From Gammaproteobacteria bacterium (GTDB taxonomy: Bacteria > Pseudomonadota > Gammaproteobacteria > Steroidobacterales > Steroidobacteraceae): a DNA stretch of 64,000 nt. Positions within the stretch are counted from its first letter, which is position 1; each line of letters begins with the position of its first letter. The notes beneath the pieces are model-generated. The model had not been told where the DNA came from and searched no databases. It saw only the letters and a program-made list of their open reading frames with translations. A program made the translations under genes and the position numbers. The stretch is taken from assembly GCA_024642505.1 (NCBI GenBank), contig JAHEAZ010000006.1:1-64000 (forward strand), read 5' to 3'. This document shows, in pieces, positions 1-64,000 of this stretch.

Positions 1-457
1 CGTCGAAGGGTACCGAACGCAACAATCCCAGGCTGGTGCTCAGCTTGCCGCGGATCCTGTAGTCGATCGAATCCATCTGCTTGCCGCGACCCGAATTGGC
101 GATGCTCAGGATCGCGGTCGCGGCGTTGGCAGTGACGATCATGTCGAATTCCGCCTCGCCGAGTGCCGGCACCTCGAAGGCCCGCGCGCTGACGCCCTTG
201 GCAAAGTCCTCGCCGGCCAACTCGAAATTCACGTCAATGCCCCTGACAGGCAGGACCAGGTCATTCGGATTCTGGACCCGCAGTCGCACTATCAGCCGCT
301 GTTCGAAGAAGGTCATCTCCTGCACCTTGACGCCGACCAGCGACAACTGCGGCGCCTCGAGCTTCGGCAGCATCGACGCGCAACCGGCGCAGACGAGCAC
401 CACTGCGAGCCACCACCATGCCGGGCGTCTTCGGTTGCGACCGTTCGCCGGGTTCAT
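1..457 (-). CDS. LEA type 2-like lipoprotein (partial, runs off left edge)
   Basis: Reverse strand reads MNPANGRNRRRPAWWWLAVVLVCAGCASMLPKLEAPQLSLVGVKVQEMTFFEQRLIVRLRVQNPNDLVLPVRGIDVNFELAG...; lipobox CAGC plus 'RVQNPNDLVLPVRGIDVNFELAG' typical of LEA2/WHy domains; no stop before position 1. Confidence 0.7.
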   Translation of the reverse strand, partial: MNPANGRNRRRPAWWWLAVVLVCAGCASMLPKLEAPQLSLVGVKVQEMTFFEQRLIVRLRVQNPNDLVLPVRGIDVNFELAGEDFAKGVSARAFEVPALGEAEFDMIVTANAATAILSIANSGRGKQMDSIDYRIRGKLSTSLGLLRSVPFD

Positions 458-668
458 GTGCATCTCCATCCCGTGTCCATGCCCCAGTATAGGGTCATCA
501 CCGTTGCCATCCCGGACATCAGCTGACGATCAGTCGCCCGGCGCAGATCTGCGGACGGCGGAACGCCGTCAACCAAAGAAGCGCCAACGCCGCGCTCGAT
601 TCCTTGCTGCAGGCCCATCAACCTGTGCCGACACGGCAGCACCTTGAATCGTCGACCAGGCTCGCCGC

Positions 669-1940
669 TCAAGACTGGCTGCGGAACATGTCTGCAGTCA
701 CCAGCGCCACGCCGCGCTTGGTGATGTAGAAGCGACGCGCGTCCTGCTCGGCGTCGTAGCCGATGACACAGCCATCAGGAATCTCGCAGTCCTCGTCGAT
801 GACTGCCTTGCGAATGCGGCAGTCGTAACCGATCCGCACGTTCGGCAGCACTACGGAACCCTCGACCCGGGATCTTTCCTCCACCCTGACGTTGGAGAAC
901 AACAGCGACTCACGTACCTCGGCGCCCGAGATGATGCATCCGCCGGCCACCATGGAATTGATCGCATGACCCCGGCGGCCATCATCGTCGAGCACGAACT
1001 TGGCTGGTGGCTGCTGTACTTGGTAGGTCCAGATCGGCCACTGGGCGTCGTACAGGTTCAGCTCCGGAGCCACGTGGACCAGTTCCATGTTGGCCTCGTA
1101 GAAGGCGTCGACGTTGCCCACGTCGCGCCAGTAGCTTTGCGCGCGGGTCCTGACATCCTGGAACGGATAGGCGAATACCGCCCGCTTGTGGATCGCCGCC
1201 GGGATGATATTACGGCCAAAGTCGTGTCCGGATTCAGGATTGAAGGCATCCTCCTCCAGCAGCCGTTCCAGCAGGCGCGTCTTGAAGACGTATATGCCCA
1301 TCGAGGCGAGCGCAACGCCTTCACGTCCCGGGATGGAGTCTGGATTGGCCGGCTTCTCGGAGAACTTCAGCACCTTGTTTTCCGGAGAGACCGTCAGCAC
1401 GCCGAATTCGCGGGCCTCGTCCAGCGACACCTCGACGACGCCGACGGTGATGTCGGCGCCCTTCTCCACGTGATGCGCCACCATCGGACCGTAGTCCATC
1501 TTGTAGACGTGGTCGCCGGCGAGGACCAGAACGTGCATTGGCCGGTGCTCGCGGATGTAGCCGAGGTTCTGGAACACCGCGTCGGCCGTGCCGCGGTACC
1601 AGTGCTCGCCCACCTGCTGCTGCGCTGGGATGACTTCGATGAACTCGCCGAACTCGCCACGCAGGTAGGACCAGCCACGCTGCACATGCTGGATCAGCGA
1701 GTGCGCCTTGTACTGGGTCAGGATCGCAATCTGGCGGATGCCGGAATTGACGCAGTTGGACAGCACGAAATCGATGATGCGGAACTTGCCCCCAAAGGGC
1801 GTAGCCGGCTTGCAGCGATGCTCCGTCAGGTGCTTGAGTCGCTCGCCCCGTCCGCCAGCCATGATTACCGCCAGCGTGCCCCGGGTCAGGCGACTGACGA
1901 ATCTTCCCGAGTGCCGACGGCCCGCCATACCACTCTCCAT
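669..1940 (-). CDS. glgC: Glucose-1-phosphate adenylyltransferase
   Basis: [62 protein letters not shown]; start chosen at MESGMAGRR. Confidence 0.95.
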
Positions 1941-2107
1941 GCCGTCCTCCGCCTGTTTACGCCCCCGTATGGTAGCCACAGCCCCCGAGCTAGCAAGCGG
2001 ATAGATTCGCGGGACTTCAAGCTCCGCCCCAAACCCCTCTGCTCGCCGACTGGCTGGGAAACCCTGTGGCGACGTCGACCTGGTTGACAAACGGACTGGA
2101 CTGGGGC

Positions 2108-2135
2108 TTGACTAGTATTAAGTTAGTAGTATTAT
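2108..2135 (+). promoter_or_regulatory. Candidate sigma70-type promoter upstream of padR
   Basis: TTGACT (2108-2113), 16-nt spacer, TATTAT (2130-2135), 27 nt before the padR ATG; AGTATTA repeated at 2114-2120 and 2128-2134. Confidence 0.55.
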
Positions 2136-2162
2136 TTACTCAACAGTGCAAGGGACTGCCTT

Positions 2163-2579
2163 ATGGATCCAACCGCGCAAAACCAAGGCGAGACCTTGGA
2201 TACCGACATGCCAGCGCAGGACCCGCTCTCGCGCAAGTTTCAGAAGGAACTAAACGCCGGCCTGGTCGCGCTCGTGCTGCTGGCCATCCTCGACCAGGCC
2301 GAGGAAGATCTCTATGGGTACCAGATTGCCAAGCGGCTCCAGCGCCAAGGCGGCTCGGGCACCCTGGTCAAACAGGGAGCGCTTTATCCGGTACTGCGAA
2401 CGCTGTCTGCAGCGGGCCTGCTGGCCAGCCGTGTAGTGCCGTCCTATTCCGGCCCGCCGCGCCGTTACTACCGGATTACAGCGATGGGCCGCGAGACTCT
2501 CCAGAACTGGCGTGCGATCTGGCACGACACGCGCGATTTCGTCAACGATTTCACCGACCCAATGGGGGACAGGCCATGA
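2163..2579 (+). CDS. PadR family transcriptional regulator
   Basis: LVLLAILDQAEEDLYGYQIAKRLQRQ...LVKQGALYPVLRTLSAAGLLASR...GPPRRYYRITAMGRE. Confidence 0.9.
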   Translation: MDPTAQNQGETLDTDMPAQDPLSRKFQKELNAGLVALVLLAILDQAEEDLYGYQIAKRLQRQGGSGTLVKQGALYPVLRTLSAAGLLASRVVPSYSGPPRRYYRITAMGRETLQNWRAIWHDTRDFVNDFTDPMGDRP

Positions 2580-3481
2580 ACACTTCTGGCGCGCCGCGCT
2601 CGATCGAGCATTACCTCAAGGCGCTTAGAGAAACCCTGACGGGCGAAGACCCGGCGCTGATCCAGGACGCGCTGTACGACGCCGAGGAGTATCTCCGCGC
2701 GGAGATCAATGCGAACCCCGGTAAAAGCGAGGCGGACGTGCTGGAGCTGATCGCCAGCACCTACGGCGCACCGGATGAGGTCGCGGAGGCCTACCGCACG
2801 ACTGAAAGGCAGGTCCGCGAAGCACTTGCTCCACCTAAGCCGAAGCAGCATCGCACCGTGCTCGGGCGATTCTTCGGTGTGTACGCGGAGTCGCGGACCT
2901 GGACCGCCTTGTTCTATTCGCTGCTCGCGCTAGGCACCGGCATCGTCTACTTCACGGTGACCGTCACCGGCCTGTCGATGTCCCTGGGGTTCGCGATCCT
3001 GATCGTCGGCATCCCGTTCTTCCTGCTTTTCGTCGGTTTCACGCGGGTGCTCGCCCTGGCCGAGGGCAGACTGGTAGAAGGCCTGCTGGGCCAGCGCATG
3101 CCACGGCGGCCGCGCTACCCGCAGAAGGACCGGCCGGTGATGGAGCGGATCAAGGAGATGCTTGCCGACAGGCGGACCTGGACGACGATGCTGTACTTCC
3201 TGCTGATGTTGCCCCTCGGCATCGTTTACTTCACGGTTGCCGTGACCGGCCTGGCCGCAGGGCTGTCCCTGATCCTGGGCCCGCTGAGCGCGTTCCTGTT
3301 CCACGGCGAAGGCCTCAATATCGACGGGGTCTACGTCACCGCCGAACCGATGATTGGACTGATCGCCGTGCCGCTCGGCATCGTGCTCCTCACGCTGGTG
3401 CTGCATTTGATCCGCGGCATTGGCACCATGCACGGCGGACTCGCCAAGAACCTGCTGGTGGCGCAATCCCGCGCCGACTGA
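2576..3481 (+). CDS. HAAS/sensor-domain membrane protein, partner of PadR
   Basis: ATGA overlap with padR stop; N-terminal HAAS-like region then two copies of a TM unit (RTWTALFYSLLALGTGIVYFTVTVTGLS / RTWTTMLYFLLMLPLGIVYFTVAVTGLA). Confidence 0.75.
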   Translation: MNTSGAPRSIEHYLKALRETLTGEDPALIQDALYDAEEYLRAEINANPGKSEADVLELIASTYGAPDEVAEAYRTTERQVREALAPPKPKQHRTVLGRFFGVYAESRTWTALFYSLLALGTGIVYFTVTVTGLSMSLGFAILIVGIPFFLLFVGFTRVLALAEGRLVEGLLGQRMPRRPRYPQKDRPVMERIKEMLADRRTWTTMLYFLLMLPLGIVYFTVAVTGLAAGLSLILGPLSAFLFHGEGLNIDGVYVTAEPMIGLIAVPLGIVLLTLVLHLIRGIGTMHGGLAKNLLVAQSRAD

Positions 3482-3527
3482 GCGGAACCGGTTCACGCGG
3501 CACAGTCCAGCGGAGGACCCGAGAGTC

Positions 3528-4097
3528 ATGCATGGACTGGTCGCGACGCTCATTCTTTACGGAATGCTTGCTGGAGCTGAGCCGGTGGCCGCGGCCCCAC
3601 CGGCTTGCCTGCACGATGGCAGCGGGTTCCTGACCGCCAGGCTGCGGGGCGACGTCGAGGTTGAGCTCGAGTGGCGCGAGCCCGGGCTGGCGTGCACGGG
3701 GATGCCGCGGCCGGATGGGCTCGGAATGCGCCTGCGCTTTTCGGGCAAGCTGCCGGACGGCAGCGACCTGGCGATCGTCTTTGCCCCACCGGTGCTGCAG
3801 GAAGGCGCAAGCGCCAGGGCGGTTCCCGTGAACGTCACCGTTCTTCACGAGGCGAGCGGTATGATCTACGGCACTCGCGGCGAACAGCGCTGTATGCTGG
3901 ATGAAGTCACACAACAACGCCTGCCGGATGCCGCCGCGAACCAACGGACCTGGCAAGTCGAGGCGCGAGGCTTCTGCACCGAGCCGGCCAGGGCGCTGGA
4001 CGACAGCGGGGTCATCCTGATGACGCGCTTCGATTTTCGTGGGCAGGTGATCCTGCGGCGCGAAGAAGCTCGTGACAGTACCGCTCCCGACTCATGA
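3528..4097 (+). CDS. Hypothetical secreted protein
   Basis: Open frame with signal-like N-terminus MHGLVATLILYGMLAGAEPVAA; overlaps next ORF start. Confidence 0.55.
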   Translation: MHGLVATLILYGMLAGAEPVAAAPPACLHDGSGFLTARLRGDVEVELEWREPGLACTGMPRPDGLGMRLRFSGKLPDGSDLAIVFAPPVLQEGASARAVPVNVTVLHEASGMIYGTRGEQRCMLDEVTQQRLPDAAANQRTWQVEARGFCTEPARALDDSGVILMTRFDFRGQVILRREEARDSTAPDS

Positions 4098-4594
4098 GGG
4101 ATGTCGCCATGCCGCTGAGAATGGCCGGCCTGTGCCTGCTGGCGCTGCTGGCAGGGAGCGCCTGCGCTGCATCTCCCGACGGCGCGGAGCCGCTGGACAA
4201 TTTTCCGCGCTCCAGCGTGCAGGTTTCCGGCGGCGGCGCCATGCACAGCTTCGAGGTCTGGGTCGCGGACACGCCGCTGCGCCGCTCTCAGGGGCTGATG
4301 TTCGTGCGCAAACTGGCACCTGACCAGGGCATGTTATTCGTGTTCGACCCGATCCAGTACGCGTCCTTCTGGATGCAGAACACGTATGTATCGCTCGACC
4401 TGATTTTCATTGCGCCGGACGGACGGATCGTCAACGTCATCGCGGGCGCGACGCCGCTGTCCACCGATCCGCTGGTGAGCGTGGCGCCGGTCAGCGGCGT
4501 GCTCGAGGTTGTGGCGGGAACCACCGAGCGGCTGGGAATACACGCAGGGGATCGCGTCGTGCACCCGGCTTTCAGGTTGCCCGCGGCGAAGTAA
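4094..4594 (+). CDS. DUF192 family protein
   Basis: FEVWVADTPLRRSQGLMFVRKLAPDQGMLFVFDPIQYASFWMQNTYVSLDLIFIAPDGRIV. Confidence 0.9.
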   Translation: MRDVAMPLRMAGLCLLALLAGSACAASPDGAEPLDNFPRSSVQVSGGGAMHSFEVWVADTPLRRSQGLMFVRKLAPDQGMLFVFDPIQYASFWMQNTYVSLDLIFIAPDGRIVNVIAGATPLSTDPLVSVAPVSGVLEVVAGTTERLGIHAGDRVVHPAFRLPAAK

Positions 4595-4645
4595 CTGGCC
4601 GCGATGTGCGTCGCCGTCTTCGCGGGGATCTGCACGCTGCAACGT

Positions 4646-5335
4646 TCACTTCCAGTCCGTAACTTCGGAAACCCCGTGGCGATCGATGTCCGGCACCCGT
4701 GCGTCGTCGGCCGGATAGCCGACAACCAGTAAGAGGAAGGGCCGCTCCATGTCCTTTGGCCGCCCGAGGATTTCATTCAGGAACCCCATCGGGCTCGGCG
4801 TGTGGGTGAGCGTGGCCAGTCCGGCCCGCTGACAGGCTGCCAGGAACAGCCCGGTGGCCAGCCCGACAGATTCGTCGGTGTAGTAATGCTTGACCTTGCT
4901 GCCGTCGGCGCGCCGGTCGAAGCGCCGGATGAAGATCGCGACCAGCCACGGCGCAGTTTCCAGGAACGGCTTGTCAGCGTTCGTGCCAAGCGGCGCGATA
5001 GCCTCGAGCCAACCCTCCGGTGCGCGGTGGGCGTAGAACTCGCGCTCCTCGGCTTCCGCGCCTGCGCGAATGCGCCGCTTTATGGCAGGGTCCGACACCG
5101 CGACGAACCTCCAGGGCTGCTGGTTCGCGCCCGAAGGCGCCGCGGTCGCCGCCCGCAGGCACTCCTCGATGATCCCGCGTGGCACACCGCGAGAAGAAAA
5201 GTCCCGCACGCTGCGTCGGCGCTGCATGTCGTCGGCGAACTCCCGGGCTCGCGCCAGCATCGCCTGGGGCGGGTACTCGACATATCCCGGCAGCGGGATC
5301 ATCGGCGGGGTTGTCTTGCCTTCATGCTTACTCAT
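4646..5335 (-). CDS. Nitroreductase family protein
   Basis: [48 protein letters not shown]; start at [11 protein letters not shown]. Confidence 0.9.
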
Positions 5336-5617
5336 CGAGCCATTGTGAATAATCACGCCGTCAGGGTCACTGCATGTCCGGTCGCTGCCACCCGAATCAG
5401 CCTTGACCAGGACCGACGCGTCAAAGTGACATTGTATGCACCGCAACATGAACGAGCCTGTCCACCCGGATCCTGTACTGCAGTGCAGCAGCTCATAGAC
5501 CAAGGTCTAGGACCTGCGTCCGCGTACAGATCCTTCGACCAAAGTCGGGACGTGGCGGTTGCAGCCGGTTGCTAGATTGCCCACTGACCAAAACTCGGAC
5601 CCTAGGGGGATTACGCC

Positions 5618-5875
5618 GTGAGCAAAGAAAGAGAAGGCGCCTACTGGAAAGAGAACCTGCGGCTGGTCGCCGCGCTTCTCGCCATCTGGTTCATCGTGTC
5701 CTATGGATGCGGCATCCTGCTCGTGGACTGGCTCGACCAGTTCCATATCGCGGGATTCCCGCTCGGCTTCTGGTTCGCCCAGCAGGGCTCGATGTACGTA
5801 TTCGTTGTGCTCATTTGGGTCTACGTGTTCCGCATGAACACCATGGACCGCAAGCACGACGTCCACGAAGACTGA
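5618..5875 (+). CDS. DUF4212 protein (sodium:solute symporter small subunit)
   Basis: Two-TM small protein directly 5' of the symporter; GFPLGFWFAQQGSMYVFVVLIWVYVFRMNTMDRKHDV. Confidence 0.85.
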   Translation: MSKEREGAYWKENLRLVAALLAIWFIVSYGCGILLVDWLDQFHIAGFPLGFWFAQQGSMYVFVVLIWVYVFRMNTMDRKHDVHED

Positions 5876-5891
5876 TCGGGAGGATCACAAC

Positions 5892-7592
5892 ATGTCAGTC
5901 ATGACCTGGACCTACCTGATCGTAGGCCTTAGCTTCTCTCTCTACATCGGCATCGCCATATGGAGCCGGGTGTCTACCACGCAGGGCTACTACGTCGCCG
6001 GCGGCGGTGTCAGCCCGCTTGCCAATGGCATGGCGACCGCCGCGGACTGGATGTCGGCTGCATCGTTCATCTCGATGGCCGGCCTCATTTCCTTCATGGG
6101 CCGCGACGGCACGGTCTACCTGATGGGCTGGACCGGCGGCTACGTGCTGCTGGCGATGCTGCTTGCGCCATACCTGCGCAAATTCGGCAAGTACACGGTT
6201 CCCGACTTCATCGGTGACCGCTACTACTCGGATACCGCGCGCCTGGTGGCGGTGATCTGTGCCGTGTTCGTGTCCTTTACCTACGTTGCCGGCCAGATGC
6301 GCGGCGTCGGCATCGTGTTCTCGCGCTTCCTGGAAGTACCGATCAACACCGGCGTCATCATCGGCATGGCGATCGTGTTCTTTTACGCGGTGCTCGGCGG
6401 CATGAAGGGCATTACCTATACCCAGGTGGCGCAGTACTGCGTGCTGATCTTTGCCTACCTGGTACCGGCGGTCTTCATCTCCATGCTGCTGACCGGGCAC
6501 GTCATCCCGCAGTTCGGCTTCGGCGCCGAAATGCAGGATGGCGGCCACCTGCTCGACAAGCTCAACGGACTGAGCACCGAACTCGGTTTCTCGCCTTACA
6601 CCAGCGGCACAAAGAGTACGATCGACGTGTTCGCCATTACCTTCGCGCTGATGGTCGGTACCGCCGGTCTGCCACACGTGATCGTCCGCTTCTTCACCGT
6701 CCCGAAGGTCTCCGACGCGCGCAAGTCAGCTGGCTGGGCGCTGTTCTTCATCGCGCTGCTGTACACGACCGCGCCGGCGGTAGCCGCCTTCGCGCGCGTC
6801 AACATGATCACGACGATCAACGGCGCCGACGGCCAGGGCGTGCTGGCCACCGAGGCTCCGGCGTGGATCGCCAACTGGCAGAAGACTGGCCTGATCAAGT
6901 GGGAAGACAAGAACGGCGACGGCCGTATGTTCTACGCCAAGGATGATCGCAACGAGATGACCATCGACCGCGACATCATGGTGCTGGCCAATCCCGAGAT
7001 CGCCAAGCTACCCAACTGGGTCATCGCGCTGGTGGCGGCCGGCGGCCTGGCTGCAGCGCTGTCCACGGCGGCGGGCCTGCTGCTGGTGATCTCCTCGTCG
7101 ATCTCGCATGACCTGCTCAAGAAGATGATCATGAAGGACATTACGGAGAAGCAGGAACTGCTGTACGCGCGCGTCGCGGCGTTCTTCGCGGTGGTCATCG
7201 CAGGCCTGCTGGGCATTTTCCCGCCGGCCTTCGTCGCCCAGGTGGTGGCCTTCGCGTTCGGACTGGCGGCAGCGTCGTTCTTCCCCGCGATCATCCTGGG
7301 GATCTTCGACAAGCGCGCCAACATGCAGGGTGCAATTTCCGGCATGGTGGTCGGCATCGTGTTTACGGCCGGGTACATCATCTACTTCAAGTTCGTGAAC
7401 CCGGCGGGCAACAATGCCAGCAACTGGCTGTGGGGCATATCGCCGGAAGGCATCGGCTCCATCGGCATGTTGCTGAACATCGTGGTGACCTACACCATCA
7501 GTCACCTGACCGCGCCACCGCCGGCGCACATCCAGGAGCTGGTGGACCATATCCGCGTCCCGCGCGGTGCGGGTGCTGCGACGCATCACTGA
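5892..7592 (+). CDS. Sodium:solute symporter, acetate-permease-like (ActP-like)
   Basis: YYVAGGGVSPLANGMATAADWMSAASFISMAGLI; long polytopic membrane protein. Confidence 0.9.
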   Translation: MSVMTWTYLIVGLSFSLYIGIAIWSRVSTTQGYYVAGGGVSPLANGMATAADWMSAASFISMAGLISFMGRDGTVYLMGWTGGYVLLAMLLAPYLRKFGKYTVPDFIGDRYYSDTARLVAVICAVFVSFTYVAGQMRGVGIVFSRFLEVPINTGVIIGMAIVFFYAVLGGMKGITYTQVAQYCVLIFAYLVPAVFISMLLTGHVIPQFGFGAEMQDGGHLLDKLNGLSTELGFSPYTSGTKSTIDVFAITFALMVGTAGLPHVIVRFFTVPKVSDARKSAGWALFFIALLYTTAPAVAAFARVNMITTINGADGQGVLATEAPAWIANWQKTGLIKWEDKNGDGRMFYAKDDRNEMTIDRDIMVLANPEIAKLPNWVIALVAAGGLAAALSTAAGLLLVISSSISHDLLKKMIMKDITEKQELLYARVAAFFAVVIAGLLGIFPPAFVAQVVAFAFGLAAASFFPAIILGIFDKRANMQGAISGMVVGIVFTAGYIIYFKFVNPAGNNASNWLWGISPEGIGSIGMLLNIVVTYTISHLTAPPPAHIQELVDHIRVPRGAGAATHH

Positions 7593-7609
7593 GAATTGGT
7601 GACAACCTC

Positions 7610-7644
7610 AACGGGGGCGACCGCAAGGTCGTCCCCGTTTTTTT
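7610..7644 (+). terminator. Rho-independent terminator after symporter
   Basis: AACGGGGGCGACC-GCAA-GGTCGTCCCCGTT followed by a T run (one G:U pair). Confidence 0.9.
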
Positions 7645-7749
7645 GCACCAATTCGGCGATATTCCCGCTTTCCATTCCCACCGCCGGCCATGCCTTGCGG
7701 ACGGGTCAGGTCGAAAATGAAAATGGCGATATCCCCTTCTGACTAGAAT

Positions 7750-9573
7750 ATGGCCATGGAGACGGCCCTCAGGGAATTCGACTTCACAATTCCCCCGTTC
7801 AACCTGCTCACGCGGGAGCAGACCGTTGCGCTGGGGCGGCGCATCGATATCGGCTTCGAGTCCGAGGGGTCCTGCGTGCTCGAGTCAGGGACCCCGTCGA
7901 ACTTCCTGTACATGATCCTGAAGGGACACGTCGCGGCGGTGGACCAGCGCGAAGGTGATGCCCAGCCGCTAACTTTCGCGGAATACGGCCCGGGGGACCT
8001 GTTCGGCTCCATGGCCTGCCTGACCGGCCAGTCGCGACACAGCTACATGGCACTGGAGGACGTGCTGCTGTGGACCATCCCAGCTGACGCATTCCGTGAA
8101 ACGGTGGAGGCCAACGGGCGTTTCGCTGCCTATTTTCTCGATTCCCTGTCCCGCAAGGCGGCCATGGTCGAGACTGGCGCCGCGCAGAGCGACCTCGGCG
8201 AGTTGATGCTGACGCGTGTCGGTGAGGCCGAGCTGGCCGAGGCAGTGATTGTCCCGGCCGACCTGTCGATCGCCGACGCGACGCGACGCATGCGCGACCG
8301 GCGGGTCAACTGCGTCTTCGTTGATACTCCGGAGGGCCTTGGTATATCGACCCGCACCGACGTACTGGATGCGATCGCACTGTCCGGCCGCCCACTGACC
8401 GACGCGGTCGGCTCGATCACCACAGTGCCGATCGTGACCTGCGATTCTCAGGCGCCGCTGTTCCAGGCGCTGGTATCCATGACCCGTCACCGGATAGAAC
8501 GGGTAGCGGTGACCCGGAAGGGCCATCTGGTCGGGACCCTGGGACTGGCCGAGGTGCTCAGCCATTACTCGAGCCACTCCCACATCGTTGGCCTGCGCGT
8601 CGCCCGGGCACGCTCCCGCGAGGAACTTGCGGAAGCGGCTACCGGCCTGACGCCGCTGGTGCGCACGCTGAACGCGACCGGCGCCAAGATGCGGCACCTG
8701 GGAGAGCTTGTCAGTGCGCTGAACGCGCGCATCCTGGCGCGACTGTATGCGCTCACCATGCCGCCCGACCTGCAGGACCGCTGCTGCATGATGGTGCTCG
8801 GTAGCGAAGGCCGCAGCGAGCAGATCCTGAAGACTGACCAGGACAACGCCCTGATCCTGGGAGAAGGCGTCACTGACGCCGAGGTTGCACCCTACGCCGT
8901 CGCACTGTCGGAGGGCCTGGTCGCGCTGGGCTATCCGCCCTGCCCCGGTGGCGTGATGGTCTCGAATCCGGAATGGCGCGGCTCGGTACCGCAGTGGCAG
9001 GCGCACGTGGAGCAACTGGTGGGCAGCACCGCTCCCCAATCCCAGCTCGATACCGCGATCCTGATCGACGCCCAGCCGGTTGCCGGTGACCCGGTGCTGT
9101 TCCATCCCCTGCGCGAGGCGCTCTCGAAGCTCGGCCAGAACCAGATCTGGCTGCACCATTTCGTCCGCCCTGCCATCGAGTTCCACGCGCCACTGACCCT
9201 GCGCAACCCGTTCGGGCGGGACGCCGCGGTTGACATCAAGTACGGCGGAATCTTCCCGGTGGTTCATGGCCTGCGCTCGCTGGCGGTCGAGCACGGGCTG
9301 GCGGTGACCAATTCCTTCGAGCGCGCGGTTCAGCTCGGCGAGCGTGGGGTTCTCAGCGCCGAACTGACCGCAGACCTTCAGCAGGCGCTCGCGGTCATGC
9401 TGAGGCTGCGACTGGGCCAACAGCTCGAGTCCACGCAGGAAGGCGTGGTGCCCGACAACCGGATCGACCTCGGCAAGCTGCGCCGTCTCGACCGTGACCT
9501 GCTGCGCGACGCCCTGCGGGTGGTCAAGGAATTCCAGGCCTTCCTCGGGTCGCATTACGGCCACGGAATCTGA
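7750..9573 (+). CDS. Cyclic-nucleotide-binding/CBS/DUF294 nucleotidyltransferase-like protein
   Basis: cNMP-binding-like N-terminus, CBS pair, then CCMMVLGSEGRSEQILKTDQDNALILGEG nucleotidyltransferase signature. Confidence 0.88.
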   Translation: MAMETALREFDFTIPPFNLLTREQTVALGRRIDIGFESEGSCVLESGTPSNFLYMILKGHVAAVDQREGDAQPLTFAEYGPGDLFGSMACLTGQSRHSYMALEDVLLWTIPADAFRETVEANGRFAAYFLDSLSRKAAMVETGAAQSDLGELMLTRVGEAELAEAVIVPADLSIADATRRMRDRRVNCVFVDTPEGLGISTRTDVLDAIALSGRPLTDAVGSITTVPIVTCDSQAPLFQALVSMTRHRIERVAVTRKGHLVGTLGLAEVLSHYSSHSHIVGLRVARARSREELAEAATGLTPLVRTLNATGAKMRHLGELVSALNARILARLYALTMPPDLQDRCCMMVLGSEGRSEQILKTDQDNALILGEGVTDAEVAPYAVALSEGLVALGYPPCPGGVMVSNPEWRGSVPQWQAHVEQLVGSTAPQSQLDTAILIDAQPVAGDPVLFHPLREALSKLGQNQIWLHHFVRPAIEFHAPLTLRNPFGRDAAVDIKYGGIFPVVHGLRSLAVEHGLAVTNSFERAVQLGERGVLSAELTADLQQALAVMLRLRLGQQLESTQEGVVPDNRIDLGKLRRLDRDLLRDALRVVKEFQAFLGSHYGHGI

Positions 9574-9574
9574 G

Positions 9575-10174
9575 GTGTTCGAGAAGCTGCTGCGCCGGAT
9601 GATTCCAGCGGGCCTCAGGGGCTGGCCCCCCGAGGACGCCGAGATCGTCGCTGTGGATGTTGAAACCACGGGCCTCGACCCGGCCAGCGCCGAGCTGCTG
9701 TCAATCGGTGCGGTGCCGATCCGCAATCGCCGGGTGGTGCTGAGCGATCGATTCGAGGCGGTGGTCAGGCACGATGCGCCGACCCATGAGGGATCGGTTC
9801 GCATTCACCGCCTGCGCGCCATGGACCTCGTGCACGGGCTGCCGCCTGCCGAGGCCATGTCGAGATTTCGCGAGTGGCTCGGTGACCGGCCGATCCTCGG
9901 TTACTGCGTGGATTTCGACCGCGCCGCGCTCAATCGCGCCTTGCGACAGGGCGGGTTGCCACCACTCGATGTGCTGGCCTACGACATCCGACGACTGTAC
10001 CGGCTGAAGCCAGGCGGGCAGGTCGAGGACCATCTACCGCTGCAGGACTTCGATGCGATCCTGCAGGCTGCGGGAATTCCCCCGCTGGCCCGACACACCG
10101 CCATCGGCGACGCCGCAGCAACGGGACTCGCCTATCTCGCCATACGTTACGGCCGCGCCGGCGAATCCCGCTGA
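9575..10174 (+). CDS. DnaQ-like 3'-5' exonuclease
   Basis: VAVDVETTGLDPASAELLSIGAVPI...HRLRAMDLVHGLPP...ILGYCVDFDRAALNRAL; GTG start inferred. Confidence 0.85.
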   Translation: MFEKLLRRMIPAGLRGWPPEDAEIVAVDVETTGLDPASAELLSIGAVPIRNRRVVLSDRFEAVVRHDAPTHEGSVRIHRLRAMDLVHGLPPAEAMSRFREWLGDRPILGYCVDFDRAALNRALRQGGLPPLDVLAYDIRRLYRLKPGGQVEDHLPLQDFDAILQAAGIPPLARHTAIGDAAATGLAYLAIRYGRAGESR

Positions 10175-10254
10175 ACCGTGCAAGCGGTAAGGCGACTCGA
10201 CTGCACTGAACGCCGAAGGTTTACACTGCCGATCTCCTTGCAAGGGTCGCCCCG

Positions 10255-11190
10255 ATGGACGAAAGACTCGCCAAGCCCCTACAGGCCCTGCCCGACTGGC
10301 TGACCCAGCCTTTCCTGACCGTCGGCCAGACGCAGATCAGCGCGGCGCGCCTGCTGGCGCTGGGCATCATCATCGTGCTGGCCTGGTGGGTCGCCAAGCA
10401 GGCGGAGCATGGCCTGCAGCACCTGGCAGACCGCCTTGCCGACGAGAACGAGCCCGGCTCCGGGGCGGGCGCCTACGCCTTCAGCCGCGTGGCCCGCTAC
10501 CTGATCTGGGTGCTGGCCACCGTCATCGGACTGACCTGGCTCGGCTTCGACCTGACGAGCCTCGCGCTCCTCGGCGGCGCCATCGGCGTCGGCCTCGGCA
10601 TCGGCCTGCAGGGTTTCTTCAGCAACCTGCTGTCCGGACTCGTGATCCTGTTCGAACGCTCAGTCAAGGTGGGCGACTTCGTGGACCTGCAGTCGGGCGT
10701 CATGGGTCGGGTCAGCGAGATCAGCATGCGCTACACGCGCATCACGACCAATGACTCGGTCGACATGTTCGTGCCCAACTCCGAGCTTACCGGCGGACGG
10801 GTCATCAACTGGAGCTACGGCCACAGCTTCCGCCGGATTCACGTGCCCTTCGGCGTGGCCTATGGCTCGGACAAGGAGAAAGTCCGCGCAGCGGGGATCG
10901 CCGCCGCCCATACCGTTGAGGGCACCATTTTCGGGCCCGGCCGCGACCCCGAGGTCTGGCTGGTTGCATTCGGCGACAGCAGCCTCGACTTCGAGCTGAT
11001 CGTATGGGTGTCCCGCAACCTGATGATTTCGCCGAGCCGCACCCAGGCGAAGTACCTCTGGGCGCTGGAGACCGAGCTGGCCGCGCGCGGGCTGGAGATT
11101 CCCTTCCCGCAGCGCGACCTGCACCTCAAGTCGGGGGCGATCAGAATCGAAGGAACTGAATCGGCGCGCTCGGTGCAGGTCAAGGACTGA
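10255..11190 (+). CDS. MscS family mechanosensitive channel
   Basis: GVGLGIGLQGFFSNLLSGLVILFERSVKVGDFVDL...TRITTNDSVDMFVPNSELTGGRVINWS. Confidence 0.92.
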   Translation: MDERLAKPLQALPDWLTQPFLTVGQTQISAARLLALGIIIVLAWWVAKQAEHGLQHLADRLADENEPGSGAGAYAFSRVARYLIWVLATVIGLTWLGFDLTSLALLGGAIGVGLGIGLQGFFSNLLSGLVILFERSVKVGDFVDLQSGVMGRVSEISMRYTRITTNDSVDMFVPNSELTGGRVINWSYGHSFRRIHVPFGVAYGSDKEKVRAAGIAAAHTVEGTIFGPGRDPEVWLVAFGDSSLDFELIVWVSRNLMISPSRTQAKYLWALETELAARGLEIPFPQRDLHLKSGAIRIEGTESARSVQVKD

Positions 11191-11202
11191 GAGGCAGCCG
11201 GT

Positions 11203-11667
11203 TCAGGGCTGTCTCTCCGGAGGCGTCGGCGACTGCCTCTCCAGCCGGTCGTCGACCACGCCGATGCTCGCGGCGAGTGAGTTGGCCACAGCTTCCAGCT
11301 CCTCGCGCAGGCGCCGTTCCGAGTCCAGCTGGGATTGCCTGGCCGATCCCAGTTCCTGCTCCAGGTATTGCCGTAGCTCAGTAAATCTCGATGCCTCGGC
11401 CTGGTCCGCGAGTTCGCGTTGCCTGCGCAACTCCTCGGACTGCCTGCGGCTGTCTGACAGTGCATTGATCTGCACCTTGAGCGCGTAGCCGAGCAGTACT
11501 GCGGCAAGCACCGCGGTGAAGCCCAGCATGACCAGGCCGAGCGGCGCTTCCACGCTCGTTACCACCAGCGACAGGTGGGTGGGAGCAATGAACGTGCTCC
11601 AGTTGACCATCGCGAAGATCGCGAGCAGCCCCAGGACGATGATCACCAGCAAGGTGCGGACACTCAT
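11203..11667 (-). CDS. Small membrane protein, LapA-like with coiled-coil tail
   Basis: Two N-terminal TM segments MSVRTLLVIIVLGLLAIFAMVNWSTF...LGLVMLGFTAVLAAVLLGYALKVQ then charged helix. Confidence 0.55.
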   Translation of the reverse strand: MSVRTLLVIIVLGLLAIFAMVNWSTFIAPTHLSLVVTSVEAPLGLVMLGFTAVLAAVLLGYALKVQINALSDSRRQSEELRRQRELADQAEASRFTELRQYLEQELGSARQSQLDSERRLREELEAVANSLAASIGVVDDRLERQSPTPPERQP

Positions 11668-11756
11668 GACGACAGCCTCCGTATCACGGCGCCTATGCTA
11701 GCGCGCGGCGCGTGGCCGGTCATCGTGGCGAGTTGCGCAGCCAGGGAATCGGGCAG

Positions 11757-13091
11757 CTACTCCCAGCCGACCTGTTTTTTTCGGGGCGGGTTGTCGTTCT
11801 CAAAAAAGAATCGCTTGGCTCGGAAGGCGGGCTGGAGTTCGTCGAGCCAGCGCGCGCGCGGGTCGAACTTGGCGAAGAATGGCTTACCAACCCATTCCCG
11901 TTTACGCGCTCGCAAGAAGCTGAGCACGAACAGCCTCTCGCCGTGGATTTCCTGCGTCCCGAGCACCACGACCTTGCCCGGCGTGGCCGACATGGATGGG
12001 CCGCGCACGGTCCGGGCCAGGCCGGACACCCGCCGGAAGGCCCGGCGGAAAATGTCGTGGGCCTCGATCAGGGGTACCCCGAAGTAATCCCTGGGCCCGG
12101 TGTCGCGCTCGACGAACATGTAGTAGGGAATGCAGCCCAGTGCAACCTGCTTCTTCCACATGTCGGCCCAGGCGGTGGCAGAGTCGTTTATGTGGCGAAT
12201 CAGCGGCGCCTGTGTGCGGATCACCGCACCCGTCGAGCGGATGCGCTCGATCGCCTGTCGGACGATGGGGGTCTCGAGCTCGCGCGGATGCGTGAAATGC
12301 GCCATCAGCGCGAGGTGCCGGCCACTGGCCACCACCTCCTCGAACAACCTGAGCAGGGTGCCGGAGTCGGGGTCGGACACGAACTTGCGGGGCCAGAAGG
12401 CCAGCGCCTTGGTGCCGATGCGGATGTGCCGGATGTGCTCGAAGCCCTTCTGCAGCAGCGGCTCGACGTATGCGCGCAGGTGCCCGGCGCGCATGATCAT
12501 CGGATCGCCGCCGGTCAACAGCACGTCGCTCACTTCGTCATGACGTCGCAGATATGCATGCAACGTCTCGGTTTCACGCTGTGCAAACTTCATATCCTCC
12601 ATGCCGACGAACTGGGCCCAGCGGAAGCAGTAGGTACAGTATGCGTGACAGGTCTGGCCACGGCTGGGGAAAAACAGCACTGTCTCGCGGTACTTGTGCT
12701 GGAGACCGGGCAGAGGCACGCCATCTAGTCTCGGTACGTTGTGTTCGAGCTGCCCCGCCGGATGGGGATTGAGTTTGCGGCGGATTTCGTTGGCGACGGG
12801 ACGGATCTGCCGCGAGCTGGCCCCCTCCCGCAGCATGGCCATGATGCGAGCAAGCTCCTCGGGCTCGAGCATGCCGGGCTGCGGGAAAGTCAGCTGGAAG
12901 ATCGGGTCATCCGGAATGTTGTCCCAGTCGATCAACTCGTCTGTCACGTAGCGGTTCGAGCGGAACGGCAACACATGCGCAACCGCCTTCATCGCCAGCC
13001 GCCGCCGCTCGGACAACCCTGCAATCTGCGGGATGCGATCCATGCTGGACAGCGTGTAAGGCGTATAGCGCGTCGACGACTCGGGTCGCAC
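11757..13091 (-). CDS. KamA family radical SAM protein (lysine 2,3-aminomutase-like)
   Basis: ETVLFFPSRGQTCHAYCTYCFRWAQF (CX3CX2C); DVLLTGGDPMIM. Confidence 0.88.
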   Translation of the reverse strand: MRPESSTRYTPYTLSSMDRIPQIAGLSERRRLAMKAVAHVLPFRSNRYVTDELIDWDNIPDDPIFQLTFPQPGMLEPEELARIMAMLREGASSRQIRPVANEIRRKLNPHPAGQLEHNVPRLDGVPLPGLQHKYRETVLFFPSRGQTCHAYCTYCFRWAQFVGMEDMKFAQRETETLHAYLRRHDEVSDVLLTGGDPMIMRAGHLRAYVEPLLQKGFEHIRHIRIGTKALAFWPRKFVSDPDSGTLLRLFEEVVASGRHLALMAHFTHPRELETPIVRQAIERIRSTGAVIRTQAPLIRHINDSATAWADMWKKQVALGCIPYYMFVERDTGPRDYFGVPLIEAHDIFRRAFRRVSGLARTVRGPSMSATPGKVVVLGTQEIHGERLFVLSFLRARKREWVGKPFFAKFDPRARWLDELQPAFRAKRFFFENDNPPRKKQVGWE

Positions 13092-13367
13092 AAATCCTCT
13101 CTGTGAGTGTCAGCGCCGTATCCGGGAAACGGCAATGCTGAAAGCCGCTGCCCGTCAGTTACCACGCAGCGGACAACAGGGTGGCGCCATGGAAAAAATT
13201 CCGGCGCGCTCAGGCGCGCTCAGTGGCGGCGCGGCGCTTCAGGACCGTAACAGACCGACTCCGCCTTGGCCACCCTTCGTGACTCACGGGACATGTTCAC
13301 GATATGGTGTCCATGGCGCCGATGTTCAACGCCATCCGGCAGATCATGTGCCAGCGGGAGAACGGTC

Positions 13368-14570
13368 ATGCGGTACACACAGAGAATCTCGGCCAAGCTC
13401 GACAAGTTCCGTCCTTCGCTGACACTCGGTCTGAAGGCGCTCGTCCAGGAGCGCGCCGCTCGCGGCCTGCCGGTATACGACTTCGGCCTCGGGGAGACCA
13501 AGGGACACCTGAATCCGGAGATCCGCGCTGCAGGCGAACAGGCCTTCCGTGAGGAAGAGACAATGTATGCGGACCCCGGCGGCCTGCCGGAACTGCGTGC
13601 ATCAGTATTGCGCTGGCTCGGCCTCGAACACGTCTACGGACCCGAAGACGTCGTCATCACCACGGGCGCCAAGCAGGCGCTGCTCAACACCTTCATGGCG
13701 ATCGCGAACCCGGCTGACGTGTTCCTGTTCGACGCTGCGCCCTGGGTGTCCTACCAGCCACTCGCGGTGATGTCCTACGCCACGCCGATCATGGTCCTGC
13801 CGCGGTCGAATGACCGTATGCTCGTCGGACCCGACGACCTCGAGCGCAACATCCGCATGCGGCCGCATGCCCGCATGTTCCTGCTGAACAACCCAGTCAA
13901 TCCGACGGCGCAGATGTACGACGGGGACACCGTCGCGGCACTTGCCCGGGTCTGTGCCAGGCACGGCCTGTACTTCGTCCTGGATAGGCTCTACTGGAAA
14001 CTGGTGTTCGACGGCGGCGCGTTCCCGGAGCCGCCGCTGGACGACGAGGTGCTTCCCTGGCTGGTGCAGATCGACGGCATGTCCAAGAACTTCCGTCGCG
14101 CCGGCGGGCTCCGGATCGGCTGGTCGGTTGGCCCGAGGGACCTGACCGACGCAATGGTCAACCTGCAGAGTCACTATACCAGTGGCCCCTCGGTGCCGAG
14201 CCAGCGTGCGGCGCTGGCTGCGCTGGAATCGAGCTACGACTACACGCTGGTAGCCGACCTGCAGCGCAAGCGGGACTTGCTCATTGCAGCCGCTCGGAGC
14301 ATCCCCCACGTCGAAGTCTGGGACACTCCGGCGAGTTTCTACTCGTTCTGGGATGTCACGCGCGTCTTCGGCAAGCGCACGCCGTCAGGCGAGGTGCTGG
14401 CAGACTCCGACGACGTGGCGGCATACCTGTGCGAGACGGCAGGCGTCGTAACCGCATCGGGTTGCGGATTCATGCAGGACGGTTACCTCAGGCTCGCCTT
14501 CGACATTCCCGACCAGGAGATCACGGCCGGCATGACCGAGGCACGCACCGCCTTCGCCGCGCTTTCATGA
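13368..14570 (+). CDS. Pyridoxal-phosphate aminotransferase class I/II
   Basis: YADPGGLPELRASVLRWLG...VVITTGAKQALLNTFMAI...FLLNNPVNPTAQMYD...QIDGMSKNFRRAGGLRIGW (PLP lysine). Confidence 0.88.
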   Translation: MRYTQRISAKLDKFRPSLTLGLKALVQERAARGLPVYDFGLGETKGHLNPEIRAAGEQAFREEETMYADPGGLPELRASVLRWLGLEHVYGPEDVVITTGAKQALLNTFMAIANPADVFLFDAAPWVSYQPLAVMSYATPIMVLPRSNDRMLVGPDDLERNIRMRPHARMFLLNNPVNPTAQMYDGDTVAALARVCARHGLYFVLDRLYWKLVFDGGAFPEPPLDDEVLPWLVQIDGMSKNFRRAGGLRIGWSVGPRDLTDAMVNLQSHYTSGPSVPSQRAALAALESSYDYTLVADLQRKRDLLIAAARSIPHVEVWDTPASFYSFWDVTRVFGKRTPSGEVLADSDDVAAYLCETAGVVTASGCGFMQDGYLRLAFDIPDQEITAGMTEARTAFAALS

Positions 14571-14646
14571 AGTGGTCGCCGGTCAAATCTGGTCATGTAC
14601 AGCCGATTGCCGCAAGATGATCCGGAACATAGACAGAGGGGCGCTC

Positions 14647-16758
14647 ATGAATTTCACCTCCACCCGGACGTCGCTCGTGGTAGTCGCCTGTACAGCTGCG
14701 GTAATCGTTGCGTGTTCCAGCGCGCTCGGGCCGCCTCGCGCCGCCAACGTCGACGGCCTGCGGCTTGGCGCCGCCGAGAAGGACGGCCGCAACTGGATGT
14801 CCCACGGACGCACCTACTCCGAACAGCGCTACTCGCCGCTCACGCAACTGCACAAGGGCAACATCGCCAAGCTCGGCCTGGGCTGGTCGCTGGAGCTCGA
14901 CACCTCGCGCGGGCAGGAGGGCACACCGCTCGTCATCGACGGTGTGCTGTACACGACTACCGCCTGGAGCAAGGTCGTGGCCATCGATGCGGCCAGCGGT
15001 GCAAAGCTCTGGCAATACGATCCCGAGGTGCCGCGTGAAGCGGCCTTCAAGGCCTGTTGTGACGTCGTCAATCGTGGCCTGGCGGCGTGGAAAGGGCGCC
15101 TGTTTCTCGGCACCCTGGACGGCCGCCTGGTAGCACTCGATGCAGCCACGGGCAAGCCGGCCTGGATGGTGCAGACGACGGATCCTGCCGCGCCCTACAC
15201 CATTACCGGCGCGCCACGTGTGGTGAAGGGCAAAGTCATCATCGGTAATGGCGGCGCCGAATACGGCGTCCGCGGCTATGTCACCGCCTACGATGCCGCG
15301 ACCGGCCAGCAGGCCTGGCGGTTCTACACCGTGCCGGGCAATCCGTCCGAACCGTTCGAATCCGCGGCGTTGAGACGAGCCGCGGAAACCTGGGCCGGTG
15401 AATGGTGGAAGCTGGGCGGTGGCGGCACTGTCTGGGACGCAATCGTCTACGATCCGGAGTTCGACCTGCTCTACATCGGCGTGGGCAACGGCTCGCCCTG
15501 GAACCACCGGCTGCGCTCGGAGGGCAAGGGCGACAACCTGTTCCTGTCATCGATCGTGGCGCTCAGGCCCGAAACAGGCGAATACGTCTGGCACTACCAG
15601 ACGACGCCCGCCGAAACCTGGGACTACACGGCGACCCAGCCCATCATCCTGGCGGAGCTGAATCTCGACGGGCAGCCCCGCAAGGTACTGATGCAGGCAC
15701 CCAAGAATGGCTTCTTCTACGTCCTCGACCGCGCCACCGGTGAACTGATCTCTGCCAACAACTTCGTGCCGGTCAACTGGGCCAGTCACATCGACCTGGC
15801 CACCGGCCGACCGGTGGAGGACCCGCAGGCTCGCTACACGGAGGCGCCGGCCGTGGTGATACCTTCGGGCTACGGCGGCCACAGCTGGCATCCAATGTCA
15901 TTCAGCCCCCGGACCGGGATGGTCTACATCCCGGCGATGGAAATCCCGTTTGTCTATGCGAACCCGGCTGCCGACACGTCACCCAACACTGGGTGGCAGA
16001 ACGGCATCGATGCGCTGATCGCCACGACGCTGCCCGACGATGCGGCAGAACGCAAGGCGTTGGCAGCCATGCTGAAGGGCCGCCTGGTCGCCTGGGATCC
16101 GGTAAGACAGCGGGAAGCCTGGCACGTCGATCATCCGTACATGCTGAACGGCGGTACGCTAGCCACTGCCGGCGACCTCGTCTTCCAGGGCACCATCGAC
16201 GGCAAGTTCATTGCCTATGATGCGACCAGTGGCAAGCAGCTCTGGTCGTTCGACGCGGGCAACGGCATTCTGGCGGGTCCCATCGCCTACCAAGCAGGTG
16301 GCGTCGAGTACGTCGCGGTGATGGTCGGCAAGGGCGGCGCCGCGCCCCTGATCTCCGGATTTGCCATGCCCGAGGACCGGCCCGGAAAGATGGGCCGTGT
16401 ACTGGCTTTCCGCCTGGGCGGCTCGGCCCAGTTGCCGCCGGTGCCATTGCCCGAACCCCGGCCCGTCCCGGACCTCGCTGGCACCAGCACGACCGGCACG
16501 GCAGCCGCCGGCGCCAGGCTTTATGCGGACCACTGCATGGTCTGCCACGGAGCCGGGGCGATCTCCGGCGGCGTGCTGCCCGACCTGCGTTACTCGGCGG
16601 CACTTACCGATGCGGCCCTGTGGAAAACCATCGTGCTGGAGGGTGCGTTGGCGGCCAACGGCATGGTCGCCTTCGAGAGCCGCTTCGGCGCGCCGCAAGC
16701 GGAAGACATCCGTGCCTGGGTGATCAACGAGTCGCGGAGAATGGCAGGAGAGCCGTGA
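14647..16758 (+). CDS. PQQ-dependent quinohaemoprotein dehydrogenase with C-terminal cytochrome c
   Basis: PQQ beta-propeller repeats (YTTTAWSKVVAIDAASGAKLW), vicinal Cys pair FKACCDVVNRG, C-terminal CMVCH. Confidence 0.9.
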   Translation: MNFTSTRTSLVVVACTAAVIVACSSALGPPRAANVDGLRLGAAEKDGRNWMSHGRTYSEQRYSPLTQLHKGNIAKLGLGWSLELDTSRGQEGTPLVIDGVLYTTTAWSKVVAIDAASGAKLWQYDPEVPREAAFKACCDVVNRGLAAWKGRLFLGTLDGRLVALDAATGKPAWMVQTTDPAAPYTITGAPRVVKGKVIIGNGGAEYGVRGYVTAYDAATGQQAWRFYTVPGNPSEPFESAALRRAAETWAGEWWKLGGGGTVWDAIVYDPEFDLLYIGVGNGSPWNHRLRSEGKGDNLFLSSIVALRPETGEYVWHYQTTPAETWDYTATQPIILAELNLDGQPRKVLMQAPKNGFFYVLDRATGELISANNFVPVNWASHIDLATGRPVEDPQARYTEAPAVVIPSGYGGHSWHPMSFSPRTGMVYIPAMEIPFVYANPAADTSPNTGWQNGIDALIATTLPDDAAERKALAAMLKGRLVAWDPVRQREAWHVDHPYMLNGGTLATAGDLVFQGTIDGKFIAYDATSGKQLWSFDAGNGILAGPIAYQAGGVEYVAVMVGKGGAAPLISGFAMPEDRPGKMGRVLAFRLGGSAQLPPVPLPEPRPVPDLAGTSTTGTAAAGARLYADHCMVCHGAGAISGGVLPDLRYSAALTDAALWKTIVLEGALAANGMVAFESRFGAPQAEDIRAWVINESRRMAGEP

Positions 16759-16784
16759 ACTGCTGACGGCTCAGCCGTCGCAAC

Positions 16785-17111
16785 TCACGAGTCCGGCATG
16801 CCCTCCAGCACCATGACGTAGAAACTGCCCTTGCCCTCGCGCAGTTTCTTGGCTTCCGCATACTCGGGCGAATTCCAGAATTTCCATGCGGCTTCCGTGG
16901 AGGCAAACCGCGCGATGACGACGCTGCGCTGCTCCGCGTCGCCCTCCGCGACCTCTACCAGCGGCGCCGGAACCATGGCCAGGTACCGACCACCATACTT
17001 GGCATAGATTGGCGGAAGGGCCGCACTATAAGCCTTGAATCCGTCACGATCGGTTACGACGCCCTGTACGACGAGATATCCCGGGCGCGCCGATTTTCCT
17101 TGTTCACTCAT
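16785..17111 (-). CDS. DUF1330 family protein
   Basis: GYLVVQGVVTDRDGFKAYSAALPPIYAKYGGRYLAMV...VVIARFASTEAAWKFWNSPEYAEAKKLR. Confidence 0.88.
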   Translation of the reverse strand: MSEQGKSARPGYLVVQGVVTDRDGFKAYSAALPPIYAKYGGRYLAMVPAPLVEVAEGDAEQRSVVIARFASTEAAWKFWNSPEYAEAKKLREGKGSFYVMVLEGMPDS

Positions 17112-17236
17112 GCCGCGATCCTTGAACTTGCTGGTGGGAACCGACATTCTCGCGCAATCGTGGCCGCCAGCGGTGTCGGAATTCGACCCCGCGCCGGCAC
17201 CGGCCCGCTTGCGGCGCACTGCGCGAGGTTCATGCC

Positions 17237-17641
17237 ATGTTCGATGCGATCGAAGGGCTCGTGTGCTGGAAGTGCGGGGCCTCACTGGCGGCGTTGTCGC
17301 TGCCGCTTCGCCGTCAGGATGAGTGCGCCACCTGTGGAGCGGAGCTGCACGCCTGCCGCCTGTGTGAGTTCTACGACACCGCCGTCGCGAAGAGCTGCCG
17401 GGAGCCCGTGGCGGAGGAGGTCAAGGACAAGACCCGCGCCAATTTCTGTGACTACTTCCGTCCACGTGCCCACGCATTCACGGCTGTCGCTGACACGGCA
17501 ACGCGAGCCCGCTCCGAGCTCGAATTGCTGTTCGGGGGAGGGTCCGGCCAGGGGACTGGATCATCGTCGCCCGGGGACGAGGCCAGGGCCCGGCTTGAGG
17601 AACTCTTTGGTCAGCCGAAACCTTCAGGGACCCGGGATTAG
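17237..17641 (+). CDS. Cysteine-rich zinc-ribbon-like hypothetical protein
   Basis: CWKCGASL...CATCGAELHACRLCEFYDTAVAKSCREPVAEEVKDKTRANFCDYF. Confidence 0.7.
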   Translation: MFDAIEGLVCWKCGASLAALSLPLRRQDECATCGAELHACRLCEFYDTAVAKSCREPVAEEVKDKTRANFCDYFRPRAHAFTAVADTATRARSELELLFGGGSGQGTGSSSPGDEARARLEELFGQPKPSGTRD

Positions 17642-17723
17642 ACCGGCCAGGACAGGGGCATGGCGGACGGGTATCTGTATTGTCCGGTTCCCCCAATTTG
17701 ACGGTTTTTGCTAGGGTCTACCT

Positions 17724-19106
17724 ATGCTTCCTTGCCGTTTCACGTTGCTGTTGATCGCCGGGGCACTGACCGCATGTGGCGGCGGCTCAGGTGGCGGCGG
17801 TGGCATGGTTCCGAGCCCCTGTTCGGTCAGCACGGAGAAGAACTTCGTCAGGGATGCGACCTACGAGTGGTACCTGTTTCCCGACCTGTTGCCCGCGCAG
17901 GTGAACGCCAGCCAGTTCGCTACCACCCAGGAACTGCTGGATTTCATGACGGCAGAGGCACGTGCCCAGGGCAAGGACCGGCACTTCAGCTACGTGACCA
18001 CCCAGGCGGAGGACAGCTCGTTCCTGCAGGAGGGCGAATTCATCGGATTCGGCTTCCGGGTCCGGATTGACGGCAACCGCGTCTACTTCATGGAGGCGTT
18101 CGAATCGAGTCCAGCCTCCGAAGCGGGCATTTCCCGCGGCGCGGAGTTGCTGGCGATCGACTCCGGCTCTGGTTTTGTCGGGGTCGCCAATATCCTGCCA
18201 AGCGACCCCAACCTGTCGAACGCGTTCGGCCCGGCGGAGGAAGGCGTCGTGCGCGGTTTCCGCTACTCGACGGGCGGGATAGTCATTGATCGCAGCCTGA
18301 CCAAGCGGGTGGTGACAATCCAGCCGATTCCGGATGATGGCGTTGCGGTACTTACGCTGCCTTCGAATCCAGCGGTGAAGGTCGGCTACGTAAACCTACG
18401 GACCTATATCACTACCGCCAATGCACCACTCAGGAACGCCTTCGACCAGTTCAGTGCGCAGGAAATCGACCACTTTATCGTGGACCTGCGCTACAACGGC
18501 GGCGGCCTGATCTCGGTCTCGGAGTTTCTCGGCGACCTGTTCGGACAGGGGCGCCGGGCCGACGATGTCTATTCAAACCTGCGCTTCCGCTCGAGCAAGT
18601 CCGCCGAGGACAGGACGCATTTCTTCGAGCCGCAGCCCGAGTCGGTCGGCCCGGTCGCGATTGCCTTCATCGGCACCGGCGCCACCGCTTCCGCGAGCGA
18701 AATGACCATGAATTCCATGAAATCCTGGGTCACCGCCGCAAGCCTGATCGGTGCCAACACCTATGGCAAGCCGGTTGGCCAGTCCCCCTTCGACCTGACG
18801 GGCTGCGAAACACGGCTCAGGCTGGTCACGTTCCGCAGCACCAACCGGGATGAAGAGGGCGACTACTACGACGGCCTCGCCGGCACCCTGCCGTTCTGTG
18901 GTGCTGCGGATGACCTCGACCATCCGATGAACGACCCAATGGAAGCGTCCACAGCGGCCGCACTCTACTGGCTCCAGACAGGCAGTTGTCCGCCCACGGG
19001 CGCCGCCCCGCTGGTTGCCGGCAAGCCAGCGGCAGCGATCGACACCCGCTACCCGGTGCCCGACCAGCCGACGCCTGCCCAGATCCACCTGCCCGGCTTA
19101 TACTGA
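17724..19106 (+). CDS. S41 family peptidase, lipoprotein
   Basis: Lipobox LTACGGG; PDZ-like region then IDHFIVDLRYNGGGLISVSEFLGDLF and GTGATASASEM catalytic Ser region. Confidence 0.85.
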   Translation: MLPCRFTLLLIAGALTACGGGSGGGGGMVPSPCSVSTEKNFVRDATYEWYLFPDLLPAQVNASQFATTQELLDFMTAEARAQGKDRHFSYVTTQAEDSSFLQEGEFIGFGFRVRIDGNRVYFMEAFESSPASEAGISRGAELLAIDSGSGFVGVANILPSDPNLSNAFGPAEEGVVRGFRYSTGGIVIDRSLTKRVVTIQPIPDDGVAVLTLPSNPAVKVGYVNLRTYITTANAPLRNAFDQFSAQEIDHFIVDLRYNGGGLISVSEFLGDLFGQGRRADDVYSNLRFRSSKSAEDRTHFFEPQPESVGPVAIAFIGTGATASASEMTMNSMKSWVTAASLIGANTYGKPVGQSPFDLTGCETRLRLVTFRSTNRDEEGDYYDGLAGTLPFCGAADDLDHPMNDPMEASTAAALYWLQTGSCPPTGAAPLVAGKPAAAIDTRYPVPDQPTPAQIHLPGLY

Positions 19107-19169
19107 GCAGCGTTGACAACTGCGCCGGCTGGCCGCACGGCCGCCCTGCCCCTAGGTGGAGAATTTTGC

Positions 19170-19862
19170 ATGCCCATGCCCAATCGGCTGCTGGCGGAAT
19201 TCGTCGGCACCTTCTGGCTCGTCCTCGGTGGATGCGGTAGCGCCGTGCTGGCAGCCGCCTTTCCCGACGTCGGCATCGGCCTGATCGGCGTATCGCTTGC
19301 CTTCGGACTCACGGTGCTGACGATGGCTTATGCCGTCGGCCATATTTCCGGTGCCCACTTCAACCCGGCGGTGACGATCGGCCTCTGGGCCGGCGGCCGC
19401 TTCCCCACCGCGGAGATTCTGCCCTACGTAATCAGCCAGGTCCTTGGCGGCGTGGCGGGCGCGGGCGTCTTGTATGTGATCGCTTCGGGGGCAGCCGGCT
19501 TCGACCTCGCGGGTGGTTTTGCATCAAACGGCTACGGCATGCACTCGCCTGGCGGTTATGGACTCGTCTCGGCGCTTGTCTGCGAGGTGGTGATGACCCT
19601 CATGTTCCTGGTCATCATCCTTGGCGCAACAGACAAACGCGCTCCAGCTGGCTTCGCCCCGATCGCGATCGGGCTGGGGCTGACCCTGATCCACCTGATC
19701 AGTATCCCGGTCACCAATACCTCGGTGAACCCGGCCCGCAGTACCGGGCCGGCCTTGTTTGTGGGCGACTGGGCGCTGGGCCAGTTGTGGCTGTTCTGGG
19801 TTGCGCCGATCGTCGGCGCCGTGCTGGCGGGACTGCTCTACAGGCGCCTCGGGCGCGAGTGA
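19170..19862 (+). CDS. aqpZ: Aquaporin Z-like MIP channel
   Basis: Two NPA motifs: [14 protein letters not shown] and [15 protein letters not shown]. Confidence 0.92.
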
Positions 19863-20028
19863 ATAGCCGCCGGCGTGACGCCCAACTCCGCCACTCAAAA
19901 CACCAGGCGGACGCTCGTAACCTATTGTAATATAATAAATATATTTCCTGGCGCAATACGTGCCCCGGGGCTGTCCTTTTCGTCCACAATACCCCGCCGT
20001 TTTTCACCCCCGCGAGGACCACTACGAG

Positions 20029-21204
20029 ATGACCGATAGCGCCGCAACCAGGTTACCGCCCATCAACTGGGTAACGACCCTCCTGTTCGCCACGACCTTC
20101 CTGGCCGCGGTAACCGTTGTTCCGTGGTACGGCTTCACCCATGGCTACAGCGCGGCGGCCTGGATCTGGTGCTTCCTGCTGCTGGGTGCCAACGGCATGT
20201 CCATCACCGGCGGCTACCACCGCCTGTGGGCACACCGCACCTATCAGGCTCACTGGTCGCTGCGGCTGGTCTACATGATTTTTGGCGGCATGGCGCTGCA
20301 GAACAGCATCCTGATCTGGGCGACCGACCACCGCCGCCACCACCAGTTCGTGGACCGGAACGACGCCGATCCTTACTCGGCCGGTCGCGGTTTCTGGTTC
20401 TCGCACATTGGCTGGATGCTCCGCTACTGGGAATCCGGGAGGAACGACTTCAGCAACGGTCGTGACCTCGAACAGGATCCGCTGGTCCGCTGGCAGCACC
20501 GCTACTATGCGCCGTTGGTGCTCGCAACCAACGTCGGACTACCGCTGGTCCTCGGCTGGCTGGCTGGCGACTTGTGGGGCGTGTTCCTGCTGGCGGGGGT
20601 GCTGCGCCTGGTGCTGATCCATCACACCACCTTCTTCATCAATTCGCTGGCCCACATGTGGGGCAGCCGGCCCTATACGGATGAGAACTCCGCCCGCGAC
20701 AATCCAGTTCTCGCCTTCCTGACCTACGGCGAGGGCTATCACAACTTTCATCACATCTTCGATCGCGACTATCGCAACGGCATCCGCTGGTGGCAGTGGG
20801 ACCCGTCGAAATGGATGATCTACGCCCTGTCGCTGGTCGGCCTCACCACCAACCTCAAGCGCGTCCCGGACGTGACCATCCAGCGCGCCCGGCTGGCCAT
20901 GCAGTTCAAGCGCGCCCAGGCGGCGCTTGAAAGCAGCCGCAAGGGCCTGCATCTGCCCGACCTGGAGCCGATCCGCGAACGCATGGCGCGCGAGTACGAA
21001 ACCTTCCAGGCAACGCTCAGCGAATGGTCGAGACTGCGCGACGAGTGGTACGCAGCGACGCGGCAGCGTATCGCCGCCCGCTGGGAGGAAGCCAGCTTTC
21101 GTACCCGCGTGCGCGAGATCGAATACCGGCTCAAGATGCAGCGCCGGCGCATGCGCCTGCTGACGGAACAGATTCTCGTGCGGCAGCCTCCAGCGGCGGC
21201 TTGA
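20029..21204 (+). CDS. Fatty acid desaturase (delta-9 type)
   Basis: Histidine boxes HRLWAH, HRRHH, HNFHH. Confidence 0.9.
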   Translation: MTDSAATRLPPINWVTTLLFATTFLAAVTVVPWYGFTHGYSAAAWIWCFLLLGANGMSITGGYHRLWAHRTYQAHWSLRLVYMIFGGMALQNSILIWATDHRRHHQFVDRNDADPYSAGRGFWFSHIGWMLRYWESGRNDFSNGRDLEQDPLVRWQHRYYAPLVLATNVGLPLVLGWLAGDLWGVFLLAGVLRLVLIHHTTFFINSLAHMWGSRPYTDENSARDNPVLAFLTYGEGYHNFHHIFDRDYRNGIRWWQWDPSKWMIYALSLVGLTTNLKRVPDVTIQRARLAMQFKRAQAALESSRKGLHLPDLEPIRERMAREYETFQATLSEWSRLRDEWYAATRQRIAARWEEASFRTRVREIEYRLKMQRRRMRLLTEQILVRQPPAAA

Positions 21205-21258
21205 ACGGGTCTGGGCCGCACGCCGGTCGTGTCAGTCCCACTGCGGGGAGCCTAGTGC

Positions 21259-22089
21259 ATGTCCTGGGATAACCTCGAAGTCGAGTCCGCTGACGGCGTG
21301 TCCTTTCTCTGGCTAAACCGGCCGGAGAAGCTCAACGCACTCCATCGACCGTTGTGGGACCACATTCCGGCGGCAGTGGCCGAACTCGACGCCGACGAAG
21401 CCACGCGGGTGATCGTGCTCGCTGGCCGCGGCAAGGCCTTCTGCTCCGGCATCGACCTCGTGGACCATGCGCCGGCGCTTGCCGGCGGCGGGTCGATCTC
21501 GGGCCGGGGGGACTCCCCGGTTTCCAGGCGGCGGGCGCTCTACGAGGACATCCAGCGCTACCAGCGCACCGCGAGCTGCTTCGAGAGGACCAGCAAGCCG
21601 GTGATCGCCGCGGTGCATGGCGCCTGCCTCGGCGCCGGCATGGACCTGATTACCGCCTGCGACATCCGCATCGCGAGCATCGATGCGGTTTTTTCGGTGC
21701 GCGAGACCCGCGTCGCGATGGTCGCCGACGTAGGCGTGCTGCAACGCCTGCCGCGCATCGTCGGCGAGGGTGTCGCAAGGGACCTCATACTGACCGCGCG
21801 TGATGTTGACGCCGGCCGCGCACTGCAGGTTGGCCTGCTGACCGAGGTGCTGCCTGACCCGCAGGCGCTGTTCGCCAGGGCCCGTGAGCTGGCTACTGGT
21901 ATCGCGTCACACTCACCGCTGGCGGTCCAGGGAGCGAAGCACGTGCTCAACGCATCCACTCGCGCCGCGAACCGCGAGGGCCTCGACTATGTCGCCCTGT
22001 GGAATTCGGCCTTCCTGCACTCCGACGACCTCGAGGAGGCGGTTCGCGCCTTCGCTGAACGCCGCAAGCCGCGTTTCACCGGCAAGTAG
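21259..22089 (+). CDS. Enoyl-CoA hydratase/isomerase (crotonase) family
   Basis: LNRPEKLNALHRPLW...RVIVLAGRGKAFCSGIDL...AVHGACLGAGMDLITACDIRIAS. Confidence 0.9.
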   Translation: MSWDNLEVESADGVSFLWLNRPEKLNALHRPLWDHIPAAVAELDADEATRVIVLAGRGKAFCSGIDLVDHAPALAGGGSISGRGDSPVSRRRALYEDIQRYQRTASCFERTSKPVIAAVHGACLGAGMDLITACDIRIASIDAVFSVRETRVAMVADVGVLQRLPRIVGEGVARDLILTARDVDAGRALQVGLLTEVLPDPQALFARARELATGIASHSPLAVQGAKHVLNASTRAANREGLDYVALWNSAFLHSDDLEEAVRAFAERRKPRFTGK

Positions 22090-22222
22090 TCTGGCCGGCG
22101 CCCTTCCCCGCGCCGCTGCCGGCCTGTCGCCGAATACAGACAACCGCGATGTGCGCCAGTTCGCTGGCCCCGGCAGGCTCGACTGGCTAATCTAGGCAGC
22201 AGACTACCCGGAGGAACATGCC

Positions 22223-22708
22223 ATGGCGCTTTGGAAAGACACCGCTGCGAAGGAACCTGGACCGGTCGAGACGCCGGCATCGGCTGGACCTGCGGCACGT
22301 CCCCGGCCCGAGCCGGTAGCGACGACGGCGGAAACGCCGCCCCGGACCAAGCAGGAACTGAAGGAATCCGTGATCGCGGCGGGGCTGACCTTCGAGGGCA
22401 AGATCGAAGGTTCGGGTCATGTGCGGATCTCCGGCCGCTTCAAGGGCGACGTGCACGTGGACGGTACGCTGACCATCGAGCCGGGGGCCCATCTCGGCGG
22501 CTCGGTGCGAGCGGGTTCGGTCATGGTCAGCGGCGAACTCGAAGGCAACATCGAAGCGGCCCAGCGGGTCGAACTGCAACAGACCGGCGTCATCAACGGC
22601 GACGTGGCGGCAGGTTCGCTTTCGGTTGCGGCGGGAGCCCGGATGCGTGGCCGTGCCGAGTTCGGCTGGAACGAGACCGGCAATCCCCGCCCCGTCGAGC
22701 GCAAGTAG
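22223..22708 (+). CDS. Bactofilin family (polymer-forming) protein
   Basis: VIAAGLTFEGKIEGSGHVRISGRFKGDVHVDGTLTIEPGAHLGGSVRAGSVMVSGELEGNIEA. Confidence 0.9.
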   Translation: MALWKDTAAKEPGPVETPASAGPAARPRPEPVATTAETPPRTKQELKESVIAAGLTFEGKIEGSGHVRISGRFKGDVHVDGTLTIEPGAHLGGSVRAGSVMVSGELEGNIEAAQRVELQQTGVINGDVAAGSLSVAAGARMRGRAEFGWNETGNPRPVERK

Positions 22709-22726
22709 CGCTGCGGCGCACGCGCG

Positions 22727-23068
22727 ATGAGCGTGCGATCCGCAATGGCAGGAAAGACTCGTTCCTGCCCACATTGCCGGGCTACGATCCTGGAGAGTGC
22801 GGCCGTCTGCCCGGCGTGCCGCCATCATCTGCGATTCGACTCACGCAAGGCGGCGGGCCGCGTCGAGCCGGGCGAGGTTGCGCTTGGCATCGAGGGTTCA
22901 TTCAGCCATTCCTCAACTGGTGAGCCGTGGGAATATTCCGTCGTGGTCGTCATTCGCGACGGCCGCGGCGAGGAGATTGCCCGCAATGTAGTCGGCGTCG
23001 GCTCCTTGGCGCCGGGCGAGCAACGCTCGGTCAGCCTCTCGGTCGAGGTGTTCAAGCACGGCGAATGA
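22727..23068 (+). CDS. Zinc-ribbon hypothetical protein
   Basis: CPHCRATILESAAVCPACRHHLRF; downstream of bactofilin. Confidence 0.65.
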   Translation: MSVRSAMAGKTRSCPHCRATILESAAVCPACRHHLRFDSRKAAGRVEPGEVALGIEGSFSHSSTGEPWEYSVVVVIRDGRGEEIARNVVGVGSLAPGEQRSVSLSVEVFKHGE

Positions 23069-23389
23069 CCTGCCAGCCACCACCTGGACAACGAGTCGAC
23101 ATTTGATTTTGTCCGGGCCTGAGAACCACGACACATTCCTTGCGCATCAGTGATTTACCCGCCTGGGCAGCCACCGGCATCTAAGGCTTTCCCACGATGA
23201 TGCAGCGCAGGAAAATTCGGTACAAAGATTCCCGAACTCGGAACCCGCGAGCCGCCCGGTGCGGCCCGGGACGCGAGTGTGTAACGCAGGGACTTTGACG
23301 GGTTGGTAAGGTTTTGGCTGACCACGGGCGCCCGGACGATCCCCTCGGCCCCTCGCCCGCGCCTGCTGCCCCGTACCAGGGAGAGCATC

Positions 23390-25462
23390 GTGAACAGCAA
23401 CTCGATCTGTCGGCCTCGCGCAAGCGAAGTCGGGCGTCGTGTCGTCAACGGCCGTCTGGCCTTCCTCGCATGGGCGGCACTGCTGCTGCCGCTGGCCTCC
23501 ATTCCGCCATCGCTCGCCCAGGACGCGGCTCGCGCCATTCCGAACGAACGCTGCCTGAGCTGTCACGACGACGAAGCACTGACGGCCGAAGACGGCCGTT
23601 CAATGCTCGTCCACGAGAGCGGGTTCTCCGCTTCCAAGCACCGCCGGCTCGACTGCACCACCTGCCACGCCGATGCCCTGAGCACCCGTCATCCGCGCAA
23701 CAAACTGGGCGCGGTGCCGGTGGCCAACTGCGAACAATGCCATGCCGAGGAACTGGCGCCCCTGCGCGAGAGTGTCCACGCGAAGAAAGCGACACCGGAA
23801 GCCAGCGCAGCGTCCTGCGCCAGATGTCACGGCGATCTGCACACCCTGCCGCGGCGCCCCGGACTCGAGGCCCCGCTGTCACCGGTCAACCAGATGCAGA
23901 CCTGCGGGCAATGTCACGGCGACATGATGGAGGGTTACCTGCACAGCTCGCACGCCAAGGCGCGGCTGGTCAAGGGCCTGAACTCCTCGCCAGCCTGCAC
24001 CGATTGCCACGGCACGCACGACATCCTGCCGAAGAGCAACCCGGACTCGCGAACTTCGCATGCGAAGAGCCCAGAGACCTGCGGCGGCTGCCATGAATTC
24101 ATCCTGTCCAAGTGGACCGAGAGCACGCATGGCCAGCTCTGGCAGGAAGGCAAGCCTGGGCCACTGTGCATCGATTGCCACGACGCGCACGACGTCGTGG
24201 ACCCAACTTCGATCCAGGCGCGCCAGGACTTCCCGCATGAGTGCGGAAACTGCCACCAGAAGGAGGGCGCGACCTTCCATACGAGCTTCCACGGCAAGGC
24301 GACAGACATCGGCCGCGCGGCCGCAGCCATGTGCTCGGATTGCCACACGCCGCACCACAACCTGCCGGCGAGCGATCCGGGCTCGACCATCCACCCGGAT
24401 AACCTGGCGGCAATGTGCGGCCAGTGCCACAAGGGCAAAGTCACCCCGGCCTTCCTGACTTTCGATCCACACAACGATCCGACTGACCCAAATGACAATA
24501 TTTACGTCTACTGGGTCTACGTGTTCATGGTATCGCTGCTGATCGGCGTGTTCGCCTTCTTCGGTATCCACGATCTGCTATGGCTGCAGCGCGCACTGGT
24601 CGGCAAGCTGCGTGGAGAGTTCCAAAGCTCGCACGGCGGGCCCGGCAAGTACGTCAAGCGCTTCTCGCGCGGGCAGATCGCTCTCCACATCAGCATCGTC
24701 CTGAGCTTCCTGCTGCTGGCCGCTACCGGCCTGCCACTGAAGTTTGCTGCAGCACCCTGGGCCCAGCCGATGGCCAACGTGCTCGGCGGCGCCCAGGTCG
24801 TCTCCTGGCTGCACCGCTTTGCGGCCATCGTGACCTTCGGCTATTTCGCCGCGCACCTGCTCATGGTGTTCTGGGGCATGTTCATCAGGAAGGAGAAAGG
24901 CTATCTGTGGGGACCGCGCTCAATGGTGCCACAGTGGAGCGACGTCACCGACTTTCTCGGCAACATGAAGTACTTCCTGTACCTCGGACCGCGGCCAAAG
25001 ATGGACCGCTGGGCCTATTGGGAGAAGTTCGACTACCTGGCGGTATTCTGGGGCGTGGCCATTATCGGTTTCTCGGGCCTGTTCCTCTGGTTCCCGAACT
25101 TCTTCACCTCGTTCCTGCCGGGCTGGGTGCTGAACGCCGCCTACGTGGTGCACAGCGATGAGGCGCTGCTGGCCACCGGCTTCATCTTCCTGTTCCACTT
25201 CTTCCACACCCACCTGCGGCCGGAGAGCTTCCCGATGGATCCGGTCATCTTCACCGGCAAGATGCCGCTGGAGAAATTCAAGGAAGAACGGCCGAAGGAG
25301 TACCAGAGGCTCGTCGACAGCGGCCAGCTGGAATCGGTCCTGGCCGACCCGCCGATGCGTGAGCACCTCGTGGAAGCCTATGTATTCGGCTTCTTGGCGG
25401 TTACCATTGGCATCGGGCTGGCGGTGGCCATTTTCGTCGGTCTGCTGACGAGTCTGCATTGA
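23390..25462 (+). CDS. Multihaem cytochrome c (11 CXXCH) fused to membrane cytochrome b domain
   Basis: Counted CXXCH: CLSCH, CTTCH, CEQCH, CARCH, CGQCH, CTDCH, CGGCH, CIDCH, CGNCH, CSDCH, CGQCH; then several TM segments with His residues; GTG start with signal peptide inferred. Confidence 0.85.
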   Translation: MNSNSICRPRASEVGRRVVNGRLAFLAWAALLLPLASIPPSLAQDAARAIPNERCLSCHDDEALTAEDGRSMLVHESGFSASKHRRLDCTTCHADALSTRHPRNKLGAVPVANCEQCHAEELAPLRESVHAKKATPEASAASCARCHGDLHTLPRRPGLEAPLSPVNQMQTCGQCHGDMMEGYLHSSHAKARLVKGLNSSPACTDCHGTHDILPKSNPDSRTSHAKSPETCGGCHEFILSKWTESTHGQLWQEGKPGPLCIDCHDAHDVVDPTSIQARQDFPHECGNCHQKEGATFHTSFHGKATDIGRAAAAMCSDCHTPHHNLPASDPGSTIHPDNLAAMCGQCHKGKVTPAFLTFDPHNDPTDPNDNIYVYWVYVFMVSLLIGVFAFFGIHDLLWLQRALVGKLRGEFQSSHGGPGKYVKRFSRGQIALHISIVLSFLLLAATGLPLKFAAAPWAQPMANVLGGAQVVSWLHRFAAIVTFGYFAAHLLMVFWGMFIRKEKGYLWGPRSMVPQWSDVTDFLGNMKYFLYLGPRPKMDRWAYWEKFDYLAVFWGVAIIGFSGLFLWFPNFFTSFLPGWVLNAAYVVHSDEALLATGFIFLFHFFHTHLRPESFPMDPVIFTGKMPLEKFKEERPKEYQRLVDSGQLESVLADPPMREHLVEAYVFGFLAVTIGIGLAVAIFVGLLTSLH

Positions 25463-25514
25463 TGTAATCCACCGCCAGCGGCAGCGAGCTGCGGAAATTC
25501 CGTATGCGCAGGGC

Positions 25515-25543
25515 TTGAAGGCCGCCGTATAGGCGGCCTTCAA
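25515..25543 (+). repeat. Perfect 12-bp intergenic hairpin
   Basis: TTGAAGGCCGCC-GTATA-GGCGGCCTTCAA between two cytochrome genes; no T run. Confidence 0.7.
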
Positions 25544-25589
25544 TCGGGTAGAACTTCAAACCGGATACCGTTTTCAGCAAGGGATCGAC

Positions 25590-26993
25590 ATGGCCAAGCA
25601 CTATTTCGCCGCGATGACACGCAACAAGACCAGCCTGGCAGGTACCGGCCTGGTCATCGGCAGCCTGACCCTGATCCTGTCGCTGATCGCGATCCAGATG
25701 ATCGGCCTGCGCGGCGGCGCCTATATCGGCATCATCACCTTCGTCCTGCTGCCGATGGTCCTGGCGACGGGACTGGTGTTGATCTACGTCGGCATTCGTC
25801 GCCAGCGGAGGCTGGGCGAATCCATCGGTATGAAGGACGCTGGCGCATTTCCGATTGTCGACCTGAACCAGGAACGAACCCGCAAGGCCATACTGGGCGT
25901 GGTGGGGGTCGGCACTGTCAGCGCGGTGGTGCTGGCGGCCGCAACCTATAAGGGCGTCGAGGTCATGGACTCGACCCCGTTCTGCGGCACGGTCTGTCAC
26001 ACGGTCATGCAGCCCGAATTCACGGCTCACCAGCGCTCGCCTCATGCCCGCGTGGCCTGTGCCGACTGCCACATCGGCCCGGGCGCGGACTGGTTCGTCA
26101 AGGCCAAGATTTCGGGCGCCTGGCAGCTGGTCGCCGTCGCCTTCAACCTCTATCCGACGCCGATCCCGACGCCGGTCCACAATCTGCGCCCGGCGCGCGA
26201 CACCTGCGAGCAATGCCACTGGCCGACGACCCATGTCGGCGACCTGCTCAAGGTAAAGTCCGTCTATACCGACGACGAGGCCAACACTGAACTGAAGACC
26301 GCCGTGTTGCTGAAGGTGGGTGGCCTGGCCGGGCGTGAAGCTTCCGGCATCCATTGGCACGTCAATCCTGACGTACAGATCCGTTACCGCTCGAGCGAGG
26401 ATCGGCAGACCATTTACGACGTCGAGCTGACCCAGCCGGATGGCACGGTGAAGCTGTTCAAGCCCGCGGACGAAACACCGGAGGAAGCGAGCGAGTGGCG
26501 TACCATGGATTGCATCGACTGCCACAACCGCCCGACTCACCAGTACCACCTGCCCATGGACGAGGTGGACAACGCCATGGCCAAGGGCTACATGGACAAG
26601 TCGCTGCCGTTCCTGAAGCGCGAGTCCATGAAGGCGCTGGAGGCGCAGTACAACAACCACGAGGAGGCCCGGGCGGGTATTTCCCGGCAGATGCACGCCT
26701 TCTACCAGGAGAACTACCCCGAGATCGCGGATGAGAAAAACGCCGCCATCGAGCAGGTCATCCGCGAACTGCAGGTCATCTACACGTCCAACGTGTTCCC
26801 GGAGATGAAGGTGACCTGGGGCACCTACCCGGACAACACCCAGCACTTCGACTCGCCGGGCTGCTGGCGCTGCCACGACCGCAAGCACAAGACCGATGAC
26901 GGCGAGAAGATCTCCCGTGACTGCGGGATGTGCCACACGATCCTGGCCCAGGAAGAGGAAAGCCCGGAGATCCTCGAGACGCTCAATCCGTGA
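25590..26993 (+). CDS. NapC/NirT-like membrane-anchored multihaem cytochrome c
   Basis: N-terminal TM; FCGTVCHTVMQPEFTAHQRSPHARVACADCH; five CXXCH plus one CX3CH. Confidence 0.88.
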   Translation: MAKHYFAAMTRNKTSLAGTGLVIGSLTLILSLIAIQMIGLRGGAYIGIITFVLLPMVLATGLVLIYVGIRRQRRLGESIGMKDAGAFPIVDLNQERTRKAILGVVGVGTVSAVVLAAATYKGVEVMDSTPFCGTVCHTVMQPEFTAHQRSPHARVACADCHIGPGADWFVKAKISGAWQLVAVAFNLYPTPIPTPVHNLRPARDTCEQCHWPTTHVGDLLKVKSVYTDDEANTELKTAVLLKVGGLAGREASGIHWHVNPDVQIRYRSSEDRQTIYDVELTQPDGTVKLFKPADETPEEASEWRTMDCIDCHNRPTHQYHLPMDEVDNAMAKGYMDKSLPFLKRESMKALEAQYNNHEEARAGISRQMHAFYQENYPEIADEKNAAIEQVIRELQVIYTSNVFPEMKVTWGTYPDNTQHFDSPGCWRCHDRKHKTDDGEKISRDCGMCHTILAQEEESPEILETLNP

Positions 26994-27039
26994 CGGCCGG
27001 AGCCGACGCATGACATGCCACTTGACGGAGTAACTCGAC

Positions 27040-27621
27040 ATGAACGACACAACAAAGATACTGGCGTCGTGGATCGGGGGCCTGTGCCTGGCGGCCGGCG
27101 CGGCGAGCGCGGGCGCAGTCGACGCGGAACTGCTCCAGAAATGCACCATCTGCCACGGTGACCGGGGCATCAGCGACGAGCCGGCCTACCCGAGCATCGC
27201 CGGCCTGCCGTTCCAGCTCCAGGTCGACGCCATGCAAGCCTACCGCAACGGCCACCGGGACTGCGGCCCGGTACCCCGCATGTGCAAGATCTCCCAGGAA
27301 TTGACGGACGATCAGATCCGGGAACTGTCCGCTCACTTCGCCGAGTTCGAGTTCAAGCCGGCGGAGCAACCATTCGACGCCTCGCTGGTCGAGAAGGGCA
27401 GCGTCCTGCACGAGGACTACTGCGAGGTTTGCCACGGTGACGGGCCGGAGGACGCCGAGAAGAGCATCCTCCACGGCCAGTGGGCGGAGTACCTTCGCTA
27501 CTCGCTCAGTCAGTATCGGGGCGGGCATCGCGACCAGCCGCCCAGCATGCGGCGGCAGACGGACAAGTTGACCGACGAGGACCTCGAGGCCCTGGTCAAT
27601 TTCTACGCCAGCTATCGCTGA
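27040..27621 (+). CDS. Dihaem c-type cytochrome (c4-like)
   Basis: CTICHGDRGISDEPAYPSIAGLP and CEVCHGDGPEDAEKSILHGQW. Confidence 0.85.
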   Translation: MNDTTKILASWIGGLCLAAGAASAGAVDAELLQKCTICHGDRGISDEPAYPSIAGLPFQLQVDAMQAYRNGHRDCGPVPRMCKISQELTDDQIRELSAHFAEFEFKPAEQPFDASLVEKGSVLHEDYCEVCHGDGPEDAEKSILHGQWAEYLRYSLSQYRGGHRDQPPSMRRQTDKLTDEDLEALVNFYASYR

Positions 27622-27849
27622 GGCAGGAACCCGATGCCCCTGGTCCGCAGGGCGCCCGGCAGACCGGGGCGGACCACGTACATCTGCGTAGTTGAAATTA
27701 CCGACGTCCCCTGCCCGTCCTAGTCAATAGGATCGCAGCGTGTATGCGTACCGTCCGTGCTGCCGGGGTGGCAGGCGGTAGCCAGCGGGCCTTGAGAGCG
27801 ACACGCGGCACGAGGCGCGGCCTCCATTGGGCCCAAGGGGGGTTAAGTC

Positions 27850-28584
27850 GTGAAGATTCCTGAGCAGATCACGCGTCTGGGCATGCTGCTGGCCGGAGTG
27901 CTGGCGGCGGTACTGCTGCTGCGTTTCGTGATCCTGCCTGCGGACATGTTCTCGGCGGCACCCCACCAGGCCGCCAAGGCCGTCCGGGAAATGGCCAAGC
28001 CGGTCCACTACGCCGGGATGCCCGCCTGCCGCGAGTGCCACGCCGACATCTATGACACCAAGAGTGCCGGCGGTCACCGCTACATGGGCTGCGAGAACTG
28101 CCACGGGGCGGCCGCCGCTCATGCCAGCGATCCGGCGACCGGCAATCCTCCGCTGCCGAGCGAGCGCGAGTTCTGCTATGCCTGCCACGCCTTCGACCCG
28201 TCGCGGCCCAACGGCTTCCCGCAGATCGAGCCGACCGAGCACCGGGCGGGCAAGAAGTGCATCCGCTGCCACGACCCACACGACCCGGTGCCGCCATCCG
28301 CCCCCAGCGATTGCTCGGGTTGTCACGGCGTGATCGCCAAGACCAAGGCTACTTCCAGCCATGCGACAGTCGAGTGTGCGGCCTGCCACGAGGTGCCGGA
28401 GCAGCACTTCACCAGCCCCCGGGCCGCACTGCCCACCAAGCCCGCGGGACGCGAATCCTGCGGCCAGTGCCACGGCAGTGACGCGACGGATTCCGGCGCG
28501 CCAAGAGTCGACCTCGCGTCGCATGGAGATTCTTACCAGTGCTGGCAGTGCCACTATCCGCATGCGCCGGAGATGACACGATGA
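27850..28584 (+). CDS. Octahaem c-type cytochrome
   Basis: Eight CXXCH: CRECH, CENCH, CYACH, CIRCH, CSGCH, CAACH, CGQCH, CWQCH; N-terminal TM. Confidence 0.85.
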   Translation: MKIPEQITRLGMLLAGVLAAVLLLRFVILPADMFSAAPHQAAKAVREMAKPVHYAGMPACRECHADIYDTKSAGGHRYMGCENCHGAAAAHASDPATGNPPLPSEREFCYACHAFDPSRPNGFPQIEPTEHRAGKKCIRCHDPHDPVPPSAPSDCSGCHGVIAKTKATSSHATVECAACHEVPEQHFTSPRAALPTKPAGRESCGQCHGSDATDSGAPRVDLASHGDSYQCWQCHYPHAPEMTR

Positions 28585-29348
28585 ACAAGCGCGACTTCCT
28601 CAAGCAAAGCATCCTGTTCATTCCGGCCGCGGGACTGATGCAGACACTGGCGCGGGTCGCGGCGGGTGAGGACATGGCGACCGCAGCCGCGACCAGCGGC
28701 GACTACGACGCTTCCCAGCATTGGTACGGGATGGGCATCGACGTCGACAAGTGCATCGGCTGCAATCGTTGCGTCGAGGCCTGCAAGACCGAGAACAACG
28801 TCCCCCAGGAGCCGTTCTTCTTCCGCACCTGGATTGAACGCTACTCGATCCATGCCGACGGCGAGGTGACCGTCGAATGCGTCAGCACCCAGCCGCCGCG
28901 CGGCGAGGAAACCCCGCAGGTCGACCCCGATGTCGTCCGCAGCTTCTTCGTTCCGAAGCTCTGCAACCAGTGCGCCAACCCGCCCTGCGTCCAGGTTTGC
29001 CCGGTCGGCGCCACCTTCCAGACGAAGGACGGCGTGGTGCTGGTGGACGAGAAGCGCTGCATCGGCTGCCGCTACTGCATCCAGGCCTGCCCCTATGGCG
29101 CCCGCTATCTCAATCCCGAGACCAAGACCGCCGACAAGTGTACGTTCTGCTATCACCGCGTCACCGAAGGCCTGCAGCCGGCCTGCGTCGAGGTCTGCCC
29201 GACCCAGGCGCGCATCTTTGGCGACTTCAAGAGCGAGGCCAGCCGCCTGGTGCGATTCGAGCGGGTGAACGAGATCAGCGTCCTGAAGCCGGACATGAAC
29301 ACCGCGCCCAAGGTCCGCTACGCCAAACTTGACGGGGAAGTGCGATGA
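28581..29348 (+). CDS. 4Fe-4S ferredoxin-type electron transfer subunit (NrfC/HybA-like)
   Basis: CIGCNRCVEACK, CNQCANPPCVQVCP, CIGCRYCIQACP, CTFCYHRVTEGLQPACVEVCP; ATGA overlap with the octahaem gene. Confidence 0.9.
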   Translation: MNKRDFLKQSILFIPAAGLMQTLARVAAGEDMATAAATSGDYDASQHWYGMGIDVDKCIGCNRCVEACKTENNVPQEPFFFRTWIERYSIHADGEVTVECVSTQPPRGEETPQVDPDVVRSFFVPKLCNQCANPPCVQVCPVGATFQTKDGVVLVDEKRCIGCRYCIQACPYGARYLNPETKTADKCTFCYHRVTEGLQPACVEVCPTQARIFGDFKSEASRLVRFERVNEISVLKPDMNTAPKVRYAKLDGEVR

Positions 29349-30565
29349 ACATCGACACCAACCAGGCACTGTTCGAGCAGTTGGCCCACCAGCTGGGCCA
29401 GGTGGCCGGCTTCATCTATCCCAATGAAGTCGAGATCCAGTGGGCGATCCTGATCGTCGTCTACCCCTACATCACGGGCATCGTGGCCGGCGCCTTCATC
29501 CTCGCCTCGCTGGTCAAGGTGTTCAACGTCGTCGAGGTGCAGCCCATATACCGGCTGGCGCTGCTGACCGCGCTGGCGTTCATGCTGATCGCCGGCATGC
29601 CGCTGAACCTGCACCTGGGGCATCCGGAGCGTTCCTATGAGATCTTCCTGACGCCCCAGCCTACCTCGGCGATGGCCATGTTCGGCTTCGTCTACCTCTG
29701 GTACCTGATGGCGGTCCTGTTGCTGGAGGTCTGGTTCGAATACCGTGCCCAGTTCATCCTGATGGCGCAGCAGACGCGCGGATTCATGGGCAAGCTATAC
29801 AGGGTCCTGTCGCTGTTTTCCAACGACGTCAGCCCGCAGGCGCTCGCATTCGACAAGAAAGCCAGCAAGCTCATCACCATCATCGGCATTCCCTCGGCAT
29901 TCCTGCTGCACGGCTACGTCGGCTTCATCTTCGGCTCGATCAAGGCCAATCCCTGGTGGAGCAGCGTGCTGATGCCCATCGTCTTCCTGATGTCGGCAAT
30001 CGTGTCCGGCATCGCGATGGTGATCATCGTCTATACGATCATCAGCCTGGTGCGCAATGAAAAGGTCGATATGCGCTGCCTGGACAAGGTGGGGTTGTTC
30101 CTGCTCGTCGCGATCATCGTCGACTTCGCGCTGGAAGCGCTGGACTACATTCACCGCATGTACCAGGCCGAGGAATCGATCGAGATCCTGGGCGAACTGA
30201 TCTCCAACAAGCTGTTCACCAGCCTGGTGATCCTGCAGGTGCTGGTCGGCATGTTCGTGCCGCTCGCCATCCTGGCATTTGCCCGGATCCGGCACCTCAA
30301 TGACGACCTGCGCAAGCTGATGTACTTCGTCTCCGCGCTGCTGCTCCAGGTCGGTATCTTCGGCATGCGCTGGAACGTGGTGATCGGTGGTCAGCTGTAC
30401 TCCAAGAGTTACCGTGGGCTGATGGCCTACAAGATGGAGCTGACCGGCATCGAGAGCCTGGGAATGGCGCTCGTGCTGCTGGCGCTACCCTTCATCATCC
30501 TTGCCGTACTGGTCCGGTTGCTGCCGACCCAGCCCATGGCTGGACAGCCCCCGGCGGCGCACTAG
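29345..30565 (+). CDS. NrfD/PsrC-like integral membrane subunit
   Basis: Polytopic membrane protein overlapping the ferredoxin gene; MPLNLHLGHPERSYEIFLTPQPTSAMAMFGFVYLWYL. Confidence 0.88.
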   Translation: MNIDTNQALFEQLAHQLGQVAGFIYPNEVEIQWAILIVVYPYITGIVAGAFILASLVKVFNVVEVQPIYRLALLTALAFMLIAGMPLNLHLGHPERSYEIFLTPQPTSAMAMFGFVYLWYLMAVLLLEVWFEYRAQFILMAQQTRGFMGKLYRVLSLFSNDVSPQALAFDKKASKLITIIGIPSAFLLHGYVGFIFGSIKANPWWSSVLMPIVFLMSAIVSGIAMVIIVYTIISLVRNEKVDMRCLDKVGLFLLVAIIVDFALEALDYIHRMYQAEESIEILGELISNKLFTSLVILQVLVGMFVPLAILAFARIRHLNDDLRKLMYFVSALLLQVGIFGMRWNVVIGGQLYSKSYRGLMAYKMELTGIESLGMALVLLALPFIILAVLVRLLPTQPMAGQPPAAH

Positions 30566-30668
30566 GGGATTTTCGGCCTCCCGGTTTCCTAGCAGCTGTC
30601 GAGATCCTGATCCTGCCGGGCTAGACTTCGGCTGGGCCGCAGCTGTGCCCTTGCCGCCGGAGGCCGCC

Positions 30669-31496
30669 ATGGACGAACAAATTGCCAATATGGGGCAGAC
30701 CAGCTCCACCGTCATCGATCTCGCCGTCAGCTATGGCCCACGGGTGCTCGCCGCGGCGCTGATCCTGCTGGCAGGCTACTACGTGGGTCGTTGGGCTGGC
30801 CGTGCACTGGATCGCCTGCTGCAGAAGCTGGACCTCGATGCCACGGTCAGGATTCTCCTGACCAGGATCGCGAGCACGCTGGTAGTCCTGGTATTCGCAA
30901 TCATGGCGCTGCAGAACCTTGGCGTGGAGCTGCTGCCGCTTATCGCCGGCCTCGGTATCGCCGGGGCGGGCATTGCGCTGGCCCTGCAGGGCGTCCTTGG
31001 CAACCTGGCGGCCGGTCTGACCATCATCTTCACGCGACCGTTCAAGGTCGGAGAGTACATCTCGATCGTCGGCGAGGAGGGCCTGATCGAGTACGTCTCA
31101 CTGTTCACCACTACCTTGAGCCACCCGGACCGCTCGCGCGTAATCATCCCCAACCGCAAGATCGTCGGCGAGATCCTGCACAACTACGGCACGATCCGGC
31201 AGCTTGGCCTGACGGTCGGCATCGCCTACGACTCCGACGTCGGCGCGGCTCTGGCTGCGATCGAGGACGTGCTGCGGCGCAATCCGCGGGTCCTGCAGGA
31301 TCCTTCCCCGGTCATCCGGGTCTCCGCCCTGGCCGACTCGTCGGTCAATGTCGACGTCCGGCCCTGGGTCAGCGTCCCCGACTACGGCGCCGCCGGGAGC
31401 GAGCTGAATCGCGCGATTCTCCAGTCACTCCGCGAGCGGCAGATTGTCATTCCCTTTCCGCAGCGCGAGGTGCGAATACTCGGGCGCGAGTCCTGA
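30669..31496 (+). CDS. MscS family mechanosensitive channel
   Basis: GAGIALALQGVLGNLAAGLTIIFTRPFKVGEYISIVGEEGLIEYVSLFTTTLSHPDRSRVIIPNRKIVGEIL. Confidence 0.92.
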   Translation: MDEQIANMGQTSSTVIDLAVSYGPRVLAAALILLAGYYVGRWAGRALDRLLQKLDLDATVRILLTRIASTLVVLVFAIMALQNLGVELLPLIAGLGIAGAGIALALQGVLGNLAAGLTIIFTRPFKVGEYISIVGEEGLIEYVSLFTTTLSHPDRSRVIIPNRKIVGEILHNYGTIRQLGLTVGIAYDSDVGAALAAIEDVLRRNPRVLQDPSPVIRVSALADSSVNVDVRPWVSVPDYGAAGSELNRAILQSLRERQIVIPFPQREVRILGRES

Positions 31497-31525
31497 CGCG
31501 GCGATCACCGCCGGGAGAATCATCC

Positions 31526-32632
31526 ATGGCACTCAAGCGTCCCGTCCGCAGTCCCGGCACCGTCGTGGTGCTGGAGCATACGTCGAAGGTCCTGGCGGGC
31601 AACGCCCTGGGCGATCCGCACGTGCGGCAGCTGGCGGTCTGGCTGCCATCGCAATACGACACGGGTCGCCCCGGCCGCGGCAGGCGCTTTCCGGTGCTCT
31701 ATGACCTGGTCGGATTCACCGGTTCAGGGACTGCGCACCTCAACTGGAAGCCCTTCAGCGAAAACCTGGCTGAGCGCGCGGCGCGGCTGATCCACGAAGG
31801 CAAGATGGGGCCGGCGATACTGGTCTTCCCGGACTGCTTCACCCGCCTCGGTGGCAACCAATACGTGAATTCGACGGCGATCGGCCGCTACGCGGACTAC
31901 CTGACCCGGGAAATCATCCCCTTCGTCGACCGCGAATTCCGCACGCTCGCCTCCCGCGATCACCGCGGCTGTTTCGGCAAGTCTTCCGGCGGCTATGGCG
32001 CGATCATCCACGGCATGAAGTACGCGAAGTACTGGGGTGCCATCGCCGATCACTCCGGCGATGCGTACTTCGACTTCGTCTATGGTGGCGACTGGCCGAA
32101 CACGCTCAACGAACTCGGCAAGTACCGCAAGCCGAAGCGGCGGGAGGGTGCCTATGACGCCGTACTGGCCTCGGCGGGCCTTGGCGATGGTCGGGACGAC
32201 GGCCGGGTACGGCGCTTCCTGGAATCGGTTTGGAAGAAGCCCAAGCTCTCGGACGCCGAGGTGCACGCCATCATGAACATCTGCATGGCGGCCACTTACG
32301 ACCCGGATCCAAAGGCGCCGCTTGGATTCCGCGTGCCGTTCAATCTGGAAACGGGAGAGTTGATCGAATCACGCTGGAAGCGCTGGCTGCGACATGACCC
32401 GGTCAACCTGGTCAAGGCCCATGCGCGCGAGCTCAGGACGCTCAAGGGCATATACATCGATTGTGGCTGGAAGGACCAGTACCACATCCACTACGGCGCC
32501 CGAGTCCTTTCGAAGCGCCTGAGTGAGGCCGGCATCCGGCACCGCTACGAGGAGTTCGACGACAATCATTCCGACATCGACTACCGGATGGATGTCAGCC
32601 TGCCATTCCTGTACCGGGCGCTGAAGCCGTGA
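31526..32632 (+). CDS. Esterase, alpha/beta hydrolase fold
   Basis: RDHRGCFGKSSGGYGAIIHGMKYAKYWGAIADHSGDAYFD (nucleophile-elbow-like region). Confidence 0.8.
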   Translation: MALKRPVRSPGTVVVLEHTSKVLAGNALGDPHVRQLAVWLPSQYDTGRPGRGRRFPVLYDLVGFTGSGTAHLNWKPFSENLAERAARLIHEGKMGPAILVFPDCFTRLGGNQYVNSTAIGRYADYLTREIIPFVDREFRTLASRDHRGCFGKSSGGYGAIIHGMKYAKYWGAIADHSGDAYFDFVYGGDWPNTLNELGKYRKPKRREGAYDAVLASAGLGDGRDDGRVRRFLESVWKKPKLSDAEVHAIMNICMAATYDPDPKAPLGFRVPFNLETGELIESRWKRWLRHDPVNLVKAHARELRTLKGIYIDCGWKDQYHIHYGARVLSKRLSEAGIRHRYEEFDDNHSDIDYRMDVSLPFLYRALKP

Positions 32633-32792
32633 TTCCCTGACGGTATTCAGCGCAGCAGAGCGCTGCGGATCGTGGCAATCCAGCGGGTCGAGACTCTCTT
32701 GCGGGGTCATAATTTCCGCAGGTTTTCTGCCCCGCGTGTTGCAGCCGTCTGCTGCCCGGTGGCGGCGGCAGACGGGTGCCGGAGACCCCGCG

Positions 32793-34970
32793 ATGCGCCA
32801 TACTCTCGCCCTCGTCATGCTGGCCGCGACGATCGCCGGCGCCGGCTGCGTCACCACCAGGATCGACCCCGATATGCATGTTGTGGAACAGAATGAAAAT
32901 CCCTTGCTCGGGCCCTGGCCCGGCCCCTTCGGCGGCGTCCCGCCCTTTGACCAGGCCAGTGTCGCGCTGCTGAAGCCCGCGCTCGAAGCCGCGATGGCCG
33001 CGCAGCTGGCGGAGACTGACGCCATCGCGGCCGATCCCGCACCGCCCGACTTCGACAACACCGTCGCGGCGCTCGAGCGCTCGGGTCGCGCCTTCAACCG
33101 CGTCGCCACGATCTACGGCATCTACAGCGGCAGCCTGAGCACGCCGGAAGTGCAGGCCGTCGAGCGCGAGATGGCGCCGAAACTGGCTGCATTCCGCGAC
33201 CAGATAGTCCAGAACGAGGCCTTGTTCCACAGGATTGAGGTGGTGTACCAGAGGCGCGAAGCACTGCCGCTGAGCGGCGAGCAGCAACGCCTGCTCTGGA
33301 ACCGCTACACCAACCTGGTGCTTGCCGGCGCCGGCCTCGATGCTGCAGGCAAGCGGGAAGTCGCCTCGATCAACCAGCGGCTCGCCGCGCTGTTTACCAC
33401 CTTCAGCCAGAACATCCTTGCCGAAGAGGACCATCGGATGCTGGTCATCGACGACGAACGGGATCTTGCCGGGCTGCCGGACACCTTCATCGCCTCTGCG
33501 GCCGCGACCGCGACGGAGCGGAAGCTGGATGGCAAGTGGGTGGTGGCCAATACCCGCTCCAGCGTCGAGCCGTTCCTGACCTATTCGTCACGGCGTGAAC
33601 TGCGGGAGCAGGTCTGGCGGACCTTCGTCAACCGTGGCGACGAAGGCGACGCGCATGACAACAACGCAGTCATCACCGAGATTCTCGCCCTGCGGGCGCG
33701 CCGGGCCAGGCTGCTGGGTTTCGCCACGCACGCACACTGGCGGCTGCAGAAAACCATGGCCAGGACCCCGGAGCGCACGCTCGAGCTGATGGAGGCCGTG
33801 TGGTCGCCGGCGGTGGCCCGCGTGCGCGAGGAAGTCGCCGACATGCAGGCGATCGCCGATGCCGAGGGCGCCGGCATCGCGATCGAGGCCTGGGACTACC
33901 GCTACTACGCTGAGAAGGTCCGCAAGGCAAAGTACGATCTGGATGAAAACGAGGTCAAGCCCTACCTGCAGCTCGACCGGCTGCGCGAGGCGATGTTCTG
34001 GACGGCCAAACAGCTCTATGGCCTTGAGTTCACGTCGGTGGAACCCGGTGCCGTCCCGGTCTATCACCCCGACGTGCGCGTCTGGCAGGTCAGCGACCGG
34101 ACCGGTCAGCACGTGGGCCTTTACTATCTGGATCCGTTCGCGCGGGTCGGCAAGCGCTCCGGCGCATGGATGAACGCGTATCGGGCCCAGGAACGCTTTG
34201 AGAAAGCGATCACTCCCATCGTCTCGAACAATTCGAATTTCGTTGAGGGCGCTCCGGGCGAGCCAATTCTGATCGGCTGGCACGACGCCAGGACGCTGTT
34301 TCACGAGTTTGGCCACGCCCTGCATGGGCTGTTGTCGAACGTGTCCTATCCCTCGCTGGCCGGCACCTCGGTGGTGCGCGACTATGTTGAGCTACCCTCG
34401 CAGCTGACCGAACACTGGCTTGCTACGCGCGAGGTCCTGGACCGATTCGCGATTCACTACCGTACCGGCGAGCCGATGCCGGAAGCGTTGGCGGCGAGAC
34501 TGCGCGAGACCGAGACCTTCAATCAGGGGTTTTCCACGATCGAGTACCTGTCCGCGGCGCTGCTCGACATGAAGTTGCACCTGGCCGGCGACACACCCAT
34601 CGACCCGGATAGCTTCGAGCGACAGACGCTCGCCGAGATCGGCATGCCACGCGAAATCGTCATGCGTCATCGCACCCCGCAATTCAGCCACATCTTCTCC
34701 AGCGACAGCTACTCGGCCGGTTACTACAGCTACCTGTGGGCCGACAAGCTCGTGGCGGACACCTGGGAGGCGTTCCTCGAGGCCGGCGGTCCCTGGGACC
34801 AGGCCGTTGCCCTGAGGCTGCGTGACGAGGTGCTGTCGGTCGGGAATACGGTCGATCCGGATGCGGGCTATCGAAGCTTCCGTGGCCGCGACGCCGATGT
34901 CGGACCACTGCTGCGCATGCGGGGGTTTCCGGTGCCGGCGCGCGATGCGACGACGACGCCCGGGGGCTGA
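32793..34970 (+). CDS. M3 family metallopeptidase (oligopeptidase/dipeptidyl carboxypeptidase-like), lipoprotein
   Basis: HDARTLFHEFGHALHGLLSNVSYPSLAGTSVVRDYVELPSQL; lipobox AGAGC. Confidence 0.93.
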   Translation: MRHTLALVMLAATIAGAGCVTTRIDPDMHVVEQNENPLLGPWPGPFGGVPPFDQASVALLKPALEAAMAAQLAETDAIAADPAPPDFDNTVAALERSGRAFNRVATIYGIYSGSLSTPEVQAVEREMAPKLAAFRDQIVQNEALFHRIEVVYQRREALPLSGEQQRLLWNRYTNLVLAGAGLDAAGKREVASINQRLAALFTTFSQNILAEEDHRMLVIDDERDLAGLPDTFIASAAATATERKLDGKWVVANTRSSVEPFLTYSSRRELREQVWRTFVNRGDEGDAHDNNAVITEILALRARRARLLGFATHAHWRLQKTMARTPERTLELMEAVWSPAVARVREEVADMQAIADAEGAGIAIEAWDYRYYAEKVRKAKYDLDENEVKPYLQLDRLREAMFWTAKQLYGLEFTSVEPGAVPVYHPDVRVWQVSDRTGQHVGLYYLDPFARVGKRSGAWMNAYRAQERFEKAITPIVSNNSNFVEGAPGEPILIGWHDARTLFHEFGHALHGLLSNVSYPSLAGTSVVRDYVELPSQLTEHWLATREVLDRFAIHYRTGEPMPEALAARLRETETFNQGFSTIEYLSAALLDMKLHLAGDTPIDPDSFERQTLAEIGMPREIVMRHRTPQFSHIFSSDSYSAGYYSYLWADKLVADTWEAFLEAGGPWDQAVALRLRDEVLSVGNTVDPDAGYRSFRGRDADVGPLLRMRGFPVPARDATTTPGG

Positions 34971-35037
34971 ATCACATTGCGCAGGGCGCAGACGACGCCG
35001 GGACGGGACGGCCCGCATCCACGTCGTCGTGATCGGG

Positions 35038-35412
35038 TCAGTTGTTCTGGGCGCCCTGGGCAACCCAGTCGTGGATGAGTTTCTGCTCTTCGGCCGGCAA
35101 GGCGGTGCCGCCGTGCGGCATGCGGATCGACGGATCCGCCCTCCCCTCGATGAGCATGGTCAGCGCACTGGACAGTGCATCCCCGGGGATGACCACCGGA
35201 CCGAACTTGGTGCCCTTCATCAGGGCATCGTAGCTCTCCAGGTTCAGGCCGCTCGCTTCCTGACCGGGCTGGCCGGGCAGGTGGCAGGCGCCGCAACGCG
35301 CGTTCAACACTGGCTGCACGTCGCCGGCAAAGCTCACCGGCGGCTCGGCCTTCGAACACGCACCCAGCAGCAGGGTGCCCGCAGTCATCAGCAGGACGGG
35401 CAGGCGGATCAT
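35038..35412 (-). CDS. Monohaem cytochrome c lipoprotein
   Basis: TLLLGACSKAEPP lipobox; CGACHLPGQPGQEASGLNLESYDALMKG. Confidence 0.8.
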   Translation of the reverse strand: MIRLPVLLMTAGTLLLGACSKAEPPVSFAGDVQPVLNARCGACHLPGQPGQEASGLNLESYDALMKGTKFGPVVIPGDALSSALTMLIEGRADPSIRMPHGGTALPAEEQKLIHDWVAQGAQNN

Positions 35413-35594
35413 GGCAAGTTCTCCAATTCCCACTCGAATGCACTTTCTCGCGGCGCAGGCCGGCTCGAATTGGGGCAATTACGTAGAATCGGGCCCAAGC
35501 AGGGTCGCGTCGCGGTAAAGTGCCGAATCAACGTTTCGCTGCGCGGGCGTCGCCGTCCGTAGCGCCGCCGGGTGGCCAGCTGGAGCCTGAATCA

Positions 35595-36638
35595 ATGCCG
35601 ATCAAGATAGTGGACCTGCATCACCACGCCATCCGTGTTGCTGCGACCCAGCAGGCCGCCGACCGCGCACGTGAATTCTACGAGCAGGTACTCGGACTCA
35701 ACGCGGATACCGGCCGTCCCGAGATCAAGGGCGTGCCCGGACACTGGATCAACGCCGGTCCGCATGCGCAGGTGCACCTGATGGGCGCCGAGGGCGCGCT
35801 GATGGACCTCGGTCTCGGGATCGACCCGTCTGCCCCGCACGTCGCGTTCGCGGTCGAGGATATCGCCGAGGCGCGCGCCGAGCTCGAGCGTCTCGGGATC
35901 GACTACCGGATCCTTCACGGCGTCGTCGGACCCGGCTCGGAACAGGTGTTCCTCAGGGACCCCGCCGGCAACCTGGTCGAGCTGCACCAGGCCGGCTCGT
36001 GTCGCTGCACAGCCGCCTCACGGGCGGGTGAGCAACCCGGCTATACCCGGGTGTGGAGCGCGGTGATGTTCGCCGACATGCGCGGTTTCACCAGCATCTC
36101 GGAGCAGCTCAGCCCGACCGACGTGGTCCCGCTGCTCAACGAGTACTTTGCGCTGCTCACCGACATCACGGTTGGCCATGGCGGAACAGTGTTCAACATG
36201 GCCGGCGACGGCCTGATGGTGGCTTTCGGCGTTCCCAAGGAGCAGCTCGACGCGCCGGAACGCGCCGTGGACACGGCGCAGGAAATGCTGGCCGGTTTCA
36301 GCGACCTGGCGGAGTCCTGGCGGCGGCGCCTTGGCATAGAGACCGGTCTCGGCATCGGTATAAACGCGGGCGAAGTGATTGCCGGTAATGTCGGCTCGCG
36401 GGCCTACATGAATTACACCATCATCGGCGACACGGTGAATGTCGCGTCCCGACTCAGTCAGCGCGCACGCGCCGGGGAAGCCCTGTTCTCCAGCGTGGTG
36501 AAGCGCTCCCTCGAAGAGTGCGGCAGTTCGCATCGGGTCATCGAGTTGCCGGCGCTGCAGCTGCGCGGGCGGTCCTCGCCAGTGGAGATCTACTGCATTC
36601 CTGCAGAGCAGCGCGTGGATTTCCGTCCGGCGTCCTGA
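35595..36638 (+). CDS. VOC/glyoxalase domain fused to class III adenylate/guanylate cyclase
   Basis: VOC: VDLHHHAIRV...FYEQVLGL...PHVAFAVEDIAEARAELERLGI...FLRDPAGNLVELHQ; cyclase: MFADMRGFTSISEQL...NMAGDGLMVAFGVP...NYTIIGDTVNVASRL. Confidence 0.88.
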   Translation: MPIKIVDLHHHAIRVAATQQAADRAREFYEQVLGLNADTGRPEIKGVPGHWINAGPHAQVHLMGAEGALMDLGLGIDPSAPHVAFAVEDIAEARAELERLGIDYRILHGVVGPGSEQVFLRDPAGNLVELHQAGSCRCTAASRAGEQPGYTRVWSAVMFADMRGFTSISEQLSPTDVVPLLNEYFALLTDITVGHGGTVFNMAGDGLMVAFGVPKEQLDAPERAVDTAQEMLAGFSDLAESWRRRLGIETGLGIGINAGEVIAGNVGSRAYMNYTIIGDTVNVASRLSQRARAGEALFSSVVKRSLEECGSSHRVIELPALQLRGRSSPVEIYCIPAEQRVDFRPAS

Positions 36639-36659
36639 GCCAGCTTTACCCGGTGGTGC

Positions 36660-37355
36660 CTACCAGTCCTTGCGTCCGGGCAGCAGTCCCTGCAGTTCGT
36701 GACGGCGCAGGTTGCGCCACTGGCCGACAGGCAGTCCCTCGAGCGTCAGGTTGATGATGCGCACGCGCCTGAGCTTGCGGACCGTGTAGCCAAAGTGCTC
36801 GCACATGCGGCGGATCTGCCGGTTCAACCCCTGTGTCAACACGATACTGAAGCTGTTCCTGCCGAGACGTTGCGTCTGGCAGGGCTTGGTCACGGTGTCG
36901 AGGATTGGTACGCCGGCAGCCATCGACTTCAGGAATCCTTGTGTGACCGGCCGATCCACCTCGACGACGTATTCCTTCTCGTGCTCGTTCTCGGATCGCA
37001 GGATCTCGTTGACGATGTCGCCATTGTTGGTCAGCAGGATCAGCCCCTCCGAGTCCTTGTCGAGCCTCCCGATCGGGAAGATACGTTCCTTGTGTCGGAC
37101 GAAATCGACGATGTTGCCGCGTACCTGACGTTCCGTAGTGCAGGTTATGCCGACCGGCTTATTGAGCGCGAGATAGACATGGCGCTTCGGTGCCCCGACC
37201 GGCCGACCATCGACGCAGACCTCGTCGCCCTCCCCCACCTTGGTGCCGAGTTCCGCCTCACGCCCGTTCACGGTAACGCGTCCTGCGGCAATCCACGCGT
37301 CGGCCTCGCGCCTCGAGCAGGCACCGGTCTCGCTGATGAACTTGTTGAGGCGCAT
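36660..37355 (-). CDS. RluF-like 23S rRNA pseudouridine synthase
   Basis: [31 protein letters not shown] (S4) and [42 protein letters not shown]. Confidence 0.88.
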
Positions 37356-37411
37356 GACCGGACGCAACGATCGGCTTAGCGCATCAGTCGATGGACGGCC
37401 CGAGCCAGGGC

Positions 37412-38950
37412 TCAGCCCTGCGTCGAGGAACTTGGGAAGGCAAACTGGGCCGTCTCCGCCGCGTTGCCTGGCCAGCGCTGGCTGATCGTCTTGCGCTGCG
37501 TGTAGAAACGCACTGCGTCCGGACCGTAGGCGGCCAGTGGTCCAAAAAGCGACCGCTTCCAGCCGCCGAAGCTGTGGTAGGCCACTGGGACCGGCAAGGC
37601 TACGTTCACGCCGACCATCCCGACCCGGATGTTGTCGCTGAACCAGCGCGCGGTACCGCCGTCGCGTGTGAAGATGCAGGTGCCGTTGCCATACTCGTGC
37701 GCGTCCACGAGTGCCATCGCCTCGGCCAGGGAATCGGCCCGCACCACGCACAGCACCGGTCCGAAGATCTCCTCCTGGTAGATGCGCATCGCCGGCCTGA
37801 CGCGGTCGAAGAGACAGCCGCCCAGGAAGAAGCCCCGTTCGCTGCCCTTGACCACCAGGCTGCGGCCATCGCAGACGAGTTCCGCACCCTCGGCCACGCC
37901 CAGGTCGACGTAGCCGCGGACCTTTTCGAAGTGTTCTTGCGTGACCAGCGGCCCCATTTCCGCGCCCGGCATCGTGCCGGGACCGACCTTGAGCACCTTC
38001 AACCGCGCCGCCAGCTTGGCGACCAGTTCATCAGCGGTCCGTTCGCCCACACAGACGGCGACCGAGATCGCCATGCAGCGCTCGCCGCAGGAACCATAGG
38101 CCGCGCCCATCAGGGCCGCGACTGCATTGTCGAGGTCGGCGTCCGGCATGACTATGGCGTGATTCTTTGCGCCGCCGAGTGCCTGTACGCGCTTGCCGTT
38201 AGCGCTGCCTGTACGGTAGATATGCTCCGCTACCGGCGTCGAGCCGACGAAGCTGACGGCCTGCACGCGCGGATCCTCGAGCAGCGCGTCGACTGCCTCG
38301 CGGTCGCCGTTGACCACGTTGAAAACGCCGTCGGGCAGCCCGGCTTCCTGGAGCAACTCGGCCAGCACCATCGCCGTGCTGGGATCTTTCTCTGAGGGCT
38401 TCAGCACGAACGTGTTGCCGCAGGCCAGCGCCATGGGAAACATCCACATCGGCACCATCGCCGGAAAATTGAACGGCGTGATGCCAGCGACCACGCCGAG
38501 CGGCTGGAACTCCGACCAGCTGTCGATCGAGGGGCCAATGTCCTTGCTGTGCTCGCCCTTCAGCAGCTCCGGCGCGCCGCAGGCGTATTCGACGACCTCG
38601 ATGCCGCGCATGAGCTCGCCACGTGCATCGTCGAGTACCTTGCCGTGTTCTTCGGTGATCAGCGCCACGATGCGATCGGCATTCCGCTCCAGCAGATCCT
38701 TGTAGCGGAACATGACCCGGGCCCGCTTTAGCGGCGTGGTGGCGCGCCAGCCGGCAAAGGCCGCTGATGCGGCGGTGACCGCGGCAGACACGTCCTCGCG
38801 GGAAGCGGTGGCGACCTCCCGAACGATCTGGCCGGTCGCCGGGTTCGATACCGGAAGCATCCGACCGGTCGCCGCAACAGCCTTGCCGCCAATGAAATGA
38901 CCTACGCCGGGGAGGGAGGAAACAGCTGAAATCGAGGCATTTCGGGTCAT
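37412..38950 (-). CDS. mmsA: CoA-acylating methylmalonate-semialdehyde dehydrogenase
   Basis: [30 protein letters not shown]...[41 protein letters not shown]. Confidence 0.92.
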
Positions 38951-39001
38951 CTTCTGGCACCAGGCTGGGAACGGATGGCGGGAGGAGCATGATACCCGAC
39001 T

Positions 39002-39101
39002 GGGAACACGGTGCCGGGGAACACAGTGCCGGGTCGGGGGGTTTCAGAGGCTGCGCTGGCGAGTCTCAGTTGCGCAAACCCACGAAACCCTGACCCGACA
39101 C
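39002..39101. repeat. REP/REPIN-like element with a 15-bp tandem repeat
   Basis: GGGAACACGGTGCCG/GGGAACACAGTGCCG tandem; GTGCCGGGTCGGGGGGTTTC (39026-39045) imperfectly inverted to GAAACCCTGACCCGACAC (39084-39101). Confidence 0.6.
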
Positions 39102-39151
39102 CTTTCGATACCGTTCGATATAGTATCGGTCCTGCCAACCGGAGCCTCGCA

Positions 39152-39511
39152 TTGCGGCGCAGCCAGACGCCCGGCATCGTCTACACCACGGGCCTTGGGA
39201 CTATCTGCCCGGGCTGTCGGCGCCCGGTCGCTGATTGCGTCTGCCGCAGGCAGGGTGGCCAGCCGGCCCGTGACAGGACGGTGCGAGTGTCGCGGGAGGT
39301 CGCTGGCCGCAAGGGCAAGGGAGTGTCGGTCGTGTCGGGCCTGCCGCTGGGTCCGACTGAACTCGCGGCTCTGGCGGGCGAACTCAAGCGCCGCTGCGGC
39401 TCCGGAGGAACTGTCCGCGACGGGCGCATCGAGATCCAGGGCGATCATCGCGACCTGCTGGTCGCGGAACTTGCCAGGCGAGGCTACGAAGTCAAGCGGG
39501 CCGGTGGCTGA
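39152..39511 (+). CDS. SUI1/YciH-like translation factor
   Basis: GRKGKGVSVVSGLPLGPTELAALAGELKRRCGSGGTVRDGRIEIQGDHRDLLVAELARRGYEVKRAGG; start uncertain (TTG inferred). Confidence 0.8.
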   Translation: MRRSQTPGIVYTTGLGTICPGCRRPVADCVCRRQGGQPARDRTVRVSREVAGRKGKGVSVVSGLPLGPTELAALAGELKRRCGSGGTVRDGRIEIQGDHRDLLVAELARRGYEVKRAGG

Positions 39512-39530
39512 ACCGGGAAACTGACGAGGG

Positions 39531-40121
39531 ATGAATGCAATGGGAATCTTGTACCTGCTGGCTGGCATGGCCATCTTTCTTGGCATCCATTCGACCGCTA
39601 TCGTCGCGCCGGCCTGGCGTGACCAGATGGCCGCGCGCCTCGGCGAGCAGCCCTGGAAGGGACTGTACGGTGTCATCTCGATCGCCGGCTTCATCCTCAT
39701 GGTCTGGGGCTATGGCCAGGCGAAACTCGAGCCGATGCTGGTCTATTCGCCTCCCAACTGGCTGAGGCACATCGCCGCGATCCTGATGGTTCCAGTATTT
39801 CCCCTGCTGCTCTCGACCTATTTTCCGGGACGCATCAAGGCTGCAGCCCAGCATCCGATGCTCACCGCCACCAAACTATGGGCGGTGGCCCACCTGCTGG
39901 CAAACGGCATGTTGCCCGACATCCTGCTGTTCGGCGGGTTCCTGGCCTGGGCGGTCGCGGACCGCATCTCGCTCAAGCGTCGCCCCATCCGTCTGGTGAA
40001 GGCGTTGCCCGAGCGGCGTTTCAACGACTTGATCGTGGTGGTGGCCGGATTCGCGCTCTACGTCTGGTTCGTGGCCTGGGCCCACTACCGCCTGTTCGGC
40101 GTATCTCCGGTAACTGGCTGA
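39531..40121 (+). CDS. NnrU family membrane protein
   Basis: LLAGMAIFLGIHSTAIVAPAWRDQMAARLGEQPWKGLYGVISIAGFILMVWGYGQ. Confidence 0.85.
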   Translation: MNAMGILYLLAGMAIFLGIHSTAIVAPAWRDQMAARLGEQPWKGLYGVISIAGFILMVWGYGQAKLEPMLVYSPPNWLRHIAAILMVPVFPLLLSTYFPGRIKAAAQHPMLTATKLWAVAHLLANGMLPDILLFGGFLAWAVADRISLKRRPIRLVKALPERRFNDLIVVVAGFALYVWFVAWAHYRLFGVSPVTG

Positions 40122-40178
40122 CGCGGAGCCGGCACCCGTGAGCCACATCCAGGCGACTCGATCGTAGATCTTTCCATC

Positions 40179-41045
40179 ATGAATCACCGCAACATCGTCT
40201 CGATCATCGAATCGGCGCCAGCCTCGGACGGCGCGGGGGTCAAACTGCGACGCAGCCTCGGCCGCGCCCAGGACCTGCGGCATGATCCCTTCCTGATGCT
40301 GGATGAATTTTTCTCGGACAATCCGGACGACTACCTTGCGGGCTTTCCCGCACATCCCCACCGCGGCTTTGAGACGGTCACCTACATGCTCGACGGCCAC
40401 ATGCGCCACGAGGACAGCGAAGGGAACCGCGGCGACCTCGGCCCTGGCGACGTCCAGTGGATGACAGCCGCGCGCGGCATCATTCATTCGGAGATGCCGC
40501 AGCAGACCGAGGGCCGCATGCGCGGCTTCCAGTTGTGGCTCAACCTGCCGGCCGCCGAGAAAATGCAGCCGGCCACCTATCGGGACATCCCGGCAAGTGA
40601 AATCCCCATCGTCGAGCTTGCCGGCGTCGGTACTGTCAGGATCATCGCTGGCGCCTTCGCCCACGGGACTGAACGGACGACGGGGCCGGTTGGAACCCGG
40701 ACGACCGAACCGGTGTTCCTGGACCTCAGGCTGGATCCCGCTGCCGGGGTACAGCTGCCGCTGCCGGCTGGCCACAACGCGTTCCTTTATGCCTACGAAG
40801 GTCAGGTGAGTGTCGGCGAGGACCGGCAGTTGCTACCACGCCGCGTGGCGGGGCTGCTGTCGGATGGCGACGTAGTTTCCCTGGCCGCGGGCCCTGACGG
40901 GGCCAGTCTTCTGCTGCTCGCCGGCAGGCCGTTGCGCGAGCCAGTGGTGCAGTACGGCCCTTTCGTCATGAATACCCGTGAGGAGATCGAGCGCGCTGTG
41001 CTGGACTACCAGCGCGGCCAGCTCGTGGCCGCACGGCCAGCCTGA
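40179..41045 (+). CDS. Pirin family protein
   Basis: DPFLMLDEFFSDNPDDYLAGFPAHPHRGFETVTYMLDGHMRHEDSEGNRGDLGPGDVQWMTAARGIIHSEMP. Confidence 0.93.
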   Translation: MNHRNIVSIIESAPASDGAGVKLRRSLGRAQDLRHDPFLMLDEFFSDNPDDYLAGFPAHPHRGFETVTYMLDGHMRHEDSEGNRGDLGPGDVQWMTAARGIIHSEMPQQTEGRMRGFQLWLNLPAAEKMQPATYRDIPASEIPIVELAGVGTVRIIAGAFAHGTERTTGPVGTRTTEPVFLDLRLDPAAGVQLPLPAGHNAFLYAYEGQVSVGEDRQLLPRRVAGLLSDGDVVSLAAGPDGASLLLLAGRPLREPVVQYGPFVMNTREEIERAVLDYQRGQLVAARPA

Positions 41046-41171
41046 GCGGCGCGAATCTCTGGGCTGGCGCTCGGCCCCGGTGATCCGGGACAATTCCCTG
41101 TTTGGTGGCAATCGGGCCGAAACGAGGACTTGCGGCGGGCGGCGGCCGGCCACAACGCGAGAGCAACACTC

Positions 41172-41894
41172 ATGGGACGCATATTCGAAGTCAGAAAGCA
41201 CACGATGTTCGCGCGCTGGAACCGCATGGCGAAGCAGTTCGCGCGCATCGGCAAGGACATCACGATCGCTGTTCGCTCGGGCGGCACCGATCCCGCCAAC
41301 AATCCGACGCTGCGGCGTGTGATCCAGAACGCGCGCGCGATCAACATGCCGAAAGACAAGATCGAGAGCGCGATCCGGCGCGCTTCCGGTCAGGAAGCCG
41401 CGGATTACCAGGAGATCGTATACGAGGGATACGCGCCGCACGGCATCGCGGTGCTGGTCGAGACGGCGACCGATAACCCGACCCGAACCGTCGCCGGCGT
41501 GCGCAACATCTTCAACAAGTTTGGTGGCAACCTCGGCAGCAATGGCAGCGTCAGTTTCCTGTTCAGAAAGATGGGTGTGTTTCGGCTCGACCCGGAGGGG
41601 ATCGACCAGGACGATCTCGAGCTGTACCTGATCGACCATGGCCTGGAGGAGATGGGCGAGTCCACTGGGGAGAAAGGCGAACCGCAGATCGTGGTGCGGT
41701 GCGCCTTCGACGACTTCGGCACGGTCCAGAAGGCCCTCGAGGACCGCGGCATCCAGCCGCTCTCAGCCGAGCACGAGTACATCTGCACGGTGCCGACAGA
41801 GCTTCCCGAGGAACAGGCTACCGAGGCGCTGACGCTGATCGACAAGCTGGAGCAGGACGACGACGTCCAACGCGTCTTCCACACGCTGGTGTGA
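41172..41894 (+). CDS. yebC: YebC/PmpR family regulator
   Basis: [64 protein letters not shown]. Confidence 0.93.
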
Positions 41895-41908
41895 GAAGGC
41901 CGGGAAAT

Positions 41909-41990
41909 GCGGGGACAGTTTACTTATATGCCTTCGAAAAAGCGGGCAGGCCCACTGTCGCGCTACGGCATATAAGTAAACTGTCCCCGC
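41909..41990. repeat. Inverted-repeat REP-like element (24-bp perfect arms)
   Basis: GCGGGGACAGTTTACTTATATGCC (41909-41932) and its exact reverse complement at 41967-41990, 34-nt spacer. Confidence 0.85.
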
Positions 41991-42005
41991 ACTTCCTGTT
42001 TCCGG

Positions 42006-43070
42006 TCAGTAGAACAGCGTAATCAGCGCAACGCTGACTGCACCAACTACTACCGCCGAGAACAAGCCGACGCCCAGTGGCTTCAGCCCGATGCTCCTGA
42101 GGCCCGCGACGCTGGTCCCGAGGCCGACAGCGGCCATAGCCACCGCCAGGCAGTACTCGGCGATCGCCTTCACGTTGCCGACCAATGCCTTCCACTGCTC
42201 ATGGCTCAGGAACCCCAGCACCTTCTCGTCCGCGCCGGCCGTGTCGCCGATCGTGCGGACCAGGCTCATCAGTGCGAAGCCGATGACGAACAACGGCACC
42301 ATCGTGTACCAGGGCGGTGGCGCCGCGCCGGCCGAGGTACGGCGGTGGTAGTAAATGGACATCAGCGGGATCACCGCCAGCATGCCCAGGTTTCGCACCA
42401 GCTTGGTCACCGTGGCGACGTCGAGCGGCTTGGCATCGCCAAAATATTCCTGGTAGACGAGGCCGGACCCGGCGACCTGGGACGTCTCGTGCACGGCGGT
42501 GCCAAGGAACAGGCCCGCCTTGAACGGATCCGCGTCGAAGAACCAGTGCGCCGCGAACGGATAGACCAGCATGGCGACCACGCCGAACAGCGTGATGCAG
42601 GCCACCGCGTAGCTGGTCTCGTCATCCTTGGCGCCGATGGTCGGCGCCGTCGCCACGATGGCCGTGGCGCCGCAGATAGCCGTACCGACGCCGATCAGCG
42701 TCCCCAGTCGATCGGTCAGCCCCACGCGCTTGGCCACATACGAGACCAGCACGATCGCCGTCAGTACACAGCCAATGATCACCGGCAACGCCTTCATGCC
42801 GATCTCACCGGCCTCCGCCAGGCTGAGGCGGATACCCAGCAGCACGATGCCGAGGCGCAGGATACGTACCACGCTGAACTTGATGCCCGGCTGGGTGATC
42901 GCCGGCAGCTTGATGAGGTTGCTGACGGCGATGCCGATGAGGATAGCCATCATGATGCCGCTGATCGGGCTCTTTGGCAGGCCCATCAGCGTCGTGCCGA
43001 TGAACTCTGCCGACCAGCCGCCCGCTACGGCAATGGCCAACGCCAACAGGATACCCGGAAGAATGTTCAT
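42006..43070 (-). CDS. YeiH-type putative sulfate exporter family transporter
   Basis: LPGILLALAIAVAGGWSAEFIGTTLMGLPKSPISGIMMAILIGIAVSN...GTAICGATAIVATAPTIGAKDDETSYAVACITLFG. Confidence 0.88.
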   Translation of the reverse strand: MNILPGILLALAIAVAGGWSAEFIGTTLMGLPKSPISGIMMAILIGIAVSNLIKLPAITQPGIKFSVVRILRLGIVLLGIRLSLAEAGEIGMKALPVIIGCVLTAIVLVSYVAKRVGLTDRLGTLIGVGTAICGATAIVATAPTIGAKDDETSYAVACITLFGVVAMLVYPFAAHWFFDADPFKAGLFLGTAVHETSQVAGSGLVYQEYFGDAKPLDVATVTKLVRNLGMLAVIPLMSIYYHRRTSAGAAPPPWYTMVPLFVIGFALMSLVRTIGDTAGADEKVLGFLSHEQWKALVGNVKAIAEYCLAVAMAAVGLGTSVAGLRSIGLKPLGVGLFSAVVVGAVSVALITLFY

Positions 43071-43136
43071 GAAAAATTTCCTTGGGAAGGACCGGTCAGT
43101 GGGGGCGTCTCATAGCCGCCGCGACTGGCCAACGCG

Positions 43137-43162
43137 CTGCGCCCCGCAAAGGCGGGGCGCAG
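43137..43162 (-). terminator. Terminator-like hairpin downstream of fadL-like gene
   Basis: CTGCGCCCCGC-AAAG-GCGGGGCGCAG; 11-bp perfect stem, no clear T run. Confidence 0.5.
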
Positions 43163-43177
43163 TAGTCTGACGGTGGA

Positions 43178-44611
43178 TTACCTGCCCCAGGCGTAACTGA
43201 ACTCCAGGTCCCACTGGTCCATCTTGAACTGCACCGTCTGGGTCGGATCGAAGTTCTGTGGTCCGCTGACCTTGACCTTCGGCGCATACATGAAGGCAAC
43301 ATTGAACTCGTTCCCGCCACCCATCTTGCGGGTCAAGCCTACCGTGTAGTGCTCCTCCATGACGCCCGGCGCAAGGATATTGAACGTCATCTGGTCCTCC
43401 GGGATGGGTTGGTCAGTCGTGCTGGCGCCGACCCGGAAGGTCCAGTCCTGCCCGTAATCCCATGCCGCACCGACGCTGTAGACGGTCATGTCCTGCCAGC
43501 CGAAACCGCCACCCCGCTTGCCGCCGAGGCAACTCTCCAGGTCGGTGCCGCCCGCGCCGGCCGTCGGGCAGGCAAACAGGTACTGGATCGGGTTGCTGAC
43601 CGAGGCGATACCCTCGTAGAAGATTTCCTGGACGCCGGCGGTGAGCGAGACCCCAGGCGTCGGCTTGAAGGCAACGCCGAAGTCGAGGTGTGCCGGCACG
43701 TCGAAGCCGCCTTTCTGGGCAAACAGGTCCCGGTACTTGTCGAACTCGGTCATCATGATCTCGGACGTGTAGCCGAGCGCCACGCTGAACCTGCTGGTCG
43801 GGTTCCACTGAAAGCCCAGCGAGCCGCCGATGCCGTAGCCCCAGTTATAGCCGTTGTTGGAGAGGTGCTGCGGGAAGGCTGCGCCACCACTTTCGGCAAA
43901 GGTCTTGGTGTAGGGAGCGAATGCCGACACGCCGATCGCGCGGAAGCGCTGGATACCGACGATGGCAGCCGCGCCGAGCGAGACGGTCTTCGTCGGATTA
44001 TTCCAGGCATAGGCAGTATTCAGGAAACCCTGCATCAGGTCCACGCCGGCAGTTCCTGCATTGCCTGTGAAGGAACCGCCGTAGGTGCCCGCGAAAGTCA
44101 ACGTCGGTGCCGGCCCCGGGCCGTCCGGATCAAAGGTCGCGTTGCCGCCCTGCCACTCGGTGTTCATGCCGCCGCGCGCATAGAAGGACAGTGCAATCGT
44201 GCCCTGCTCGCCGTGCTTCCAGCTCTTGGCCACGTAGGGAATGAAGAACAACTCGTTCTCGCTCGAGATGGAGTTGCCGGTCCGCGGGTCGCTGGTCGCG
44301 TCACCGACCGTGAAGGCCCCCATGGAATAAGCAACGTCCGGCAACTGGCTGGGCGTCGTCTTGTAGTCACGCATCGGACTGAACATCGAAATGCCGAGCT
44401 CGAGCCGCTCGCCGACGAATGCGATCCCCGCCGGATTGGAGGCCACCACCGCGACTTCCTGCGGGTCCGCGACGTTGGAGCCGGCCAGCGCCTTGCTCTT
44501 GGTGCCTACGCCGTGGGTGAGATAGCCGTTGGTAGCGTTGGCGCTGCCCGCCACCGCCATCGCCAACACGGAGGCCACCACTGCCAGAATCTTCTCGGAA
44601 CGGACTGTCAT
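43178..44611 (-). CDS. FadL/OmpP1 family outer membrane transport protein
   Basis: ATNGYLTHGVGTKSKALAGSNVADPQEVAVVASNPAGIAFVGERLELGISMFSP. Confidence 0.88.
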   Translation of the reverse strand: MTVRSEKILAVVASVLAMAVAGSANATNGYLTHGVGTKSKALAGSNVADPQEVAVVASNPAGIAFVGERLELGISMFSPMRDYKTTPSQLPDVAYSMGAFTVGDATSDPRTGNSISSENELFFIPYVAKSWKHGEQGTIALSFYARGGMNTEWQGGNATFDPDGPGPAPTLTFAGTYGGSFTGNAGTAGVDLMQGFLNTAYAWNNPTKTVSLGAAAIVGIQRFRAIGVSAFAPYTKTFAESGGAAFPQHLSNNGYNWGYGIGGSLGFQWNPTSRFSVALGYTSEIMMTEFDKYRDLFAQKGGFDVPAHLDFGVAFKPTPGVSLTAGVQEIFYEGIASVSNPIQYLFACPTAGAGGTDLESCLGGKRGGGFGWQDMTVYSVGAAWDYGQDWTFRVGASTTDQPIPEDQMTFNILAPGVMEEHYTVGLTRKMGGGNEFNVAFMYAPKVKVSGPQNFDPTQTVQFKMDQWDLEFSYAWGR

Positions 44612-44745
44612 GCATTCTCTCCCTCGGGCCGCCAGCAACTGATGGCGCCCGCTCAGTGCCCCATGATTGATACTTTCATGCTCGCAGCAGAGCGCCAGGC
44701 TCGCGCCGGTGACACCCGCTCAAGCTCGACTGGTGCAGTCCGCAA

Positions 44746-44973
44746 TCAGCTTTTCTTCCTGATCACGAATCTGAAAATCTTTCCGTCATTGTCCGACTCG
44801 ACCAGCTCGTGCCCGGTCGTGCGGCAGAAGGCCTGGAAATCCTTGATGCTGCCCGGATCGGTCGCAAGGATCTCGAGGGTCTGGCCAGCGGCCATCGGCT
44901 GCAGCGCCTTCTTGGCCTTGAGAATGGGCAAGGGGCAGTTGAGCCCCTTGGCGTCGAGTAACTGATCTGCCAT
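44746..44973 (-). CDS. tusA: TusA family sulfur carrier protein
   Basis: LLDAKGLNCPLPILKAKKALQPMAAGQTLEILATDPGSIKDFQAFCRTTGHEL (CPxP motif). Confidence 0.93.
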   Translation of the reverse strand: MADQLLDAKGLNCPLPILKAKKALQPMAAGQTLEILATDPGSIKDFQAFCRTTGHELVESDNDGKIFRFVIRKKS

Positions 44974-45013
44974 GTCGTCTTCCTGCCTCGTTGTTGCCTG
45001 CGCCGGCGGGCGC

Positions 45014-45505
45014 TCAGATAAACAAGTTGATGTCGGACTGGGTCGCGACTTCGATGTAGGTCGCTGCGCCGCCCAGTTCGATGCCTCCGATCATGTCGTC
45101 GAGCGAATATTCGAACAGGTCCATGGTCATCTGGCATGCGATCAGCCGCACCTCGGACTCGACCGCCAGCGAGCGCAGCTCCTCGATCGAAGCCACGCCC
45201 TTCTTCTTCATCATGTTCTTCATCATGGCCGTGGCGCCGGAGTCCACGAACGGGATCATGGACATGATGTTCGGCATGCCCATGTGCATTCCCGCCATCG
45301 GCATCTTCATCGCGGGGTTACCCAGCGGCGACATCTCGAGGCTGAGGTTCTTGAGCAGCAGCGGCAGCCCGTAGAACGTGAAGAACATGGTCACGTTCAG
45401 GCCGAGCGCAGCCGCGGTGGTGGAAAGAATGAAGGGCGGATACGCCCAGTCGAGCGTGCCCTTGGTGACGATGATGGACATGCTCTTGGTGCCGTCTTCA
45501 GACAT
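45014..45505 (-). CDS. DsrE/DsrF/DrsH-like sulfur carrier (DsrE3A type)
   Basis: MSIIVTKGTLDWAYPPFILSTTAAALGLNVTMFFTFYGLPLL...EVRLIACQMTMDLFEYSLDDMIGGIELGGAATYIEVATQSDINLFI. Confidence 0.88.
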   Translation of the reverse strand: MSEDGTKSMSIIVTKGTLDWAYPPFILSTTAAALGLNVTMFFTFYGLPLLLKNLSLEMSPLGNPAMKMPMAGMHMGMPNIMSMIPFVDSGATAMMKNMMKKKGVASIEELRSLAVESEVRLIACQMTMDLFEYSLDDMIGGIELGGAATYIEVATQSDINLFI

Positions 45506-45548
45506 AGTCTCCCCCTGCTGCAGGCCGTCTTGCCGCACATATAACAGG

Positions 45549-45567
45549 CTTTGCTTAATTAGCAAAG
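45549..45567. promoter_or_regulatory. Palindromic operator candidate between divergent dsrE3A and HDAC-like gene
   Basis: CTTTGCT-TAATT-AGCAAAG, perfect 7-bp arms. Confidence 0.5.
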
Positions 45568-45634
45568 CATAATAAGGTTGCCGCGCCTGACCGTCATCGG
45601 GGTCAGTTGCAGGATTGATGGTGGAGTTTACGAC

Positions 45635-46813
45635 GTGAATTCAGGTGCAGAATCCGTGGCTGCCGCAGCGCAGCATGACCCGGCGGTGACGGGCACAGCC
45701 GGGCGCGGCCGCGCCAGGTTCCTGGGCAGCCAGCTCGGCCCGCGGCCAGCGCTGGCCGGCCGCAACCACCCGCTCGCCATCGCGCGCGTGGCGACGGTCA
45801 TGGAGCTGAGCCGGCTGCTCGGCTGGCTGGATGCGGCCGACTTTCAGGCCAGCCCGCAGGCTACTGCCAGGCAACTCGCCAGCTTTCACACGCGCTCCTA
45901 CATTGCCGCGCTGCGACAGGCCGACGCGGCGCAGCAGGTCGAGAATTCGGTCCGCCAGCGTTATCACATCGGCAACTTCGAGAACCCGGTGTTTCCGGGA
46001 GTTTTTCGTCAGGCGGCGCTTGCCGTGGGCGGATCGATTCTCGCCGCCGAGCTGGCACTGGATGGCTACCTGCCCTTTCATCCCGCTGGCGGCACCCATC
46101 ACGGGCGACCCGACCGGGCGAGCGGCTTCTGTTTCTTCAACGATCCGGTCTTTGCCATCCTGACGTTGCTCGAGCGCGGTCTGGCGCGGGTCGCCTACGT
46201 CGATCTCGATGCACACCATGGCGACGGGGTCGAGGCGGCCTTTGCCGCCGAGCCGCGGGTCCGGGCAATCTCACTGCACGAAGCGGGCCGCTGGCCGCAC
46301 TCCGGGCTGGCGGCCGGTCGCGGGGCCGGCGGCGCGTTCAACCTGCCGGTGCCGCGTGGCCTGAACGACAGCGAGTTCGGCTGGCTGCTCGACGAGGCCA
46401 TCCTGCCGCTGATCGCCGGCTTCGTTCCCGAGGCCTTGGTGATAACCTGCGGAGCCGACGCCCTCGCCGGCGATCCGCTGGCGAGCATGAATCTCAGCAA
46501 CGTGGCGCTGTGGGATGCGGTGGACCGGCTCCGGGGCATGGCGCCCGCGACCGTGGTCCTCGGCGGCGGCGGCTATAACCCCTGGACGGTTGCGCGCTGC
46601 TGGACCGGACTGTGGGGCCGGCTGCGCGGCCGGGACATTCCCGCGGCGCTCCCGCAGGACGCCCGCTCACTGCTTGCGACACTCAGTTGCGACCTGGTCG
46701 ATGACGAGGATATCCGGCCCGAGTGGACGGCGACGCTTGCGGATCAGCCACGACATGGCAGGATTCGGCAGGAGATCCGTGAGCTGGCCGCCGCCGTGTC
46801 GCGTGCACAATGA
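45635..46813 (+). CDS. Histone deacetylase family (AcuC/HDAC-like) protein
   Basis: PAGGTHHGRPDRASGFCFFNDPVFAIL...VAYVDLDAHHGDGVEAAF...VITCGADALAGDPLASMNLS...LGGGGYNPWTVAR; GTG start inferred. Confidence 0.9.
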   Translation: MNSGAESVAAAAQHDPAVTGTAGRGRARFLGSQLGPRPALAGRNHPLAIARVATVMELSRLLGWLDAADFQASPQATARQLASFHTRSYIAALRQADAAQQVENSVRQRYHIGNFENPVFPGVFRQAALAVGGSILAAELALDGYLPFHPAGGTHHGRPDRASGFCFFNDPVFAILTLLERGLARVAYVDLDAHHGDGVEAAFAAEPRVRAISLHEAGRWPHSGLAAGRGAGGAFNLPVPRGLNDSEFGWLLDEAILPLIAGFVPEALVITCGADALAGDPLASMNLSNVALWDAVDRLRGMAPATVVLGGGGYNPWTVARCWTGLWGRLRGRDIPAALPQDARSLLATLSCDLVDDEDIRPEWTATLADQPRHGRIRQEIRELAAAVSRAQ

Positions 46814-46853
46814 ATGGCGGGCACGCGATGGTGCTGGATTGTCAGGAGGCAAG

Positions 46854-47891
46854 ATGAGCTGGCTGAATGCAATGCAGGGTCTTGAGGAGCTGGAGGACGC
46901 GACGCTGGACGGGGCGTTGGTCGCGGAATTCGAGGCCGCTTCGACCCTGGCTGTGGCGCGTCCCATACGCTTTTCGACACCGACGTTTCGCGACTACACC
47001 AGTACCGAGCTGCAGGGCTGCTCGAAGAACAGCTTCCCGTCGTTCTCGATCACCGGCGGGGCCTGTGGGCTCAACTGCGATCACTGCCAGGCCAAGATCC
47101 TGGAGCCGATGATTCCCGCGACCTCGCCCGAGATCCTCGACATGAAGGTCAGGCACCTGGTGCACACGCAGAACCTGCAGGGTTTTCTGCTCTCCGGTGG
47201 GTCGAGCCGCAGGAACGAGATCCGCTACGAGCGCTACTACCCGGTAGTCGAGCGCCTGAAGCGCGACTTTCCGCAGATGCGCATCGCCATCCATACGGCG
47301 CTGACCGATGAGATCGGCGCGCGTGCCATGGAAGCAGCCGGCGTCGACACGGCCATGATGGACGTCATCGGCGCCGCCGAGACTATCCGCGACGTCTACC
47401 ATCTCAACCGGCCGGTCGAAGACTTCGAGGCGACTCTTGCGGCACTGTGCACGACGTCGATGGAGATCACGCCGCACATCGTCATCGGCCTGCATTACGG
47501 GCGGCTGCTCGGTGAGACCAATGCACTCGACATAGTCGGGCGCCATCCGGTCAACGCGCTGGTGCTGGTGGTGATCATGCCGTTCTACGCAGCGCCGGGC
47601 ATGTTCGCGACGCCGGAGACCAGCGATGTTGGCCGGATCTTCCTGGAAGCGCGCCGCCGCCTCCCCGACAGGCAGGTGCTGCTCGGCTGTGCCCGGCCAC
47701 CCGGCATGCACAAGCGAGTGACCGACGCCTACGCGGTGATGGCTGGACTCGACGGCATCGCGTTCCCGGCCGACGGAACCGTCGCGGTCGCCGCGGCGGT
47801 GGGCCGGCCGTTCACGCAGGAACACGCCTGTTGCGCCATCAAGCTCGGACCCACCCGTGCCGCTGCGGCCACCAGCCCCTGCGCCGCCTGA
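46854..47891 (+). CDS. Radical SAM lipoyl-assembly protein (LipS1/LipS2 type)
   Basis: FPSFSITGGACGLNCDHCQAKILEPM (CX3CX2C), adjacent to a second radical SAM and a lipoate ligase in an shdr cluster. Confidence 0.78.
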   Translation: MSWLNAMQGLEELEDATLDGALVAEFEAASTLAVARPIRFSTPTFRDYTSTELQGCSKNSFPSFSITGGACGLNCDHCQAKILEPMIPATSPEILDMKVRHLVHTQNLQGFLLSGGSSRRNEIRYERYYPVVERLKRDFPQMRIAIHTALTDEIGARAMEAAGVDTAMMDVIGAAETIRDVYHLNRPVEDFEATLAALCTTSMEITPHIVIGLHYGRLLGETNALDIVGRHPVNALVLVVIMPFYAAPGMFATPETSDVGRIFLEARRRLPDRQVLLGCARPPGMHKRVTDAYAVMAGLDGIAFPADGTVAVAAAVGRPFTQEHACCAIKLGPTRAAAATSPCAA

Positions 47892-47930
47892 GCCGATCCA
47901 CGCCGGAAAGTCTACTGGAGTCAAGCAAGC

Positions 47931-49190
47931 ATGAGCTGCATCAAGAACACCAACGGCATCACTACCGACGGCACTTCCGACGGCCTGGGTTTCAACGCCT
48001 TTTCGGCCATGCAGCCGCGCGCCCCGGCCCGCACGCCGCAGGGACTGCGCAACGGACGCCGGGTCAAGGATGCGGACCTGCCGGCCGCGGGCGTGTACCT
48101 GCCGAACAACAACGTGCTGACGCCGCACATGCGCTCGCCTGAGTACGTGCAGATGTCGACGGCCGCAGCCATGACACTCGGGCTCATGCCCGGCAAGATG
48201 CACCGCTGCGACTGCACGCGCTGCCTGAACCTGTTGCTGACCTACCCGGAGGGCTGCCGCGCCAACTGCGCATACTGCGGCCTCGCACGGCACCGCGAAG
48301 CCGAGCGTGACTACGCCGACCGCAACTTCATCCGGGTCGACTGGCCGGCGGTGCCGATGGAGCAGGTTGTCGACATCGTCGCCCGGGACGTCGCCGGCAG
48401 TGCCTTCCATCGCATGTGCATTTCCATGATCACCCACCCGCGCTCGGACCAGGACACCGTGTCGGTGCTCCGGGCGTGGACCTCGCGTATCGACCCTGAG
48501 GCCATCCCGGTGTCGATCCTGTCCAACCCGACGACCATGACCGTTGAGGACGTGCGCCGGCTGAAGGACCTCGGTGCGGACATCTTTACCGTCGCTCTCG
48601 ACGCAGCGACGCCGGGGCTGTTCGACCGCACCCGCGGCAAGGGTGTGCAATCGCCGCACAAGTGGGACAAGTACTGGGAAATCCTGCTCGCCGCGCGCGA
48701 CGTATTTGGTCCACAGAAATTCGGCGCGCACATCATCATAGGCATGGGCGAGACGGAATATGAGGCACTGCAACTGGTGCAGCGGCTGGTAGACCTTGGC
48801 GGTCACAGCCACATGTTCTGCTTCTTCCCCGAGCAGGGAAGCTTGATGGACCACCTGCCGGCGACACCGCGGGACCAGTGGCGCAGGGTCCAGCTGGCGC
48901 GCTATCTGATCGACTATGCCGGCGTGCGGCTCGGGCAGATGACTTTCGACGAGCAGGGCCGGGTCAGCGACTACGGGCTGCCCGCCGCGGAGCTCGACGC
49001 GATCATCAACGACGGCGTGGCGTTTCGCACCTCGGGATGTCCGGGCAAGTTCCGTGAGGACGTCTCGGCCTGTGACCGGCCCTACGGCGACTCGCCGCCC
49101 AGCAACATTGCAAGCTTTCCGTTCCAGCCCAACAGGACCGACCTGCGCAAGATCCGCCGGCAGCTGGGCATCCCGGTCGTACGCGGCTGA
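47931..49190 (+). CDS. Radical SAM lipoyl-assembly protein (LipS1/LipS2 type)
   Basis: HRCDCTRCLNLLLTYPEGCRANCAYCGLARHREAERDYADRNFIRVDWP (CX3CX2C plus upstream Cys set). Confidence 0.78.
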   Translation: MSCIKNTNGITTDGTSDGLGFNAFSAMQPRAPARTPQGLRNGRRVKDADLPAAGVYLPNNNVLTPHMRSPEYVQMSTAAAMTLGLMPGKMHRCDCTRCLNLLLTYPEGCRANCAYCGLARHREAERDYADRNFIRVDWPAVPMEQVVDIVARDVAGSAFHRMCISMITHPRSDQDTVSVLRAWTSRIDPEAIPVSILSNPTTMTVEDVRRLKDLGADIFTVALDAATPGLFDRTRGKGVQSPHKWDKYWEILLAARDVFGPQKFGAHIIIGMGETEYEALQLVQRLVDLGGHSHMFCFFPEQGSLMDHLPATPRDQWRRVQLARYLIDYAGVRLGQMTFDEQGRVSDYGLPAAELDAIINDGVAFRTSGCPGKFREDVSACDRPYGDSPPSNIASFPFQPNRTDLRKIRRQLGIPVVRG

Positions 49191-49198
49191 CAGCCGGA

Positions 49199-50293
49199 AT
49201 GAAGAACGCCTTTCGTGTAGTCGACGCTGCCCTTCGCAACGGACGTTTCAACATCGCGCTCGACCAGGCCATGATCGAGCTGCACCAGTCGGCGCGGATT
49301 CCCGACACGATCCGCTTCATCCACTTTCCCCCGACCGCCCTGGTTGGCCGGCACCAGGTGCTAAGCCGCGAGATTGACCTCGGTTTTTGCGCAGCCCACG
49401 GCATCAGCGTCGGACGGCGCATCACGGGTGGCGGGGCGATATACCTGGACGAGGGCCAGCTCGGCTGGGCCCTGGTCTTCAACCGCGCGACCCTTGGCCT
49501 GGGCGCGCTCGGCGACGTGGCCAGGGCGATCTGCGAGGCCGTGGCCGCCGGCCTTTCCCGTTTCGGACTCGACGCCCGCTACCGGCCACGCAATGACGTC
49601 GAGGTCGACGGCCGCAAGATCAGCGGCACCGGAGGCTTCTTTGATGGCAACTCGCTCATCTACCAGGGCACGGTTCTGGTAGACATGGATCCAGGCCGCA
49701 TGATGTCGGCCCTGCAGGTGCCGGCCGCCAAGCTCGCACGTCACGGCGCGAGCAGCGCCGCTCAGCGCGTCGTCACCATGAGGGAACTGCTCGGCGCCGC
49801 TACGCCGACCATCACGGAGGTGCAGGCGGCGCTGCTCGACGGCTTCCGGGAGCGGCTCAGGCTCGACTGGTATCACGCCGAACTGACCGCCGAGGAGGAG
49901 TCGCTGGCACAGCGCCTGCATGACGAGGAAATCGGCACGGACGCCTTCGTTACCGAGATCGACGAACCGGCAGACAGCACGTTGCTTGCGACGGGAACAC
50001 ACGTCTGTCCCGGCGGCACAGTTACGGCGTTCGTCCGGCTCGAGGGGCAGGCCAGCGACCGCGTGGGGCAGGTGTTGTTTACGGGTGATTTCTTTGTCGC
50101 GCCCCCGCGCATTGTGTTTGACCTGGAGGCATCGCTGCAGGGCCTCGACAAGGCAGCCGCTGGCGAGGCCGTGGAACAGTTCTTCACGGATCGTGAACTG
50201 ACGGCACTGACGGTAACCCCTGTCGACTTCCGCCACGCAATCGAGGCGGCACTCCGGCATCGGCCCGACGGCCGGCGGGAAGGCAGGCCGTGA
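49199..50293 (+). CDS. Lipoate-protein ligase with LplA and LplB-like regions (sLpl(AB) type)
   Basis: FPPTALVGRHQVLSREIDLGFCAAHGISVGRRITGGGAIYLDEGQLGWALVF...RPRNDVEVDGRKISGTGGFFDGNSLIYQGTVLVDMD; extended C-terminal domain. Confidence 0.87.
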   Translation: MKNAFRVVDAALRNGRFNIALDQAMIELHQSARIPDTIRFIHFPPTALVGRHQVLSREIDLGFCAAHGISVGRRITGGGAIYLDEGQLGWALVFNRATLGLGALGDVARAICEAVAAGLSRFGLDARYRPRNDVEVDGRKISGTGGFFDGNSLIYQGTVLVDMDPGRMMSALQVPAAKLARHGASSAAQRVVTMRELLGAATPTITEVQAALLDGFRERLRLDWYHAELTAEEESLAQRLHDEEIGTDAFVTEIDEPADSTLLATGTHVCPGGTVTAFVRLEGQASDRVGQVLFTGDFFVAPPRIVFDLEASLQGLDKAAAGEAVEQFFTDRELTALTVTPVDFRHAIEAALRHRPDGRREGRP

Positions 50294-50985
50294 GAACCAT
50301 CGCCGTCGTTCAGCACACCTCAGCGGAATTCCTTGGGTTGATCGAAGACCACCTCGAGGGCCGGCGTATTCGCTTCCGTTACTACCGCCCCTTCACGTCC
50401 GGCGGCAAGCTGCCGGTGGCCGCCGACATGGCCGGCGGTCTGGTACTGCTGGGTGGCGGCCCCTGGGGCAGTGCTGGCGAACGAGACGTGCCGACCCTGG
50501 CGTCCGAAGTGGAGCTGGCGCGTCATGCCCTGGCCAGCGGTATACCGCTGCTGGGTATCGGCCTGGGCGCGCAGGTCCTCAGCATCGCGGCGGGCGGCGG
50601 ATCGGTCGCCGCGCCGCTGGTGTTCGACGTAGGGGAAGCCTTGCGCCAGCGCGAAGACGCGCTGCAGGGATTCCTGCCGGAATGTTTTCCGTTGGTCCGC
50701 TACATGCGCGACAGGCCCGTACTGCCCACGACTGCCGAGGTACTCGCCACCGACGTTGACGGCGAGCCCGCGGTGTTCCAGGTCGGCGGCCGTGCACTGG
50801 GCTTCACCGGACACCCGGGCATGAAGACGGCGATGGTCGAAGACCTGATCATGGAGTTCGCTGAGGGGCCGGTGGAGCCCGGTCCTGCACTCGACTCCCT
50901 GCGCGAGCGCCGACCGGCTATCGAGGATGCCCTGGTGCCGCTCATGACCGGCATTGTAAAGGTGCTGGGCCTGATGGAACCCTGA
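50290..50985 (+). CDS. Class I glutamine amidotransferase-fold protein, nucleophile Cys absent
   Basis: GIPLLGIGLGAQVLSIAAGGG (G in place of C of GxCxGxQ); GFTGHPGMK in place of HPE. Confidence 0.75.
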   Translation: MRTIAVVQHTSAEFLGLIEDHLEGRRIRFRYYRPFTSGGKLPVAADMAGGLVLLGGGPWGSAGERDVPTLASEVELARHALASGIPLLGIGLGAQVLSIAAGGGSVAAPLVFDVGEALRQREDALQGFLPECFPLVRYMRDRPVLPTTAEVLATDVDGEPAVFQVGGRALGFTGHPGMKTAMVEDLIMEFAEGPVEPGPALDSLRERRPAIEDALVPLMTGIVKVLGLMEP

Positions 50986-51043
50986 CGCCGGTTCCTCGTT
51001 GCCACGCCAGCCCTACAGGTGTTGGCAAAGGCCGCGGATTTAT

Positions 51044-51059
51044 ATTAGTGTCACCTAAT
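51044..51059. promoter_or_regulatory. Short dyad upstream of the dsrE-shdr operon
   Basis: ATTAG-TGTCAC-CTAAT, AT-rich context TTTATATTAG. Confidence 0.35.
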
Positions 51060-51124
51060 GCGTAACGCGGCGCACCCTATGCTGCGCTGCGGCATGGTTT
51101 ACGCCCAGCCCTGGAGACATCTGC

Positions 51125-51505
51125 ATGGCATCCAAGCTCGTCATCGTCATGGCCAACACCGATCCACGCAACGGCGAGGAACTCGGCGCTCCGATCTTCC
51201 AGGCGACCGTCGCCGCTGCGATGGAGTACGAGGTCGAGGTCATCTGCACTGCGACCGCGGGCCGATTGATGAAGAAGGGTGTCGCCGACAGGCTCTTCGT
51301 GAAGGAAGGCTCGCCCAAGAGCGTGTACGACTTCATCAAGGACGCGCACGAGGCCGGCGCGAAATTCTACTGCTGCTCGCCCAACCTCGACTTGCACGAG
51401 ATGACCCAGGAAGACCTGATCCCGGAATGCAGCGGCATCGTCGGTGGCGCGCACCTGATCGAGCAGATCATGGAGGACGACGACGTCCGGGTGATGACGT
51501 ATTGA
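51125..51505 (+). CDS. DsrE family sulfur carrier
   Basis: KLVIVMANTDPRNGEELGAPIFQATVAAAMEYEVEVICTATAGRLMKKGVADRL...KFYCCSPNLDLHEM; immediately upstream of shdrC1. Confidence 0.85.
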   Translation: MASKLVIVMANTDPRNGEELGAPIFQATVAAAMEYEVEVICTATAGRLMKKGVADRLFVKEGSPKSVYDFIKDAHEAGAKFYCCSPNLDLHEMTQEDLIPECSGIVGGAHLIEQIMEDDDVRVMTY

Positions 51506-51523
51506 AGACCGAGGGGTAACCGC

Positions 51524-52279
51524 ATGTCTCATGCGCACGGAACACGCATCCAGGAATTCATCGGCGACCCGGTCTCCGAAGCGCCCGTAGTCGGTCGCGA
51601 GAAGCTGGAGGAAATCTTCCAGGACATCCAGGCCGACATGCGTTTCGACCACGAGCTCAATGGCTGCCTGAACTGCGGCATATGCACAGCCACCTGCCCG
51701 TCCGCCCATTACTACGACTATAGCCCGCGCGAAATCGTGCAGCTGTTGTGGACCGAGAATCTCGAGGGTATCTACGACGCCATGCAGGAGAAGATCTGGG
51801 CCTGCGCCCAGTGCTACACCTGTGCGGCGCGTTGCCCCTTTGGCAATTCGCCGGGCGGGCTGGTCATGCTGATGCGCGAGGTAGCGATCAAGCACGGCAT
51901 GGAGTCGGCCCGCAACGTACTGCGTCCCTTCAGCCGCGTGATGCTGAAGCTGATCTCCACGGGCAACCAGCTGGCGCCCGACATGATCAGCAAGGACGCC
52001 TTCCCCGACTGGGGTCCGAACATTTCCAAGGTGGATGCGCCGCTCGCGACGCTGCGCAGGGCGATTCCGGTCCCGACCCTGCACACCACCAAGACTGCCT
52101 GGGAAGTGAACCTGAAGACCTCGGTCGAGCTCTACACCATCTGGGAAGAGACCGGCGTGCTCGACAGCCTGAAGACGATCGACACGAACCTGTTCGATGT
52201 CATCAGCGACATCATGGACGAGAAACGCGACGACTGGCAGGACTTCCTGGACGACCAGGAAGACGAGGATGATGAGTAG
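51524..52279 (+). CDS. shdrC1: sHdrC1, iron-sulfur subunit of sulfur-oxidizing heterodisulfide reductase-like complex
   Basis: LNCGICTATCPSAHYYDYSPREIVQLLWTENLEGIYDAMQEKIWACAQCYTCAARCPFGNSPGGLVMLMRE. Confidence 0.88.
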   Translation: MSHAHGTRIQEFIGDPVSEAPVVGREKLEEIFQDIQADMRFDHELNGCLNCGICTATCPSAHYYDYSPREIVQLLWTENLEGIYDAMQEKIWACAQCYTCAARCPFGNSPGGLVMLMREVAIKHGMESARNVLRPFSRVMLKLISTGNQLAPDMISKDAFPDWGPNISKVDAPLATLRRAIPVPTLHTTKTAWEVNLKTSVELYTIWEETGVLDSLKTIDTNLFDVISDIMDEKRDDWQDFLDDQEDEDDE

Positions 52280-52332
52280 CAGGCCCCGGGGCCGGTACCG
52301 TAGTAATTTTGCACTTTGAGGGGTAGAAGCAA

Positions 52333-53721
52333 GTGACGACGCCATACGACAAGAAGCCCGGTGAAGGTTTCGCGGGCCACAAGCCCGGTGAACGCTTCAC
52401 CGGTCATGGTGAGGAATGGAAGGACGCCAGCCTCAGCAAGAGCGACGCCGTGACCGCCACCGTCTGGGTCGAGCAGATCATCAACAAGCGCTCGATGCAG
52501 ACCAACAAGGACCGCGTCGAGGACGTCCGCGACGCCATGTGGCAGCTCGAGAAGGAAGGCGAGATCATCGTCCACCGCGTCACCGACGAGCACAAGCCGG
52601 TGATGACCAAGACGCTGTATGGCTGGGACAAGAAGATCCCAACCACGCGGCTGTGGCACCACAAGTCCTGCGGCCAGTGCGGCAACATCCCGGGCTACCC
52701 CGCCTCGTTGCTGTGGCTCATGAACAGGATGGACGTCGAGTACCTCGACGAGACCGACCAGACCTCCTGCACGGCCTGGAATTACCATGGTTCCGGCATA
52801 GGCAACATCGAGAGCCTGTCGGCGGTATTCCTGAGGAATTTCCACCAGGCCTACGTGGCTGCCAAGGCCCAGGGTCTGCCCGAGGGCTATTACTACCCGC
52901 TGGTGCACTGCGGCACTTCCTTCGGCAACTACAAGGAAGTGCGCGGCTACCTGATCCGCTCTGCCAAGCTGCGCGAACGGGTGAAGACCATTCTCGGCAA
53001 GCTCGGCCGCCTGGTCGACGGCAAGCTGCTGATCCCGGAGGAGGTCGTGCACTACTCCGAGTGGCTGCACGTGATGCGCAAGCAGGTGGCCAACCTGCAG
53101 GAAATCGACTGCAGCCACGTCAGGGCTACCATTCACCCGGCCTGCCACGTCTACAAGATGGTCCCCGAGGACGTCATCTACGACCAGGACGTGCTCGACG
53201 GCAATCGCGTCGCGGTGTCCACGGGCATCATCCAGGCGCTTGGCGCCCAGGTCATCGACTACTCGACCTGGTATGACTGCTGCGGATTCGGCTTCCGCCA
53301 CATCATCTCGGAGCGCGAGTTCACCCGCTCTTTCGCCATCGACCGGAAGATCCGCGTCGCCGTCGAGGAAGCGCATGCCGACGTCATGATCGGCCATGAC
53401 ACCGGCTGCATCACCACGCTCGACAAGAACCAGTGGATCAGCAAGGCGGCCGGCAAGCAGGTGCAGCTGCCGGTGCTGGCGGACTGCCAGTTCGCCGCCC
53501 TGGTCTGCGGCGCGCACCCCTACAAGATCGTGCAGTCGCACTGGCACGCCTCCTCGACCGAGACGCTCATGGAGAAGCTCGGCATCGACTGGCAGGCGAA
53601 GAAGGCGGAGTTCGAAGCCTATTTGAAGGATGTCGCGGAAGGCCGCGGCGAAAACCTCTATGACCCGCGGCGCATGATCACCTCGGGTCCCGGCTACAAG
53701 AGAATCAGCAGGCAAGCATGA
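52333..53721 (+). CDS. shdrB1: sHdrB1, CCG-domain subunit
   Basis: SCGQCGNIPGYPASLLWLM...TSCTAWNYHGSGIGNIESLSAVF...HPACHVYKM...YDCCGFGFRHIISEREFTRSF; GTG start. Confidence 0.88.
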   Translation: MTTPYDKKPGEGFAGHKPGERFTGHGEEWKDASLSKSDAVTATVWVEQIINKRSMQTNKDRVEDVRDAMWQLEKEGEIIVHRVTDEHKPVMTKTLYGWDKKIPTTRLWHHKSCGQCGNIPGYPASLLWLMNRMDVEYLDETDQTSCTAWNYHGSGIGNIESLSAVFLRNFHQAYVAAKAQGLPEGYYYPLVHCGTSFGNYKEVRGYLIRSAKLRERVKTILGKLGRLVDGKLLIPEEVVHYSEWLHVMRKQVANLQEIDCSHVRATIHPACHVYKMVPEDVIYDQDVLDGNRVAVSTGIIQALGAQVIDYSTWYDCCGFGFRHIISEREFTRSFAIDRKIRVAVEEAHADVMIGHDTGCITTLDKNQWISKAAGKQVQLPVLADCQFAALVCGAHPYKIVQSHWHASSTETLMEKLGIDWQAKKAEFEAYLKDVAEGRGENLYDPRRMITSGPGYKRISRQA

Positions 53722-54764
53722 ACCAGCCCATCCTCATCGTCGGCGCGGGCCCTGCGGGCCTCGCGGCCGCCCACGCACTGGCCCGCGTCGGCCAGAGGTC
53801 CGTACTGGTGGAGAAGGAAGACCGCCTCGGTGGCGCCCCGATCCTCTCCGGCTACGCCAAGCTCGTGCCCTCCGGCGAATGGGCCAGGGACGCGATCGGC
53901 GGCATGGTCCAGCGCGTCGAATCGGAAACGCTGGTGGAGGTCCGCAAGGGAGTTAAGGTCGCCGCGTTTGATGGCGCGCCCGGAAACTTCACGGCGACGC
54001 TGTCGGACGGCACCTCGGTGCGGGCTGGTGCGGCGATCCTTACCACGGGGTTTACGCATTTCGACTCGCTCAACAAGCCCGAGTGGGGTTTCGGCACCTT
54101 CCCGGACGTCGTGACCACGACCCAGGTCGAGCAGATGATCTCCTCCGGCCAGGGCGTGCGCTGCCCGTCGGATGGCCGCAAGCCCAAGCGGGTCGCCATC
54201 CTGCTCTGCGTCGGCTCGCGCGACCGCCAGATAGGCCGCGAGTGGTGCTCGAAAATCTGCTGCACGGTCTCCGCCAACATGGCGATGGAGATCCGCGAGG
54301 AATTGCCAGACTGCCACGTTTACATCTACTACATGGACATCCGTACCTTCGGCCTGTACGAGACCAAGTACTACTGGAAGAGCCAGGAAGAGTTCAAGGT
54401 CAAGTACATCAAGGCCCGCATCGCAGAGGTCACCTCGGATGGCGACAAGTTGATCGTCAAGGGCGAAGACACCCTGGTGAAGCGCCCGATCACCATCCCC
54501 TTCGACCTGGTCGTGCACGCCATCGGCATGGACCCCAATGTCGACAACAAGTCGATTTCCTCGGTCTTCGGCGTCGACCTCGAGCCGCACGGCTACCTCG
54601 GCCGCGGCAACTTTTACGGCAACACGGCCGAAACATCGCGCGCGGGTGTGTTCGTCGCCGGCGCGGCGACCGGGCCCGAGACGATCGACGACTCGATCGC
54701 CCAGGGCAGTGCGGCGGCGCTGGCGGCGCTTGGTGCATTGCAGCCGGCGCGCGCGAGCGCCTGA
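53718..54764 (+). CDS. shdrA: sHdrA, FAD-binding subunit
   Basis: PILIVGAGPAGLAAAHALARVGQRSVLVEKEDRLGG...RVAILLCVGSRDRQIGREWCSKICCTVSANMAMEIRE. Confidence 0.92.
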   Translation: MNQPILIVGAGPAGLAAAHALARVGQRSVLVEKEDRLGGAPILSGYAKLVPSGEWARDAIGGMVQRVESETLVEVRKGVKVAAFDGAPGNFTATLSDGTSVRAGAAILTTGFTHFDSLNKPEWGFGTFPDVVTTTQVEQMISSGQGVRCPSDGRKPKRVAILLCVGSRDRQIGREWCSKICCTVSANMAMEIREELPDCHVYIYYMDIRTFGLYETKYYWKSQEEFKVKYIKARIAEVTSDGDKLIVKGEDTLVKRPITIPFDLVVHAIGMDPNVDNKSISSVFGVDLEPHGYLGRGNFYGNTAETSRAGVFVAGAATGPETIDDSIAQGSAAALAALGALQPARASA

Positions 54765-54773
54765 GGCCGCGCG

Positions 54774-55637
54774 GTGGGCTTTCTTTCCAGGCGCGTGAAC
54801 CCGGCCGAAGCGCCCAGGCCGCACCTCGACCTGAGCGGCCCGCGGCTGGAGTCGACGCTGGCGCGGCTCGCTGCCGGCTGCGAACCGCAGGGTGGCCTCG
54901 AGCGCTACGTCGAGGCGCTCAAGCTCAAGTCGGCGCTGTTCAAGCAGGCGCTCGAGGACGACCCGGCCGGCCTGGAGGCGTCAACCTTCAAGCAGCTGTG
55001 CGCCTTCATGTCCACTGTCCGGCGCCGCATAGGACCCTGGCTGGAGGAACCTGGCTTCAACGAGGTCCGTGGTGCCCTGGTCGAACTGCTGGCGGCACGG
55101 ACGGAGACCCACGCAACGGACGAGCGGATAAAGTCCTTCTGCGGCAGCTTCGCCGACCGGACGAAGCACCGCTGGGTGCGCGACCTCGCCGCCGAAGTGC
55201 TGCATAACGTGGACCCGGAACGTTTCCCGCTGATGAACCGCTGGGTCTGGGACGCCGGGACCAACACCGGGGTCATTCGCGAGATATGGCATGCGGCGGA
55301 CCTCGACCACATCCGCATCGCCGTGCCCGATCGCTACGACACCTTCCTGGTGTTACGCGAGGAGTTGTCGCAGTACCTGGCCGGCAAGGGCTTCTTCCGC
55401 GACGTGACCTGGTACGTGGACCTGCTCTGCGCCCAGGTCTACGCCGAGTACATCGGCGAACAGGGTGGCAGCTACCTGCGGACTGATTTCGCCGCCGAGG
55501 AGGACCCGATGCAGCACACCCGCCGGCTGCTGGGCCTCGACGGCGTGCAGGCGGGCTCGGGCCGCACGCGGCTCAAGACCATCGATGGAGCGGCGTTCGT
55601 CCTGGTGGACGACGCCCGGACAGAGCAACTGGACTGA
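54774..55637 (+). CDS. Conserved hypothetical of the shdr operon (Hyp)
   Basis: Position between shdrA and shdrC2; GTG start; 287 aa, no recognised catalytic motif. Confidence 0.8.
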   Translation: MGFLSRRVNPAEAPRPHLDLSGPRLESTLARLAAGCEPQGGLERYVEALKLKSALFKQALEDDPAGLEASTFKQLCAFMSTVRRRIGPWLEEPGFNEVRGALVELLAARTETHATDERIKSFCGSFADRTKHRWVRDLAAEVLHNVDPERFPLMNRWVWDAGTNTGVIREIWHAADLDHIRIAVPDRYDTFLVLREELSQYLAGKGFFRDVTWYVDLLCAQVYAEYIGEQGGSYLRTDFAAEEDPMQHTRRLLGLDGVQAGSGRTRLKTIDGAAFVLVDDARTEQLD

Positions 55638-55662
55638 CGACCCGCTCAGCAAGGACAACTGC

Positions 55663-56442
55663 ATGCCAATTCACGAGCAATCGCTCATCCGGCCCGAAAA
55701 CCTGAAGACCCATGACGAGCTGGTCATGGACGGCGTGGACGTCTCCGGCCACTGGAGCACCTTCATCGAGTCGCGGGTGGTCACCGACTACAACGAGGCG
55801 ATGCAGGACGAGATCGCCGCGCTGCCGGGCGGGGAGCATATCCACCGCTGCTGGCAGTGCGGCTCCTGCACCAATTCCTGCACGGTGAATGCGATCAACC
55901 CGGACTTCAACCCGCGTTACTGGATCTATCTCGCGCGGATGGGCATGGAGTCCGAATTGCTGCGCGACAAGGACATCATCTGGCAGTGCGTCTCGTGCAA
56001 CAAATGCACTTACGCCTGCCCGCGCGATGTGGTGCCGGAGGGCGTCATGAAGGCCATGAGCCACTGGCTCGAGCTCAAGGGCCATACGCCGATGTCGCCC
56101 TCGATGCACTTCGACGAGGTGTTTGCCGATCAGGTCATCGAGCGCGGCAAGATCGAGGAAAGCCGGGTCATGCAGCGTTTCTTCAAGCGCACCGGCCAGC
56201 CGTTGTTCCAGGACTGGTTCGTCGAGATGGTGAAGCAGATGCTCCGCCACCTGCCGGTGGGGATGCTGGCCCGGATGGGGCTGGCCAGCGTGCTGGCACC
56301 CAGCACCAGCGGCTGGTCGCGCGCCCGCGACGCAATCCGCGAATACGCGGACGAGCAGCACGGCAAGCACAGGCGCGCGCTGGGCCTCGACAATCTGATC
56401 GAAACGGCCAAACAGGACGCGGGCGCGCCCGCCCGGAGCTGA
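55663..56442 (+). CDS. shdrC2: sHdrC2, iron-sulfur subunit
   Basis: CWQCGSCTNSCTVNAINPDFNPRYWIYLARMGMESELLRDKDIIWQCVSCNKCTYACPRDV. Confidence 0.88.
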   Translation: MPIHEQSLIRPENLKTHDELVMDGVDVSGHWSTFIESRVVTDYNEAMQDEIAALPGGEHIHRCWQCGSCTNSCTVNAINPDFNPRYWIYLARMGMESELLRDKDIIWQCVSCNKCTYACPRDVVPEGVMKAMSHWLELKGHTPMSPSMHFDEVFADQVIERGKIEESRVMQRFFKRTGQPLFQDWFVEMVKQMLRHLPVGMLARMGLASVLAPSTSGWSRARDAIREYADEQHGKHRRALGLDNLIETAKQDAGAPARS

Positions 56443-56444
56443 CG

Positions 56445-57380
56445 ATGGCAACCAACCCGGACAAGTACAAGCGGGTCGCCTACTACCCCGGCTGCGCGCT
56501 GGAAGGCACGGGACATGCCTACAACCGCTCGACCAAGGTCGTCGGCAAGGCGCTCGGGCTCGACCTCGTCGAGGTCAAGAACTGGAACTGCTGCGGCGCG
56601 ATGGAAGTCAAGAACATCGACCCGAAGATCCAGACCTACCTGTCCTCGCGCGTCATGTCCATCGCTGCCAACGAGATGGGCTTCGACACGGTGATGGCAC
56701 CCTGCAATGGCTGCTACCACAACCTGAAGAAGGCCGAGTACGACCTGACGAACGACGCCAAGAGCGCCGAGGTCGTGGACCGGCTGTCGAAGAAGGCCGG
56801 CCACGAGACCTACCAGGCCGGGCAGGTCGAGACCATCCACGCGCTGGACTGGATCAAGGACTCGATCGGCGAGGAAGGGCTGCGTGAGCGCGTGCAGAAC
56901 TCGCTCAAGGGACTGAAGATTGCGAATTACTACGGCTGCATGTACACGCGGCCGCGGCACATTTTTCCGGAGAAGGACCAGGGGCCAGGCAGCGAGTCGA
57001 CCTCGAAGCCCCATTTCATGGACGACCTGCTGGCCGCCGCGGGTGCCGAGAACGTGGACTTTCCGCTGAAGACGGCCTGCTGTGGCGGCGCGCACACCCT
57101 CTCCGACAGCGACACATCCACCAAGCTGGTGCTCAACATTTTGAATGCCGCGGAGGCCTCCGGAGCCGAGGTGATCGCGACCGAATGCCCGACCTGTCAT
57201 TCCGGGCTGGAGATGCACCAGATCCGCGCCGAGAAGCGGCTCGGCCGCAAGACTTCGGTGAAGATCGTCTACTTCACACAGCTGATCGGGCTGGCGCTTG
57301 GCCTGTCGCCACGGCAGGTTGGCCTGCACGAGAACATCTCGGATTCGATTGGCTTCATGAAGTCGAAGGGCATCGCCTGA
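56445..57380 (+). CDS. shdrB2: sHdrB2, two CCG domains
   Basis: YYPGCALEGTGHAYNRSTKVVGKALGLDLVEVKNWNCCGAMEVK...APCNGCYHNLKKAEY...ACCGGAHTLSDSD...ATECPTCHSGLEMHQ. Confidence 0.9.
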   Translation: MATNPDKYKRVAYYPGCALEGTGHAYNRSTKVVGKALGLDLVEVKNWNCCGAMEVKNIDPKIQTYLSSRVMSIAANEMGFDTVMAPCNGCYHNLKKAEYDLTNDAKSAEVVDRLSKKAGHETYQAGQVETIHALDWIKDSIGEEGLRERVQNSLKGLKIANYYGCMYTRPRHIFPEKDQGPGSESTSKPHFMDDLLAAAGAENVDFPLKTACCGGAHTLSDSDTSTKLVLNILNAAEASGAEVIATECPTCHSGLEMHQIRAEKRLGRKTSVKIVYFTQLIGLALGLSPRQVGLHENISDSIGFMKSKGIA

Positions 57381-57793
57381 TGACCCTTGCCGAAATCGGG
57401 GCCAGGCTCGAGCTGCTCGAGGCTTGCGGCGGGGCGCCGGGTGATGCCCCCGAGCTGCTGGCGCTGTCCGAGGAAGTGCTCGAGCACTGGATCGCGGCGC
57501 GGGGCGGCTCCCCGACGCAGGAGCAGCGCGAAGGATTCCGGCTGCTGGCGCTGCACCGCCAGGGAAGTCGCGACCTGCCGAGCTTCAATGCCTGCCGTGA
57601 GACCTGCCGCGAGCTGGTTTATCATTACAATCTGCTGACCCTGCAGCCGGACGATGAGAACGCGGCACAGCGGGCACGGATGATGGTCCTGGTGGCCAAT
57701 CATCTCTTTCTGTTCGTGTCCGGCAAGATGCAGGTCGAACAACTCGGAGAATTCTGCTGCTCGTCCCGGCCGCTGCGCCAGGAAGCGGGCTGA
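57380..57793 (+). CDS. Hypothetical 138-aa protein between shdrB2 and lbpA
   Basis: Translationally overlapped with shdrB2 (TGATG); no recognised domain; C-terminal EFCCSSRP. Confidence 0.7.
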   Translation: MTLAEIGARLELLEACGGAPGDAPELLALSEEVLEHWIAARGGSPTQEQREGFRLLALHRQGSRDLPSFNACRETCRELVYHYNLLTLQPDDENAAQRARMMVLVANHLFLFVSGKMQVEQLGEFCCSSRPLRQEAG

Positions 57794-57821
57794 AGCGGGT
57801 CCACTGGTAAGGAGATTGAAG

Positions 57822-58265
57822 ATGGCCAACGTACGCGGATGCAACCTGCCCGACGAACTGCTCTACGACGTCGCCAATCACATCTGGTTCCAGGAAACCG
57901 GCGACGGCAACGTCAAGGTCGGCATGACCGCCGTGGCCACCGCGATGGCCGGCCGCCTGGTTGCCTTTACGCCGAAAGGTGTCGGCAAGACCGTCAAGCC
58001 GGGCAAGTCCTGCGCGACGGTCGAGTCCGGCAAGTGGGTCGGGCCCGCCAAGGTCGCTGCCGGTGGCGAGGTGGTGGCCGTGAACGAGGCCATGGCGGCC
58101 AATCCGAGCCTCGCCAATGCAGATCCCTATGGCGAGGGCTGGCTGGTCGTCCTGAAGCCGGAGGAATGGGATGCCGTCAAGCCGACTCTGGTCCCCGGTG
58201 CGGCCGTAGCCGGGCCATACGAGGAAAAGATGGCTGCAGACGGCTTTGCCGGCTGCGGCGGCTGA
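57822..58265 (+). CDS. lbpA: LbpA, GcvH-like lipoate-binding protein
   Basis: VKVGMTAVATAMAGRLVAFTPKGVGKTVKPGKSCATVESGKWVGPAKVAAGGEVVAVNEAMAANPSLANADPYGEGWLVVLKP; lipoyl Lys in ESGKWVG. Confidence 0.92.
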   Translation: MANVRGCNLPDELLYDVANHIWFQETGDGNVKVGMTAVATAMAGRLVAFTPKGVGKTVKPGKSCATVESGKWVGPAKVAAGGEVVAVNEAMAANPSLANADPYGEGWLVVLKPEEWDAVKPTLVPGAAVAGPYEEKMAADGFAGCGG

Positions 58266-58299
58266 TGCTTCACCTGGATTCCCGCAAGGATCGTGGCCC

Positions 58300-58626
58300 A
58301 TGACGGTTCCCGCCAGCGAGCTCGATTTCAGCGAAATGCAGGAAAGCGCGGGCAAGGCTTGTGGCCTGCTCAAGGCCATGGCCAACGAGGCGCGGCTGAT
58401 GGTCCTGTGCCAGCTGATCGAGGGTGAGAAATCTGTCAGCGAGTTGCAGGACACGGTCGGGCTCAGCCAGTCGGCAATGTCTCAGCACCTCGCCGTGCTG
58501 CGCGACCAGGACATCGTGGCCACCCGCCGCGATGGCCAGTCCGTCTACTACCGGATCTCCAATCAGGACGCCACCGCGCTGATGGAGACCCTGCACCGGC
58601 GGTTCTGCGAGACGCCCGGCAAGTAA
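58300..58626 (+). CDS. ArsR family repressor (sHdrR/SqrR/BigR-like)
   Basis: LKAMANEARLMVLCQLIEGEKSVSELQDTVGLSQSAMSQHLAVLRDQDIVATRRDGQSVYYRISN; cysteines at N-terminal, central and C-terminal helices. Confidence 0.88.
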   Translation: MTVPASELDFSEMQESAGKACGLLKAMANEARLMVLCQLIEGEKSVSELQDTVGLSQSAMSQHLAVLRDQDIVATRRDGQSVYYRISNQDATALMETLHRRFCETPGK

Positions 58627-58640
58627 TGAGGGACGGTCCC

Positions 58641-58701
58641 CTTCTAAAGCGGGGACAGTTTACTTATATGCCATATAAGTAAACTGTCCCCGCTTTAGAA
58701 G
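58641..58701. repeat. Near-perfect 61-bp palindrome (REP-like)
   Basis: CTTCTAAAGCGGGGACAGTTTACTTATAT-GCC-ATATAAGTAAACTGTCCCCGCTTTAGAAG; 29-bp perfect arms, 3-nt centre. Confidence 0.9.
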
Positions 58702-58707
58702 ACCGCA

Positions 58708-59175
58708 ATGTCCCCAATATTGGTTCTTGGTGTGGGCAACACGCTGATGTCCGACGACGGCGTCGGCGTGCGGCTCCTGGAACACCTCCAGGCGCTGCAG
58801 CCACCGCTGGCAGGCGTCGAGTACATCGACGCCGGCACGCTGAGTTTCGTGCTCCTGCCAGATATCCAGGCGTGTCGCGCGCTGCTCGTGCTCGATGCGG
58901 CACAACTGGGTGAAGCTCCCGGTACCATCCGGTCGCTGGCTGGCGTCGAAATGGACGATTTCCTGCGAACCGCCCGCTGCAGCGTCCACGAGGTCGGCAT
59001 CCGCGACCTGCTCGACCTGGCACGTCTCACCGACGCGCTACCCGATCGGCGCGCGTTCATCGGCGTGCAGCCAGCCGAAACCGGCTGGGGCGAAGCGCTC
59101 AGCCCTGAGGTCACCACCTCCCTGCCAGCCGCAGTGGCCGAGGCGCGGAGGCTGCTCAACGACTGGTCCACCTGA
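58708..59175 (+). CDS. [NiFe] hydrogenase maturation protease (HynD/HyaD-like)
   Basis: ILVLGVGNTLMSDDGVGVRLLEHLQAL...VEYIDAGTLSFVLLPDIQACRALLVLDAAQLGEAPGTI...SVHEVGIRDLLDLARL. Confidence 0.92.
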   Translation: MSPILVLGVGNTLMSDDGVGVRLLEHLQALQPPLAGVEYIDAGTLSFVLLPDIQACRALLVLDAAQLGEAPGTIRSLAGVEMDDFLRTARCSVHEVGIRDLLDLARLTDALPDRRAFIGVQPAETGWGEALSPEVTTSLPAAVAEARRLLNDWST

Positions 59176-59305
59176 CGGCACCGAGCTGGACTGCGGGATC
59201 TACCTAGAGGACCGCGCCCAACGATTATTGCGGCTTCATCACCAAACGCTAATGTAACCGTGCAGCCGGCCCTGACAGGGCCACGGTATCTGACGGGGGA
59301 TTTAC

Positions 59306-60361
59306 ATGGCGACATCGACACTCGGCGAATACCTGCGCGCGCGCGGCGTCTCCCGCAGGCAATTTCTCAGGTTCTGCGCGACCAGCGCATCGCTCATGGC
59401 ACTGCCGCCGTCCATGGTGCCGCGCATCGCCGCGGCGCTGGAAGTGGCGCGCCGCCCCTCGGTGATCTGGCTGCCCTTCCAGGAATGCACGGGCTGCACC
59501 GAGTCCATCACCCGCGCTCACGGTGCGACGATCGAGAGCCTGATCTTCGAGGCCATCTCGCTCGATTACCAGCACACCCTGCAGGCCGCCGCGGGCGAGG
59601 CGGCCGAGCACGCCCGCGAGAAGGCGATGAAGGACAACTGGGGCAAGTACCTGCTCATCGTCGACGGATCGATCCCGACCGCCAATCCGGGCTACGGCAC
59701 CATTGCAGGGGTCAGCAACCTCGAGATGCTCAAGGAGGCTGCAAGCGGTTGCGCCGCGGTGGTCGCGGTCGGCAGCTGCGCGGCATTCGGCGGTATTCCG
59801 CAGGCCAACCCGAACCCGACCGGCGCCGTGTCGGTCTCCGACGTGGTGAAGGACAAGCCGATCATCAACATCTCGGGCTGCCCCCCCATTCCGGTCGTGA
59901 TCACCGGAACCCTGGTGCAATACCTGACCTTCGGAAAGATTCCCGAACTCGACGCGCTTGGCCGACCGAAAGCCTTCTACGGCCAGAACATTCACGACCG
60001 CTGCTACCGGCGGCCCTTCTATGAGCGCGGCCAGTTCGCCGAAAGCTTCGACGACGAGGGCGCCAAGAAGGGCTGGTGCCTGTTCAAGCTCGGCTGCAAG
60101 GGCCCGGTTACCTACAACGCCTGCGCAACTACGAAGTGGAACAACGGCACCAGTTTCCCGATCGAGGCCGGCCACGGATGCATCGGTTGCTCGGAACCGA
60201 AGTTCTGGGACAAAGGCGGCTTCTATCAGCCGCTGTCGGCCGGTGACTGGGGATCCGGCAGGACCATCGCTGCCGCCGCCGGCGCCGGCGTGGTGCTCGG
60301 TGCGGCGGCCGCGGCGCTGGGCCGCAAGCGGCAGAAGGACGTGGAGGCCAAGCAATCATGA
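59306..60361 (+). CDS. [NiFe] hydrogenase small subunit
   Basis: Tat signal VSRRQFLRFCATSASLMAL; VIWLPFQECTGCTESITRA; ISGCPPIPVVITGTLVQYL; GHGCIGCSEPKFWDKGGFYQPL; C-terminal TM. Confidence 0.95.
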   Translation: MATSTLGEYLRARGVSRRQFLRFCATSASLMALPPSMVPRIAAALEVARRPSVIWLPFQECTGCTESITRAHGATIESLIFEAISLDYQHTLQAAAGEAAEHAREKAMKDNWGKYLLIVDGSIPTANPGYGTIAGVSNLEMLKEAASGCAAVVAVGSCAAFGGIPQANPNPTGAVSVSDVVKDKPIINISGCPPIPVVITGTLVQYLTFGKIPELDALGRPKAFYGQNIHDRCYRRPFYERGQFAESFDDEGAKKGWCLFKLGCKGPVTYNACATTKWNNGTSFPIEAGHGCIGCSEPKFWDKGGFYQPLSAGDWGSGRTIAAAAGAGVVLGAAAAALGRKRQKDVEAKQS

Positions 60362-61047
60362 CGCTACTCGACTTTGCGCGCGGCCCTGGACTGCAGTGGT
60401 CGGTGGCCATCTTCGTATTCGGCCTGCTGTGGCGGCTGGTCGGGATTTTCTTCCTCAGAACCAAGCCAGACCTGTCTGAGCCGAGGAATCCGGCCAAATG
60501 GAAAGGCCTGCGGCTGATCGCACTGCGGTCCTGGCCGCGCAAGGAATTCCTGGAGGGCACCGCCTTTGGTGAGGTGATGGGCTACACCTTCCACCTGGGC
60601 TTCCTGGTGGCACTGTTTTTCTACGTGCCTCACCTGCTGTTCTTCGAGAGCGTGTTCGAGGGTCTCCTCGGCACCGACTTCGAGGGAATCTTCGGCTTCC
60701 GCTGGCCGGTGCTGCCGACCGCGGCGATCACCTTCCTGAGCGCAGTTTCCGTCGCTGCGCTGGTGGCCGTGCTGATCCATCGCATCACCAATCCGGTCAA
60801 GCGGCTGATCTCGAACTTCGACGACTACTTCAGCTGGCTGCTGACAGTTGCGCCGCTTGCCACCGGCCTGCTCGCCTATGCGCACGCCGGTGGCATCCGC
60901 TACGAAACCCTGCTCGGCACGCACATCCTGTCGGCCGAGGTCCTGCTGGTGTGGTTTCCGTTCAGCAAGCTGATTCACGCCTTTACGATCTTCGCCGCAC
61001 GAGGCGCGACAGGCATGATCTTCGAGCGCAAGGGAGCTTCGCTATGA
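60358..61047 (+). CDS. Isp1-like cytochrome b (NarI-like) subunit
   Basis: Polytopic membrane protein with His residues between hydrogenase small subunit and HdrD-like gene; overlaps both neighbours. Confidence 0.87.
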   Translation: MTLLDFARGPGLQWSVAIFVFGLLWRLVGIFFLRTKPDLSEPRNPAKWKGLRLIALRSWPRKEFLEGTAFGEVMGYTFHLGFLVALFFYVPHLLFFESVFEGLLGTDFEGIFGFRWPVLPTAAITFLSAVSVAALVAVLIHRITNPVKRLISNFDDYFSWLLTVAPLATGLLAYAHAGGIRYETLLGTHILSAEVLLVWFPFSKLIHAFTIFAARGATGMIFERKGASL

Positions 61048-62417
61048 GCGCTCCCAACCAGGACATCGACCAGAAGTTTCCACTGGAGCTCAATGAGCCC
61101 CGCTTTTCCGTCAAGGACCCGAAGGTCCGTTTCGACATGCAGGGCGACATGTCCGACGAGCAGCGCGTCGAAACCGCCATGCGCAACTTCGTCAAGGACT
61201 TCGGCCGGACTGCCGCGATCTACATGGAATCATGCATCCATTGCGGCATGTGTGCGGAGGCCTGCCACTTCCACGAAGTGACCAAGGACCCGCGATACAC
61301 GCCGATCTGGAAGCTCGAGCCCTTCAAGCAGGCCTACAAACGCGAGTATGGCCCCTTTGCGCTGTTCTTCCGGCTGTTCAACCTGAAGCCCAAGGTGACT
61401 CACGCCCAGCTCGCCGAGTGGCAGCACCTGCTGTACGACTCCTGCACGGTCTGCGGCCGTTGCTCGCTCATGTGCCCGATGGGAATCGACATTGCCACCC
61501 TCATCTCGCAGGCCCGGCACGGCATGTTCCACGCCGGGCTCGTTCCCCACGAACTCTACGCAGTCGCCGAGCGGGCCAAGCGCGAGGGCAGTCCGCTGGG
61601 TGCGACACCAAAGGTATTCGCGGACCGCGTCGACTGGCTGGCCGACGACCACGAGGTCGACATTCCGATTGACAGGGACAAGGCCGAGGTGCTCTGCACC
61701 ATGTCCTCTATCGAGATCATGAAGTACCCCGACTCGGTAGTCGCCACCGCAAGGGTGATGAACCACCTGGGCGTGGACTGGACTTTCCGCACAGACGGCT
61801 ACGAGGCCACCAACTTCGGGCTGCTGTCGGGCAACGCTGCCTGGCAGAAGCAGATGACGATGAAGCTGGTCGACGCCGCAATCGCCTGCGGGGCGAAGAC
61901 GCTGATCCTCCCGGAATGCGGGCACGCCTACCAGGCGCTGCGCTGGATGGGCGCCAACATGAATGGCAAGCCGCTGCCGTTCCGCGTCCTGCATATGGCG
62001 GAGTTCCTCGCGGAGAACGTCCGCGAGGGTCGGCTGCGGCTGAAGAAGGTCGGCAAGAGCGTCACATTCCACGATCCCTGCCAGGTGGCGCGGCGCGGCG
62101 GCGCGATCGAGGCGCCACGCGAGGTGCTGGCAGCACTTGGTGTGGAGCTCCGGGAAATGTTTCCGACCAAGGGTACCAACTGGTGCTGTGGCGGCGGTGG
62201 CGGCGTCGTGGCCATACACCGGGCGGACAAGCTGCGGCACAAGGTATTCCAGATCAAGATGGACCAGATAGAGAAGACCGGAGCCGAAATTCCTGTGACC
62301 AGCTGCGCCAACTGTCGCCAGACCTTCGATGACGGGCAGGCGCACTTCAAGTGGGACAAGACCATGCACAGCCTGCTGGAGATGGTGGCCGACAACCTGA
62401 TCGAGGACGACGCATGA
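61044..62417 (+). CDS. Isp2-like HdrD-type iron-sulfur protein
   Basis: CIHCGMCAEACH, CTVCGRCSLMCP; NWCCGGGGGVVAIHRADKLRHKVFQIKMDQIEKTGAEIPVTSCANCRQTF. Confidence 0.9.
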   Translation: MSAPNQDIDQKFPLELNEPRFSVKDPKVRFDMQGDMSDEQRVETAMRNFVKDFGRTAAIYMESCIHCGMCAEACHFHEVTKDPRYTPIWKLEPFKQAYKREYGPFALFFRLFNLKPKVTHAQLAEWQHLLYDSCTVCGRCSLMCPMGIDIATLISQARHGMFHAGLVPHELYAVAERAKREGSPLGATPKVFADRVDWLADDHEVDIPIDRDKAEVLCTMSSIEIMKYPDSVVATARVMNHLGVDWTFRTDGYEATNFGLLSGNAAWQKQMTMKLVDAAIACGAKTLILPECGHAYQALRWMGANMNGKPLPFRVLHMAEFLAENVREGRLRLKKVGKSVTFHDPCQVARRGGAIEAPREVLAALGVELREMFPTKGTNWCCGGGGGVVAIHRADKLRHKVFQIKMDQIEKTGAEIPVTSCANCRQTFDDGQAHFKWDKTMHSLLEMVADNLIEDDA

Positions 62418-64000
62418 GCACCGAGGCACGCCGGGTCGTCGTCGACCCAATCACCCGCATCGAGGGCCACCTCCGAATCGAGGCCGAAACCGACGCGAAT
62501 GGCGTCATTCAGCAGGCCTACAGTGCGGGAACGATGGTCCGCGGCATCGAGATCATCCTGCGCGGCCGGGATCCGCGTGACGCATGGGCCTTTGCACAGC
62601 GCATCTGCGGGGTCTGCACGCTGGTTCACGGCATCGCCTCGGTTCGCGCCGTCGAGGATGCGCTGGGCTACCAGGTCCCGGCAAACGCCAACCTGGTCCG
62701 CAACCTGATGATCGGCTCCCAGTACGTGCACGACCACGTCATGCACTTCTACCACCTGCATGCGCTCGACTGGGTGGACGTGGTCTCGGCGCTTTCCGCT
62801 GATCCGGCGGCGACTTCAACGCTGGCGCAGAGCCTGAGCAGCTACCCCCGGTCCTCACCGGGCCACTTCGCCGACGTACAGCGCAGGATCAAGGCACTGG
62901 TAGAGAGCGGTCAGCTGGGCATCTTCGCCAACGCATACTGGGGTCACCCCGCCTACAAGCTGCCGCCCGAGGCCAACCTGATGGCGGTGGCGCACTATCT
63001 CGATGCGCTGGCCTGGCAGCGCGACGTCGCTGCGCTGCACGCAATCTTCGGCGGCAAGAACCCGCACCCCCACTTCCTGGTGGGCGGCGTTCCGAACCCG
63101 ATCGACCTCAACTCTGACTCCGCAATCAACTCCAAGCGACTGTCACAGGTGCAGGAAATCATCACCCGAATGCGCGAGTTCGTCGACCAGGTCTATGTCC
63201 CCGACACGCTGGCCATCGCCGGCTTCTACAAGGACTGGGCCGCCCAGGGGGAGGGCCTCGGCAATTTCATGTGCTATGGCGACTTCCCGGCGACCTCGAT
63301 CAACGACCCGGCGAAGTTCATGGTGCCGCGCGGCGTCATCCTGGATCGCAACCTGTCGGATATCCAGGAGGTCGATCTGCACGACCCGGCGCAGATCCAG
63401 GAATTCGTATCCCATGCCTGGTACGACTACGCCGACGGAAAGCAGACCGGGTTGCATCCCTACGACGGCGAAACCACGCTCAACTACACGGGTCCGAAGC
63501 CGCCCTACCAGCAGCTCGACGTGAACGATGGCTATTCCTGGCTGAAGTCGCCGCGTTGGCGTGGCAAGGCGGTCGAGGTAGGACCGCTAGCACGCATGCT
63601 GATGATGTACGCAACCGGCCACGACCAGGCACGCGAACTCGTCGACATGACGCTGTCGCGGCTGGAAGTCCCCATCGACGCATTGTTTTCCACGCTCGGC
63701 CGGACCGCCGCACGCACGCTGGAGACCAAGATCTTCGCTGATGCGATGCAGGGCTGGTACGACCAGCTGATCTACAACATCAAGGCAGGCGACACGAAGA
63801 CCTTCAACCCGACGCTCTGGGACCCGACCAGTTGGCCGAAGAAGGCCCGAGGCGCCGGGTTCATGGAAGCTCCGCGCGGCGCGCTAGGCCACTGGATCGT
63901 CATCGAGAACGGCAAGATTGCCAACTACCAGGCGGTAGTACCCAGCACCTGGAACGCGGGACCACGCGACGCCGGCGGTCAGCCGGGCGCCTATGAAGCA
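62414..64000 (+). CDS. [NiFe] hydrogenase large subunit (partial, runs off right edge)
   Basis: MSTEARRVVVDPITRIEGHLRIEAE...AFAQRICGVCTLVHGIASVRAVEDAL; C-terminal nickel motif lies beyond the window; absent from the ORF track because no stop is present. Confidence 0.95.
   Translation, partial: MSTEARRVVVDPITRIEGHLRIEAETDANGVIQQAYSAGTMVRGIEIILRGRDPRDAWAFAQRICGVCTLVHGIASVRAVEDALGYQVPANANLVRNLMIGSQYVHDHVMHFYHLHALDWVDVVSALSADPAATSTLAQSLSSYPRSSPGHFADVQRRIKALVESGQLGIFANAYWGHPAYKLPPEANLMAVAHYLDALAWQRDVAALHAIFGGKNPHPHFLVGGVPNPIDLNSDSAINSKRLSQVQEIITRMREFVDQVYVPDTLAIAGFYKDWAAQGEGLGNFMCYGDFPATSINDPAKFMVPRGVILDRNLSDIQEVDLHDPAQIQEFVSHAWYDYADGKQTGLHPYDGETTLNYTGPKPPYQQLDVNDGYSWLKSPRWRGKAVEVGPLARMLMMYATGHDQARELVDMTLSRLEVPIDALFSTLGRTAARTLETKIFADAMQGWYDQLIYNIKAGDTKTFNPTLWDPTSWPKKARGAGFMEAPRGALGHWIVIENGKIANYQAVVPSTWNAGPRDAGGQPGAYEA

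Follow-up and report, generated by a model that had tools for sequence, protein, structure and literature searches.

Gene content and organisation of the island

The window, that is, the whole stretch of 64,000 nucleotides that was analysed, belongs to a gammaproteobacterial draft genome that totals 3.1 Mb over 156 contigs and is 96.5% complete. Positions 44746-58626 correspond to a type I sHdr-LbpA island in which all the named genes are present as open reading frames. Two of them, tusA and dsrE2, lie on the minus strand and are followed on the plus strand by an HDAC-family gene, lipS1, lipS2, slpl(AB), lipX, dsrE3, shdrC1-B1-A-H-C2-B2, shdrI, lbpA and arsR. An Isp-type [NiFe] hydrogenase operon (58708-64000) is located directly downstream. 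The features are as follows.

43178-44638, minus strand: FadL/OmpP1-family outer-membrane protein (Pfam PF03349; beside tusA or arsR in relatives, 30-57% identity)
44746-44973, minus strand: TusA sulfur carrier (NCBIfam TusA, 73 bits, slightly below the 78-bit cut-off; Cys13)
45014-45565, minus strand: DsrE2 sulfur carrier (NCBIfam equivalog NF047629, 227 bits, above cut-off)
45578-46813, plus strand: HDLP-type (class I-like) HDAC-family Zn deacylase (PF00850, E 1e-67; exact start uncertain)
46854-47891, plus strand: LipS1 radical SAM lipoyl synthase (NCBIfam LipS1; CX3CX2C; an earlier ORF start is possible)
47931-49190, plus strand: LipS2 radical SAM lipoyl synthase (NCBIfam LipS2; CX3CX2C)
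49199-50293, plus strand: sLpl(AB) lipoate/octanoate-protein ligase (PF21948, TIGR00545; LplB match at C-terminal residues 270-352)
50290-50985, plus strand: LipX, class I glutamine amidotransferase (PF00117; overlaps the ligase stop)
51125-51505, plus strand: DsrE3-type sulfurtransferase (PF13686/PF02635)
51524-52279, plus strand: sHdrC1 (HdrC models; eight-Cys 2[4Fe-4S] pattern)
52333-53721, plus strand: sHdrB1 (HdrB models)
53718-54764, plus strand: sHdrA (matches PDB 6tjr)
54774-55637, plus strand: sHdrH (Hyp; no Pfam or NCBIfam match; conserved across 25 aligned sequences)
55663-56442, plus strand: sHdrC2 (HdrC/QmoC-type ferredoxin pattern)
56445-57380, plus strand: sHdrB2, two CCG domains (PF02754 twice, TIGR03288)
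57380-57793, plus strand: sHdrI (Hyp2; C72, C76, C126, C127, H59, H82 and H108 invariant in the alignment)
57816-58265, plus strand: LbpA lipoate-binding protein (PF01597; ESGKWVG; separate from GcvH in the tree)
58246-58626, plus strand: ArsR-type repressor resembling sHdrR (the two sulfane-sensing cysteines are conserved; overlaps lbpA and closes the interval)
58708-59175, plus strand: hydrogenase maturation protease (PF01750)
59306-60361, plus strand: HynS, [NiFe] hydrogenase small subunit (PF14720, PF01058)
60358-61047, plus strand: Isp1, DsrM/TmcC-like membrane subunit (model match)
61041-62417, plus strand: Isp2, DsrK/HdrD-like Fe-S subunit (CCG and Fer4 domains; DsrK model, 229 bits)
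62414-64000, plus strand: HynL, [NiFe] hydrogenase large subunit (PF00374, 725 bits; continues beyond the window end)

The preliminary description of this DNA had listed TusA, DsrE-type carriers, two CX3CX2C radical SAM proteins, an LplA-LplB ligase, the C1-B1-A-Hyp-C2-B2 series and an LbpA with ESGKWVG, and each of these was found as an ORF in the interval. That list passed over the HDAC-family gene, LipX, sHdrI, the ArsR regulator, the Isp hydrogenase operon and the missing LipT. Dozens of related genomes repeat the gene order of the island, with proteins that are mostly 45-96% identical, so that a chance arrangement can be excluded. Of 396 genomes examined from the order, 53 have LipS1, and wherever its neighbourhood was fetched the same island surrounded it; in the phylum, 8 of 399 genomes have LipS1. 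A plasmid collection gave no match to it. An Rfam search of 43-64 kb found no RNA element. A perfect palindrome, GCTTTGCTTAATTAGCAAAGC, is placed at 45548-45568, between dsrE2 and the HDAC-family gene. It was considered as a repressor site and not retained, as a similar site occupies that place in only 3 of 33 relatives; it stays as a lead.

The sHdr-LbpA core and its lipoyl-assembly module

The genes shdrC1, B1, A, H, C2 and B2 follow one another in that order at 51524-57380, which is the arrangement by which type I sHdr systems are defined (shdrC1B1AHC2B2 in one syntenic cluster; PMC11582611). The sHdrA protein matched the solved Hyphomicrobium denitrificans sHdrA (PDB 6tjr) with 616 bits (E 1e-184) over 337 residues, whereas its score against methanogen HdrA was 186 bits at most. 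LbpA has a GcvH-like single lipoyl domain (PF01597) with the target lysine, and in the tree it splits from both the GcvH of the same genome and that of E. coli (SH-aLRT 98); its motif is ESGKWVG, in contrast with ESVKAAS in both of those GcvH proteins. The sHdr-LbpA identity put forward in the preliminary description, with an sHdrA that is not of the methanogen type and an LbpA that does not branch with glycine-cleavage GcvH, is thereby upheld. In addition, both Cys residues of the ArsR protein aligned with the sulfane sensors of HlyU-type regulators, and sensor cysteines of this type matter in sHdrR (PMC12423496). The two hypothetical proteins of the island are sHdrH and sHdrI, the small one being assigned as sHdrI by position; both names already exist for proteins without known function (PMC11582611). 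The AF2 model of sHdrI is a helical bundle (pLDDT 90) for which a fold search gave no significant match (best E 0.24, weak HEPN-like matches), and that of sHdrH is moderate only (pLDDT 74.5).

LipS1 (CGLNCDHC), LipS2 (CRANCAYC) and the fused ligase are encoded together at 46854-50293, as in the sLpl(AB)-LipS1/S2 pathway. Their scores lie below the curated NCBIfam cut-offs (184 against 230 bits for LipS1, 183 against 270 for LipS2 and 117 against 550 for LplAB, the last being an 'exception'-type model built for another ligase). The LipS1 and LipS2 models are nevertheless the best family match for the respective proteins, and the three are assigned as LipS1, LipS2 and putative sLpl(AB) by best family, motif and context rather than by score cut-offs. 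An overlap of lipX with the ligase gene similar to that seen here has been described (PMC10332631). A single-family search did not detect LipT in the draft genome; it was also not found in most of the close relatives and was present in others. This oxidoreductase occurs in about half of the bacteria with LipS1/S2 and is not obligatory (PMC10332631). A canonical LipA is present elsewhere in the genome and a GcvH on another contig, and therefore the local lipoyl set constitutes a second, dedicated route, as likewise found in other sulfur oxidisers (PMC6067878).

The sHdr-LbpA core is thus an already known pathway in a nearly textbook gene island. By homology, TusA, DsrE2 and DsrE3 would hand sulfane sulfur to an sHdrC1B1AC2B2 complex, which would convert it oxidatively to sulfite, LbpA being the partner that carries the lipoyl group. 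The sLpl(AB) ligase would put octanoate or lipoate on LbpA and LipS1/LipS2 would insert sulfur, while the ArsR protein may sense sulfane sulfur and switch the genes of the island. Lipoylation of LbpA, sulfur oxidation and sulfite as its product, the last two already proposed in the preliminary description, are accordingly predictions.

The HDAC-family gene upstream of lipS1

The HDAC-family gene ends at 46813, about 40 bp before lipS1, whose conserved start is near 46854. Of the other LipS1 loci, 38 have 600 bp or more of sequence before the gene, and in 34 of these an HDAC gene precedes lipS1 on the same strand and within 124 bp. With the window and a further locus that a contig edge truncates, the slot is filled in 36 of 40 loci, and the positive loci belong to seven families (three of the order and four further). 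Cluster-type HDACs (score above 430 bits; for G292 the adjoining fragment was counted) were detected in 18 of 20 LipS1-positive genomes and in 1 of 20 LipS1-negative ones, as raw counts uncorrected for relatedness. Four lipoyl clusters (G023, G262, G138 and G401, the latter with a more distant LipS1) have no HDAC beside lipS1, and consequently the gene is not essential. In G138, and in G157, which has no LipS1, the HDAC is found elsewhere, next to a hydrogenase-4-like operon. Each of the 40 genomes tested also has a separate, more distant HDAC paralog.

Among solved structures, the best match is Aquifex aeolicus HDLP (1c3r/1c3p, 261 bits), which scored 201-258 bits against cluster-type HDACs and 128-154 bits against the paralogs. 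In the tree, the 37 cluster-type HDACs, a set that includes the two unlinked members from G138 and G157, are set apart from the paralogs by a branch with 100/100 support, and the Zn ligands and the catalytic His, Asp and Tyr are invariant in all of them. HDLP forms a long branch and its placement in the trees is unsure. The foot-pocket motif is XGGTHH with GGGY, an open type linked to acyl-chain promiscuity and long-chain deacylation; B. subtilis AcuC (BsAcuC) cleaves an octanoyl-Lys peptide best among its substrates (PMC11532494). The same subfamily was found, at 43-53% identity, in 18 LipS1-negative genomes of other classes in the phylum sample, probably alphaproteobacteria, with unrelated surroundings in the contexts read. 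The split between cluster-linked and unlinked HDACs had moderate support only (81/88). A tryptophan at HDLP position 198 was considered as a mark of the cluster HDACs and dropped, because the unlinked relatives have it too. PADLOC gave no match for the HDAC.

We regard the HDAC-family protein as a conserved accessory of the lipoyl-assembly operon. Tentatively, its substrate may be acyl-lysine on LbpA or on some related protein, which it would hydrolyse to recycle octanoate or lipoate or to remove wrong acyl groups, a role to which we give a rather low probability. An equally doubtful suggestion is that this Zn-dependent HDAC-fold enzyme serves the sHdr pathway as a dedicated de-octanoylase/lipoamidase. 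It would then edit or recycle LbpA's acyl group and feed sLpl(AB), a ligase that requires free octanoate or lipoate. To our knowledge, the bacterial lipoamidases known so far are Sir2-like or Lpa-type enzymes. The protein could instead be an ordinary regulator of the AcuC kind. It would then deacetylate acetyl-CoA synthetase and other central enzymes, and would be expressed together with lipoyl assembly while standing outside it. This explanation, which we consider quite conceivable if somewhat short of probable, agrees with the solitary occurrence of the subfamily in LipS1-less genomes and with its place by the hydrogenase-4-like operon in two genomes. However, the paralog found in every genome tested could serve as such a regulator, and the slot before lipS1 has been maintained across seven families.

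The target lysine of LbpA lies in S-G-K, like the natural AcuC site in acetyl-CoA synthetase, a suggestive parallel that is no evidence of binding. The unlinked relatives in 18 genomes and the four clusters without the gene count against a strict HDAC role. No open-access paper tying an HDAC to the sHdr/lipoate pathway was found, subscription papers and supplementary tables lying outside the search. A conserved Zn deacylase inside a lipoyl operon matters more than the core itself and, if the role in LbpA editing were true, it would supply a physiological substrate for HDLP-type bacterial deacylases.

Hydrogenase linkage, genomic context and comparison with known systems

HynS, Isp1, Isp2 and HynL are encoded in one operon (59306-64000), which assigns the hydrogenase to the Isp type (group 1e) by gene order and not by HydDB. 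HynL was detected in 18 of 20 LipS1-positive and 2 of 20 LipS1-negative genomes, again as raw counts. The position of the operon varies. In the window it follows arsR. L020 and L035 have it after lbpA, and in genus g20 (L049, L081) it lies between shdrI and lbpA. Genera g7 and g10 carry it upstream of fadL, with the gene order HynS-Isp1-HynL-Isp2; in family f7 it is close to tusA, and in Pseudaquidulcibacter (L134/L135) it follows slpl(AB). Near the cluster of three f7 genomes, Isp1 and Isp2 occur as a pair with no hydrogenase subunits. In several relatives the sHdr island has no hydrogenase close by, and G023 and G346 gave no HynL match at all.

The RuBisCO large subunit, read from translations, is encoded on the same contig about 12-17 kb beyond the window end (contig 76-81 kb), adjoining a CbbX-like ATPase, a fructose-bisphosphatase, a phosphoribulokinase-like gene and a LysR regulator. 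The preliminary description noted no dsrAB or sox genes in the window; across the whole draft genome, single-family searches did not find DsrA and gave no SoxB above cut-off (the sole model match was a 54-bit fragment, the cut-off being 550).

The direction of the pathway was also considered. Hydrogenotrophic sulfur respiration is the role proposed for Isp (group 1e) hydrogenases (PMC7735108) and their linkage to sHdr is recurrent, so sHdr might run in reverse and use H2 electrons from the hydrogenase to reduce sulfur compounds. We consider this hydrogen-dependent sulfur reduction improbable, given that the characterised sHdr systems are oxidative (PMC6067878, PMC10332631) and that several relatives keep the island without a hydrogenase nearby, G023 and G346 having no HynL match. 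Generic HdrB, HdrC and QmoC models also match the CCG and Fe-S proteins of the island, as would be expected of an anaerobic complex of the Hdr or Qmo type with no relation to sulfur oxidation. We consider that reading extremely unlikely in view of how well sHdrA matches 6tjr and of the sulfur-carrier and LbpA context as a whole. It is very probable that an apparently autotrophic gammaproteobacterium here carries a complete type I sHdr-LbpA locus for sulfur oxidation, a confidence that covers the sHdr-LbpA identity and not the role of the HDAC. The island and the hydrogenase are read together as a lithotrophy island. H2 would be a second electron donor (or S0 an acceptor), with RuBisCO nearby, and Isp2 may pass electrons directly to or from sHdr. 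The core carries a known lithotrophic pathway into an uncultured gammaproteobacterial lineage in which no SoxB or reverse Dsr was found, and ties it to RuBisCO and a hydrogenase.

Comparison with the type I system of Hyphomicrobium denitrificans (PMC6067878, PMC10332631, PMC11582611) revealed that shdrC1B1AHC2B2, sHdrI, lbpA, lipS1, lipS2, slpl(AB) and lipX are common to both, as are the TusA and DsrE3 carriers and the ArsR repressor, in addition to the closely similar sHdrA. In contrast, the present draft genome has no detected lipT and no SoxB over cut-off, and its island has an extra HDAC-family gene before lipS1, with an Isp hydrogenase following at the downstream end. The lipoyl module shares with the described sLpl(AB)-LipS1/LipS2 assembly (PMC10332631) the two CX3CX2C radical SAM proteins and the one fused ligase, clustered with the target protein, but is without the LipT electron donor and with the extra HDAC. 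The latter resembles Aquifex aeolicus HDLP (PDB 1c3p/1c3r) and the bacterial classical deacylases (PMC11532494) in its arginase-deacetylase family and in all Zn and catalytic residues, and is alignable to HDLP through the C-terminal part, to residue 403; it differs in having W in place of the tunnel residue F198 and in a genomic context of lipoyl assembly. Finally, the HynS-Isp1-Isp2-HynL order is that of the Isp-type group 1e [NiFe] hydrogenase of Acidithiobacillus ferrooxidans (PMC7735108), whereas here the operon is contiguous with the sHdr island.

Hydrogenase and carbon fixation genes around the sHdr island

An Isp-type [NiFe] hydrogenase operon was located immediately downstream of the sHdr island:

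Window 58708-64000, continuing in the contig beyond the window (L037): Isp-type [NiFe] hydrogenase operon

A RuBisCO/CbbX/FBPase/PRK-like gene group lies about 12-17 kb beyond the window end on the same contig, and together with the island and the hydrogenase operon it forms a compact lithoautotrophy region. Another large subunit of an Isp-like [NiFe] hydrogenase, at 60% identity, is encoded elsewhere in the source genome (G000:C87:78697-80304).

The divergent dsrE2/HDAC promoter region

In the promoter region shared by the divergent dsrE2 and HDAC genes, a perfect palindrome, GCTTTGCT-TAATT-AGCAAAGC, was identified at window 45548-45568. It is a candidate operator; similar sites were present in only 3 of 33 relatives. 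In two relatives (loci L122 and L123) a hydrogenase-4/complex-I-like operon adjoins an HDLP-type HDAC.

Accessory proteins and possible membrane partner

sHdrI (window 57380-57793), a predicted helical bundle (AF2), belongs to a family with four invariant cysteines (C72, C76, C126, and C127) and three invariant histidines, which no model in Pfam or NCBIfam matched. A FadL-family outer-membrane protein is encoded at window 43178-44638, and its gene recurrently adjoins the island's tusA or arsR; the protein may take up octanoate or a hydrophobic sulfur species.

Isp1-Isp2 pairs lacking HynS and HynL were observed close to the sHdr island in three loci:

L058:9687-11255: Isp1-Isp2 pair
L064:1998-4034: Isp1-Isp2 pair
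L066:7013-8878: Isp1-Isp2 pair

These lone pairs, which are DsrMK/HdrED-like, may serve as a membrane partner for electrons from sHdr.
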